Positions 1 through 41,016 of a stretch of DNA of 41,016 bases are shown here, piece by piece. The stretch lies in assembly GCA_024277055.1 (NCBI GenBank), contig JAJRVZ010000056.1, positions 1-41,016 of the forward strand, read 5' to 3'. The stretch is from Calditrichota bacterium. Lineage in GTDB: Bacteria; Calditrichota; Calditrichia; JAJRVZ01. The stretch's first letter is position 1. Each line of letters starts with the position of its first letter. Made by a program: the position numbers and the translations under genes. The notes beneath the pieces were generated by a model. That model saw nothing but the letters and a program-made list of their open reading frames with translations. It had not been told where the DNA came from and searched no databases.

Positions 1-416
1 TCATCCAGACGCACACGATAATAGCCGGGTTCGGCCTGTTCCGTTTCGCGCCGGAACCGTGACCGGTAACCGCTGTCGGGATTTGCCTTTCCGCCTGCCC
101 GCCATTTCAGCGGGCCGGTAAACGGCATCACCAGAATATCGCCGTAATCTGCGGCGCCGGTACCGCTGAGATGGGTATGACTGAAACCGATAATAGAACT
201 GTCGCTGCTGTGATACCCGCTGCACCAGTCCCAGCCCTCGGTGCCGGTATCGGGACTGAGCTGCACCATACCGAAAGGAACCGTGGCGCCGGGAAAGGTG
301 TGACCGTGCCCTCCGGTGCCGATGAACGGATCCACCAATTCAGTCCGGGCGACGGCGATTTTTAACATCAAAACAGCGAAAAATAATAATTGCAGCAACC
401 GCATCATCTTCTGCAT
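1..416 (-). CDS. GH92 alpha-mannosidase family protein, N-terminal part (runs off left edge)
   Basis: About 138 N-terminal codons are present; the rest lies beyond base 1. After a hydrophobic signal peptide (residues about 5-23) the protein reads VDPFIGTGGHGHTFPGAT, then VPFGMVQLSPDT, GWDWCSGYH and GFSHTHLSGTG. These are the conserved opening motifs of glycoside hydrolase family 92, whose members are exo-acting alpha-mannosidases, mostly calcium-dependent, that trim mannose from N-glycan-like or yeast-type mannans in the periplasm or at the cell surface. The start is uncertain: ATGs at 416, 407 and 404 are all in frame and none has a strong ribosome-binding site. The next genes encode a CBM9-like secreted protein and a sodium:solute symporter, which fits glycan use. 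The family call is firm; the exact linkage cut cannot be told from this fragment. Confidence 0.9.
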   Translation of the reverse strand, partial: MQKMMRLLQLLFFAVLMLKIAVARTELVDPFIGTGGHGHTFPGATVPFGMVQLSPDTGTEGWDWCSGYHSSDSSIIGFSHTHLSGTGAADYGDILVMPFTGPLKWRAGGKANPDSGYRSRFRRETEQAEPGYYRVRLD

Positions 417-691
417 ATATGATTTTCCGATATTGGTATAATTCAGAATTTTGATCTCTCCAACTACAATAAAATAACGATTGCACTGTTGACATGCTAA
501 TAGTCGTAAACCGGCTTTCGCTGCCGCGTATGAAATCGTTGATTCCAGGTAAAATCGGAAAATTTCTGCAGCATCGTATTTCGGAAAACAGTGTCGTGGT
601 ACGGTGCTGGACGGAAACGGTAAATCACATTGCCCGAAACGATGTGGACGACGGCAAAGAAATCACGCGATCCGGCAGAATCATGCTGATT

Positions 692-1777
692 CTATTTTTC
701 GTTCCATATTAAACCGTCCTGCCGAATATACCAAACCGATTGATCCGAATCATTCGCAATTCGGGCTTCGAACATCGAAGGGGTTAAAAAAATCTGCAAA
801 TTTTCGAAAAATTCCGATTGTTTCAGCGACCCCGGAAGTTCAGTCCCGGATGCATATTTCCCGTGCTCCCGAAAGTATTCTTTTTGTGCATAGTATACTT
901 GCCGCAGTTTCCATTTCACACGATCTTCTTCGGTAATTTGTACCTGCGGCACCTGCGATCCGGCCGGTTGTTCGGAAAACTGCACGATGCCCCACATCTC
1001 CGGATAGTGCATGGCAACCAGCCCCTGCGGCGACCAGACCCAGTTATCTTCGCGGAGGACATTTCCCGACGCATCGGTTCGTTTTACATAATTGCCGTTC
1101 TCTACCCGCGTCTGCCATTGTACGCGGGAAAAATTGAGCCGCCATTGATCCCCGTTCTGTGGTGGAGTCGCCTTGTTCGCGCATTCTTTCAACACTTCCC
1201 ATGGGATGGCCATTTCCACCGTCCAGCCGCTGTCGGTATCGGCCGGATTATTCAGCGTACCCTGCACCTGCACCGCTGTCTGCAGCCCGCGGATGTCCCA
1301 GAAAAACAGCGGGTGGGCGCCGTCGCGGTAGGGTTTGTCCAGGAACAGGTCCCACACGGTGTTCAGCGCGTTGATTTCCAGTTCGTAATAATTATGCGTA
1401 TCGCCGTCGGGATCGATAAAAATCTCAAAATCGTTATCATGATAGATTACGGCGTCGCGTTTCGTCAGGGTAGCCCAGACATGCGGCTCCTCCAATTCTG
1501 CTGCAAAGTAGAAGCAGCGGTCATCCCACAGCATTTTTACGCGGGTTCGAAAGCGCGGTTGCGGCCCCGCCTTTCCGCGGATATCGACGAACGGTTCGCT
1601 CCATTTTGCCGTTTGCCAGCTGAACTCAACCAATCGCCCGTCAATCTTTAACGGCTGCAAAATTCGGGCCGCCACGTAAGTACGCGGATCGAATCCTGCT
1701 TTCGGTACCGGGAATTTTTTTACCTGGGCCGATAGCGAAACATAAAAAAACAGCATTAATATCGAAAAACGAATCAT
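692..1777 (-). CDS. Secreted CBM9-like (DOMON-fold) carbohydrate-binding family protein
   Basis: A 361-residue protein with a signal peptide (residues 1-18, ending SLSAQ). Residues about 35-275 look like the CBM9-like domain that is common in Bacteroidota and Calditrichota secreted proteins: LKIDGRLVEFSWQTAKWSEPFVDI, then WDDRCFYFAAELEEPHVWAT, the HDNDFEIFIDPDGDTHNYYELEINA core and the W-TVEMAIPWEVL strand. The C-terminal 85 residues are not recognised. The family is thought to bind sugars, and some members occur with sugar-acting enzymes, but this subfamily lacks a proven ligand. Its start overlaps the stop of the DUF1648 gene by 4 bp, so the two are probably co-transcribed. The downstream neighbour is the GH92 gene. 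Confidence 0.82.
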   Translation of the reverse strand: MIRFSILMLFFYVSLSAQVKKFPVPKAGFDPRTYVAARILQPLKIDGRLVEFSWQTAKWSEPFVDIRGKAGPQPRFRTRVKMLWDDRCFYFAAELEEPHVWATLTKRDAVIYHDNDFEIFIDPDGDTHNYYELEINALNTVWDLFLDKPYRDGAHPLFFWDIRGLQTAVQVQGTLNNPADTDSGWTVEMAIPWEVLKECANKATPPQNGDQWRLNFSRVQWQTRVENGNYVKRTDASGNVLREDNWVWSPQGLVAMHYPEMWGIVQFSEQPAGSQVPQVQITEEDRVKWKLRQVYYAQKEYFREHGKYASGTELPGSLKQSEFFENLQIFLTPSMFEARIANDSDQSVWYIRQDGLIWNEK

Positions 1778-2301
1778 TTTTTAACTCCGGTCAACAGATC
1801 GTTATCCACATGAAAATGACGATACATGTGCCAGATCCAGACACCGGTAAGAAACAGGTAGATTCCAAGCGGCCACCAGATGGAAACGTACCTGCCCGAT
1901 AAATTAAATTCGATCACACCCTGATATACGACCAGCATGAATAGCAGCGTAAGATCGGCAAACCACAACAGGTAGCGAAGAACGTCATTCAATGTCTTTT
2001 GCCTGCGTTCCGGTGCAAGCCAGTAATCACGGTTGGGTATGTTGATCAGATCATACGGCACCCTGGGAACAATCCAGTTAATTCCCAGAAACAATGCGGC
2101 GATGATGACGGTAATGAGTAAATTGATCGAAACGGCTGTTTCCGGCGAGGCCCAGCCATCCGGCCGACCGGATGGTCCGAAATGAATGGCTGTTTTCTCC
2201 GGCAGTAAATCGAAATAATACCATTGCTGCAGGGCGGTTAACAAAAGGAGTGCGGCCATGATCAGCTTTGGCGGATGTAAATGATGGTTCAGCATATTCA
2301 T
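1774..2301 (-). CDS. DUF1648 domain membrane protein
   Basis: A 175-residue protein with about four membrane segments (residues 13-29, 56-75, 110-128, 140-158). The N-terminal stretch LPEKTAIHFGPSGRPDGWASPETAV is the DUF1648 signature: a short extracytoplasmic loop that asks for a matching 'G-PD-W' motif, as in SdpI-type immunity proteins. Its role here is unknown. DUF1648 proteins are often found as stand-alone membrane proteins without a defined partner. It overlaps the CBM9-like gene by 4 bp (ATGA) and lies 159 bp downstream of the symporter gene. No clear promoter or terminator was seen in that gap. Confidence 0.75.
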   Translation of the reverse strand: MNMLNHHLHPPKLIMAALLLLTALQQWYYFDLLPEKTAIHFGPSGRPDGWASPETAVSINLLITVIIAALFLGINWIVPRVPYDLINIPNRDYWLAPERRQKTLNDVLRYLLWFADLTLLFMLVVYQGVIEFNLSGRYVSIWWPLGIYLFLTGVWIWHMYRHFHVDNDLLTGVKK

Positions 2302-2460
2302 ACCCCGGAATTATGGATATATCCCATGGTACACATTAATTCCGTATTTATTTGATGATTTGCAATACCCACCCCGGATTTCACGGTTGAACGCGGTTTT
2401 CATGAAATTCCCATCACTTTTTCGCCGACAAGAATACAGCTATCAACTTTTCAGGAGTAA

Positions 2461-4422
2461 TTAATCCGACTTAATCCGTGGCAGTGATCCTTCAATCAGC
2501 CCTCTGCGAACGGCTTCGCGTTTTACGGGGCCCCAGAAACCTATGGGACGGGACATTACATAATAGGCTACCAGATGGTCCATATTTTCCGGTTCGGTCA
2601 GAAAGGTCACCGGCAGATAGATGGCGGCGTTTAAAACGATCAGCAGCCAGAACTGCAGATAATCCGGCAATGCCGGTATAATACCGAAATGCGGCAGAAT
2701 CCATACCACCAGCCAGCTGAGTCCGAGGTTGGCTACCCAGGCGCTCAGATAACCCCAGCCGTTAAAACGCCACCAGATAACCTGCAAAATGTTCGGCAGC
2801 CATACCCCGGCGGCCATGATCCACAGCGCAAAAATCAACCAGGTAGTGATCTCTTCACCGATAATCGTCCCGAAGATAAACGAACCGATCAGGATTACAA
2901 AGGTTGAATAGCGACCGAACCGCACCAGTTTGTGTTCATCCGCCTGCGGATTTACGTAATGGTGATAGAAATCTCGTGTGGCGTACATGGCTCCCAGGTT
3001 CAAATGGGTTGAAACCGTGGAAAGATGGATAGCCAGAATTCCAGCAAAAAGAAAACCGACCATACCGACAGGCAGGTACTGAAAGCCAACGATGTACCAG
3101 CCCATTTCATATTCACTGCTTTGGCCAAGATAAGGAAACAAAACAAAAAAGCCCATGATGGCCCCGGCCCAAATCGAATTTCGTACCAGCACAAGTGCCG
3201 ATCCGGCCCAGATGCTGTAGGCAGCGTCCCGAACGGTTTTTGCCGACTGAATGCGCTGCGCTTCGGGATACCAGTCGATGCTGGTTCCCATTCCGAAACC
3301 GCCTATCAGGGCAATGATCAACATGGTAATAAACCAGGCTATTGGAAACTGCCCTTCGGTCCAACCGGTGAAACTGAACAGATCAATGCGCCAGTGCTGT
3401 CCGTCCGGATGATTCACGGCAATACTATTCCAGGAACGCCCGCCGTCAGTCGAGTAATCGACATTCACCAGTCTCCCCGTTTTGCCGGCAGTCCATACCA
3501 GCTGGTAGCCGTGTCCGGCCAGCAGCGTGTCTCCGCTTGAAGGAAACAGCACATGCACCATATCCGACTTCTGCACATGACGATTGTTTATCTGTTCGTC
3601 AACCTTTTTCTCGGCACGATCGAACAGCCGGTCGTTTTCTCCCTGTATGATTGCAAAAGGTACGCCGCGAACGAAAACCCTGCCGGTTTCCGGATCGGTA
3701 AGCCGAATCATCGCCCGGCCGGTGTTTTGTGTGTCCACCGGGATTTTCCATTCGCAGGTGCTGTTGTAGGTTTTTAGTTTACTGATGATTTCCTGAGGCC
3801 CGCCTGCCGCGATCACTCCCCAGATGGATACAATAATAATTACAAGCAATGCAATAATGCCCTGCTGAAAATCGGCCATTACCACGCCCCAGTAGCCAGA
3901 GGCCAGAACATAAACGGCACCGATGGCGGTAAAAACAATCAAACCGACCCATAATTCCCAGCCGAACAGCAGGCTGCATAGTTTGCCCATGGCTATGCCC
4001 ACCCAGCCGAGGATGAACATATTCATGAAAACCTGCCAGCCGGCAAGCCAGCCGCGCAGCATTTCGGCACTGAGCCCGCCGAACCGCAACCCCTGCCACT
4101 CGGCCTGACTGTAGGCCAGCGAACGGCGAAAGATGCGGGTGGAAACAAATGCACTGATCGCACACCAGGCGGAAAAAAAAGCATACCATAATCCGGCAAA
4201 CCCATATTTATAGATAACCCCCGCAACCCAGATCGGCGTATCGGTGGCGGTGTGGGTGGCATATACCGATGATGCGGGCAGCCACCAGGGCAGTCCCCGT
4301 CCGGCCAGAAAAAAATCCGATTGTGAACGTTTCCCCAGCCGGTAAAAATAGGCGCCGAAAAAAACCATCAGCAGTACGAAAAGTGTCAGCCAAAGCCAGT
4401 CAAGAAATGCGAAGGTGATCAT
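2461..4422 (-). CDS. Sodium:solute symporter (SSS family) with an Ig-like insert
   Basis: A 653-residue inner-membrane transporter of the SSS family (LeuT fold), which couples Na+ entry to solute uptake. Typical features are DFFLAGRGLPWWLPASSVYATHTATDT near residues 36-62, a run of hydrophobic helices, and GTSIDWYPEAQRIQSAK near 380. It is longer than the usual 480-560 residues because residues about 215-355 are soluble. They contain an Ig-like module of the Kre9/KNH type (FPSSGDTLLAGHGYQLVWTA followed by VDYSTDGGRSWNSIAV, residues 293-335), preceded by WKIPVDTQNTGRAMIRLTDPETG (225-247), which resembles the end of another such module. The substrate cannot be told; the GH92 and CBM9-like neighbours hint at a sugar or sugar acid. 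Two mini membrane proteins lie immediately upstream. Confidence 0.9.
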   Translation of the reverse strand: MITFAFLDWLWLTLFVLLMVFFGAYFYRLGKRSQSDFFLAGRGLPWWLPASSVYATHTATDTPIWVAGVIYKYGFAGLWYAFFSAWCAISAFVSTRIFRRSLAYSQAEWQGLRFGGLSAEMLRGWLAGWQVFMNMFILGWVGIAMGKLCSLLFGWELWVGLIVFTAIGAVYVLASGYWGVVMADFQQGIIALLVIIIVSIWGVIAAGGPQEIISKLKTYNSTCEWKIPVDTQNTGRAMIRLTDPETGRVFVRGVPFAIIQGENDRLFDRAEKKVDEQINNRHVQKSDMVHVLFPSSGDTLLAGHGYQLVWTAGKTGRLVNVDYSTDGGRSWNSIAVNHPDGQHWRIDLFSFTGWTEGQFPIAWFITMLIIALIGGFGMGTSIDWYPEAQRIQSAKTVRDAAYSIWAGSALVLVRNSIWAGAIMGFFVLFPYLGQSSEYEMGWYIVGFQYLPVGMVGFLFAGILAIHLSTVSTHLNLGAMYATRDFYHHYVNPQADEHKLVRFGRYSTFVILIGSFIFGTIIGEEITTWLIFALWIMAAGVWLPNILQVIWWRFNGWGYLSAWVANLGLSWLVVWILPHFGIIPALPDYLQFWLLIVLNAAIYLPVTFLTEPENMDHLVAYYVMSRPIGFWGPVKREAVRRGLIEGSLPRIKSD

Positions 4423-4600
4423 TTTTTCATCCGTTATTGGTGTCTGGTTGTCAGTTTGTCCGGTTACCGGTTAATTGGCGTTTCAGCATACTCGATAAAA
4501 GCGGAAGCGGGAAAAAGCGGATATGCGAATTTAGTTCATTAAAATGCGGTCCCACCCCTCTGCCCCGGTACCCTGTTTCCTGCTTTCCTCATTGTTTCCA

Positions 4601-4738
4601 TTATTTCTCACCCTGCCGGCTGAAGTAGCGGATCAGCAGAAATGTGACTGCAAAAGAAATCAGCAGAATAATTGCCGGTAAAATTATGCCCAGTATGGGT
4701 GGGCCGATACGGGTGGCACTCAGTAAAAGATTAAGCAT
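4601..4738 (-). CDS. Small single-span membrane protein (45 aa), symporter-associated
   Basis: This short frame starts at the ATG at 4738 and encodes MLNLLLSATRIGPPILG, then a hydrophobic helix of about 23 residues (residues 14-37) and a basic tail, RYFSRQGEK. Its start overlaps the stop of the preceding 42-residue frame by 8 bp, which suggests translational coupling. It lies 178 bp upstream of the symporter gene. I do not recognise a family. Its size, single helix and position match the tiny accessory proteins that accompany some SSS transporters, but that role is an inference. The 178 bp up to the symporter start hold no further gene that I can support. Confidence 0.55.
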   Translation of the reverse strand: MLNLLLSATRIGPPILGIILPAIILLISFAVTFLLIRYFSRQGEK

Positions 4739-4859
4739 CCCTGTGCTCCCTGTTTACCTTCTCATTTCTGCGGTAATAAATCCATGCGAAAATCATTCCG
4801 GCGAGTGAAGCCGCATAGGCAATGGTCATACCGATCACAACAGCCAGTCCGTGATTCAT
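4731..4859 (-). CDS. Small single-span membrane protein (42 aa), symporter accessory-like
   Basis: The frame starts at the ATG at 4859, which overlaps the TGA of the 98-residue gene upstream (ATGA). It encodes one hydrophobic helix (MNHGLAVVIGMTIAYAASLA..., residues 4-28) followed by a charged tail, YYRRNEKVNREHRDA. The overlap at both ends (4 bp upstream, 8 bp downstream) argues that it is a real translated member of the operon leading to the sodium:solute symporter. Function unknown; a symporter-stabilising small subunit is the most likely idea. Confidence 0.58.
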   Translation of the reverse strand: MNHGLAVVIGMTIAYAASLAGMIFAWIYYRRNEKVNREHRDA

Positions 4860-5152
4860 TTTGTCGCCTCCCAGCGTTGGATTTCATCGAGTTGATGAAG
4901 GTATTCTTTCTGTTTTTTTTCATATTCTGAAGAGATGGTGCGCAGTTTCGGATCAATGACATAATACATCAGCAGAGTTGACAGGATTCCCAAACCAAGG
5001 ATCACAAACCCCGCAGGGATGAGTAAAAATGAAAGTGCACTGCCGATGGTAAGAAAAGTATAGGCCAGAACGGAAAATAAAATGGCAATCCAGTCTTCTT
5101 TTCGCCACTCATCCGCTTCAGCCGCGGTCCATTTTCTTTTAATCAGGTTCAT
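4856..5152 (-). CDS. Conserved-looking two-helix membrane protein (98 aa), first gene of the symporter operon
   Basis: A 98-residue protein: a charged N-terminus (KRKWTAAEADEWRKEDW), two membrane helices (residues about 23-42 and 46-67) and a C-terminal charged, probably coiled-coil tail (SSEYEKKQKEYLHQLDEIQ). I do not recognise a named family. It is followed without a gap by two mini membrane proteins and then the sodium:solute symporter, so it probably belongs to that transporter module. It starts 17 bp after the stop of the parvulin gene, so it may be transcribed from further upstream. Confidence 0.7.
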   Translation of the reverse strand: MNLIKRKWTAAEADEWRKEDWIAILFSVLAYTFLTIGSALSFLLIPAGFVILGLGILSTLLMYYVIDPKLRTISSEYEKKQKEYLHQLDEIQRWEATK

Positions 5153-5169
5153 ATTATTTCCCGGGTTGG

Positions 5170-6564
5170 TTACATTTTCAATGCCTGAACGATTTCATCG
5201 ATTACTGGCTCATTATACTCGATCGTTAATGTTTTGCTTAATTCGCGCGACTTTTCTTTTATCAGTTTTGCCAATAATTGGCGACGCATCTGATTGCGGA
5301 TGTGTTCTTTCAATAAATTGAAATCACCCTTTTTGTATAAATTACGGTTATCCTCGTAAAACCGGCGAACATTTTTATCGGAAAGATCAAGATATTGCTC
5401 GGCCAGTTTGTCCTTGGCGATGCGCAATAACTCCTGATCGCAGTGGTATTTATACGTTTTCAGAAATTCAGGGCTCCTGTCCAGCCCTTTTTTCAACGCA
5501 TCCCGGTACATAAGTTCACGTACAATATTTCGTTTGATAAATTCATGAAAATTGGCTTCGAGCGGAAGTCCCTTTCTCAGTTCCGGTGCGGCTTTTTTAT
5601 AGAACTGAACAAAAAACGAAACCGGCCATTGTCCTCCATCATATTCCGCCAGCGGTTCATTTCGCAGCGACTCAGGCAGACTTTCCAGTGACAATACCGG
5701 TGATACATCGGGGGAATTTAGAATTTTACGCAATGCCAGACACTGATTCTCATCGATGGTAAAATGCAAATCCGTGAACAGCGTGTTGATATAATTACTG
5801 ATTATTTTGCCCTTTTCTATGCGTTTGGCAAGCCGGATAAAAAGGTCACGGTTTTCCACCAGCGGTTTGGTTTCATGTCTCTTGAAATCCAGTAACCTGA
5901 TAATATGGTAGCCGCGGTTGCTCCTTACCGGCGGAGATATTTCACCTCGTTTCAGTTCAAATGCCGCCTGTTCGAAAGGATCGCCGACTTTTCCCAGAAA
6001 AATCGTTTCCTGTAATTCGCCACCATTTTCCCGGGTCGCTGCATCGATGGAATATTGTCCGGCCAGCGCTGCAAAGTCCGCACCGTTCTGCAGCAATAAA
6101 TAAAGGGAATCGGCAAGGGCTTCGTTGTATACAAGAATATGGGCAACCTTCAGTTCAAACTTGGATTGCTTGTATAATTTCTTTATCTGTTCATCCGTAA
6201 CCCGGATCTCTTCGGGTACGACCGACTTGAAAAGGACGCCGTTGGTTCCGGTCAGCAGTCGCTTTTTCCCCGCTCTGACCCGTGAAACATAGGGTTCCTG
6301 CTTATCATACCCCTTACGTCGTGCATCGGCCACGAGAATCAGGTTATCGAGGTACAAGGCATCAATAAACTCGCGCACCTTTCGCCTGTCGAAGTTTTCA
6401 TGATTTTTGTATTGCCTCGATTGTTTCAACCTTCCGAGCAGTACTTTTTTCGAAAGTATTTCATCATTAACTCGCAGAACATATACGCTTTCGGTAGTTT
6501 TATCACTTGTGCATCCGATAATCAGCATCAGAACCAAAGTGCTTATCAGGAATTTCATTTTCAT
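5170..6564 (-). CDS. Parvulin-type peptidyl-prolyl isomerase lipoprotein (PpiC/SurA-like)
   Basis: A 464-residue exported protein with a lipobox (LMLIIGC, lipidated Cys18). Residues 27-115 resemble the SurA-type N-terminal helical region. Residues about 136-230 form a rotamase (PPIC) domain: ELKVAHILVYNEA, GADFAALAGQYSIDAATRENGGEL, DPFEQAAFELKRGEISPPVRSNRGYHIIRLLD. A C-terminal helical half (to residue 464) would complete a chaperone cradle. Such proteins help fold or escort outer-membrane proteins and other envelope proteins in the periplasm. The window has many barrel and secreted proteins as possible clients, but no specific client can be named. ATGs at 6564 and 6558 are both possible starts. 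Confidence 0.88.
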   Translation of the reverse strand: MKMKFLISTLVLMLIIGCTSDKTTESVYVLRVNDEILSKKVLLGRLKQSRQYKNHENFDRRKVREFIDALYLDNLILVADARRKGYDKQEPYVSRVRAGKKRLLTGTNGVLFKSVVPEEIRVTDEQIKKLYKQSKFELKVAHILVYNEALADSLYLLLQNGADFAALAGQYSIDAATRENGGELQETIFLGKVGDPFEQAAFELKRGEISPPVRSNRGYHIIRLLDFKRHETKPLVENRDLFIRLAKRIEKGKIISNYINTLFTDLHFTIDENQCLALRKILNSPDVSPVLSLESLPESLRNEPLAEYDGGQWPVSFFVQFYKKAAPELRKGLPLEANFHEFIKRNIVRELMYRDALKKGLDRSPEFLKTYKYHCDQELLRIAKDKLAEQYLDLSDKNVRRFYEDNRNLYKKGDFNLLKEHIRNQMRRQLLAKLIKEKSRELSKTLTIEYNEPVIDEIVQALKM

Positions 6565-6611
6565 AATTTATTCGGAATTTTCGTTTACACCGGGTTAATA
6601 AAATCGAATGG

Positions 6612-6644
6612 ATAAAGGCAGGCCGGGTCGGCCTCGGCCCGCCT
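6612..6644 (-). terminator. Probable terminator after the HMBD lipoprotein gene
   Basis: Downstream of the stop at 6653, the minus strand can form a 9-bp GC-rich stem (AGGCGGGCC with GGCCTGCCT, one G-U pair) around an 11-base loop, followed by TTTAT. The U-run is short, so termination may be partial. Confidence 0.5.
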
Positions 6645-6652
6645 GAAAAACA

Positions 6653-7021
6653 TTACATGGTTTTTTGCAATTTCATTCCCTGAAGATCCATATTACATTC
6701 AGGACATTTACCGGGTTTATCCATACGGACATGAGAGTGTTCCGGCATTGCGCAGCCGTAATACTCTACCGCATCTCCGGTGGCAGCTACGGCCGGGACC
6801 AAATCCATATTGCATTCGGGACATTTACCTTCGGCATCAGCATGGATATGTTTGTGCTCTTCCATGGGACAGGTATAGTAATACGGTTTTGAGGCATCCA
6901 TTGCCATTTCCTTTTTCTCCTCCAATGCGGGTTTTTCGGTTTTCGCTGCTTCCTGTTTCTCGCTACCGCAGCCAACCACCAACAGGACCACAGCAAAGAG
7001 TAAAGATAATAATAAACGCAT
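6653..7021 (-). CDS. Heavy-metal-binding-domain lipoprotein with two HMBD motifs
   Basis: A 122-residue lipoprotein (lipobox LLVVGC, lipidated Cys near residue 18) with a charged linker and two copies of the heavy-metal-binding domain seen in CusB-type adaptors: YYYTCPMEEHKHIHADAEGKCPECNMDLVP, then YYGCAMPEHSHVRMDKPGKCPECNMDLQG. The paired Cys/His/Met residues suit binding of Cu or other soft metals in the periplasm. The start at 7021 is chosen because AGGAGG lies just upstream of this ATG; an upstream in-frame ATG at 7069 lacks support and would spoil the signal peptide. The gene is bounded by terminator-like hairpins on both sides, so it is probably a single-gene unit. Its HMBD repeats match those in the CusB-like protein at 38137-39753. 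Confidence 0.85.
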   Translation of the reverse strand: MRLLLSLLFAVVLLVVGCGSEKQEAAKTEKPALEEKKEMAMDASKPYYYTCPMEEHKHIHADAEGKCPECNMDLVPAVAATGDAVEYYGCAMPEHSHVRMDKPGKCPECNMDLQGMKLQKTM

Positions 7022-7041
7022 GATTTCCTCCTGCTTATTGA

Positions 7042-7069
7042 ATTGTAAGTGGGAATTTAACGGAAGCAA
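7042..7069 (-). promoter_or_regulatory. Possible promoter for the HMBD lipoprotein gene
   Basis: The minus strand reads TTGCTT, 16 bases, then TACAAT, ending about 20 bases before the start codon at 7021. The -10 is good and the -35 weak. The terminator just upstream makes a promoter here necessary, but other placements are possible. Confidence 0.35.
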
Positions 7070-7094
7070 AACGAATAATTCCAGTTTTTTTTAT

Positions 7095-7121
7095 AAATGA
7101 AAACGCCCTGCGAACAGGGCG
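7095..7121 (-). terminator. Rho-independent terminator
   Basis: On the minus strand a perfect 7-bp stem CGCCCTG/CAGGGCG closes a 4-base loop (TTCG) and is followed by TTTTCATTTAT. It lies about 70 bp after the stop of the small exported protein gene at 7192 and before the HMBD lipoprotein gene. Confidence 0.8.
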
Positions 7122-7191
7122 CCTTCGGATTAGGGAGTGTTTTCTAAATTATTTTATTATTCCGGTCGGGAAAAACCAAACTATTTGCCGC

Positions 7192-7566
7192 TCATTTTCG
7201 AGCTGAAGAGATTGGATCATCAAAAACGCTTTGCCAGTCAATTGACTCTGAAATATGAACGGAGTCGGTTCCGGAACCGGTTGCTGTATCACCCGGTTCG
7301 GTTTTCCACCGTTGCATGAAACCGTAATAATCCACACCACTGCGCATTTTTTTTTCGATAAATCCATTAAACAGTGAATTGTCTTTCTGCCTGTTTACCA
7401 GTGGTCCGGCGCTCAGCCAGGTCATTTTTTGAATCAATAACAAATTTTCATTTTTAGGACTATCGATATTTTCGGGAGGTTTTTCCTTGTCTTTGGTTAC
7501 ACCGGCCACGAGAGTAGATAGAAATAAAAGAAAAGTAAGGCTCCATGAAAAATTCCCTTTTCTCAC
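7192..7566 (-). CDS. Small exported protein of unknown function (124 aa)
   Basis: The frame starts with GTG at 7566 and has AAGGAG 7 bases upstream, which supports this start. The first 22 residues form a signal peptide (MRKGNFSWSLTFLLFLSTLVAG). The mature part is hydrophilic, rich in Lys, Asp and Ser, with no recognised motif and no Cys. A good sigma-70-like promoter lies upstream and a strong terminator downstream, so it is a single-gene transcript. No function is assigned. Confidence 0.68.
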   Translation of the reverse strand: MRKGNFSWSLTFLLFLSTLVAGVTKDKEKPPENIDSPKNENLLLIQKMTWLSAGPLVNRQKDNSLFNGFIEKKMRSGVDYYGFMQRWKTEPGDTATGSGTDSVHISESIDWQSVFDDPISSARK

Positions 7567-7636
7567 GACAGCTCCTTGTATTTATCTGTCAATTAAATTT
7601 CCCGCCTACATCCCGCAAACAAGTAATTTATCTTTG

Positions 7637-7665
7637 TTAATACTATTGTCGATGGAAACCGTCAA
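7637..7665 (-). promoter_or_regulatory. Sigma-70-like promoter for the 124-aa exported protein
   Basis: The minus strand carries TTGACG, a 17-base spacer and TATTAA, a near-consensus housekeeping promoter. The -10 is about 70 bases upstream of the GTG start at 7566, in the gap after the TPR gene. Confidence 0.6.
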
Positions 7666-7735
7666 ATAATGAATACGGCTGAATCTGTGGCAATTAACTG
7701 TACAAAAAGAAAAATAATACCCTCGTAAAATACTA

Positions 7736-8353
7736 TTACTTGTTATTGGTAAAAAAACGACCGGCGGTTATATTTTCAGGATCAAGAATCAGAATATCCG
7801 CGAAGGTTTTTGCAGCTTGATCAATTTCACCCATAGCCTGCTTGATCAGCGCATATTCCGTAAGAAAGCTGACATCGATCGGGTACACGGTCAGCATTTT
7901 TATGGCTATTTTTTCCGCGACATCATATTTCTGTTGCAAGCGCAAAGCAACCAGTAATCGCAGGTTTGCATAATAATTATAATAATCGACGTTCATAATA
8001 TTGAAGGCTTCTTCTTCAACCTGATCATATTTGCCCTGGGCCAGGAGTGGAAGCAGTCGGCCGACTTTTGCTTCGAGTGAATATGGAGTGGATTCAAGGG
8101 CGGTTTCGTAGTGCTCAATTGAATTGGCATAATTTGCATTCAGATAGTAGAGCCAGGCAAGGCGGATGTTTACGGTGTAGCCCTTCGGAAATTGCTCATA
8201 AACCGGCAAAAGTGCTTTGATAGCATCGGGGTAGTTTTGCATCTTTTCATAATTATATGATTTCAGATAGGCAGCTTTAATTACAGAATCGTTCGATTGC
8301 GCGGAAACAGCCAATCCGCTTAAAAGAAATATAACGAAAACCATTCGTTTCAT
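7736..8353 (-). CDS. Periplasmic TPR-repeat protein
   Basis: A 205-residue exported protein with a signal peptide (residues 1-18, ending AVSAQ) and helical repeats of the TPR type across most of its length. Examples are AIKALLPVYEQFPKGYTVNIRLAWLYYLNANYANSIEHYETALESTPYSLEAKVGRLL and the C-terminal AAKTFADILILDPENITAGRFF. TPR proteins act as scaffolds for protein complexes; the partner is not visible. It starts 19 bp after the FG-GAP gene, with AGGAAA upstream of its ATG, and is the last gene of the seven-gene block that begins with the PqqD-like gene. Confidence 0.82.
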   Translation of the reverse strand: MKRMVFVIFLLSGLAVSAQSNDSVIKAAYLKSYNYEKMQNYPDAIKALLPVYEQFPKGYTVNIRLAWLYYLNANYANSIEHYETALESTPYSLEAKVGRLLPLLAQGKYDQVEEEAFNIMNVDYYNYYANLRLLVALRLQQKYDVAEKIAIKMLTVYPIDVSFLTEYALIKQAMGEIDQAAKTFADILILDPENITAGRFFTNNK

Positions 8354-8372
8354 TTTTTATTTTCCTGAATTA

Positions 8373-10010
8373 TTAACGAAGCAACGTCAGTTTTTGGGAT
8401 AACATTAAATCGCCTGAGAGCATTTGCAGTATATAGGTTCCACTGGATAACAACGCCCCGTTCTGATCCAAACCGTCCCATTTTATCGTGTGCCAGCCGG
8501 CAGCCATTTCACGGTTTATCAGTGAACGCACCAGCCGACCGGTAATATCAAATACATGCATTTCAACGCGGTCCGTTTTGGGAATAAAAAAATGGATATT
8601 TGTCTGTGGATTAAACGGATTCGGAAAGCTGGGATAAAGACGGGCCTCTCCCGGAATTGCCGCTCCGGGATCATCCAGCGAGCTCACCGCACCGTGCTCC
8701 AAAACCTGCACATGGGGTTTTATACGATTCAAACTGAAAGAGCTGAGTACCAGTTCTCCCCGGCCGTCATTATCCAGATCGGCGCTTGCAATTTTGGCAA
8801 CACCGAACAGGGCATCATTCTGTCCGGTATCTTCATAAATCACCGATTCCTGATAGCTCTGCTTTTGTGAAACGTCTCCACCCTGGTATTCCCAGTCGAA
8901 TACCCTGCTTACGGTACCGGCTGTATCAACCGCAGCCAGATAAAGGTCTGCACCATCCGGTATTTGCCCTTCCGGCGAATCGGCATTGGATGAAATGACC
9001 TGTGTGAATACAAATCCGCCATTTGTGAATTTATCATCCAGCAAGTGCGCACTGTCGGTAAAATTCATAGCTTCGATATCACCGTTATTTGTCAACACCC
9101 AGAATTTTCCCTCAATACTCGTCACATACAACTCCTGCAGACCATCGGCGTCAAAGTCCTTTGCCACCAATCCTTCATTGCTGAAGGCGAGCGGCTGTTC
9201 GGAAAGATAAAAATCGTTAGCCAGGCGATAATTATCCTCCGCCTGGTTTTCATACATCAACAGACGATTGTAATTCCACTCAACGGCATGCACTTCTTTT
9301 TGTCCGTCTCCGTCCAGGTCGCCCGTGCAAAGGGCATAACAATAGAATGACATACTGCTGTCATCGTTCATCTCCACGTTCCACTGCGGCGAGGACAAAT
9401 CACTTCCGTTTGCCAGTTCGGCGATGATCAGATGACTGGCCAGCGGATCGCGCCCATAGACGGCCATAATCAGTTCGGATTGAGGATCACTATCAATGTT
9501 GTCGATTTGTATTGCGGACGATTCCAGAACCCCGCCGGATAATCCCAAATCCCAGGTTGCGGTAGCTGTGGCCGGGAATCTTCCGGCCAGTTGATCATAT
9601 TCAAATATATGCAGCGCGTCCTGTCCTGCCAGGCAATCGTTCAAAACGATAATTTCAGGATTACCGTCACCGTCGAGATCGCCAAAATTAACAACGGAAT
9701 AATTGTCATTTTCGGCATCAAGGTCCGGAAACCATGCATACCAGTCGATTTTAAAGGAATCTGTCCCGGTTGATTCGTAAAGTACCGCATCGTTTCCGAA
9801 ACTGCCGCTCCAGGAACTGCTGTAGAGAAATTCTCCCCGCCCGTCCTGATCAAGGTCGAACCCGCTTCTCAGCGACCATATCGAGCCAGTGGGCGTGAGA
9901 CCGCCTTCAGACCATGGCAGATCATGCCAGGTGGGCTGGAATACATTATCCCAGGTTTGCCCGGATGCAGTCAGGGCGGCAACGAGTAATATGATTACTG
10001 TATATTTCAT
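8373..10010 (-). CDS. Secreted FG-GAP/VCBS-type repeat protein with type IX-like C-terminal sorting domain
   Basis: A 545-residue secreted protein with a signal peptide (residues 1-17). Its body carries about six calcium-loop repeats of the FG-GAP/VCBS type: DLDQDGRGEFLYS, DLDGDGNPEIIVL, DNIDSDPQSELIMA, DLDGDGQKEVHAV, DFDADGLQELYVT, DLDNDGRGELVLS. This suggests a beta-propeller stabilised by Ca2+. The last 85 residues (YPSFPNPFNPQTNIHF, then VFDITGRLVRSL, GWHTIKWDG, LSSGTYILQM) match the FlgD-like/T9SS type A sorting domain of FCB bacteria, so the protein is probably placed on the cell surface or released. It lies between the barrel gene and the TPR gene, with gaps of 53 and 19 bp. Confidence 0.88.
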   Translation of the reverse strand: MKYTVIILLVAALTASGQTWDNVFQPTWHDLPWSEGGLTPTGSIWSLRSGFDLDQDGRGEFLYSSSWSGSFGNDAVLYESTGTDSFKIDWYAWFPDLDAENDNYSVVNFGDLDGDGNPEIIVLNDCLAGQDALHIFEYDQLAGRFPATATATWDLGLSGGVLESSAIQIDNIDSDPQSELIMAVYGRDPLASHLIIAELANGSDLSSPQWNVEMNDDSSMSFYCYALCTGDLDGDGQKEVHAVEWNYNRLLMYENQAEDNYRLANDFYLSEQPLAFSNEGLVAKDFDADGLQELYVTSIEGKFWVLTNNGDIEAMNFTDSAHLLDDKFTNGGFVFTQVISSNADSPEGQIPDGADLYLAAVDTAGTVSRVFDWEYQGGDVSQKQSYQESVIYEDTGQNDALFGVAKIASADLDNDGRGELVLSSFSLNRIKPHVQVLEHGAVSSLDDPGAAIPGEARLYPSFPNPFNPQTNIHFFIPKTDRVEMHVFDITGRLVRSLINREMAAGWHTIKWDGLDQNGALLSSGTYILQMLSGDLMLSQKLTLLR

Positions 10011-10063
10011 TTCTAACCTCTTTTCGGATCAGTCATGCTTTCTATCGAGTGACCTATTTATCG

Positions 10064-10951
10064 TTAAAACGTGTATCCAAAAACCATCGTATAATTCATG
10101 GCCTTTACAATTTCACCGCGGAAAGGTTCTTTGAACAATTCCCTGCTCCATTTGAATTCGGCCGAAATTTTTGCGTTCCATACCCGACGCAATGAAAGCG
10201 AAAAAGCATTCAGATGTTTTTCCGCCAGGTTGTACACGACAAATCCTTTCCCGGTAACAGCAAAAATCCGGTAGCCCGTCCACCACTCCGCCTTTGCCGT
10301 CCAGTTTCCCGAAAAATAGCTGAGACTGTACTGAACCGACGGCAACTGCGTTTGAGCGAATCCTATTTCCTCGGAAAGCCGGATATAGGTTCCTCTCAGC
10401 TCCGAGTAGAACCAGGGACCGGTAAAATAATTACCAAGATAAAAACCGAACCAGGCATCCGTCTGTATTACGTTCAGTGAGGGTACGTAATTTTCATAAA
10501 GCGAGTAATAGACATTAACGCCGGTTTCGTAATACTGGTCCCTGTACCTGTTAATACCTGCGAACAGAACGTAACTTTTATCCGTCAGGGCATCATCGGT
10601 AAAGATACCATGCATGCCAAGGTTCAAGCGCAGATCCGTCAGCTGGTAATTGGTATAATTGAATGAAATATCCGTCTGGTTCAGGCTCGAACCGGGCTGC
10701 CTGTACTCCACTCCGTCGTACAAGTAGGAAAATCCACGGTAATTTATTTTCGTGTAAGCCGCATCCATCTCAAAGGAATGTTCCGGGCCATAGCCGTAGA
10801 AAGCGTATACCCCGCCGACAATCGTTCTGTTTTTTGACAATGCACCATCATAACTCGAGAAAAGAGTATAGGGCAATATATCCAGCCGGGATTTTGTCTG
10901 GGCGGTTGACACAGTTACCAAAGCGAACAGTATTATCCACAGATACCTCAT
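10064..10951 (-). CDS. Outer-membrane beta-barrel protein
   Basis: A 295-residue protein with a signal peptide (residues 1-17, ending VSTAQ). It then shows alternating amphipathic strands rich in aromatic residues through to a terminal Phe (MVFGYTF), the usual end of an outer-membrane barrel. The even strand spacing suggests about 12-14 strands. The specific family is not recognised; it resembles the YaiO/porin-like barrels of FCB bacteria in general style only. Its ATG overlaps the stop of the urea-transporter/M23 fusion by 4 bp, so the two are translated together, which suggests a functional link between an inner-membrane transporter/peptidase and an outer-membrane channel. Confidence 0.75.
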   Translation of the reverse strand: MRYLWIILFALVTVSTAQTKSRLDILPYTLFSSYDGALSKNRTIVGGVYAFYGYGPEHSFEMDAAYTKINYRGFSYLYDGVEYRQPGSSLNQTDISFNYTNYQLTDLRLNLGMHGIFTDDALTDKSYVLFAGINRYRDQYYETGVNVYYSLYENYVPSLNVIQTDAWFGFYLGNYFTGPWFYSELRGTYIRLSEEIGFAQTQLPSVQYSLSYFSGNWTAKAEWWTGYRIFAVTGKGFVVYNLAEKHLNAFSLSLRRVWNAKISAEFKWSRELFKEPFRGEIVKAMNYTMVFGYTF

Positions 10952-13017
10952 TGTTTTCTCCTCAATTCAAGGTTACGCACCCTGATATATTCAAAACCGG
11001 CGAATTCATCCAGCTTTACGGTGCAGGTTTCATCAATCCCCAGGTATCCTGATTTGATTTCCCCTTCAACGGTCAGATCATCCTTCCATTTTCCGGAATA
11101 GGTAATCCGGTTCAGATCATGGTAAAAAGAACTTAAAAACAACGTTGCCCCTCTTTTGAAACCACTGACAACGGAACCTACGGGGATGGTATCCTCCCAG
11201 GACATTTCTTCTTTAAACGCCAGCGGCAAGCGGGGCAAGGCCATAAACATTTTATTTAAATAGTTATCTTTTCCTTCCACGCGATAAAAATAAAACGTTC
11301 CTTCATGTTTTCCGAAATACAGCCGGCCCTTTCCGGAATCAAAGTAAAACAAACCATCCGGTGCCATTTTCACTTCCAGTTCCAGTTCATCCGTTTTACT
11401 GCCATTTTGATAAACCGCAAATGAATGGTGCTGATCGAGGATAAAGGTCAGAGAATTATCCAGTCTTTTATTCACGGCAACCGGCTCAATGTCCTTTCCC
11501 TCGAGGGGAACCCGGTTTGAATAAAACTGATCACCGCACAAAAAATTTACAAAACTGAAAGGCAAAGTGTGGTCACCAATCTGATCCGTCGCCTGCACCT
11601 GAACATGAATATGCGGTTGCGGCGAATATCCTGAATTTCCGCATAATCCCAGCATGCTGCCACGTTCTACCCAGTCTCCCTCTTTAACCCGAAGTGACTT
11701 TTGTTTCAGGTGAGATATTTCGACATAAAAACCACGGGTATCATAGATGATAACCAGGTTGCCCCAGTTGTTGCTTTTATCCGCCTGGTCAACGGGATTA
11801 TCCGGTAAATCTTCCACAATTCGAACAACTCTTCCGCGAACAGGCGAAAGAACCGGTTTCCCAAATGCGTAATAATCATTCAGTTCCGTTCCATGATTCC
11901 CGAATGTCTGTCCGGCTTCATCCGCAATAACAAAATCATAGGCATATTTCCACGAGCCCTGGTGGGTCCATTTTCCGTCAAACCCCTGCCACACCCGCCA
12001 TTTTCCGGCAAAGGGCAGTACCAGTGTTCGCTCATGTCCTTTGAAGCGCTGCTGGTCGGTCAGATAATGATCGAGCGTTTCCTCGGGAATCTGTTTAATA
12101 AATGTCGCCAGCAGTGGATAGCGAACTATTCCGAGCACATAAATGAACGACAAAGAAATAAGATTGAAGGGTAACGTAAATGCCGGTATCCCATAGCGTG
12201 CCCAGAAAACCTCGACCGATTTCAGGAGAATGGTTGATGAGCTGACGGCAATCAGGGCCAGCACATAGCTGCGCGGTGACGGCACGAAAAACACCCCACC
12301 CAACGCAATTGAAATCAGGATAAAATTAAAACTGTTCAGGTCCTGAAACGCAATCGGGAAAGAACCGATCATGAGTGCGTTGATAATTGTACCGCTGTAA
12401 TAGCCGACGATGACCAGCAGGAAGAGGATTCGTGATGAGAATAGAATCGCCAGCAGCAACAGCAGCCCGGTCGAGGGGTACGGCATGAACAGAATGGCCC
12501 CGAGAGATTTGAGCAGCCCGCTGAACCATAACGGTAAATAAAGATCCAGCGAGGAAGCAACCGTTGGATACAGGCCGGATACAAACAGGTTTGAAAACTG
12601 CGATGATGCCAGGTAGGCAATGGAACTGATTATTACAAACGGAATGCTGAGAATCGGTAATTTGAAATAATAGCTGAATACATTGTGCAGCATCATCGTA
12701 ACTACAAATGTGAATACTCCGGCGGTTACAACAAAAAAGATCGTCAGCGGAGTCATTCGAAACAGATAGCCGATTGAAAGCCCGACCAGCAACGGATTAT
12801 AGGTATAAAAACCATCTTTCAAGAACTGCCTGTCGACGTTTATGAAATTAGCGAATATATAAGCTGAAACGACTGCGATTATACCGGCAGACGCGATATT
12901 GGGATTGACAACTGTAAGCAGCAGAAACAATGCTCCGAGAACGTAGCCGTTCAAAAAAAATATTTCGGAATAACTGCTCAGAATTGCGTTGGTATGTTCA
13001 CGAACCGCCGTTTTCAC
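10948..13017 (-). CDS. Fusion of urea transporter (UT family) and M23 peptidase domain
   Basis: A 689-residue protein. Residues 1-305 form a bacterial urea-transporter domain: about ten helices in two inverted repeats, with the NPLLVGL motif at 74-80 and the two LPxxTxPF-type selectivity motifs (KLPILSIPFVI at 119-129 and IPAFTLPFNLI at 277-287). Residues 330-480 form an M23/LytM domain: His352 and Asp361 (WTHQGSWKYAYDF), SHL at 435-437 and the zinc-binding HIH at 469-471. The spacing of the first His resembles an M23 subfamily with YAYDF/YALDF rather than HxxxD. Residues 490-689 are beta-rich and unrecognised. UT domains conduct urea or related small amides; M23 domains cut peptidoglycan cross-bridges or glycine-rich peptides. 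GTG start. It overlaps the barrel gene and follows the decarboxylase gene by 66 bp. Confidence 0.85.
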   Translation of the reverse strand: MKTAVREHTNAILSSYSEIFFLNGYVLGALFLLLTVVNPNIASAGIIAVVSAYIFANFINVDRQFLKDGFYTYNPLLVGLSIGYLFRMTPLTIFFVVTAGVFTFVVTMMLHNVFSYYFKLPILSIPFVIISSIAYLASSQFSNLFVSGLYPTVASSLDLYLPLWFSGLLKSLGAILFMPYPSTGLLLLLAILFSSRILFLLVIVGYYSGTIINALMIGSFPIAFQDLNSFNFILISIALGGVFFVPSPRSYVLALIAVSSSTILLKSVEVFWARYGIPAFTLPFNLISLSFIYVLGIVRYPLLATFIKQIPEETLDHYLTDQQRFKGHERTLVLPFAGKWRVWQGFDGKWTHQGSWKYAYDFVIADEAGQTFGNHGTELNDYYAFGKPVLSPVRGRVVRIVEDLPDNPVDQADKSNNWGNLVIIYDTRGFYVEISHLKQKSLRVKEGDWVERGSMLGLCGNSGYSPQPHIHVQVQATDQIGDHTLPFSFVNFLCGDQFYSNRVPLEGKDIEPVAVNKRLDNSLTFILDQHHSFAVYQNGSKTDELELEVKMAPDGLFYFDSGKGRLYFGKHEGTFYFYRVEGKDNYLNKMFMALPRLPLAFKEEMSWEDTIPVGSVVSGFKRGATLFLSSFYHDLNRITYSGKWKDDLTVEGEIKSGYLGIDETCTVKLDEFAGFEYIRVRNLELRRKQ

Positions 13018-13083
13018 CCTTCACCCTGTATTGGTTTTTGAATCATTTCGTGAAAAAGTTACATCTTTTTCCTTAACACCGTA

Positions 13084-14454
13084 TTAATCATTTTTCTCCG
13101 GTTTTTTAACCTCAATTATTAATCGTCCGGGCAAGCGTTCGTTTCTTTCAATATCTTCCAGTGATTCGGAAACCCGGATCAGATCAACGGTTCCGTTTTC
13201 ACTGATCAAAACCACGTTGGGACGATATTCGATGAATTGCATCCATTGTGTGTTATTGTAAGCCCCGATGGGTGAAATGATCAGTCGGGTTCCGCGCTCC
13301 AGGGGCGGTAGTAAACTGCCCTCATCGATCACATCGATATTCATGCACAGCGGCCCGTAAATTATTGACGGCTCATTCAGTCCTGACAGTTCCCGGTCCA
13401 CTTCGATATTAAATTTGTACCAGAAGGAAGTAAACAGATTATTTACACCGGCATCGGTAATGTACGCACGGCGCCCGTCCGGCAGCCTTTTTGAGGCGAA
13501 CAGGGTGGTAATCATGGACCCGGCTTCATCGACAATCGCCCTGCCGTTTTCGAGGATCAGTTCCGGGAAATCTCCGGGTTTTAAATTGCGGTACAAGGCA
13601 TCGGTTATTTTTTCCGCGTAACTGTCCAGGGAAGGGATCGCCACTTCCGGCGGCAGGTAGGTACCTTTCAGTTTGCTTTGTGACGGCAAGCCGCCACCGA
13701 TATCGATATACTCGATATTGAAACCAAACTGCTCTTCCACTTCATTGGCAAATTGTACCATTTTTTCTACTTCCACCGCATAGGCATCAGGTTCAAGAAT
13801 ATAGGTACCGATATGGCAGTGAAGTCCGTTCAGAACGATTTTGCCCGCCCCGGCCATTCGTTTTACGGCATCCAGGGCCTGACCCGATTCCAGGTTGAAT
13901 CCGAAGCGCGACCATTGCGGATGAATACCGGTATCCATGTTCAGGCGCATGCCGGCTTTAATTTTTTTCTTAAGTTTATCGCTGACCTTTTCCAGATCAA
14001 AAATTTCATCCATGTGATCAATATTTATTTTGGCGCCCTCTTTTGCCGCCTTTTCCAGGGCCGGCATCGATTTATGCGGTCCGTTGAATATGATTTGATT
14101 ACCGGGGATACCCAGTTTCCTGGCCTTATCGTATTCCATTTCGGAAACCACTTCCGCGATCGCCCCTTCCTGGTGCAGAACAGCGCAGATGGCCTGCAGA
14201 TAGTTGGTTTTGTACGACCAGCCGAATGTTACCTGCGGGTAGCGATTCTGAAACAAACCGTACAATTCACGATAGCGGTTGCGAAGTTTTTGTTCCGAAA
14301 ATACATACAACGGTGAACCGAATTTACCGACCAGTTCGGCTATTGGTACCGAATCAATCTCCGTGCGTATTTTACGGGCATATAATGGACTGCTGCCGAA
14401 TTTATTCATCATTCCGGATTGCAGCTTGGTAATTACTGGTTTTTCGTATTTCAT
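13084..14454 (-). CDS. Fold-III PLP-dependent decarboxylase (DAP/ornithine/arginine decarboxylase family) with leader-like N-terminus
   Basis: A 456-residue alanine-racemase-fold decarboxylase related to LysA. The PLP lysine is K82 (GWSYKTNY). Other conserved parts are HCHIG, DIGGGLPS (phosphate loop), LENGRAIVDEAG (the EPGR motif with N for P), GPLCMNIDVID (catalytic Cys and Asp of the CxxxD motif) and ISPIGAYNNTQWMQF. Such enzymes remove the alpha-carboxylate of a basic or diamino acid; the substrate is unknown. The first 23 residues (KPVITKLQSGMMNKFG) do not belong to the fold and look like a short RiPP-type leader. The gene overlaps the ATP-grasp gene by 4 bp, next to a PqqD-like gene, so it is more likely part of a specialised pathway than the lysine-biosynthesis enzyme. 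Confidence 0.83.
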   Translation of the reverse strand: MKYEKPVITKLQSGMMNKFGSSPLYARKIRTEIDSVPIAELVGKFGSPLYVFSEQKLRNRYRELYGLFQNRYPQVTFGWSYKTNYLQAICAVLHQEGAIAEVVSEMEYDKARKLGIPGNQIIFNGPHKSMPALEKAAKEGAKINIDHMDEIFDLEKVSDKLKKKIKAGMRLNMDTGIHPQWSRFGFNLESGQALDAVKRMAGAGKIVLNGLHCHIGTYILEPDAYAVEVEKMVQFANEVEEQFGFNIEYIDIGGGLPSQSKLKGTYLPPEVAIPSLDSYAEKITDALYRNLKPGDFPELILENGRAIVDEAGSMITTLFASKRLPDGRRAYITDAGVNNLFTSFWYKFNIEVDRELSGLNEPSIIYGPLCMNIDVIDEGSLLPPLERGTRLIISPIGAYNNTQWMQFIEYRPNVVLISENGTVDLIRVSESLEDIERNERLPGRLIIEVKKPEKND

Positions 14455-15494
14455 TTGGGATTTTCTCCTCTGGTAGTCATATTTTGAAAAGCCGTCATTT
14501 CCGTGATCGTCTCCCAGGTATAACGCACATACAGTTTACCTGCATCGTAGTCATCCGGGATATCGGGTTCTCGACCCTGCAGACAGCGGATGATATTTGC
14601 CGGCAGATTAATCCCGACCCCGGTCGCAAAATAAGACCAGGCAGGAAGCCGGGGATTGATCTCTATTAAATAAACGGTATCCCCCTCTACTATGCACTCA
14701 AGTTCGAAACCGCCTTTCCATTTGTATTCCGTCAGAAACTTTTCGGCGGCGTCAGACATTGCCCGATGCTTTATTGTCACTCCCGTCCAGATTTTGCCGA
14801 GTGAAGTAATCCACATTTTTTTTATCCCGACCATTCCAAGAGAACGGCCGCTGCCGTCTCCCGCACCGACGACATTCAGCTCTTCGCCGGAAACACTTTT
14901 CTGAACAATGACCGGATACCCCCACTCGGCAACTATTTTATTATAATAGCCCGCCGCTTCCTGGCTTGTGTAAGCGCGATAGGCTTTGTAAAACGCACCT
15001 TTTACCATTAACGGCAGACCCAGCTTTTCAATCGCTTCATTTAAATCTTCATAGGAAGTTACGACCCTGGATGGCGGTGTTTTAACACCGATAGTTTTCG
15101 CCACTTCCTCCAGTCGGTCTTTACCCCGCAACCGGAATTGTTCGGCATCGGGTACAAACGTATGAATGCCATTCTCTTTCAACTCATCCTGATATTTAAT
15201 AATCAACGGCAATTCCGCATCCAGATTGGAGATTACGGCATCCAATCCGTAGTTTTGTTTGATATAGTATAAACGTTTTAAAAATGCCTCCTGTCCGCCT
15301 GAAGGATACGGCAACAGAAACGAACGCTCAAACAGATCATTCAAGTATATTCCGGGATCCATGGCGTCATACGCCAAACCATATAGTTTCAAATCCAGGT
15401 CTTCCGCCTCCAGCAGGCTGCGTGCCACGCCGACACCCGGTCCGGGATTATCAACCGCATTGATTCCCGTAATACCAACACACCATTTTGACAC
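14451..15494 (-). CDS. ATP-grasp domain ligase (CarB/PylC-like)
   Basis: A 347-residue protein: an N-terminal pre-ATP-grasp Rossmann-like part (GITGINAVDNPGPGVGVARSL; DAVISNLDAELPLI), the central ATP-binding lobe (RLRGKDRLEEVAKTIGVKTPPS; LPLMVKGAFYKAYRA) and the catalytic lobe ending in GGFELECIVEGDTVYLIEINPRLPAW, whose ExNPR motif binds Mg-ATP. ATP-grasp enzymes activate a carboxylate as an acyl phosphate and join it to an amine; this subgroup is close to carbamoyl-phosphate-synthase-like and amino-acid ligases. The start is GTG with AAAGGA upstream. It sits 32 bp after the PqqD-like gene and overlaps the PLP decarboxylase gene, so the three are almost certainly co-translated. Confidence 0.85.
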   Translation of the reverse strand: MSKWCVGITGINAVDNPGPGVGVARSLLEAEDLDLKLYGLAYDAMDPGIYLNDLFERSFLLPYPSGGQEAFLKRLYYIKQNYGLDAVISNLDAELPLIIKYQDELKENGIHTFVPDAEQFRLRGKDRLEEVAKTIGVKTPPSRVVTSYEDLNEAIEKLGLPLMVKGAFYKAYRAYTSQEAAGYYNKIVAEWGYPVIVQKSVSGEELNVVGAGDGSGRSLGMVGIKKMWITSLGKIWTGVTIKHRAMSDAAEKFLTEYKWKGGFELECIVEGDTVYLIEINPRLPAWSYFATGVGINLPANIIRCLQGREPDIPDDYDAGKLYVRYTWETITEMTAFQNMTTRGENPK

Positions 15495-15526
15495 ACGCTA
15501 TCCTTTCAATAAAAATGTCATAGAAT

Positions 15527-15763
15527 TTATACAATGCCCATGCTCTTAAGTTGTTGCAAAAAATCACTCATGTCCCGTTGCAATTCCTCCGGAACCTCAT
15601 CGAAAGTTTCAGTTAATTGCTTTTCAATTTCAGTTTCGGTTAATCCTTCTTTCAGTTTATTCAATATGAACAATCCGGTTGAGTTCACCGTAAAGCTCTC
15701 TCCCGTTGTCGGGTCAAAAACAAAACCTTCATCGTTAACCGCCAGGTGCTGGATTCTGCTCAT
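15527..15763 (-). CDS. PqqD-like protein (RiPP recognition element)
   Basis: A 78-residue cytoplasmic protein with the PqqD fold: an N-terminal three-strand hairpin (HLAVNDEGFVFDPTTGESFTVN), the turn STGLFILNKLKEG and three helices (TETEIEKQLTETFD; EELQRDMSDFLQQLKSMGIV). PqqD-like domains bind the leader part of a precursor peptide and hand it to a modifying enzyme. No separate precursor gene is visible; the leader-like N-terminus of the nearby decarboxylase is one candidate ligand. The ATG at 15763 is preferred over the one at 15769 because AAAGGA then lies 7 bases upstream. It is the first gene of a seven-gene block. Confidence 0.82.
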   Translation of the reverse strand: MSRIQHLAVNDEGFVFDPTTGESFTVNSTGLFILNKLKEGLTETEIEKQLTETFDEVPEELQRDMSDFLQQLKSMGIV

Positions 15764-15875
15764 TTGCATCCTTTCTTTTTGTTCGCATTTTTTTCATAAT
15801 CTATTAATTTACACGAATATCATCAAAATTCAATTCCCGTGATGCATCCGTTTAAAGAGATCACGGATTAACAGC

Positions 15876-16064
15876 TCAATGATTATACTTCGTCGCCTTC
15901 TGTTCGACAGGTGCGCAGTGGCTGCAACCCTCTGATTCACTTCCATGACACCCTCCGGCAGCACCGCGGATTGATTTCACAAAACTTCTCAAACTCCAGT
16001 AGCCGATCATGATTGCCGTTAAAACCGCGAGTGTGGTTAAAATGGTTTCCAGGAAAACCTGCAT
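15876..16064 (-). CDS. Small Cys-rich single-span membrane protein (FeoB-associated-protein-like)
   Basis: A 62-residue protein with one membrane helix (residues about 5-26), a short basic stretch (RSFVKSIRG) and a Gly/Cys/His-rich tail, AAGGCHGSESEGCSHCAP, that could bind a metal through three Cys and two His. It resembles the FeoB-associated Cys-rich membrane protein family in layout, but there is no feoB nearby. It starts about 20 bp after a terminator-like hairpin that follows the DUF5676-like gene, so it depends on read-through or on its own promoter. A role in metal handling is an inference from the tail and the copper genes upstream. Confidence 0.68.
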   Translation of the reverse strand: MQVFLETILTTLAVLTAIMIGYWSLRSFVKSIRGAAGGCHGSESEGCSHCAPVEQKATKYNH

Positions 16065-16084
16065 TTTTTTGCCCTTTCATATTT

Positions 16085-16118
16085 AAAAAGGCCTGCCTCC
16101 CTTTTCGGAAAGCAGACC
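16085..16118 (-). terminator. Terminator between the DUF5676-like gene and the Cys-rich protein gene
   Basis: The minus strand forms a roughly 12-bp stem with three G-U pairs (GGTCTGCTTTCC with GGGAGGCAGGCC) around a 5-base loop, followed by TTTTTAAAT. It ends the short operon that begins at 16571. Confidence 0.68.
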
Positions 16119-16137
16119 CTGGGGGAGAGGAGATATG

Positions 16138-16395
16138 TTATGCGCCTTCTTTTCCTTTAAAAAAATTGTAAATCGGTACGTATACCAATCCTATGTACAA
16201 ACCCCATATCATGCTTTCAATTAATCCCAGGAAGAAACTTCCCCAGGATAACCAGGTAAAGCCGGGCAGAACATTCTGAAGAAATCCGCTCATATGAAAT
16301 TCGTTCGGTGTAAGCAAACCAAACAATACACATACCACAAAACTGATTGCCAGGAAAAGACTTAACTAAACGGCGACGGTTTTTATATTAAGCAT
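16138..16395 (-). pseudogene. DUF5676-like small membrane protein gene interrupted by an in-frame TAG at codon 10
   Basis: From an ATG at 16395 with AGGAG at good spacing, the frame reads MLNIKTVAV, then TAG (16366-16368), then continues open as LSLFLAISFVVCVLFGLL to the stop at 16138. The whole 85-codon frame has the shape of DUF5676-type two-helix membrane proteins found near copper genes: an N-terminal MLNxK start, a first helix, the loop LPGFTWLSWGSFFLGLIES and a second helix ending VYVPIYNFFKG. Only one base needs changing (for example TCG or TTG to TAG). Restart at a GTG at 16338 is possible but has no ribosome-binding site and removes half of the first helix. It may be a recent nonsense mutation, a sequence error or a suppressed stop. 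Confidence 0.6.
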
Positions 16396-16454
16396 TTTGT
16401 GCTCCTTTCTTTGATTTTCAAAGAGTTCATAATCGGTTCTTAATAAAGAAAATG

Positions 16455-16571
16455 CTATCTGTTATGTCGGCTGCCATGCTGATGATGACCATGATTATGA
16501 CCGAATTTGTGAAACAGCACGATGACAAAAACAATCATAATCAACGACCAGTTTTCTGCTAACCATTCCAT
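16455..16571 (-). CDS. 38-aa His-rich membrane protein (DUF2933-like)
   Basis: The frame starts at the ATG at 16571, with AAAGGA 8 bases upstream. It encodes MEWLAENWSLIMIVFVIVLFHKFG followed by a His-rich tail, HNHGHHQHGSRH. The single helix preceded by 'M-WL--NW' and followed by FGH/GHH repeats matches the layout of DUF2933 proteins, tiny membrane proteins common in copper and heavy-metal resistance clusters. It is the first gene after the sigma-54-like promoter at 16607-16622 and the palindrome pair at 16708-16745. The tail could bind Cu or Zn at the membrane surface; that role is inferred. Confidence 0.7.
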   Translation of the reverse strand: MEWLAENWSLIMIVFVIVLFHKFGHNHGHHQHGSRHNR

Positions 16572-16606
16572 TTCAATTTCCTTTCCATAGATTCATTGAA
16601 TTATTA

Positions 16607-16622
16607 ATCAATTACTATGCCA
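16607..16622 (-). promoter_or_regulatory. Sigma-54-like -24/-12 promoter upstream of the His-rich mini-protein
   Basis: The minus strand reads TGGCAT, 5 bases, TTGAT, which matches the sigma-54 consensus TGGCAC-N5-TTGCW except for the last C of the -24 box and A instead of C in the -12 box. The predicted start of transcription is about 25 bases before the ATG at 16571. The same element occurs below the other two palindrome pairs. Confidence 0.55.
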
Positions 16623-16707
16623 GGATATATCAATTATGATAATCTATTGTTTATTAAGGTGTTAACGGATTTCCACAGCAATATTTTTGATGAACCAAAA
16701 ACCGTTG

Positions 16708-16745
16708 TGTAGAATATTCTGCAAAGATATGTAGAATATTCTGCA
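16708..16745. promoter_or_regulatory. Paired palindromic operator sites (pair 1)
   Basis: Two copies of TGTAGAATATTCTGCA lie at 16708-16723 and 16730-16745, with centres exactly 22 bp apart, in the gap between the NDH-2 gene and the small-protein operon. They lie about 96 and 118 bp upstream of the GG of the sigma-54-like promoter, the usual place for activator sites of NtrC-type regulators. The 246-bp gap otherwise holds no gene. Confidence 0.75.
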
Positions 16746-16817
16746 AATCACCATGGATAATTGAAGCTAGCGCAGTCTTTCTTATTCACCGTTTTTTACC
16801 GAAGGATTCCGGTATGC

Positions 16818-18095
16818 TCAGCCGGAAGTGATTATTCTCGTACCGCGCTTATGCGTAAAATAATTCCACGCCCATTGAATCATTACGATCATTTTATTGT
16901 CAAACTCGACGAGGTACATGATATGAACAAAAATCCAAACAAGCCATGCAAAGAAACCGCTTACTCTCAAAACGCCGAAATCGGCGATGGCAGCATTTCG
17001 TCCGATTACGGCCAGCATTCCTTTATTGCGATATCTGAATACCGGTATTTTTTTTCCTTTTATGCGTGCTTTAATTATTCGTGCCAGAAAACGCCCTTCC
17101 TGCATCGCGACCGGGGCAATACCGGGCAGCGGCTGACCGGTCTGATGTGAATAGTTTGCCAGATCCCCGGCAACAAAGATATTTGAACAGGTGGCTACCG
17201 AAAAATCCCTGTTAACCATTACTCTTCCCGCCCTGTCCAGGTCGGCGCCGGTTTTTGCTGATAGTATGTCCGCTATTTTAGTTCCTTTTATTCCGGCCGT
17301 CCAGATAATATTTTTTGAATGTTTCGTAATTTTCTCACCGTTCCGTGAAATGGTAATATCGCTTTCACTTACATCCGTGACCATGGAATTGGTCATGACC
17401 GTTACTCCCAGGCGATTGAGAGATTTCCCGGCTTTCAGTGCCAGTGTATCCGGATAGGCCGACAAAATACGAGGTGCCGCTTCCAGCAGAATGATTTCAA
17501 TCTCTTCGGGATCAATGCGGTGATATTCCCTCCGTAATGTTTTGAATGCCAGTTCTGCTATGGCACCGGATAATTCAACACCCGTTGGACCGCCACCGAT
17601 TACAACAAAAGTAAGCCATGCCTTTCGCACGGCCTGATTCTTTTCAATTTCGGCTGCTTCAAAGGCATAAAGAATCTTATTCCGGATTGCCAGTGCATCT
17701 TCAATTGTTTTCAGACCGGGTGCATTTTCCTGCCAGGATTCATTTCCGAAATAATTTTTGTCGACCCCGGTGGCAACGATCAGATAATCATACCCGACCA
17801 GACCCTTTTTCAGTGCGATCTCCTGCTTATCCGGATCAATATCTGTTACTTCATCATTAATGATATCGATTTCATTATTACCGGAAAATACGTATCGTAA
17901 CGGGGAGGCGATATCACCCGGCGACAATTCTCCGGTTGCCACCTGGTACAGCAACGGTTGAAAAAGGTGAAAATTACGTTTATCTATCAGCGTAATCTTT
18001 ACGCCGCTTTTTCGCAGCGACTTTACAGCATATAAGCCACAGAATCCACCACCGATCACCACAACGTGATTTTCACCTTTAATTGGCTCCGACAT
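16818..18095 (-). CDS. ndh: Type II NADH:quinone oxidoreductase (NDH-2)
   Basis: A 425-residue flavoprotein with two dinucleotide-binding motifs: VVVIGGGFCGLYAVKSLR for FAD near residue 11 and FVVIGGGPTGVELSGAIAE for NADH near residue 163. It also has the NDH-2 landmarks FQPLLYQVATGELSPGDIASPLR and VAGDLANYSH...GIAPVAMQEGR (quinone/FAD contacts). The C-terminus carries a hydrophobic, amphipathic region (GFFAWLVWIFVHIMYLVEFDNK) for membrane attachment. It passes electrons from NADH to quinone without pumping protons. It is the last gene of the unit headed by copA; a respiratory enzyme that does not pump fits a stressed membrane, but that link is inferred. No strong terminator was seen after it. 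Confidence 0.93.
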   Translation of the reverse strand: MSEPIKGENHVVVIGGGFCGLYAVKSLRKSGVKITLIDKRNFHLFQPLLYQVATGELSPGDIASPLRYVFSGNNEIDIINDEVTDIDPDKQEIALKKGLVGYDYLIVATGVDKNYFGNESWQENAPGLKTIEDALAIRNKILYAFEAAEIEKNQAVRKAWLTFVVIGGGPTGVELSGAIAELAFKTLRREYHRIDPEEIEIILLEAAPRILSAYPDTLALKAGKSLNRLGVTVMTNSMVTDVSESDITISRNGEKITKHSKNIIWTAGIKGTKIADILSAKTGADLDRAGRVMVNRDFSVATCSNIFVAGDLANYSHQTGQPLPGIAPVAMQEGRFLARIIKARIKGKKIPVFRYRNKGMLAVIGRNAAIADFGVLRVSGFFAWLVWIFVHIMYLVEFDNKMIVMIQWAWNYFTHKRGTRIITSG

Positions 18096-18195
18096 AGGAC
18101 CAGATATCCTCTTTTCAGTTTTGGTATTCGGCTTCTCAAATCATTACAGCATCAGGATTAACTGATGATCAAACCGAATAATTTCACTCCGGATT

Positions 18196-18354
18196 CTATT
18201 TTTTATCTTCGTTCTGTAAATATTTTTGTGGATTCCGGTCAAATTCCTTTTTGCAGCCGGGAGAACAAAAATAATATGTTTCCCCTTTATATTCGCTTAC
18301 TCCCGCAGGTGACTTTTTGTCGACCTGCATTCCGCATACCCTATCTTTTGCCAT
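18196..18354 (-). CDS. YHS domain mini-protein (52 aa)
   Basis: The frame starts at the ATG at 18354 with GGAGG upstream and encodes MAKDRVCGMQVDKKSP, then YKGETYYFCSPGCKKEFDRNPQKYL. This is a complete YHS domain: a small zinc-finger-like fold in which the VCGM and FCSPGC cysteines can bind a metal ion. The same domain forms the N-terminus of the CopA ATPase upstream, so this is likely a free-standing metal carrier or sensor for the same ions (Cu or Ag). It follows a second YHS protein in the same operon by about 20 bp. Confidence 0.82.
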   Translation of the reverse strand: MAKDRVCGMQVDKKSPAGVSEYKGETYYFCSPGCKKEFDRNPQKYLQNEDKK

Positions 18355-18375
18355 GATAAAACCTCCTGATTACAG

Positions 18376-18549
18376 TTAGTTATGTTTGACTTTGTTAATA
18401 TACTTTTGTGAATCCTTTTCGAATTCCGCCTGACAGCGCGGACAGCAAAGGTAGTATTCCTCCTGATCCAGGTGAATTACAACATAGGCTTTGTTCTTGT
18501 TCATTTTTCTGCCGCACACCGGGTCCCTGGTCACATTATTTTTTCCCAT
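18376..18549 (-). CDS. YHS/TRASH-like domain mini-protein (57 aa)
   Basis: A 57-residue protein, MGKNNVTRDPVCGRKMNKNK, then DQEEYYLCCPRCQAEFEKDSQKYI. The DPVCGRKM and CCPRC motifs place it in the YHS family. A GTG at 18561 is also in frame, but the ATG at 18549 is preferred because GAGG lies just upstream; this start overlaps the stop of the membrane spermidine-synthase-like gene closely. It differs from the 52-residue neighbour by an extra Cys (CC) in the second motif, so the two are diverged paralogues. A cytoplasmic copper-handling role is inferred from the operon. Confidence 0.8.
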   Translation of the reverse strand: MGKNNVTRDPVCGRKMNKNKAYVVIHLDQEEYYLCCPRCQAEFEKDSQKYINKVKHN

Positions 18550-18557
18550 GACAAACC

Positions 18558-20951
18558 TCACTTGTTTAGATTAAGATGAAACGCTTTTGAGTGAATAGAT
18601 ATTTTGAAGAAGCCAAGCGAAATCAGAATATAAAAGACGGCTGCCGTCCACAATGCAAAGGTAAATCCAAATAGAATACCGATAATCATGGCAAGAACAG
18701 AGCCGGTAATTGCTGCGATTCCGTTGATACCCCAGCACAGGTAAATATACTCTGATAAATTCATGGCCGAGAGTTTATTCATCGCCGCCGGAAACGGTAT
18801 CCCCAGCAAAATCCCCAAAGGCAAAATTGTTACCATCGATGTTATGAATATACTATCGTTTGCCTGGTAAACCGCAGGGATCAGTTTTGAAAGCGCAACC
18901 GATACCACTGCAATTGCCAGCGACACCAGGGAAATTGTCTTAAATTTATTTTCTTTTATAAAATTACTCAGGAAACTGCCTGTTCCGGTTCCAAGCAGTA
19001 AAGAAAACAAGAGGACACTAATCGCTTCCAGGGGATTATCCGTGAATATATTCAGTTTTTGCAGGGAAGCGATTTCCAGTAACATGAATCCCGCACCGCT
19101 GGAAAAAAATATAAGGTAAAACCACTTTAATTCCGGATGAAGCGCAACGGATTTAAACAGCGAGAACGAATACTTTTCCGGATTACCCTTAATCGCCGTC
19201 ATATACAAAAGCAGGAAGAATACCAGAACGATAATCAGAAAAAAAACTCCGAAAGGCGCCGGTAAACCCTTTTGAAATTTGTAAAAAAACGGTTTATCAT
19301 CATGAACGGCGCCGATGTCGAAAGAGGCCGCCTGTCTGACTTCCTCCGGAGTAACCTGACCATTGTATAGAGCGACCAGAACCTGATCAAACATCCGCCA
19401 GGGCAAATCCAGCCCTAAAAGACTTGCCGGACGAATTTCCGGTGCCTGCCGGTAAGGAAGAAAGAAATTTCCGTTCACAAAACCCAGTTTATGCATCAGC
19501 TGGTGTCTGGCCTGCGTTTCTTCCACCCGAAAGGGTGTTTTTTTTATCACCAGGGTTGGCATCATGCCCGATGCAATGGTATAAATATGATTCATTGATA
19601 GTGAAGGATCAATGCCTTTTTCATTGAAGTACTCAATTACCATCATAATAAGACGATAGATTTCAGCATCATTGTGCGCAACGATGACAATTCTGCCTTC
19701 TGAAGTCAGATGGTCAACATATTCCGAAATCGCCTCGACGGTAAACAGGAAGTTTTCAGTCAAACTGTAACCTTCAATGCTTCTGCTGCTTTTGGTAATC
19801 GGAATTGAAGCCATAATAAGGTCATATTTCAAATTGGATTTTCTTAAATAATTTCGGGCATCGGCAACAACTACATTTACATTCGGGTAATCGCGATATA
19901 ATCCGCCGTTATATTCAGCGTAATCATTCATGATTTGAACAATTTGCGGATTTACCTCCACGGCAGTTATGTGTTTTACCCCTCCGAGCAGTGCAACCAC
20001 CACATCTCTTCCACCACCCGGTCCGATAATAAATGCGGAGTCCTTTTCGGATTCCGTCAGAAAGTAGAAAGGAAAAAATTCACCGAAATGATACCTCAGA
20101 TGAACGGATTTCAGAGAATCGGCCTGTATTTCCCGCCAATTATACATTGCCGATCCGGCTGCTCCGTCAACGAACATGCTCAAGTATCCGCTGCCCTGTT
20201 TTCCCCTCACCAAATCTGTGCGCCCGAAGGCACTCCATCGGCTGTCTATTATTTTTCCCTTTTCGTAAGGGTTGTTGATGAAGCGCAGCAAGTCCTTATT
20301 AGCGTTCTCCGCGACCTGTAACACAGGTTTTTCCATAAATATATTTACACCGATTGCCGCGATCAGGACCAGTACAATGCTGAATCCCGATGATATTTTC
20401 CAGTCTCTTGCGGGAACGGAAAACAGAAGGGACGCCAAAGCCAGAATAATAGAAGCAAGGAAGGCCACATTCACCACACTGAACTGATTCAGTATCGGAA
20501 TTGTTACCAATGTAGCAATTGCCGCACCGAAAATATCAAAGGCATAAACCATGCTGCTTTTATGCGGGAATTTTTGAAAAACACCAGCCATTACCAGGCC
20601 GAAGAAGAAGAAGGGTACCGCAGCTGCGGCAATATAAATCCATTCGCTGAATGTCCCGCCGAAACCAAGGGCCTTAACCGGGTCGAAGATCAACACCAGT
20701 ATCAAAATCAAAGAAGTGAAAGATGTCATGGCAACATTTACCGGCAAATCATTCATCGGAAATATCTGATACCATTTCTTCAGCGCCATTCCGCCAAGTC
20801 CGATGCTCATCACCGAAAGGGACAGAATCAAATAGACAAAGTGATAGTCAAATTTAACCGAGAACAGCCTTGTCAATACCAGTTCGAACATCATCAAACT
20901 AAAACTGGTTAGAAATATTGCCGAATAATTATACTTGCCCTGCCCTGACAT
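18558..20951 (-). CDS. Membrane-embedded spermidine-synthase-like protein
   Basis: A 797-residue protein with an N-terminal set of about six membrane helices (residues 8-205), a central Rossmann methyltransferase/aminopropyltransferase domain with SAM-type motif I (FIIGPGGGRDVVVALLGGVKHITAVEVNP, near 300-330) and DLIMASIPITKSSRSIEGYSLTENFLFT further on, and a C-terminal half with about seven helices. It belongs to the 'fused' SpeE-like membrane proteins, whose reaction is not established; the acidic residues that bind polyamine in true SpeE are not clearly kept. In many genomes such genes sit next to respiratory or metal genes. It lies between the cupredoxin and YHS genes. The ATG at 20951 is favoured by GGAG six bases upstream; the ATG at 20954 is an alternative. 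Confidence 0.78.
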   Translation of the reverse strand: MSGQGKYNYSAIFLTSFSLMMFELVLTRLFSVKFDYHFVYLILSLSVMSIGLGGMALKKWYQIFPMNDLPVNVAMTSFTSLILILVLIFDPVKALGFGGTFSEWIYIAAAAVPFFFFGLVMAGVFQKFPHKSSMVYAFDIFGAAIATLVTIPILNQFSVVNVAFLASIILALASLLFSVPARDWKISSGFSIVLVLIAAIGVNIFMEKPVLQVAENANKDLLRFINNPYEKGKIIDSRWSAFGRTDLVRGKQGSGYLSMFVDGAAGSAMYNWREIQADSLKSVHLRYHFGEFFPFYFLTESEKDSAFIIGPGGGRDVVVALLGGVKHITAVEVNPQIVQIMNDYAEYNGGLYRDYPNVNVVVADARNYLRKSNLKYDLIMASIPITKSSRSIEGYSLTENFLFTVEAISEYVDHLTSEGRIVIVAHNDAEIYRLIMMVIEYFNEKGIDPSLSMNHIYTIASGMMPTLVIKKTPFRVEETQARHQLMHKLGFVNGNFFLPYRQAPEIRPASLLGLDLPWRMFDQVLVALYNGQVTPEEVRQAASFDIGAVHDDKPFFYKFQKGLPAPFGVFFLIIVLVFFLLLYMTAIKGNPEKYSFSLFKSVALHPELKWFYLIFFSSGAGFMLLEIASLQKLNIFTDNPLEAISVLLFSLLLGTGTGSFLSNFIKENKFKTISLVSLAIAVVSVALSKLIPAVYQANDSIFITSMVTILPLGILLGIPFPAAMNKLSAMNLSEYIYLCWGINGIAAITGSVLAMIIGILFGFTFALWTAAVFYILISLGFFKISIHSKAFHLNLNK

Positions 20952-20986
20952 CATTCACTCCATGGTTGACCGACGTTTGGGATTCA

Positions 20987-21364
20987 TCACTGGACAATCA
21001 GTTTGCCGCGTAACATTCCCATGGCACATTGAAACTCATAGGTACCGGGTTTATCCGGAGTAAACTCCACCGGAACATTTTTAAACGGCGTCAATGTGGC
21101 CTGTTTTCCAAAATCGGGAAACAGAACCTGCTCCGAACAGGCGGCCGTTTCTTCACGAAGAAAATTCAAGCGCACCGGCCGGCCGGCATCCACAAGTATT
21201 ACATCCGGCGAATAACCGCCTTTTACTTTGATCAGAGCTTCCTGTACACCACCTTCCACCGTGGCCAGGCGGGTCACCTTTTTCTCGGAGAACCAGAAAT
21301 ACCATCCTACGATTACGGCGAGTGTAATCCCACTCAGCGTAACAATTATTTGATCTGTTGCCAT
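20987..21364 (-). CDS. Membrane-anchored cupredoxin-domain protein (CupA-like)
   Basis: A 125-residue protein with one N-terminal membrane helix (residues 7-25) and a cupredoxin-fold domain (residues about 40-125): GYSPDVILVDAGRPVRLNFLREETAACSEQVLFPDFG, PVEFTPDKPGTYEFQCAMGMLRGKLIV. There is no His in the domain; the likely copper ligands are the Cys of AACSE and the Cys/Met of QCAMGM, which suits Cu(I) better than an electron-transfer type 1 site. A similar arrangement is known for the membrane cupredoxin CupA, which hands Cu(I) to CopA. It starts 16 bp after copA, with AGGAG upstream of its ATG. Copper delivery to CopA is inferred. Confidence 0.85.
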   Translation of the reverse strand: MATDQIIVTLSGITLAVIVGWYFWFSEKKVTRLATVEGGVQEALIKVKGGYSPDVILVDAGRPVRLNFLREETAACSEQVLFPDFGKQATLTPFKNVPVEFTPDKPGTYEFQCAMGMLRGKLIVQ

Positions 21365-21379
21365 GATTTTGTCTCCTCG

Positions 21380-24031
21380 TTATTTATTGAGTTTTAAACG
21401 ACGTAAACGATTGGCGTTCGTTACAACCGTAACCGAGCTGAATGCCATCGCTGCTCCTGCAAGCATCGGTGAAAGCAATACACCGAAAAACGGGTAAAGT
21501 ACGCCGGCTGCAATGGGCAGCCCCAAACCGTTGTAAAAGAATGCGCCGAACAGGTTCTGGCGAATGTTCCGCATGGTTGCGCGGGATATCTGGATTGCCG
21601 TAACCACGCCGTTCAGACTTCCCTTGATCAGGGTAATATCAGAAGCTTCAATCGCCACGTCTGTGCCGGATCCTATCGCAAATCCGATGTCCGCCTGGGC
21701 CAGGGCCGGAGCATCATTGATGCCATCCCCAACCATCGCCACGCGTTTTCCTTCCAATTGCAGCTTTTGTACGTTGAAGGCTTTATCTTCAGGCAGAACT
21801 TCCGCAAGCACACGATCAACATTCACCTCGCGGGCGATGGCATCTGCCGTACGTTTATTATCACCGGTGAGCATGACGACTTCCAGCCCCAGTTTCTTTA
21901 AGCGGGCAATCGCTTCCTTCGAGTCCTCTTTCACCGTGTCGGCTACAGCAATAATTCCGGCCACTTTTTTATCAATTGCAACAAACATGGGGGTTTTGCC
22001 GTTGTCCGCCAGCTTAGAACCCTTCTGAATCAGTTCGCCAGGATCAAGATTTTGCTGCAGCATGAATTTTATATTGCCCAGCAGAATTCTGTGTCCGTCA
22101 ACGTCTGCTTCCACACCATGACCGGGAACAGCATTAAAATCCTGAGTTTCCATTAACTTGAGTTTCTTGTTCTTTGCTTCTTCAAGGATCGCCTCACCCA
22201 GCGGATGCTCCGAACCCCTTTCGACACTTGCGGCAAAGGTGAGGATTGTTCTAACATCCAGGCCGTCGGCCGTCACTACATCGGTTACTACCGGCTTTCC
22301 CGCCGTAATCGTTCCGGTTTTGTCGAGAACCACCACATCCAGTTTCTGCGCACTTTCCAGCGCTTCCCCGCTGCGGATCAATATTCCGTTCTCAGCCCCT
22401 TTTCCAACGCCAACCATCAAACTGATCGGTGTTGCCAGACCAAGTGCACAGGGACAGGCTATAATCAGCACCGTTACAAAGACAATTAAGGAATAAATAA
22501 GATTAGGTTGTGGACCGAAATCGTACCAGGTTACAAACGAAAGTATGGCTATAATGATCACCGCCGGTACAAAATATCCTGCAACTTTGTCTACGATTCG
22601 TTGAATAGGCGCTTTCGAACTCTGCGCCTGCTGTACCATTTTAATGATCTGGGCCAGTGCCGTATCTTTTCCGACTTTCGTTGCCTTGAATTTAAAGGAA
22701 CCGGTTTTGTTGATCGTTGCACCGATAACTTCATCATTTTCGTGCTTTTCGATCGGGATCGGTTCACCGGTTATCATCGATTCGTCAACGGAAGAACTAC
22801 CCTCAACGATCACCCCGTCAACCGGTATCTTTTCGCCGGGCCGAACGACAATGACATCATCCAGAACGACTTCTTCAACCGGCAAATCCATTTCTTCTCC
22901 ATTGCGAACCACCCGTGCGGTTTTCGGTTGCAGGCCGATCAGTTTTTTAATTGCCTCGGAACTTTTACCCTTGGCCCTGATTTCCAGCGCCATTCCCAAT
23001 ACCACCAACGCCACGACCACCGAAATGACATCAAAGAATTGATCAGCCAGTTCCTGACTTGGAAATATCTGCGGAAAAAACGCCGCCGTGCTGGAATAAA
23101 GCCAAGCGGCACTAATACCGGTTGCGATTAAAGTATGCATATTTGCGGAATGGTTCTTGAAAGCAGCCCACGCGCCCGTAAAAAACTGAGAACCGGACCA
23201 GAACATTACCGGCAGAGAAATAACAGACATGGCTACCCATATCCATTGCAGTGTTTCGCTTCCCCGCTGGAATTGCCGTGGCAGGCCCCATAACTCCGGA
23301 TAACTGAAAAACATTACCGGAAGTGAAATAATACCGGCAAATATGAATTTTCGCAATAAAGTTTTATATTCCCGTTCGCGTGCCAGCTGGTTTTCATCCT
23401 GCTGATCCTTTCCGTCATCGGTGCCGGGCGATACCGAATCGGTAACTTCATATCCCAGGTCGGTGATGACTTTCTTGATCTGATCAATCTGCACCGCGGA
23501 TGGAATATAAGTGACATGCGCGCTTTCACCGGCCAGGTCTACACTGGCCGAAAGAATGCCGGAACTGGTAAACAATTCCGATTCTATTTCGGTTACGCAT
23601 GAAGCACAGTGCATTCCGTGAATACCCAGGTCCAGTTCAGCACGTCCGACTTTATATCCACTCTGCTTTACGGCTTCCACCACATGCTCTACAGCCAGAA
23701 GGTTCGGATCATAATCAAGGTATAATTTTTCCGAACCGTAATTAACATTTGCCGCTACCACACCGTCAAGCAGATTGACGTTTTTTTCTATGGTAGTGGC
23801 GCAACTCGCGCAATCCATTCCCAGTATTGGGATTTCCACCCTTTCAATCCCGCTTTTATTTACCCGGTAAGTTGCGGATTGGCTTCGTGGTTTGATATAT
23901 TTATCAGGCTCAGCATCAAATTTTTCTTTGCATGTTGCCGAGCAAAACTCGTATCGGCTCCCTCCGAATTCTGTTATAAAGGTTCCTGTGGATTCCAGCT
24001 CCATACCACAAACCTTGTCAACAACTTTCAT
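21380..24031 (-). CDS. copA: Copper-translocating P-type ATPase (YHS plus two HMA domains)
   Basis: An 883-residue P1B-type ATPase. An N-terminal YHS domain ([21 protein letters not shown]; residues 3-47) is followed by two HMA domains with GMDCASC (Cys74, Cys77) and GMHCASC (Cys142, Cys145). The core has the CPC motif ([12 protein letters not shown]), [11 protein letters not shown] (phosphorylated Asp), SEHPLGEAI (HP motif), [14 protein letters not shown] and [20 protein letters not shown], plus the final helices with [16 protein letters not shown]. It exports Cu(I) from the cytoplasm at the cost of ATP. The ATG at 24031 with GGAGG upstream is chosen; 53 residues of upstream open frame include promoter DNA. 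It heads an operon with the cupredoxin, two YHS proteins and NDH-2. Confidence 0.95.
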
Positions 24032-24067
24032 TTTATCCTCCAAAAGTAGATATTTGAGGGAGTATAG

Positions 24068-24083
24068 TTCACAAATCATGCCA
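24068..24083 (-). promoter_or_regulatory. Sigma-54-like promoter upstream of copA
   Basis: The minus strand reads TGGCAT, GATTT, GTGAA, preceded by TT, with the GG-to-GA spacing of a sigma-54 promoter. Transcription would begin about 27 bases before the copA ATG, nearly the same leader length as at the 16607 promoter. The -12 box is weaker than at the other two sites. Confidence 0.5.
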
Positions 24084-24145
24084 AAACCATAACTATCTGT
24101 TTTTATAAACTTTATAAACACAACCGGCAATTGATTCAAATAAAA

Positions 24146-24183
24146 TGAAGAATATTCCACAGGCAACTGCAGAATATTCTTCA
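24146..24183. promoter_or_regulatory. Paired palindromic operator sites (pair 2)
   Basis: TGAAGAATATTCCACA (24146-24161) and TGCAGAATATTCTTCA (24168-24183) share the core AGAATATTC with the other two pairs and again have centres 22 bp apart. They lie between the Rieske gene and copA, about 72 and 94 bp upstream of the sigma-54-like -24 box. These are the most diverged copies. Confidence 0.72.
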
Positions 24184-24226
24184 ACCGCAAACAAGGCAGG
24201 GTTTTGAGGTGGGAAATTCAGATGGG

Positions 24227-24670
24227 TCAGGTTATTCTTGATACAAATATTTTTTCTTCCTTTACATGCACTTCATACGGGTCCAGCGGCCGTGGCGGCG
24301 GACCGGAAATATTCCTTCCCTGCAAATCATAATGTCCGTTATGGCAGGCGCACCATATGTGCTCAAAATCTTCCCGGTACTGAACGATACACGCCAGGTG
24401 CGTGCAGATCGCCGTGTAGGCCTTGAAATCTCCTTCGGGAGTTCTGAGCAGAATGACCGGTTTCGACCCGTATTTAATAATTTTGCCGCTGTTGGGTTTC
24501 ATTTCGCTGATTGTACCCGCCAGTACGCTGGAAGGATTTGATTCCACACCTTTCGGAGGTTGCAAATATTTCCACACCGGGTAAAAAACAGCTGTAGCCA
24601 GCCCCCCGAAAGTGGTCCCCAGCATCCAATTCAGGAATCCTCTTCTTCCTTTATTTTCAGGATTATTCAT
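24227..24670 (-). CDS. Rieske [2Fe-2S] protein with twin-arginine-like signal
   Basis: A 147-residue protein of the QcrA type. Its N-terminus carries a twin-arginine-like motif (KGRRGFLNWM, residues 8-16) and a hydrophobic anchor (to about 33). The Rieske boxes are intact: C89-T-H91 with C94, and C107-A-C109-H110, which supply two Cys and two His ligands plus the pair of Cys that make the stabilising disulfide, as in high-potential bc1-type Rieske centres. Normally such a protein works with cytochrome b in quinol oxidation, but no cytochrome b gene is in the window; a different quinol-oxidising partner or a distant gene is needed. It is the last gene of the ccmF-headed operon, with AGAAGGAG upstream of the ATG. 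Confidence 0.9.
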   Translation of the reverse strand: MNNPENKGRRGFLNWMLGTTFGGLATAVFYPVWKYLQPPKGVESNPSSVLAGTISEMKPNSGKIIKYGSKPVILLRTPEGDFKAYTAICTHLACIVQYREDFEHIWCACHNGHYDLQGRNISGPPPRPLDPYEVHVKEEKIFVSRIT

Positions 24671-24696
24671 TTTTGACTCCTTCTTTCTTTGTCACA

Positions 24697-25371
24697 CTAA
24701 TTCAATTGATCGATTCTACCATCTTTCATGCTGATGGTTCTGGATGCATACTTCAGGTTTTCCTGGTTATGGGTAACCATGATGATCGTCTGGCCTTCCC
24801 GGTGCAAATCAGCGAACAATTGCATAATTCCGGCACTGGTAACACTATCCAGATTACCGGTCGGTTCATCCGCCAGAATAATCGGCGGTTCGTTTACGAG
24901 GGCCCTGGCAATCGCCACTCGCTCCTGCTCTCCACCGCTGAGCTCATCCGGCAATCGATCGGCTTTGTCCGCCATTCCGACCTTTTCAAGTATTTGCATC
25001 GCGCGTGAATTACGTTTTGCCGCGCTCAGATCGGAGATGGCAAACGGGATCAGAACATTCTCGAGCACCGTCAGATAGGGAATCAGATAAAATGCCTGAA
25101 AAACAAATCCGATATATTCCTTCCGAAAATCCGCCCGCTGTTCCGGGTTCAACGCGTAAATATCCAGATCGTCTACCCGTATATTTCCCCGCGTCGGGTG
25201 ATTTAATCCGCCAATCATCGTAAGCAGAGTGCTTTTTCCCGACCCCGAATGTCCAAGGACGGCGATAAATTCACCAAAAGTTATTTCAGTACTGATTCCG
25301 CTCACGGCTTTAACATTGGTACCGTTTTTACCGTAATGTTTTTCAATATTTTCTATTTCAATTAAAGCCAT
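24697..25371 (-). CDS. ABC transporter ATP-binding protein (LolD/MacB type)
   Basis: A 224-residue ATPase of the LolD/FtsE/MacB group. It has the Walker A GHSGSGKSTLL (residues about 39-49), the Q-loop region GFVFQAFYLIPYLTVLENVLIPF, the signature LSGGEQERVAIARALV, the Walker B IILADEPTGNLD and the switch His in IMVTHN. It powers the FtsX-like permease encoded just upstream (12 bp gap). This class moves lipoproteins or small molecules out of the inner membrane, or transmits mechanical force, rather than importing solutes. The substrate is unknown; the DUF2318 protein before the permease points to a metal-linked task. Confidence 0.93.
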   Translation of the reverse strand: MALIEIENIEKHYGKNGTNVKAVSGISTEITFGEFIAVLGHSGSGKSTLLTMIGGLNHPTRGNIRVDDLDIYALNPEQRADFRKEYIGFVFQAFYLIPYLTVLENVLIPFAISDLSAAKRNSRAMQILEKVGMADKADRLPDELSGGEQERVAIARALVNEPPIILADEPTGNLDSVTSAGIMQLFADLHREGQTIIMVTHNQENLKYASRTISMKDGRIDQLN

Positions 25372-25383
25372 TGTTCACATCCT

Positions 25384-26541
25384 TTATAATGTTCTGATCG
25401 CTTCCGTAGGGTCCAGGTTCGCTGCTTTTATCGCCGGATACAGACTGGCAGCACCCGATAATACTATTGACAGTAAAAGAGATGACAACAGCATATTGAT
25501 ATCAACGGTTATTGAAGTGCTGTTTACGGCCAGGTAACCCGCAATGTTTTTCGCCAGAACAAGGCCCGAAACGTATCCCAGTATCCCCGCAAACAGGCTG
25601 ATGATAACAGCCTCGGTAATGATGATCTGCAGAATATTTTTTTTCCGGAATCCGATCGACCGGAAGATACCGATCTCCTTCTTTCTCTCATTCACCGAGG
25701 CACTGAACGTCGTGAATACGATCAATCCCCCGACCAGCAGCATGACCAGTGATATTCCGTAGCTGAAATTCTCAAATTGACTGATCGCCGCCATTTTGGA
25801 CTGTATCGTTTCCCTGATGGCCATCACTTTGGCCGTCGGCATCTGATTTCCGATCTGGGCTACAATCTCTTCAATAGGGCAATCGTAACACAGAGCTGAA
25901 ATCTCAACGAGTGAAAGCTGTTCTTTCCTGTCGAACAGATTTTGTACGATTTTCAAATCGGCAAATATAATTTCATCATCCTGTGACCCGGTTTCCGCCA
26001 ATACCCCGACAACCTTCATTCTCATATTTTTAATATTCAGTTCATCGCCGGAAATTATGTTCAGCTTTTTTGCCACTTCATTGCCAACAACAAGCTCTGA
26101 ATCGAGCCGCGGCTTCTTTCCCGAAAGCTTCCACCATTTTTTTAATTTCAACTCCGAGTCGAAATCAATTCCCGCAATCAGAACATTCCTTTCTTTTATT
26201 CTGGTAGTTTCAAGCAATTTCGGTGCTATCGCGGCAATGTTCTTGTAGTTTTTAATATGAGTGATCTTTTTCAATTGCGCTTCCGTGAGTGGTTTCGTTT
26301 CTACCGATACCCCCGACAACGAAATCCCTCCATAGGATAATGAAAGTTCATCCCTTTGCGGTACGACCAGAATGTTGGCCCCGAATTCATCCAGCTTTGT
26401 GGCAATATCCTTATTCATCGCGTCTGAAATCTGGATCAGAATAATGACAGTGCTGATTGCAATCGTCAACCCGATCAAAAGAAACAACAGCCGGCTTTTT
26501 CTTCTCTTTATGCTGCTTAGAGATATTTGATATAGTTTCAT
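25384..26541 (-). CDS. ABC transporter permease (FtsX/MacB family)
   Basis: A 385-residue permease with the four-helix FtsX/MacB layout: helix 1 (residues about 17-38, LLFLLIGLTIAISTVIILIQIS), a periplasmic MacB-type domain (to about 250), and three C-terminal helices (SYGISLVMLLVGGLIVFTTF, IIITEAVIISLFAGILGYVSGLVLA and LLSSLLLSIVLSGAASLYPAIKAANLDPTEAIR). The coupling sequence RKKEIGIFRSIGFRKKNILQ contacts the ATPase. It contains a lone Cys pair (ALCYDCPIEE) in the periplasmic domain, an unusual feature for the family that could bind a metal or form a disulfide. It pairs with the ATPase gene immediately downstream. Confidence 0.9.
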   Translation of the reverse strand: MKLYQISLSSIKRRKSRLLFLLIGLTIAISTVIILIQISDAMNKDIATKLDEFGANILVVPQRDELSLSYGGISLSGVSVETKPLTEAQLKKITHIKNYKNIAAIAPKLLETTRIKERNVLIAGIDFDSELKLKKWWKLSGKKPRLDSELVVGNEVAKKLNIISGDELNIKNMRMKVVGVLAETGSQDDEIIFADLKIVQNLFDRKEQLSLVEISALCYDCPIEEIVAQIGNQMPTAKVMAIRETIQSKMAAISQFENFSYGISLVMLLVGGLIVFTTFSASVNERKKEIGIFRSIGFRKKNILQIIITEAVIISLFAGILGYVSGLVLAKNIAGYLAVNSTSITVDINMLLSSLLLSIVLSGAASLYPAIKAANLDPTEAIRTL

Positions 26542-26551
26542 AATCTTCCCG

Positions 26552-27229
26552 CTATACCCTCGGTTTCCAGTTTATCACAGGGGCTATTTCTATCTGGATT
26601 TCATTTCCCACGACAATGCTGGGAATGGCATCCGGAGGATACCCCTGGCAGGCTCCGCTGAGGCCGTCAAGTGAGTTGAGTTCCCATGTTGTTCCACAGG
26701 AGTTACAAACCAGTTGCTCCCCTTTTATGTGAAATCGGGTTGAATTGCATGGCTCGCACATGCTTATCGCGGTGATCACTTTACCCTCTCCTGACACATA
26801 AGCCAGCAATGGAATTACCCGTCCATTGTTATTAAATTCGAACGCTACAAATTTCTTTTGCAAGACTACATCAAGGGGTAATATTATCTTATTTTCGCGG
26901 ACCCGGGTTTCAATCGTTTTCATTTGTCTCGGAACAGGCGGGTACGTTACCGATTCAGCCACCAACGGTTGTTCATCAATAATGGGATTACTCAGGGCTG
27001 GAAGATTTTCAAAAAATATCAGTATCCCGAGCGCCAGCGGTACAATGATCACTGCGATGAAAAGACTCACATTACTCTTTGATTTGTTGCTGCCGAGAAC
27101 TCTTTCCCGTTTGCCGGATAATACACTCTGTCCGACCGCCGCGGATTGCTCAACCGGCGTCCCGCATTCTACACAAAACTTTCCGGACTCCTCTATCTGC
27201 GTGCCACATTGCGTACAGTACTTTGCCAT
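26552..27229 (-). CDS. DUF2318 protein with N-terminal zinc ribbon and membrane anchor
   Basis: A 225-residue protein. Residues 3-24 form a zinc ribbon (YCTQCGTQIEESGKFCVECG), residues 53-73 a membrane helix, and residues about 105-225 a DUF2318 domain (FVAFEFNNNGRVIPLLAYVS, then MCEPCNS with Cys158/Cys161, LVCNSCGTTWEL with Cys175/Cys178, and SGACQGYPPDAIPSIV). DUF2318 domains are predicted Fe-S or metal-binding extracytoplasmic modules found beside iron transporters (FtrD-like). The neighbours are an FtsX-type permease and LolD-type ATPase, a three-gene set also seen in other bacteria as far as I recall. The function is likely metal-related but not established. Confidence 0.83.
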   Translation of the reverse strand: MAKYCTQCGTQIEESGKFCVECGTPVEQSAAVGQSVLSGKRERVLGSNKSKSNVSLFIAVIIVPLALGILIFFENLPALSNPIIDEQPLVAESVTYPPVPRQMKTIETRVRENKIILPLDVVLQKKFVAFEFNNNGRVIPLLAYVSGEGKVITAISMCEPCNSTRFHIKGEQLVCNSCGTTWELNSLDGLSGACQGYPPDAIPSIVVGNEIQIEIAPVINWKPRV

Positions 27230-27239
27230 GATGTCTCTC

Positions 27240-28130
27240 CTATCTTATCCTGTGCCCGTACTTCTTATCAACCATATCTACAATTTCATCCCTGCTGAAT
27301 TTTGCAAGTGCTATCTGATTGGAAATAAATCCTTTTACTTCCTGTGCTCCCCGGGGATGCCCGCAGTTACATTCCGCCAGTTCATCAATCGAACATTGGC
27401 CGCAGGGACATGAAAATCTTGTTTCGATATAATTTTGATCAGCGAGTTTCGCCACGGCGAGCGTTCCGGCAACTTCGTCCGGTATCGCTTTAATCGGTTT
27501 ATTTTTTACCAGCGATTGTAAATCTGCAGGACTGCTGTTTTTTGCGGCGTATTCCGGTTTCATCCACCCGTATTTAACCGAAACCGCCTGTATTACCTGT
27601 TCCGCCGTCTGCCCGGCACGCAGTGCATCCCGTATAAAATTTCTTTCCTGCTGGGCCGTAGGGCAGGTACAGGTTTCCAACGGTTCGGCATTACAGTTGC
27701 CGCAGGAGCAGCTGAACCTGGAGGCGATTGCTTTCACATTTCCCTCCAGCTGTAAATTGCCGCTCACATTTTCGATACCGGCCTGAAAGTTCTGACTGCG
27801 GACGACCGTCTCGGTTCCGCTGTCTTTCACAAACAGATAGCCGATAACTACTACAATTACAGCGGCCGCAATCCAGATTTTATTTTTATCCTGCCCGGTC
27901 TTCACCGGCGCCTTTTTTCTGTTTACCTGTTTTTTGCTTTGAACCGCTTTTTTCTTCTGTCCCATGGCACTGCCGCATTCACTGCAAAACCTGGCGTCGT
28001 TTTTATTTTCAGCGCCGCAGTTTTTGCATACTTTTGTACTTCCCCAGTCGGAATTACCGCACTCCGAACAGAATTTTGCAGTGGTTTTATTTTTCGCTCC
28101 GCATTGATTACAGGTTTTATAAGAATCCAT
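27240..28130 (-). CDS. Double zinc-ribbon, single-span protein with two CcmH-like domains
   Basis: A 296-residue protein. Two zinc ribbons at the N-terminus (TCNQCGAKNKTTAKFCSECG, residues 7-25; VCKNCGAENKNDARFCSECG, 35-53) precede a Lys-rich linker, a membrane helix (about 84-101) and two repeats of a CcmH/CycL-like module: FSCSCGNCNAEPLETCTCP...RDALRAGQTAEQVIQAVSVKYGW (138-189) and FSCPCGQCSIDELAECNCG...FISNQIALAKFSRDEIVDMVDKKYG (239-292). CcmH reduces the haem-binding Cys pair of apocytochrome c through its own CxxC. Here each repeat has a CxCxxC instead of LRCxxCQ. It directly follows ccmF with 14 bp between, which supports a cytochrome c assembly role. The ATG at 28130 with GGGAG is chosen over the TTG at 28136. 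Confidence 0.8.
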   Translation of the reverse strand: MDSYKTCNQCGAKNKTTAKFCSECGNSDWGSTKVCKNCGAENKNDARFCSECGSAMGQKKKAVQSKKQVNRKKAPVKTGQDKNKIWIAAAVIVVVIGYLFVKDSGTETVVRSQNFQAGIENVSGNLQLEGNVKAIASRFSCSCGNCNAEPLETCTCPTAQQERNFIRDALRAGQTAEQVIQAVSVKYGWMKPEYAAKNSSPADLQSLVKNKPIKAIPDEVAGTLAVAKLADQNYIETRFSCPCGQCSIDELAECNCGHPRGAQEVKGFISNQIALAKFSRDEIVDMVDKKYGHRIR

Positions 28131-28144
28131 TGCCAACTCCCAGG

Positions 28145-30376
28145 TTAATTACTTAATTCCAAAAAACGATTGCGCATGGCCCACAGCGTTCCTATGCTCA
28201 ACAAGATACTGCCGAGCCAGAGTAACCCGATAAACGGTTTTATACTTACTTCAACCAGCAGCTGTGGTGGGGCAGGTACCGGGCTGTCCAGCTCCAGTCC
28301 GGTTACCTCCAGTAGCGCCTTTCCATTGTCCGCATCAATTTTCTTTACATGAAATTTCAAATTCCTTTGCGAATCATTCAGTTCTGCCGGTACGTCTTCC
28401 TGGCCATTTTTCGTTAATAACAGTGCTGGTGTTATCTGGTATTTTTTATCGCCGTTCATAACATCCAGTTTCACACCAACCGTAAACAATTCACTCTGAT
28501 GATCCTTTGACATGGCAAATTCAGCAAAGGTTATTGAATATTCGGAAAGCTCATACTTTTCCCCTTTGGACAAAACAAACTCATTCCTAGGCTGAGATTC
28601 CGTCTGCCTGATTTCCAAAGGTGAAACATACAGGTCCTTCGTTAATCCGCTGAGAATATCCGGTTCGCGCATCATTCCCCTGTTGACCTTGTTGAAATAC
28701 AACCGTGGTTCAACCGTTTTAACCGTATTATTTTCGTTAACAGACAAAACCACCTTATTCTTGCCATCCGCCGAAGGAACGACCCCGTCAAAAGTGAACT
28801 TATAGCCGAGAATCGATTTTTCGCTGCCAAGCGATAATATGGCCCTTTCTTCCCGGTCAAGTCCGCTGGATAAAACTACGCCGGCGAAAAGTAAAGCCAG
28901 CCCTAGATGCGCCAATGGTGCGACCAGTTTATCCCGGCTTGTTCTCCACCTGTCAACCAGTAAAATAATATTAACGGAAATTGCCAGAACACTGGCGAAC
29001 AGGAAAATCAATAATAGAAACTGCTGAATTCCATATGCAAACCCCGCCAGCGAGGCAACCAATGCGACAACCATTGCCGGTAAAAGGGTCTTCCATGCCC
29101 CGTGGCTCAATCCGTCTTTCCACCTGAAAAACGGAGCGAAAGCTATAATCAAAGCCATAATAATAGCAACCGGCAGGTTTACTTTATCGTAAAATGAAAT
29201 GTCTACCTGGGCAGGCTTGCCGAATAATTCCGTAATCAGCGGAGAAGATGTTCCGAGAATAGTCAGAAATCCCGAACCAAGAAATAGAAATATGCCGAAA
29301 ACCATAAGACTTTGACGATTTATCGTATCGAGGCGAAGGCTGCCGCCCTGCACGCTTTTAAATCTTGATGCAAGCAGTCCGAATCCGCCTGCCAGGACCA
29401 GCAGGATGAAAAGCACCAGAATTCCGTTGATACCAAGATCCTGAAATGAATGAACGGAAAAGTCGGCCAACACACCACTGCGGGTCAGAAAAGTGGCATA
29501 CATGACAAGAGCAAATGAAATTACGCCGAGCACCATATTTATTTTCGGCAGGGCGTTAAAGCGTCGGGTAATAATCAAACCGTGAAAAAAGGCCAGAGCA
29601 CTCAACCAGGCTATCAGCGAGGAATTTTCAACAGGGTCCCATCCCCAGTAGCCTCCCCAGCCGAGCACACCGTATGCCCAGTAACCGCCAATGATAATTC
29701 CGGCACCGAGTGTCAGGGATGAAAACAAGGCCCAGGGAAATACTCTTTGAACCCAGGACGAGTAGTCCCTTTGATGAAGGGCTGCCAGAATTATCACGAA
29801 TGGAAGAGTAACCGCGGCATAACCTATAAACAAAATCGGCGGATGAATTACCATCCAGGGATTTTGCAGTAATGGATTCAGGCCGGCACCTTCTGGAGGA
29901 ACCTGCGGAAGCAGTTTAAACGGACTGGCGATGAACAGTATTATAAAAAAGAAAACCTGAACCAGATTCAAATAGATCATTGATCGGGCTTCATAGGTTC
30001 CCGCGCTTTTTTGCATGAAATATCCCATCCAGGTTAAACTGAGCAACCAGAATAAAAAGGAACCTTCCTGCCCCGCCCAGAATACGGAAATAAGATAGCC
30101 GAGCGGCAAATCACTGGAAGAGTACCGGTAAATATAATCTACCTGAAATTTGTGTGACAGAATCAGGAACAGTAAATACACCGATGCCAGACTGATAGCC
30201 GCAACACTTGCATAAAAGCTGATTCTTGCCTTTTGTAAATTGACGGTGATCAGAGCTCCGTGTTCACGACGCTGTGATCTTGATATATTGCCATTTCCAG
30301 CGGCAAGATTGTAAAAATATATGGAGATCAGAGAGGCGATTAAGCCCGCAGCGATTAAAAAATATCCCAGTTGCAT
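28145..30376 (-). CDS. ccmF: Cytochrome c maturation haem lyase subunit CcmF
   Basis: A 743-residue polytopic membrane protein of the haem-handling CcmF/CcsA superfamily. It keeps the tryptophan-rich haem-binding WWD motif (GWGGYWGWDPVENSSLIAWL, near residue 245), flanking His residues in helices (NPWMVIHPPILFIGYA; SALAFFHGLIITRRF) and the late periplasmic domain (residues 530-700) that precedes the last helix. CcmF joins haem to CxxCH motifs of apocytochromes in the periplasm together with CcmH. No ccmA-E genes are in the window. It lies 24 bp after a lipoprotein gene, under the third sigma-54-like promoter, and is followed by the CcmH-like double-domain gene. Confidence 0.94.
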   Translation of the reverse strand: MQLGYFLIAAGLIASLISIYFYNLAAGNGNISRSQRREHGALITVNLQKARISFYASVAAISLASVYLLFLILSHKFQVDYIYRYSSSDLPLGYLISVFWAGQEGSFLFWLLSLTWMGYFMQKSAGTYEARSMIYLNLVQVFFFIILFIASPFKLLPQVPPEGAGLNPLLQNPWMVIHPPILFIGYAAVTLPFVIILAALHQRDYSSWVQRVFPWALFSSLTLGAGIIIGGYWAYGVLGWGGYWGWDPVENSSLIAWLSALAFFHGLIITRRFNALPKINMVLGVISFALVMYATFLTRSGVLADFSVHSFQDLGINGILVLFILLVLAGGFGLLASRFKSVQGGSLRLDTINRQSLMVFGIFLFLGSGFLTILGTSSPLITELFGKPAQVDISFYDKVNLPVAIIMALIIAFAPFFRWKDGLSHGAWKTLLPAMVVALVASLAGFAYGIQQFLLLIFLFASVLAISVNIILLVDRWRTSRDKLVAPLAHLGLALLFAGVVLSSGLDREERAILSLGSEKSILGYKFTFDGVVPSADGKNKVVLSVNENNTVKTVEPRLYFNKVNRGMMREPDILSGLTKDLYVSPLEIRQTESQPRNEFVLSKGEKYELSEYSITFAEFAMSKDHQSELFTVGVKLDVMNGDKKYQITPALLLTKNGQEDVPAELNDSQRNLKFHVKKIDADNGKALLEVTGLELDSPVPAPPQLLVEVSIKPFIGLLWLGSILLSIGTLWAMRNRFLELSN

Positions 30377-30400
30377 TTTCCATCCTCGCTTTAATTGTGT

Positions 30401-30955
30401 TTACCAGATTGAATGCCCGCCATACATCATTATTACCATCACCGCGGTCATGGCAATACCGCCCATGTATAAATAATTCGAATTATTGTAAAAGCTCTGT
30501 TGCTGCTCCTCTCCTGCAACGTCTTGTACGGCATCGACCAGCGAATACCTTTCATTTCCGTTAACTTTTTCCACAAGAAAGTATATTGTTCCTTTCGCAT
30601 CCGGCTTTATATTCACCGGATAGCTGCCGTCCGAATTGAATTGTACGGATTTGATGCGGGCGGAATCCGGCCCGGTGTTTTCTATTGTGTAGGCGGTTAA
30701 TTGAATTACGGTGCTACCTGTCGTATCAGCGTTCATAGTTTCAATCGACAGATTGACCGTTGATGAAATTCCTTCATGAAGAGGCGGTATTATCAATTCA
30801 ATTCGCAAATCATCACTTACATAGCTGCGCTCAATGATTTTTCCGGATTTTTGCATGGTATGCATCTTCCCGTTGCCCATATGAGGAACCATCACGCCAT
30901 GCATACAACCGGCAAAAAAGACAACTGCGCCAAGTAAAAATATCTTCAACATCAT
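30401..30955 (-). CDS. Lipoprotein with C-terminal membrane segment, first gene of the ccmF operon
   Basis: A 184-residue protein with a lipobox (VVFFAGC, lipidated Cys17), a His/Met-rich start of the mature part (MHGVMVPHMGNGKMHTM, possibly metal-binding), a beta-rich region that resembles an Ig-like fold (residues 45-140) and a C-terminal hydrophobic helix (YLYMGGIAMTAVMVIMMYGG). I do not recognise a family. As the first gene after the third sigma-54-like promoter it may be the copper-sensing or copper-buffering member of the operon; the Met/His cluster is the only evidence. The start ATG at 30955 has a second ATG directly after it. Confidence 0.72.
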   Translation of the reverse strand: MMLKIFLLGAVVFFAGCMHGVMVPHMGNGKMHTMQKSGKIIERSYVSDDLRIELIIPPLHEGISSTVNLSIETMNADTTGSTVIQLTAYTIENTGPDSARIKSVQFNSDGSYPVNIKPDAKGTIYFLVEKVNGNERYSLVDAVQDVAGEEQQQSFYNNSNYLYMGGIAMTAVMVIMMYGGHSIW

Positions 30956-31116
30956 ACCTGTACCTTATTATTATGAATAAATTTTTGAACGGTGCAATAT
31001 TCCCGACTAGACTCCGCATTATTGTTCATTCAATAATTCCGGATTTTCAATTGGATGCTCCATTATAATTCCCCATCAGGACCGTAACTCCGCTTTCTTT
31101 ATTTTGTGCAATTATT

Positions 31117-31132
31117 ATCAAAAACAGTGCCA
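31117..31132 (-). promoter_or_regulatory. Sigma-54-like promoter upstream of the ccmF operon
   Basis: The minus strand reads TGGCAC, TGTTT, TTGAT: a perfect -24 box (TTGGCAC) and a -12 box with A for C. It lies about 86 and 108 bp from the palindrome centres and about 160 bp before the ATG at 30955. The resulting leader of about 150 bases is longer than at the other two promoters. The gap 30956-31386 holds otherwise only the palindrome pair and a terminator. Confidence 0.58.
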
Positions 31133-31208
31133 ACAAATTCTAACCGCCTTATCTGCCTGATTTTACATGTGTTACAAAAACATCCGTTTTGGGTACTTCC
31201 ACAACAAT

Positions 31209-31246
31209 TATAGAATATTCTACACCTCCCTGTAGAATATTCTACA
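31209..31246. promoter_or_regulatory. Paired palindromic operator sites (pair 3)
   Basis: TATAGAATATTCTACA (31209-31224) and TGTAGAATATTCTACA (31231-31246) are the most symmetric copies; the second is a perfect 16-bp palindrome. The centres are 22 bp apart, as in the other two pairs. They lie between the DUF302 gene terminator and the lipoprotein-ccmF operon. Confidence 0.78.
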
Positions 31247-31287
31247 AGAGAATCCTGGTTTTGAATTTGATCCCGGTTGGATTGAAT

Positions 31288-31322
31288 AAAAAAAGGCTAC
31301 GGGGAGTTTAATGCCCGTAGCC
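31288..31322 (-). terminator. Rho-independent terminator of the Cus/DUF302 transcript
   Basis: On the minus strand a 9-bp stem (GGCTACGGG with CCCGTAGCC, 10-base loop) is followed by seven T residues. It lies about 65 bp after the stop of the DUF302 gene at 31387, and marks the end of the long operon that starts beyond the right edge. Confidence 0.88.
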
Positions 31323-31386
31323 CTGTCCTCGAGAGAGGTAAATTCACCTTGCCGAAAGGCAGGTGTCGAGGAGCTGATAATTGGTG

Positions 31387-31773
31387 TCAGAGAGATTGAA
31401 TTACAGATTCCAGTTTTTGACGTATTTCCGAGGCAATTCCTTCAAGATCGGGATTGCCGACGGCCTGCATGGAAGCAACCGGGTCGATCGCCGCCACTTC
31501 AATTTTATCCGATTCCAATTCCTGTACGATTACATTGCAGGGTAACATCGTTCCGATTTTGTCTTCCGCCTGCAGCGCCTTGTATGCATAAGGTGGATTG
31601 CAGGCACCCAGAATACGATATTTCTTGAAATCCACATCCAGTTTGCTTTTAAGTGTTTCTTTCACATCAATATCGGTAAGCACGCCGAAGCCCTGCTCTT
31701 TCAAACGGGCGGTTACGACATCAACAACAGCATCGAAATCACCCTTGACGGTTTTTTGAAAATAATAAGCCAT
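31387..31773 (-). CDS. DUF302 domain protein
   Basis: A 128-residue cytoplasmic protein covering one complete DUF302 domain: YYFQKTVKGDFDAVVDVVTARLKEQGFGVLTDIDVKETLKSKLDVDFKKYRILGACNPPYAYKALQ, then GTMLPCNVIVQE and IDPVASMQAVGNPDLEGIA. The GACNP and LPCN cysteines and the terminal M-x-M-like motif are typical. The domain is frequent in metal and sulfur-related clusters, but its biochemical role is unknown. AAGAGG lies upstream of the ATG. It is the last gene of the long Cus-type operon and is followed by a strong terminator. Confidence 0.9.
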   Translation of the reverse strand: MAYYFQKTVKGDFDAVVDVVTARLKEQGFGVLTDIDVKETLKSKLDVDFKKYRILGACNPPYAYKALQAEDKIGTMLPCNVIVQELESDKIEVAAIDPVASMQAVGNPDLEGIASEIRQKLESVIQSL

Positions 31774-31793
31774 TTTTTTAACCTCTTTAATTC

Positions 31794-32873
31794 TTAATGA
31801 TTATGATCATCTTTTGCCTCTTTTGTTTCCTTTCGCAAAGATGTTACGATTAAGTCTGAAATAACTGCTGTCCCCGTGCCATTTACATATAATCCTACCG
31901 GGCCCGCCGGTAATTCCGAATCATGGCCATGAGCCACCAGTTTCGTGTTCACGTAGCCTCTGAAATGCCGGCCGTCGCCGACCACTCTCATCGTTATCCA
32001 GCCGTTTACGGCTTTTTTACCTGAATCGTATATTTTGTTCCGGCCGTTTTCAATCCTTCCCAGAACGAATGAATTTCCGGCGATTCCGAAGTAATCGAAA
32101 GTCCCGTTACTCTGGTAATGATGGATCAGATAAATGGTTCCTTCAAAATGATCAGGATCGATGCGCAGGTCGGCCTGAACGGATGAAAGAGCAGGACCCG
32201 AGAATAATACCAGCTCCTGTCCATCGGCGCCGACGGCTATTCCGCCGCTTTCATCTGTATGAATCACCAGACCGGGAACATCTGCCGGTACCATTTTGAA
32301 ATCGTTAAGAACGCTGCGGGCATCATCTCCCGCTTTCCAGCGCCAGGAACCATCCGGCTGTAAGCTGAGACCGCTTTCAACCTTTTCATCAACCGGTTGA
32401 TTCTTAAAAGATTGTTCCAGTGCCTTCACGCCGACGCCGTGTTCATAAACCAGCTGTCCGCCATGTTCTGCGGTTTCAAATAACAGAAACATTCCACCAC
32501 CGCCGATTAGAAGCAGGATAACGGACACCCAGGTGTTACGGTCCAGCTGCTTGAAGAACAGAAATAAACGCAACACGGAATAAACACCGAAATACCACAT
32601 GGTCATCAGGGCCAGGTCGGCATGCTCGGAAAGAACCGGATTCGCCATAGCCGGAATGATTACGGAATCCGCAGCATTTTTACCACTGATGAATGTAACT
32701 ACCGCGGCAAATGCGCTGAGCGTGTAAAAGTAAACGCTGCTCCAGCGCAACCAGCGCTGCTCTTTCAGAAATTGTGAAATCAGATCAAAGAAAATCGCAC
32801 CGATATAAATCACTATCGGAAAATGTACCAGTAAAGGATGAATATTCGGTGCCCATTCCGGTGTGAAATTCAT
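31794..32873 (-). CDS. DUF2231 membrane domain fused to a LamG/DUF1080-like domain
   Basis: A 359-residue protein. Residues 1-140 carry four membrane helices of the DUF2231 type, with the HPLLVHFPIVIYIGAIFFDL start, SGKNAAD and a His-containing loop (SEHADLALMTMWYFGVY). Residues about 165-345 form a soluble beta-sandwich like the LamG/3-keto-disaccharide-hydrolase (DUF1080) fold (WRWKAGDDARSVL; RIDPDHFEGTIYLIHHYQS; GNSFVLGRIENGRNK; WITMRVVGDGRHFRGYVN). The end is His-rich (KDDHNH). DUF2231 may bind haem or copper at the membrane; that is a guess from conserved His. It overlaps the upstream 97-residue gene by 4 bp. Confidence 0.78.
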   Translation of the reverse strand: MNFTPEWAPNIHPLLVHFPIVIYIGAIFFDLISQFLKEQRWLRWSSVYFYTLSAFAAVVTFISGKNAADSVIIPAMANPVLSEHADLALMTMWYFGVYSVLRLFLFFKQLDRNTWVSVILLLIGGGGMFLLFETAEHGGQLVYEHGVGVKALEQSFKNQPVDEKVESGLSLQPDGSWRWKAGDDARSVLNDFKMVPADVPGLVIHTDESGGIAVGADGQELVLFSGPALSSVQADLRIDPDHFEGTIYLIHHYQSNGTFDYFGIAGNSFVLGRIENGRNKIYDSGKKAVNGWITMRVVGDGRHFRGYVNTKLVAHGHDSELPAGPVGLYVNGTGTAVISDLIVTSLRKETKEAKDDHNH

Positions 32874-33163
32874 TTTCTTCCCCCTAAATTATTTACAGAC
32901 TTAGTTTCTTTCCGCAACCCGGACATCAATTCACTATAGATCGCTCTGATCACCTCCGGTTCTTCCTTACAGTTTTGTTGAATCAATTCAAAAATCAGAT
33001 CCGGCGGAAAATCCCGTTTCAAGTAATGGATCATTAAAACCAGCGTGCAGGTGCTTTCGTATCTCCTTTCACTTGAGCGATCACAAATCTTGCCCTGTGC
33101 ATCGACATAAAATTCCGTCAATCGCTGCATGTCAATCGGTTCCGACACATTATTCTTTATCAT
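32870..33163 (-). CDS. Small cytoplasmic protein of unknown function (97 aa)
   Basis: The protein begins MIKNNVSEPIDMQRLTEFY and has about five helices, with two isolated Cys (KICDRSS and QQNCKEE) and no membrane segment. I do not recognise a family. The ATG at 33163 is chosen because AGGAAA lies 5-6 bases upstream; an in-frame ATG at 33187 would overlap the previous gene. Its stop overlaps the DUF2231 start (ATGA), so it is translated as part of the Cus-type operon. Confidence 0.65.
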   Translation of the reverse strand: MIKNNVSEPIDMQRLTEFYVDAQGKICDRSSERRYESTCTLVLMIHYLKRDFPPDLIFELIQQNCKEEPEVIRAIYSELMSGLRKETKSVNNLGGRK

Positions 33164-33170
33164 ATATTTC

Positions 33171-34028
33171 CTATAATGCAGTTTCAATCCCGATGGAAAA
33201 GGACAGGTCCGGAGTTGTATCGCTTAAACCGATTCCACCTTCTGCGGAAAAGGTCTTCCCTCCCCATGTATAATAGGCCCCTGCCGATAATTCTTTGAAT
33301 CCTTCAAATCCTTTAATGATCTCCGTGCTTTGCGAATAGTAGATCGATAACCCGTACCGGCCGGAGCCCAGGAATTTCCCGGCGCCTACTCCCCAGTAGA
33401 CGGGATTATCATAGTTTACCAGGTCCGGGTCACCCAGATTCAGCCAGGTAACATCACCGAAAAGTGCATAGGTTCCGTATTGTTTACGCAGCAACAGTCC
33501 CGCCCCGAAGTCCAATTGTCCGGTACCAAAATTCGATATCCTGCTCGCCGTCGGGAATTTAACCTGTCCGCTGACGGAAACCGCAGGCATGTTTTCACCT
33601 TCATCAAAAAGCCGGTATTCGGAGTATAAATTGATATCGCCGATACCGGTTTGCAAATGCCCCGTACTTGTCGACACCAGGTTTCCTCCATGCCGGTTGC
33701 CGGTATGTGCATTTTCACCGGAACTGTGATTTGCCGGTAGAAGCATTCCCGCACTTTGGGTCATAAGATCCGTATTTTGAAAAACCACCGGTATTGAAAA
33801 AAGAAAACTGAGGCGGCCGTTGTTGTATCGTCCGCCGAATTTCCAGTTATACCGGAAAGAGGTTTTATCATAAATAAACTTGCCCTTACCCATTCCGATT
33901 GAGGAATTGACATACCAGTTTCCCCGGGCGGATAATTGCTCTGAAAAAAGAGCAACCAAAATCAGTAAAAGAACGGTGGAGAGCCGCCCCGCTCTCCACC
34001 GCAGGCCATGTATGGGAGAATCGGCCAT
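33171..34028 (-). CDS. Outer-membrane beta-barrel protein of the copper operon
   Basis: A 285-residue protein with a signal peptide (residues about 14-34) and strands of alternating polar and hydrophobic residues typical of a barrel: GNWYVNSSIGMGKGKF, GRLSFLFSIPVVF, GIGDINLYSEYRLF, VSVSGQVKFPTAS, TYALFGDVTWLNLG. It resembles the transporter-like barrels (phenol/MetA-pathway type) that often sit near metal or hydrocarbon genes. It contains a His-rich loop (HTGNRHGGN...STGHLQTG) that might bind metal. It starts one base inside the stop of the Met-rich protein gene (TAATG), so the two are coupled. The function is unknown; metal-responsive permeability is an inference. Confidence 0.72.
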   Translation of the reverse strand: MADSPIHGLRWRAGRLSTVLLLILVALFSEQLSARGNWYVNSSIGMGKGKFIYDKTSFRYNWKFGGRYNNGRLSFLFSIPVVFQNTDLMTQSAGMLLPANHSSGENAHTGNRHGGNLVSTSTGHLQTGIGDINLYSEYRLFDEGENMPAVSVSGQVKFPTASRISNFGTGQLDFGAGLLLRKQYGTYALFGDVTWLNLGDPDLVNYDNPVYWGVGAGKFLGSGRYGLSIYYSQSTEIIKGFEGFKELSAGAYYTWGGKTFSAEGGIGLSDTTPDLSFSIGIETAL

Positions 34029-34489
34029 TAATTTTTATCCGGCATTTTGTTAATCGTTTCCATCATCTGATTCATTTTTTCAATCATCGCGGACATATTC
34101 TCATGCATGCTTTTCATATCTGTCATCATCTGCTCATCGGACATTTTTTTATTGCCGCTGTTCATCCCATCCATTTGTACTATCATTCCCTTCAGGTTTT
34201 TTACCATTGCCCACATGGTATGCTGCAACGACATTTTCGGGGTCATTCCGCCGGACATATCCATATCCTTCATCATGGCGTTGGATTTTTCGACAAGCAC
34301 ATCAACCTGTTTCTTAATGCCCTGCATCTGCTCCTTATGATTCATATGCTGTCCCATCTGGTGCATCCCTTTTTGCATGTGCGGCATATTCTTGTTTTGC
34401 TGATGCCCTTCCATATGCTGTGCCGTCGCCGGTATACTGAACATCACTACGGCTGCCGGAATCAGTAAATATTGAATGAATTTCTTCAT
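34028..34489 (-). CDS. Met/His-rich periplasmic protein
   Basis: A 153-residue exported protein with a signal peptide (residues 1-23, ending TATAQ). The mature part is loaded with Met, His, Gln and Lys: HMEGHQQNKNMPHMQKG, MHQMGQHMNHKEQMQG, followed by a long helical region with MMKDMDMSGGMTPKMS and MSDEQMMTDMKSMHENMS. Such sequences bind Cu(I)/Ag(I) through Met and Cu(II) through His, as in CopK/CueP/PcoE-like buffers, though I do not recognise the exact family. AGGAG precedes the ATG. It lies between the P-II-like gene (24 bp upstream) and the barrel gene. Confidence 0.8.
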   Translation of the reverse strand: MKKFIQYLLIPAAVVMFSIPATAQHMEGHQQNKNMPHMQKGMHQMGQHMNHKEQMQGIKKQVDVLVEKSNAMMKDMDMSGGMTPKMSLQHTMWAMVKNLKGMIVQMDGMNSGNKKMSDEQMMTDMKSMHENMSAMIEKMNQMMETINKMPDKN

Positions 34490-34513
34490 GACTATCTCCT
34501 TTTGGTTTATTTG

Positions 34514-34855
34514 TTATAATGCTTCTTCACCAACTGCGCCGGTTCGTATTTTTACGGCCATTTCCACCGGCATCACATAAATCATTCCATCGCCTTTCAT
34601 CCCCGTATAGGCCGTTGCGCGGATTGCCTCCACCGCCTGATGCACCATCTCGTCGCGGCAAACAATCTCCAGTTTGGCAACCTGCGAGTATTTTTCCACG
34701 CAGGAAACGGAATATTTTGCTTTATCCTTATCGGTAAGGTGCTGCCCGACCCCCATCACATCGATCAGGGTGATATCGGTCAGCCCGATTTCTTCCAGTT
34801 TTGCGATTACCTCCTCCGCTTTGCGGCAACGGATAAATGCCTTGACTGCCTTCAT
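34514..34855 (-). CDS. P-II-like signalling protein linked to a CusA-type efflux pump
   Basis: A 113-residue protein of the P-II superfamily: MKAVKAFIRCRKAEEVIAKLEEIGLTDITLIDVMGVGQ at the start and a B-loop and C-terminal motif, ATAYTGMKGDGMIYVMPVE...KIRTGAVGEEAL, that match the P-II TGxxGDGxIFV and RIRTGExGxxAI signatures. Residues of the T-loop region are shortened (HLTDKDKAKYSVS). P-II-like proteins near metal-efflux genes are thought to bind metal or nucleotide and act on the transporter. It directly follows cusA, with a hairpin between, and precedes the Met-rich protein gene. AGAGG lies before the ATG. Confidence 0.87.
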   Translation of the reverse strand: MKAVKAFIRCRKAEEVIAKLEEIGLTDITLIDVMGVGQHLTDKDKAKYSVSCVEKYSQVAKLEIVCRDEMVHQAVEAIRATAYTGMKGDGMIYVMPVEMAVKIRTGAVGEEAL

Positions 34856-34877
34856 AGTACCACCTCTTTTCTGAATT

Positions 34878-34903
34878 CAGGCTGCCCGGAAACAGGCAGC
34901 CTG
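34878..34903 (-). other. Intercistronic hairpin between cusA and the P-II-like gene
   Basis: A perfect 9-bp inverted repeat, CAGGCTGCC and GGCAGCCTG with an 8-base loop, lies between the cusA stop and the ribosome-binding site of the P-II-like gene. No U-run follows on the minus strand, so it is not a terminator; it may protect the 3' end of the upstream message or lower downstream expression. Confidence 0.55.
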
Positions 34904-34912
34904 TTATATATT

Positions 34913-37900
34913 CTAACTTTCAACAGTTACCGTTGTATTATCCTCATCTGCTTCAATATCTTCCGCCAATCGTTTTACTTCATGACTTTTCCACAGATAG
35001 TAAATTGCCGGAATAACAATCAGCGTAAGCAGTGTAGAGGAAACCATACCGCCGATCATCGGGGCGGCGATGCGTTTCATAACCTGTGAACCGGTACCGT
35101 GGCCCCACATAATCGGGATAAGACCGGCCATGATTGCCATAACCGTCATCATTTTCGGGCGGACACGTTCAACGGCGCCCTCAATGATGGCTTCATAAAG
35201 GTCCTTCAGGCTGCGCATGGCCCCTTTGTATTTGCGGTCATCATACGCATGATCAAGGTAGATCAGCATAACCACTCCCGTTTCCGCAGCCACACCGGCC
35301 AGGGCTATAAACCCTACTCCGACGGCAACACTGAAGTTGTACCCCAAAAGATACATGAACCAGATACCGCCCACCAGCGAAAAGGGCAGCGATAACATCA
35401 CGATTATCGATTCCTGCACATTTTTGAAATTAAAGAACAGCAACAGGAAGATAACCACCAGGGTGATCGGAATAACTATTTTAAGTCGTTCCTGTGCCCT
35501 TTCCATGTATTCATATTGCCCGCTCCAGACAATGCTGTAGCCTTCCGGAAATTCGATCTGTTCGGCAACCGCTTTTTTGGCATTCTGGACATAAGTGCCG
35601 ACATCGATGTCACGAATATCAACATACAGCCAGGCCGTAGTACGGGCATTTTCACTTTTAATGACCGGCGGGCCTTTCACCACGCCAATATCCGCAACAT
35701 AATTCAGCGGAATCTGCGCACCGGTCGGTGTCGGGATCAACACCCGTCGCAGAGCCGCAAGATTGTCCCGCAATTCGCGACTATATCGAACATTTACGGG
35801 GTAGCGTTCCAGCCCTTCGACCGTATACGTAACATTCATTCCGCCGATAGCCGACATGATTACATCCTGAACGTCACCGACCGTCAATCCGTAACGGGCG
35901 GCCTCCTTGCGCTTAATGGTAAAATCGAAAAAGTTTCCGCCGACTGTTTTATCCGGAAAAACGCTCAGCGTACCGGGTACATCCTGTATAACCAGCGCAA
36001 TATCCTGTCCGAGGTCGGATAGTTTTTGCAGATCGTCACCCATCAGTTTTATACCGATTGGCGTTTTAATGCCGGTTGAAAGCATGTCAATCCGGGTTTT
36101 GATGGGCATGGTCCAGGCATTGGTTAATCCGGGAAATTGAATAGCATCATTCAGTTCACGAATCAGTTTGTCCATTGTCATTCCCGGCCGCCATTCTTCT
36201 TCGGGCTTCAGCGTTATCGTGGTTTCGATCATCGACAACGGCGCCGGATCGGTGGCGGTTTCCGCCCTTCCTATCTTGCCGAAAACATGGTGCACCTCCG
36301 GAAAACTTTTGATAATTTTATCCGTCTGTTGCAAAATCTCCTTCGCTTTTGTAATGCTGATTCCCGGATCGGTAGTCGGCATGTACAAAAGGTCCCCTTC
36401 GTTCAGCGGAGGCATGAATTCGGAGCCGATATGCTCCAGGGGAAAAATTGAAACAACCAGAATTACCAGAGCGATACCGATGGTTGTCCATTTAAACCGC
36501 AGTACTGCATGGATGACCGGACGATATATTTTGATCAAAAATCGGTTAATCGGGTTTTTTTCTTCCGGAAGTATTTTTCCGCGGATCAGATACCCCATTA
36601 AAACCGGCACAAGGGTCAGAGAAAGGATCGCTGCGGCAGCCATGGAATAGGTTTTCGTGAAGGCCAGAGGTTTGAACAGGCGACCTTCCTGTGCCTGCAG
36701 CGTAAAAATGGGCAGAAAGGACAAGGTTATGATCAACAGAGAATAAAACAGCGCAGGGCCGACCTCCTTCGACGAGTCGATAATGATCTGCCAGTGATCT
36801 TTTTTACCTCCGTCGCGCTCAATGTGCTTATGCGCGTTTTCTATCATCACAATTGCCGCATCAACCATAGCTCCTATGGCGATGGCGATGCCGCCGAGGG
36901 ACATGATGTTGGCGTTTAATCCCTGATAATGCATGACCATAAAAGCCATTAAGATTCCGATCGGCAAGGTAAATATAGCCACGAAGGCACTCTGAAAGTG
37001 AAGCAGGAATATGATACTTACCAGGGCAACAACAATGCTTTCCTCGATCAGTTTCTCTTTCAGATTGTCGATGGCACGTTCAATCAGGCCGGATCGATCA
37101 TAAGCGGTTTTGATGGTGACACCTTCCGGAAGTCCCTTTTCAAGTTCTTTCAGCTTCTCTTTGACAAGCTCAATCGTTTTGAGTGCGTTTTCGCCGAACC
37201 GCATAACGATAACACCACCAACCGTTTCACCTTCACCGTTCCAGTCGGCAAGCCCGCGGCGCAATTCCGGCCCGAGATGGACATTGGCAATATTTTTAAC
37301 CAGTATCGGTGTTCCGGTAACATCGACGCCGACAGGAATATTTTCAACATCTTCTATCGATTTGATGTACCCGAGTCCGCGAACCATGAATTCGGTTTCA
37401 CCCATTTCAACCAGCTTGCCGCCGACATCATTGTTGCTGCGTTTGATAGCCATGCGTACTTTGTTGATGGGGATTTTATACGCCAGCAATTTATTAGGGT
37501 CCACTTCCACCTGGTACTGCTTGACGTAGCCCCCGATACTGGCTACTTCCGCTACACCCGGCACACTTGTAAGTTCATAGCGAAGGTACCAATCCTGTAT
37601 GGAACGCAACTGCTGCAGATCATATTTATCGCCTCCATCCAGCACATATTCATAAACCCAACCGACTCCGGTCGCATCGGGTCCCAGGGTCGGTGTAACC
37701 CCCTGGGGCAGACGATTGGAAACGTAATTCAGATATTCCAGCACCCTGCTTCGCGCCCAGTATAAATCCGTATTATCTTCGAAAATTATATAAACAAAGG
37801 ACAATCCGAAAAATGAATATCCCCGCACAACTTTTGCATAAGGTACCGCCAGCATGGCTGTCGTCAGCGGATAGGTTACCTGATCTTCCACCACCTGCGG

Positions 37901-38071
37901 CGCCTGTCCCGGATATTCGGTAAAAATGATTACCTGTACATCACTCAAATCCGGAATAGCGTCTACCGGCGTGTTGAGTAAAGCATACACTCCTCCCAGG
38001 GTAAGCATGGCGGTAAACAGAATCACCAGAAAGCGGTTATTCACAGACCATTCTATTATTTTTTCTAACAT
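34913..38071 (-). CDS. cusA: CusA/CzcA-type heavy-metal efflux RND pump
   Basis: A 1052-residue inner-membrane pump of the HME-RND class. It has helix 1 (RFLVILFTAMLTLGGVYALL), the following TPVDAIPDLSDVQVIIFTEYPGQAPQVVEDQVTYPL loop that marks CusA/CzcA, the GAMVDAAIVMIENAHKHIER helix 4 with proton-relay Asp, SEFMPPLNEGDLLYMPTTDPGIS and PIMWGHGTGSQVMKRIAAPMIGG near the end. It takes Cu(I)/Ag(I) or divalent metals from periplasm or membrane and drives them out through the adaptor and outer-membrane channel using the proton gradient. The Met triad that separates Cu pumps from Zn/Co/Ni pumps was not assigned, so the metal is inferred from the neighbours. It starts 65 bp after the adaptor gene. 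Confidence 0.94.
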   Translation of the reverse strand: MLEKIIEWSVNNRFLVILFTAMLTLGGVYALLNTPVDAIPDLSDVQVIIFTEYPGQAPQVVEDQVTYPLTTAMLAVPYAKVVRGYSFFGLSFVYIIFEDNTDLYWARSRVLEYLNYVSNRLPQGVTPTLGPDATGVGWVYEYVLDGGDKYDLQQLRSIQDWYLRYELTSVPGVAEVASIGGYVKQYQVEVDPNKLLAYKIPINKVRMAIKRSNNDVGGKLVEMGETEFMVRGLGYIKSIEDVENIPVGVDVTGTPILVKNIANVHLGPELRRGLADWNGEGETVGGVIVMRFGENALKTIELVKEKLKELEKGLPEGVTIKTAYDRSGLIERAIDNLKEKLIEESIVVALVSIIFLLHFQSAFVAIFTLPIGILMAFMVMHYQGLNANIMSLGGIAIAIGAMVDAAIVMIENAHKHIERDGGKKDHWQIIIDSSKEVGPALFYSLLIITLSFLPIFTLQAQEGRLFKPLAFTKTYSMAAAAILSLTLVPVLMGYLIRGKILPEEKNPINRFLIKIYRPVIHAVLRFKWTTIGIALVILVVSIFPLEHIGSEFMPPLNEGDLLYMPTTDPGISITKAKEILQQTDKIIKSFPEVHHVFGKIGRAETATDPAPLSMIETTITLKPEEEWRPGMTMDKLIRELNDAIQFPGLTNAWTMPIKTRIDMLSTGIKTPIGIKLMGDDLQKLSDLGQDIALVIQDVPGTLSVFPDKTVGGNFFDFTIKRKEAARYGLTVGDVQDVIMSAIGGMNVTYTVEGLERYPVNVRYSRELRDNLAALRRVLIPTPTGAQIPLNYVADIGVVKGPPVIKSENARTTAWLYVDIRDIDVGTYVQNAKKAVAEQIEFPEGYSIVWSGQYEYMERAQERLKIVIPITLVVIFLLLFFNFKNVQESIIVMLSLPFSLVGGIWFMYLLGYNFSVAVGVGFIALAGVAAETGVVMLIYLDHAYDDRKYKGAMRSLKDLYEAIIEGAVERVRPKMMTVMAIMAGLIPIMWGHGTGSQVMKRIAAPMIGGMVSSTLLTLIVIPAIYYLWKSHEVKRLAEDIEADEDNTTVTVES

Positions 38072-38136
38072 TTATCTTTACTCCGATTTTTCAACTTTTG
38101 TATTATTTCTGGATTGAACCATTCATTTCCCGTATT

Positions 38137-39753
38137 TCAGTTCCCGTCGCCGCCCTGATTATGATCCATGTTCATTTTCATGTCTTTGTCATGGTTCATT
38201 TTCTGATCATCATCATGATTCATTTTCATTTCAGGGTTGTGTTCATGATCCATTTTTTCATTACCGTCCTGATCCATTTTCATATCACCAGTCTGTCCAT
38301 TCTGCATGTCGCTTTGCATTTCCTTCTTCTTCGTGGAAGTACCTTTGCGTTTATTCTGTTTTTCCTGCAGCATCTTTTGAATGGCTTCCTGCAGACGACT
38401 TTCACTATCCATCAGGAATTGGGCTGAAATCACCACATTCTCACCTTCAAGAAGGCCGCTGATAATTCTTATGTTACCGTCCTCTCCTTCCTCGCCGATA
38501 GTAACTTCCCGCGGTTCAAAGCGTCCGCCTTCTCTGGCTATAAATACCAGATTGCGCTGACCGGAACGAATTACCGCTTCGACCGGAACGACCAGAGCAT
38601 CTTTTATGGTATGCGCTTCAAGTGTTACGTTGGCATACATTCCGGGACGCAGCTTAAGATCGGGATTGGGAAATTCGAGACGCAGCCGCACATCTCTTGC
38701 CTTTTCATTCAGATATGGATAAATATAAGCTACACGGCCTGTCAATAATTCGCCGGGATTGTAAGACAATTCCATAATCGCTTTCTGCCCTTCATGCACC
38801 CAGGGTACCTCATTATCATATACACTTGCATAAACCCATACGGTGGAAAGATCGGCGATTTTATAAAGCTGCATGCCGGCTTTGATCTTCATACCTTCAA
38901 CGGCATTCTTATGGGTAACCACCCCATTGGCGGGAGCAACCAGGTTTATCGTTTTTTTCACTTCACCGGTTTTTTCCAGACGTTCAATTGCCGCATCCGG
39001 AATATCCCAGTATTCAAGTCTTTTGCGTGAAGATTTCAACAGAGATTCCGCCCCTTCTCTGATGGAAGCAAACTTGGACCCCGACACCAGTTTCAGGTTT
39101 TTAAGTGCCAGAAGATATTCTTCCTGCGTAGTCACCAGTTCCGGTGAATAAATCTCCAGCAACGGTTGACCTTTTTTCACTTCCTGGCCGGTGTAATTCA
39201 CGTAAAGTTTTTCTATCCAGCCGGATATTTTCGTAGTTACGATATATAATTTTGTTTCATTATAATCCACATTACCGACCGTCCGTACTTTGGCTGAAAA
39301 GTCCATTCGTTCGACCGGTGCAATGCGTACTCCCATATTCTGCACGGTTACCGGGTCGATCGTAATTCCGCCCCCGGAAGTCTTAACTTCATTCTCATAA
39401 ACCGGAACCAGATCCATGCCCATCGCCGATTTACCGGGATGATCATATATCTCGGAAGGATTCATCGGCGCCTGCCAGTATAGGATTTTTCCTTTTTCAC
39501 CGGTTTCCGTTACCTTTTCCCCACCCGTCTGTGCGGCAGTTGTTTTCACGGGGGTCAGATTCATTCCGCATTTGGGACATTGACCCGGTTCTTCCATTAT
39601 CACTTCAGGATGCATTCCGCATGTCCATAATTGTGTTTCCTCGGATGCTGTTTTTTCGGTTTTATCTTTTTCATCGGAACTGCACGAACTTAACAGTGCA
39701 CTGCCTGTAGCCAGCAAAATCCCCAACATCAAAAAAGGTATTAGTTTCTTCAT
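38137..39753 (-). CDS. cusB: CusB-type periplasmic adaptor lipoprotein with HMBD motifs and Met/His-rich tail
   Basis: A 538-residue lipoprotein (lipobox SALLSSC). An N-terminal HMBD motif (LWTCGMHPEVIMEEPGQCPKCGMNLTP) and a second, CusB-typical one (YWQAPMNPSEIYDHPGKSAMGMDLVPVYENE) precede the membrane-fusion-protein core: barrel-sandwich (SGWIEKLYVNYTGQEVKKGQPLLEIYSPEL), alpha-hairpin, beta-barrel (LSTVWVYASVYDNEVPWVHEG) and membrane-proximal domain. It ends in an unusual 60-residue tail with repeats of KMDH, KMNHD and MNMDHN, rich in Met, His and Asp. The adaptor hands metal to CusA and links it to the outer-membrane channel. The ATG at 39753 with GGAG is chosen over a GTG at 39765. It lies 47 bp after the TolC-like gene. 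Confidence 0.92.
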   Translation of the reverse strand: MKKLIPFLMLGILLATGSALLSSCSSDEKDKTEKTASEETQLWTCGMHPEVIMEEPGQCPKCGMNLTPVKTTAAQTGGEKVTETGEKGKILYWQAPMNPSEIYDHPGKSAMGMDLVPVYENEVKTSGGGITIDPVTVQNMGVRIAPVERMDFSAKVRTVGNVDYNETKLYIVTTKISGWIEKLYVNYTGQEVKKGQPLLEIYSPELVTTQEEYLLALKNLKLVSGSKFASIREGAESLLKSSRKRLEYWDIPDAAIERLEKTGEVKKTINLVAPANGVVTHKNAVEGMKIKAGMQLYKIADLSTVWVYASVYDNEVPWVHEGQKAIMELSYNPGELLTGRVAYIYPYLNEKARDVRLRLEFPNPDLKLRPGMYANVTLEAHTIKDALVVPVEAVIRSGQRNLVFIAREGGRFEPREVTIGEEGEDGNIRIISGLLEGENVVISAQFLMDSESRLQEAIQKMLQEKQNKRKGTSTKKKEMQSDMQNGQTGDMKMDQDGNEKMDHEHNPEMKMNHDDDQKMNHDKDMKMNMDHNQGGDGN

Positions 39754-39800
39754 CTCAAACTCCACTTCTATCTTTAATCTTTATTTTTTCCGTGTTTCCG

Positions 39801-41016
39801 TCAATTATCCAGGCGGATACCGATCAAATATTCCAGGTCGGCTACCGTTTTATTATAGGCACTTAAAATGCGAAAATAATCCAGTTCAAAATTGAACAAG
39901 GTCATCTGATTATTAATCAACGTCAGAAAATCGACTTTATCCGTTTGATAACCGGTCATTGCAGATTGTAATGATTGCGATGCCTGCGGAATGATACCGG
40001 TACGGTACAGATCCAGCTGTTCAATGTTTTTGCGAATATTGCTCAAGCCCTGGTCCAGCCTGGAATTTACTTTATTAACAACATCATAATATCTTTCTTC
40101 GATTGCCTTTTGCGTAAGCCGGGTTTCTTCCACCTTTTTACTTTGCTTGGTTCCGGAATAGATCGGCAGGTTTAAACTGATCCCCCCGGAAAAAAAATCG
40201 GCGCCACCCATACCGGATTGTAACTCGTCCCGCTGCGTATAGGCCATGGCGATACTGAAATCCGGCCAATAATCTTTCCTGGCCAGTTCAACCGTTTTTT
40301 CGCTTTTGCGGCGCATGGCTTCCCAGGCCTGTATCAGGGGCCTGCTCTGCAACGCTTTTTGCTTGACACTTTCAAGATCATCAGCTACCGGCACAATACC
40401 CGGTTCAGCCGCTCTTCCAAGTGCGGTTCCGGCCGGTCGGTTCAGCAGGGCGTTCATTCTGGCCTCAACGGCCTCCCGTTGTTCCCGCAGACTTATCAGT
40501 TTATCAGTCATTTTTGATAATTCAACCTGCGCTTTTAAAACATCCTGCTGCAACCCCTTGCCCACAGTGTATTTCGTTTCAGCGATTTTGACGAATTCCG
40601 TCAGCAGCGATTGATTTTTACGAACGGTTTTTATTGCTTCTTCCGTGAAAAAGAGGTCAAAATAGGTTTTCTTTACGTCTCTTATTAATTGATTCATCAA
40701 TTCCCGGTACCGGGCTTCTGTCACGGCTGCCGCCTCACTGGCGATATCTTCCCGCAACCCCAGTTTCCCGAAAAACGGAAATTTTTGCATCAAGGCTATT
40801 TGTTTTCCGGTCATCGCCTCCTGGTCGAATGCCCAGCTCTCAACCGGCAGATTCATCAGATTCAGTGATAAAATCGGATCCGGTAAAGAACCCGCCTGTG
40901 GAATCCTGGCTTCGTCGGATTTGACCGCATGCCCCAACGCCTTCAGCTGAGGATTGTTTTCAACCGCTTCGGCCAGTAAATCCTTCAGGTTCTCCACCCG
41001 TGTCGTGTCTCCCGCA
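39801..41016 (-). CDS. cusC: TolC/CusC-family outer-membrane channel, N-terminus off right edge
   Basis: About 405 codons are present; the signal peptide and first residues lie beyond base 41016. The visible protein begins inside the family's first helix (LKDLLAEAVENNPQLKALGHAVKSDEAR), then shows DPILSLNLMNLPVES, the long coiled-coil helices (EAAAVTEARYRELMNQLIRDVKKTYFDLFFTEEAIKTVRKNQ; FVKIAETKYTVGKGLQQDVLKAQVELSKM), the second repeat (AKQSKKVEETRLTQKAIEERYYDVVNKVNSRLDQGL) and ends at a membrane-strand region. A GTG at 40997 is in frame, but the open frame continues upstream, so it is not the start. It forms the outer-membrane exit for the CusBA pump encoded downstream. Confidence 0.9.
   Translation of the reverse strand, partial: AGDTTRVENLKDLLAEAVENNPQLKALGHAVKSDEARIPQAGSLPDPILSLNLMNLPVESWAFDQEAMTGKQIALMQKFPFFGKLGLREDIASEAAAVTEARYRELMNQLIRDVKKTYFDLFFTEEAIKTVRKNQSLLTEFVKIAETKYTVGKGLQQDVLKAQVELSKMTDKLISLREQREAVEARMNALLNRPAGTALGRAAEPGIVPVADDLESVKQKALQSRPLIQAWEAMRRKSEKTVELARKDYWPDFSIAMAYTQRDELQSGMGGADFFSGGISLNLPIYSGTKQSKKVEETRLTQKAIEERYYDVVNKVNSRLDQGLSNIRKNIEQLDLYRTGIIPQASQSLQSAMTGYQTDKVDFLTLINNQMTLFNFELDYFRILSAYNKTVADLEYLIGIRLDN

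Follow-up and report, generated by a model that had tools for sequence, protein, structure and literature searches.

The PqqD-like discrete RRE of a three-gene cassette very probably binds the N-terminal tag of the decarboxylase encoded beside it, as its groove residues and the tag motif suggest. The ligand would be this tag and not a precursor peptide. The recognition pair is a known one; its use on an enzyme, as it appears here, was not found described in the literature searched. A limited literature search, which is not proof of absence, gave no paper joining PqqD with a urea transporter or PqqD with Mariprofundus. On the combination of RRE, ATP-grasp and PqqD it gave one survey alone (PMC12710340), without mention of decarboxylases.

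Cassette of three genes, all on the minus strand of the window (the whole stretch of DNA analysed, 41,016 nucleotides). The PqqD-like protein is encoded at 15527–15763 and has 78 aa from the conserved Met (PF05402, E 7e-14; 52.4 bits, cut-off 23.4). An in-frame ATG is also present upstream at 15769 (ORF of 80 aa); relatives begin at the Met at 15763. The ATP-grasp ligase is encoded at 14451–15494, has 347 aa and a GTG start, and is CPSase-like (PRK12767-type) by Pfam and NCBIfam: the Pfam ATP-grasp match (E 2e-5) is slightly below the curated cut-off, CPSase_L_D2 is above it, and the NCBIfam matches are PRK12767-like. Ligase identity across cassette relatives is 36–72%. The decarboxylase, encoded at 13084–14454, is a PLP enzyme of the alanine-racemase fold (fold type III) with 456 aa (Orn_Arg_deC_N, E 1e-32). 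Its closest solved structure by sequence is N-citrylornithine decarboxylase 7KH2; the same is found by fold for a relative. The spacing in the original prediction is confirmed, with a gap of 32 bp between the PqqD and ATP-grasp genes and an overlap of 4 bp between the ATP-grasp and decarboxylase genes.

The cassette PqqD scores 20 bits with the PQQ biosynthesis equivalog TIGR03859 (cut-off 46). With HPr-rel-A (TIGR04353) it is above the cut-off, at 45.2 bits versus 35; HprK-related kinase A and its partner genes are absent among the 8 region proteins scanned. The decarboxylase scores 220.8 bits with the FslC model NF041039 (cut-off 500) and 214.7 bits with the LysA model TIGR01048 (cut-off 297.9); a separate, distant paralogue is present in the same genome. 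The lasso B2 transglutaminase-like protease and the asparagine-synthetase-like cyclase are absent among the scanned neighbouring proteins and the conserved neighbours.

The tag comprises decarboxylase residues 3–20 (YEKPVITKLQSGMMNKFG; positions 14395–14448, minus strand) and has the consensus YEKPVIxxLxxGxMNKFG. It is kept in 85 of 85 aligned loci. Residue 3 is aromatic in every one of them (Y 58, W 27) and residue 6 is always Pro; residue 8 is mostly I/L/F, and motif position 6 is I/L/F/M in 110 of 110. Further residues are kept to a high degree: Gly14 in 81, Asn17 in 80, Lys18 in 79, Phe19 in 69 and Gly20 in 75 of the 85. Lys18 is replaced by Pro in L033 (NPLG) and by Arg in L066 and L077; in Campylobacterales SKAG stands in place of MNKFG. 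The tag is followed by a linker, residues 21–32 (14359–14394, minus strand), which is gapped and relaxed and differs in both sequence and length between loci. The decarboxylase fold starts near residue 30. The leader-like character proposed for this N-terminus is borne out, for it matches the discrete-RRE motif [Y/W]xxPx[I/L]. The residues are indeed foreign to the fold, as had been claimed; the motif quoted begins too late, however, since the Tyr two residues ahead of KPVI is a defining residue.

Values of pN/pS over 609 pairs are 0.095 for the tag, 0.32 for the linker and 0.14 for the enzyme body. The low value of the tag, together with synonymous sites near saturation, points to constraint on the peptide and not on DNA or RNA. 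Two other sources of the conservation were rejected: gene overlap, which is 4 bp in the window while long gaps are found elsewhere (L095), and an RNA element, in view of the saturation of synonymous sites.

Tag and cassette go together. In a tree of 91 tagged and 17 untagged sequences, the tagged ones form a single clade (support 0.999). Of the six patterns used in the locus scan, just one came from the tag; the five others covered the enzyme body, and a member without a tag would therefore have been detected. None was found in HMM searches of three phyla, and all checked loci from these searches with a complete N-terminus carry the motif. The suggested survey of the motif against the accompanying genes finds motif, PqqD and ATP-grasp together across many phyla. 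A tagless homologue beside a PqqD gene, named beforehand as a refutation, was not seen, and none of the untagged outgroups examined has an adjacent PqqD.

A single scan of species genomes gave 80 public loci with the cassette, about 49–79% identical. Their record names include Calditrichota, Aquificota, Ignavibacteria, Gemmatimonadota, Verrucomicrobia, Planctomycetota, Thiotrichaceae, Campylobacterales, Mariprofundus, Cyanobacteria and others. PqqD and ATP-grasp genes precede the decarboxylase gene in nearly all 80 loci, the exceptions being mostly truncated contigs. By whole-genome HMM search the decarboxylase gene is sporadic in the phylum of the window (3 of 40 genomes); the phylum of G049, taken as Aquificota, has it in about 42 of 136 genomes, and that of G046 in 5–6 of 39. 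Leaving aside two fragments at contig ends, the HMM matches are bimodal. The stronger group (E <1e-150) includes the tag (from model position 1–2), versus a weaker one (about 1e-60 to 1e-89) that starts within or after the tag and consists of LysA-like or other untagged relatives. One locus (L045:188-878) has, 5' of the full cassette, a second, incomplete PqqD and ATP-grasp pair and then another ORF.

The closest known counterparts of the RRE and its tag are the discrete lasso-peptide and LPP RREs TfuB1, FusB1, TbiB1, PbaB1 and LppB with their leaders, where a peptide and not a PLP enzyme bears the motif. [Y/W]xxPx[L/V/I/F/A] is the motif of discrete lasso-peptide RREs, and YxxP is essential in LPP leaders (PMC13381572). 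The leader contacts in LppB are as follows: Asp70 makes a bond to the Tyr, the kink at the Pro is fixed by Asn33, the Pro itself is sandwiched between Val35 and Phe74, Met78 lines the second pocket, and Tyr27–Asn33 pairs with the leader strand (PMC13381572). A W/Y/LxxP/L/I recognition sequence is common to the FusE, McjB, PqqD and StsC groups in a structure-based survey (PMC12710340). The natural chains of solved structure nearest to the window PqqD are the lasso RREs TfuB1 (6JX3) and TbiB1 (5V1U/5V1V), both weak matches (E 0.002 and 0.06). Among 81 non-redundant PqqDs, the groove residues N29, D66, F70 and L74 are kept in 78, 80, 80 and 79, respectively. They are spaced like N33, D70, F74 and M78 of LppB, a correspondence based on spacing and the TbiB1 alignment, not on superposition. 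Gly stands in place of D66 in the PqqD of L033. All 58 Y-tag loci have Asp at position 69 of PqqD; in the 23 W-tag loci this position is Glu (18), Asp (4) or Gln (1). Within the phylum of G046 it is Gln in the W-tag locus L005 and Asp in the Y-tag loci L136, L139 and L140. This Y/W covariation is in part a phylogenetic split due to shared descent.

AF2 was run on two natural read-through stretches, each with all three genes in one frame and folded as a single chain with stops read as Gly. For the L095 fusion, PqqD and the two enzymes are predicted with confidence for the most part; its tag is disordered and does not pack against the enzyme. In the L077 fusion, whose alignment holds more tag rows than that of L095, tag residues 451–460 (EKPIITKLKS) have a mean pLDDT of 79, with disorder on either side. 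They form a beta-strand at motif positions 6–9, about the place of the strand in solved leader complexes; its partner strand is a presumed one, and the global confidence of the model is low (pTM 0.51). The first Foldseek match of the L077 model is N-citrylornithine decarboxylase (E 7e-37, 31% identity); BtrK is among the matches.

FigC/FslC, SbnH, AcsE, MccE and BtrK are alanine-racemase-fold decarboxylases unrelated to polyamines, and several act on conjugates; the substrate of BtrK is a carrier-bound amino acid and that of MccE a modified peptide (PMC7857480). The cassette decarboxylase resembles this conjugate-acting subfamily (FigC, SbnH, MccE, BtrK). With FigC/FslC, SbnH and AcsE it shares the closest solved fold and the Met after the catalytic Cys; in their pathways a ligase forms the conjugate first. 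The ligase of FigC/FslC is a NIS synthetase, whereas that of the cassette is an ATP-grasp enzyme, and tag and PqqD are extra in the cassette. The pocket-lining residues Met371, Tyr399, Tyr346 and Thr342 of FigC are retained. The citrate-binding H357 and R387 of FigC correspond to I373 and Q403, each kept in at least 97% of loci; with His and Arg replaced, a different acyl group is expected.

BtrJ is the ATP-grasp ligase of the butirosin pathway. In BtrJ/BtrI/BtrK, as in the cassette, an ATP-grasp ligase is paired with an alanine-racemase-fold decarboxylase. BtrK differs from the cassette decarboxylase in sequence (about 22% identity), and tag and PqqD stand in the place of its carrier, if anything does. 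No carrier-protein-like gene occurs among the conserved neighbour clusters; singletons are identified in part. Two untagged ATP-grasp/decarboxylase pairs, L104 and L105, lie in surface-sugar-like clusters without PqqD or tag. They belong to the same two enzyme families as the cassette, at about 30% identity. The nearest untagged relatives, in genome G006, also have ATP-grasp genes near them in apparent surface-sugar clusters lacking PqqD and tag; the enzyme pair is thus a wider theme, and tag and PqqD are an addition to it. The L104 (1477-3809) and L105 clusters include a methyltransferase, and that of L104 NeuB-like and deacetylase-like genes as well; the enzyme pair seems to be put to a sister use there.

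Past the reported stretch, further genes follow downstream on the minus strand at gaps of 66, -4, 53 and 19 bp. Three of them, for a urea-transporter/M23 protein, a beta-barrel protein and a TPR protein, are conserved and were overlooked in the original prediction, which had the cassette right. The first gene (10948–13017, minus strand) encodes a fusion of a urea-transporter-like membrane domain and an M23 peptidase domain, 689 aa (PF03253, E 4e-65; PF01551, E 4e-12). The second (10064–10951, minus strand) encodes a probable outer-membrane beta-barrel protein with a signal peptide by its sequence and no Pfam family. The gene at 8373–10010 (minus strand), for a protein of FG-GAP repeats that ends in a sorting domain, is lodged between kept operon genes; with just two weak matches among the loci, it is itself no conserved member. 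A TPR protein with a signal peptide (7736–8353, minus strand) is probably encoded by the last operon gene. Homologues are found in at least 74 of 85 cassette loci for the urea-transporter/M23 protein (neighbour clustering), at least 51 of 85 for the TPR protein and at least 33 of 85, at the same position, for the beta-barrel protein (blastp E<1e-3). These counts are lower bounds because contigs end. With the orientation usual for the urea-transporter fold, the M23 domain of the fusion would be cytoplasmic, which would be odd. Elsewhere in the window, from sequence only, there are genes for a large membrane protein with a spermidine-synthase-like soluble part (18558–20954), for which a link to amines is possible, and a heavy-metal P-type ATPase with CzcABC-like efflux genes (21380–24190 and 34913–40997).

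The ligase contact, reaction order, substrate class, product and export that we infer are as follows. The tag segment [Y/W]xKPx[I/L] would sit in the PqqD groove as an added beta-strand. PqqD so bound would bring the decarboxylase to the ATP-grasp ligase; tethering of the two enzymes is judged a somewhat better than even guess at the purpose. The ligase would join two small molecules by an amide, and the decarboxylase would strip the alpha-carboxylate from the conjugate to give an N-acylated amine. The decarboxylated, ligated amino-acid derivative guessed as the product in the original prediction would be compatible with this. The amine may exit via the urea-transporter/M23, TPR and beta-barrel proteins. 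The reading as a whole, from docking by PqqD through ligation and decarboxylation to export, is slightly favoured. Its main unexplained point is the conservation of N17-K18-F19-G20, which lies beyond the binding motif and does not follow from docking alone.

With that conservation there is still room for a tag that is modified or serves as a carrier, with PqqD presenting the tag, the ATP-grasp enzyme loading an amino acid on it (e.g., on Lys18) and the decarboxylase acting on the loaded residue, much as BtrJ and BtrK work on the carrier protein BtrI. By analogy with the carrier-bound and modified-peptide substrates of the related BtrK and MccE (PMC7857480), and with NKFG right past the RRE motif, at the expected start of a RiPP core, such an arm is conceivable. 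It is made unlikely by the variants at Lys18 in L033, L066, L077 and Campylobacterales, which speak against an essential Lys, and by the tag core, which has no conserved carboxylate for ATP-grasp activation. The enzyme would then be its own precursor, RiPP-like, decarboxylating a residue on its own arm as a ribosomal stand-in for a carrier protein; this too is doubtful. A regulatory role is also given room, by fusions of TetR and PqqD: in Zetaproteobacteria and some Gammaproteobacteria, PqqD forms the C-terminus of a TetR-type regulator encoded directly 5' of the ligase gene. The fusion at L089:1857-2648 has PF00440 (E 1e-6) and PF05402 (E 6e-6); Pfam was applied to L089 only, and similar lengths, mainly of Mariprofundus type, occur in L074, L075, L078, L081, L083, L085, L088, L090, L091, L094, L097, L099 and L100. 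That PqqD is a sensor, whose binding of the tag reports how much enzyme is present and controls transcription or the activity of the ligase, is nevertheless rather improbable, as PqqD stands alone beside the ligase, with no DNA-binding domain, in most loci including the window.

Restriction of the tag to one decarboxylase clade would also suit a structural arm making dimer contacts or an active-site lid, its likeness to the RRE motif being coincidental. The relaxed linker between tag and fold, the unpacked tag of the L095 model, the untagged relatives that fold without it, and the match of both motif and pocket residues to RRE–leader pairs make this quite improbable. Least credible is an unseen precursor peptide elsewhere in the genome, served by PqqD and mimicked or competed with by the tag. 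Discrete RREs are found mostly in lasso peptide and PQQ clusters and serve peptides there (PMC12710340). The nine genomes searched with a tag HMM include several assembled in one to five contigs and some in one or two. The search gave no second tagged ORF: decarboxylase N-termini match at E 8.2e-12 to 7e-17, the next match at 0.115 or above. No other credible tagged short ORF is present in the fetched loci. A plasmid search gave no match. The cassette PqqD is the sole PF05402 match in 7 of the nine genomes. The absence of a precursor peptide gene, as originally proposed, thus holds for tagged ORFs in nine genomes; a motif-less precursor would escape this search. The window's genome has a second, diverged PqqD-like ORF (L151:1486-1761, on G000:C245), which adjoins a SelD-like gene and a gene for a large oligopeptide-transporter-like membrane protein, as judged from sequence.

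RREs serve as guides to peptide natural products on the assumption that their ligand is a precursor peptide. For the widespread RRE described here, the ligand seems to be an enzyme, and the operon is conserved across phyla from Aquificota to Cyanobacteria. Should docking to the decarboxylase tag be true, RREs would be general tethering modules, and some predicted RiPP clusters would not be RiPP clusters. Many chemolithotrophs and vent bacteria would then share a conserved, unnamed pathway that is testable with three soluble proteins.

Follow-up and report, generated by a model that had tools for sequence, protein, structure and literature searches.

The window (the whole stretch of DNA analysed, 41,016 nucleotides) carries a DUF5676 operon, a copA operon, an operon running from a lipoprotein gene to a Rieske gene, and a cus-type operon (Table 1). 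The likely start of CopA is an ATG near 24030 located behind GGAGG. The FtsX/ABC part of the operon that runs from lipoprotein to Rieske resembles accessory genes of P19/Ftr iron systems, without the permease. The preliminary description had correctly placed three operons below three palindrome pairs; the -24/-12 promoters and the cusCBA operon at 31.4-41 kb had been missed.

Table 1. Genes, operons and predicted regulatory elements of the window.
Feature	Position	Strand	Basis and remarks
DUF5676 operon	15876..16338	-	two small membrane proteins
62-aa small membrane protein	15876-16064	-	
DUF5676 small membrane protein	16138-16338	-	PF18926
Predicted sigma-54 promoter TGGCATAGTAATTGAT	16607..16622	-	85 bp downstream of 16708 pair; shuffle p=0.015
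Paired palindrome, predicted enhancer/UAS of DUF5676 operon	16708..16745		sequence; PWM 25.2 + 25.2
copA operon	16818..24190	-	Pfam
NDH-2	16818-18095	-	Pfam
YHS	18376-18561	-	Pfam
SpeE-like membrane protein	18558-20954	-	798 aa; weak spermine-synthase-like domain; inside copA operon
Cupredoxin	20987-21364	-	Pfam
CopA P1B-1-type ATPase, YHS and two HMA domains	longest ORF 21380-24190	-	Pfam; CPC, YNGLGLP, MAFSS signatures
Predicted sigma-54 promoter TGGCATGATTTGTGAA	24068..24083	-	62 bp downstream of 24146 pair; shuffle p=0.035
Paired palindrome, predicted enhancer/UAS of copA operon	24146..24183		sequence; PWM 21.5 + 23.1
Operon lipoprotein to Rieske	24227..30955	-	Pfam; same operon behind pair in other genomes
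Rieske	24227-24670	-	Pfam
ABC ATPase	24697-25371	-	Pfam
FtsX/MacB permease	25384-26541	-	Pfam
FtrD/DUF2318	26552-27229	-	Pfam
CcmH-like with zinc ribbon	27240-28136	-	Pfam
CcmF	28145-30376	-	Pfam
Lipoprotein	30401-30955	-	no Pfam family found
Predicted sigma-54 promoter TGGCACTGTTTTTGAT	31117..31132	-	76 bp downstream of 31209 pair; shuffle p=0.020
Paired palindrome, predicted enhancer/UAS of lipoprotein-CcmF-CcmH-FtrD-FtsX-ABC-Rieske operon	31209..31246		sequence; PWM 22.4 + 27.3
cus-type operon: DUF302, DUF2231, P-II-like, CusA, CusB, TolC (cut by contig end)	31387..41015	-	

Six TGYAGAATATTCTRCA-like palindrome copies were read directly in the window, arranged as three pairs with 22 bp from start to start. 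The core AGAATATTC was expected 0.22 times on average per shuffled window (300 shuffles), and a 22-bp pair of AGAATATTC occurred in none of the 300; number, position and spacing of the copies as first described are thus borne out. The consensus given with them fits less well at 24146, where one copy departs at two positions (TGAAGAATATTCCACA). The window's own genome (G000; 3,962,393 bases, 3.96 Mb, 386 contigs) was scanned by pattern searches. All palindrome copies with 0-1 mismatch were located inside the window, and the genome-wide search for the pair, proposed beforehand, yielded no 22-bp pairs beyond the three of the window at up to 3 mismatches. The statement that no copy was noticed elsewhere therefore stands for close copies and for 22-bp pairs, but not for weaker single sites, as a lone degenerate copy (2 mismatches; L110) overlaps the start of a histidine kinase gene on contig C133 (9889-9904). 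Lone sites at the start of this kinase gene were found in G000, G024, G031, G037 and G039, which is consistent with feedback by the regulator (autoregulation).

The pair was present in 22 of 41 Calditrichota genomes (22-bp spacing in 18, 23-bp spacing in 8), and a reversed control pattern gave zero matches in the same 41. A position matrix was built from the Calditrichota pairs of this phylum search; later matrix scores on these pairs are not independent because the matrix was trained on them, and neither are sites in closely related Calditrichota genomes independent of each other. With the matrix, pair spacing peaked at 22 bp (31 pairs), with 6 pairs at 23 bp and 3 at 21 bp. An exact spacing of 22 bp, as originally claimed, thus holds for all three window pairs, whereas relatives mostly have 22 bp and also 23 or 21 bp. 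The strict pair form was recovered from 49 stretches in a scan of GTDB genomes, mostly of Desulfobacterota (Desulfobulbaceae, Desulfuromonas-like) and Calditrichota, with some Krumholzibacteriota. Matches in Aciduliprofundum (L135), Ignavibacteriota (L165) and Lachnospiraceae (L174), and probably those in L156 and L158 (Sporosarcina), were set aside as probable chance matches because they scored low with the motif or had no related genes around them. That the units are near-perfect palindromes would also fit a repeat dispersed in the genome or a hairpin in RNA, free of any regulatory role, but with only three pairs in G000, at fixed spacing and before related operons, and with conservation between phyla that already largely refutes it, this reading is practically negligible and was dropped.

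The commonest targets of the pair were cus operons; others were P1B ATPases, DUF5676 or DUF302 proteins and the CcmF-CcmH-FtrD-FtsX-ABC operon. In relatives, the pair lies directly upstream of TolC-CusB-CusA. The CcmF form of the CcmF-CcmH-FtrD-FtsX-ABC operon recurs with the pair in G018, G021 and G022, the FtsX/ABC part is found under it in Desulfobacterota (L150, L161, L175), and DUF5676 relatives also stand behind it in G010, G029, G031 and G034. The same pairings as in the window thus recur in other genomes, in line with the earlier proposal of one regulator, predicted to bind as a pair of dimers, that is common to copper export and the CcmF-type operon. The cus-type operon of the window is a predicted further member of the regulon, its enhancer and promoter lying off the contig: the contig ends inside tolC (39801-41016), so that the predicted cus enhancer is missing from the assembly. 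The CusA of the window scored 1301 bits to E. coli CusA versus 591 to ZneA, and all three methionine motifs (LLYMP, PLSMIETT and RIDMLSTG) were kept in the alignment. A methionine triad is characteristic of CusA-type pumps for Cu(I)/Ag(I) efflux, and the protein was assigned to the CusA type, not to the ZneA/CzcA type.

Two further observations were made on neighbouring genes. Next to CusA lies the gene of a P-II-like protein (PF00543; 34514-34855), which accompanies cus operons under the enhancer in many Calditrichota genomes. At 10948-15769, on the same strand after the DUF5676 genes, genes for a small PqqD-like protein (by eye), an ATP-grasp-like enzyme, a PLP-decarboxylase-like protein and a 689-aa membrane/peptidase-like protein were noted; in a further Calditrichota genome (L067), the ATP-grasp and 689-aa genes have relatives next to the cus enhancer.

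Between each pair of the window and the gene it faces, a sigma-54-like box was found, the pairs being located 62-85 bp upstream of the -24/-12 box; all three thus have the layout of a sigma-54 enhancer-promoter unit. The matrix used for sigma-54 boxes follows the published consensus TGGCACGRNNNTTGCW, which is quoted in PMC3707914. Taking the best box on either side, 31 of 34 Calditrichota pairs had a box at shuffle p<=0.05; the combined p=9e-30 for the 34 pairs overstates the case because related genomes share ancestry. Among genes preceded by a pair, 12 of 30 had a box scoring >=12 upstream, against 10 of 253 control genes. Across all phyla, a box scoring >=11 accompanied 68 of 87 non-redundant pairs at a distance of 61-155 bp (median 94). 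The -12 element is often TTGA instead of TTGC, and some pairs (L123, L146, L155 and L164) had no clear box. RpoN is encoded in G000 (PF04552 match at C378, 203 bits).

These distances bear on the reading of the pairs as operators of a sigma-70 repressor of the CopY/BlaI, CsoR, ArsR or Rrf2 type placed over the promoter. Repressors of the CopY/BlaI type are also known to have a palindromic core and paired sites, but a median of 94 bp upstream of -24/-12 boxes is a typical activator position, and the sites are repeatedly accompanied by a gene for a sigma-54 activator. Such operators are highly improbable, and a repressor of the CopY, CsoR or Fur type was dropped in view of the boxes and the neighbouring regulator. 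The CsoR operator, quoted in PMC10141476 as GTAGCCCACCCC-N4-GGGGTGGGATAC, looks unlike the window palindrome when the two are compared by appearance only, without alignment.

The candidate activator of G000 is encoded at C133:7266-8609 and was the best match by 262 bits (767 versus 505 bits for the next paralogue). Together with its partner kinase it is located on contig C133, separate from the contig of the window. Response_reg (PF00072), Sigma54_activat (PF00158) and HTH_8 (PF02954) domains were all above the Pfam cut-off, and the GAFTGA sigma-54 contact loop was read as G(A/S)FTGA in seven of seven aligned regulators and in the G000 copy; receiver, AAA+ domain, Fis-type HTH and GAFTGA loop place the protein in the NtrC family of response regulators. 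The recognition helix PRHVLLYR, or PRHVL(L/I)Y, is conserved across Calditrichota and Desulfobacterota, and none of the other paralogues read contains it. Regulators beside the pair in Desulfobacterota and Krumholzibacteriota have the same helix at 43-50% overall identity, which ties the helix to the conserved palindrome. In G001-G003, which belong to one genus, the genes of kinase and regulator lie apart, but PRHVLxY is nonetheless found in the best regulator match.

The pair adjoins the regulator and kinase genes in G006, G009, G010, G018-G021, G024, G027, G031, G040 and many Desulfobacterota loci, and is located 1-2 kb from them in G005 and G013. Overall, kinase or regulator was found <=2 kb from 30 of 87 pairs, the regulator end often being 2-190 bp from the pair; these adjoining pairs are mostly in front of tolC-cusB-cusA. 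As G000 encodes about 29 sigma-54 activators and the C133 regulator does not stand beside the window pairs, the pair might be read by another of them. This is very unlikely, since it is the C133-type regulator that repeatedly adjoins the pair in distant genomes, co-occurs with it and has the distinctive conserved recognition helix. The regulator, called unknown in the preliminary description, can thus be named with good confidence as a predicted NtrC-type response regulator partnered by a histidine kinase.

The kinase of G000 is encoded at C133:8769-9905. In a profile search of the 41 Calditrichota genomes, a full-length relative (>300 bits) was found in 26, and all others remained at <=206 bits and matched the generic kinase core only. 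Pair and kinase were both present in 21 genomes and both absent from 14, with the pair only in one and the kinase only in five (Fisher p=4e-6, ancestry ignored). The pair-only genome is G004 (89% complete), and the five with a kinase had no pair at the 3-mismatch criterion. Pfam domains of the kinase are HisKA and HATPase only, with neither PAS nor HAMP. The N-terminus is a predicted membrane helix bundle, and there is no room for a periplasmic domain; in the AlphaFold model (overall pTM 0.47) the first ~110 residues were predicted as membrane-type helices with good local confidence. Three histidines in this membrane-embedded domain (H28, H39 and H76, L144 numbering) are invariant in 23 kinases of several phyla and may bind metal. 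Tentatively, and with some doubt on our side, the kinase might differ from CusS, ZraS and CorS in sensing metal directly via the three histidines, and drive a sigma-54 regulon, spread over several phyla, in which copper export is coupled to an assembly or repair operon of the CcmF/FtrD/ABC kind.

Taken together, the pair is very probably the tandem enhancer of a phosphorylated NtrC-family two-component activator that serves sigma-54 promoters of a CopA/CusCBA/CcmF-FtrD-ABC regulon. Two regulator dimers would bind the palindromes next to each other, at a distance of two helical turns. The kinase probably responds to an excess of Cu(I)/Ag(I) or to a linked envelope signal and, once activated, would phosphorylate the regulator, which would then oligomerise on the tandem sites. 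Its AAA+ domain, via the GAFTGA loop, would open a waiting sigma-54 RNA polymerase at the -24/-12 promoter, usually ~60-135 bp downstream. Acting as an activator, it may jointly switch on CopA, CusCBA, the cupredoxin, YHS and DUF5676 proteins and the CcmF-CcmH-FtrD-ABC operon.

Copper (or silver) is the likeliest signal because of the Cu(I) P1B-1 signatures of CopA, the type of CusA and the prevalence of cus operons among the targets. The same machinery could instead answer to silver, zinc, redox/quinone state or periplasmic envelope stress, as its sensor sits in the membrane and contains no known ligand domain, and the regulon includes the redox functions NDH-2, CcmF and FtrD. A non-copper signal is unlikely, although it retains some weight, given that the most constant targets are a Cu(I)-type CusA and CopA. 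Our preferred reading is hence a real, well-conserved pair of enhancer sites belonging to a sigma-54 two-component regulon that most likely serves copper, and the switch most likely recurs across Calditrichota and several other bacterial phyla.

An anonymous repeat is thereby turned into a defined candidate switch with motif, promoter class, regulator and sensor, found in anaerobes of several phyla, cultured as well as uncultured. It offers a direct route to predicting copper regulons in such genomes, brings the CcmF/FtrD/ABC operon into copper stress biology, and adds a new type of candidate metal sensor.

No paper describing the palindrome was found in the open-access literature searched; GAATATTC gave no match there with sigma54 and only plant papers with response regulator. 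Motif, regulon and membrane-embedded three-histidine sensor were thus not found described, and the class of mechanism is known from ZraSR and Myxococcus CorSR. The sigma-54 regulome of Desulfovibrio vulgaris comprises a systematic activator set with binding motifs upstream of -24/-12 promoters (PMC4641369); 'copper', 'efflux' and AATATT are all absent from the main text of that paper. Myxococcus xanthus CorSR is a copper-responsive two-component system with a sigma-54 activator and a cupredoxin and CopA operon with predicted sigma-54 promoters, and CorS combines a signal peptide and a single transmembrane segment with a periplasmic sensor and HAMP; a tandem palindrome and a CusCBA or CcmF/FtrD operon are not mentioned in the available excerpts (PMC3707914). 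As far as these excerpts go, the present system shares with CorSR the sigma-54 two-component logic and a cupredoxin and CopA operon as target, but its kinase differs from the CorS architecture in having a short membrane-embedded sensor without HAMP. Like E. coli CusRS, it has a CusCBA operon for copper/silver efflux under two-component control. In CusRS, however, the regulator CusR is of the OmpR type and works with sigma-70, and the sensor of CusS is periplasmic, whereas the regulator here is of the NtrC type and the promoters are sigma-54-like. Enterobacterial ZraSR (HydHG) employs an NtrC-type regulator with sigma-54 on metal or envelope-stress targets, and the present regulator is likewise an NtrC-type response regulator with sigma-54. 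It scored below the equivalog cut-offs of ZraR (404 versus 760 bits), NtrC (NR(I); 454 versus 558.6) and AtoC (487 versus 714), the kinase matched ZraS in the kinase core only (189 versus 479), and the targets differ from those of ZraSR. In its logic the system follows known sigma-54 two-component systems such as ZraSR and CorSR, but its proteins fall short of the ZraSR, NtrC and AtoC cut-offs and the sensor is unlike CorS.
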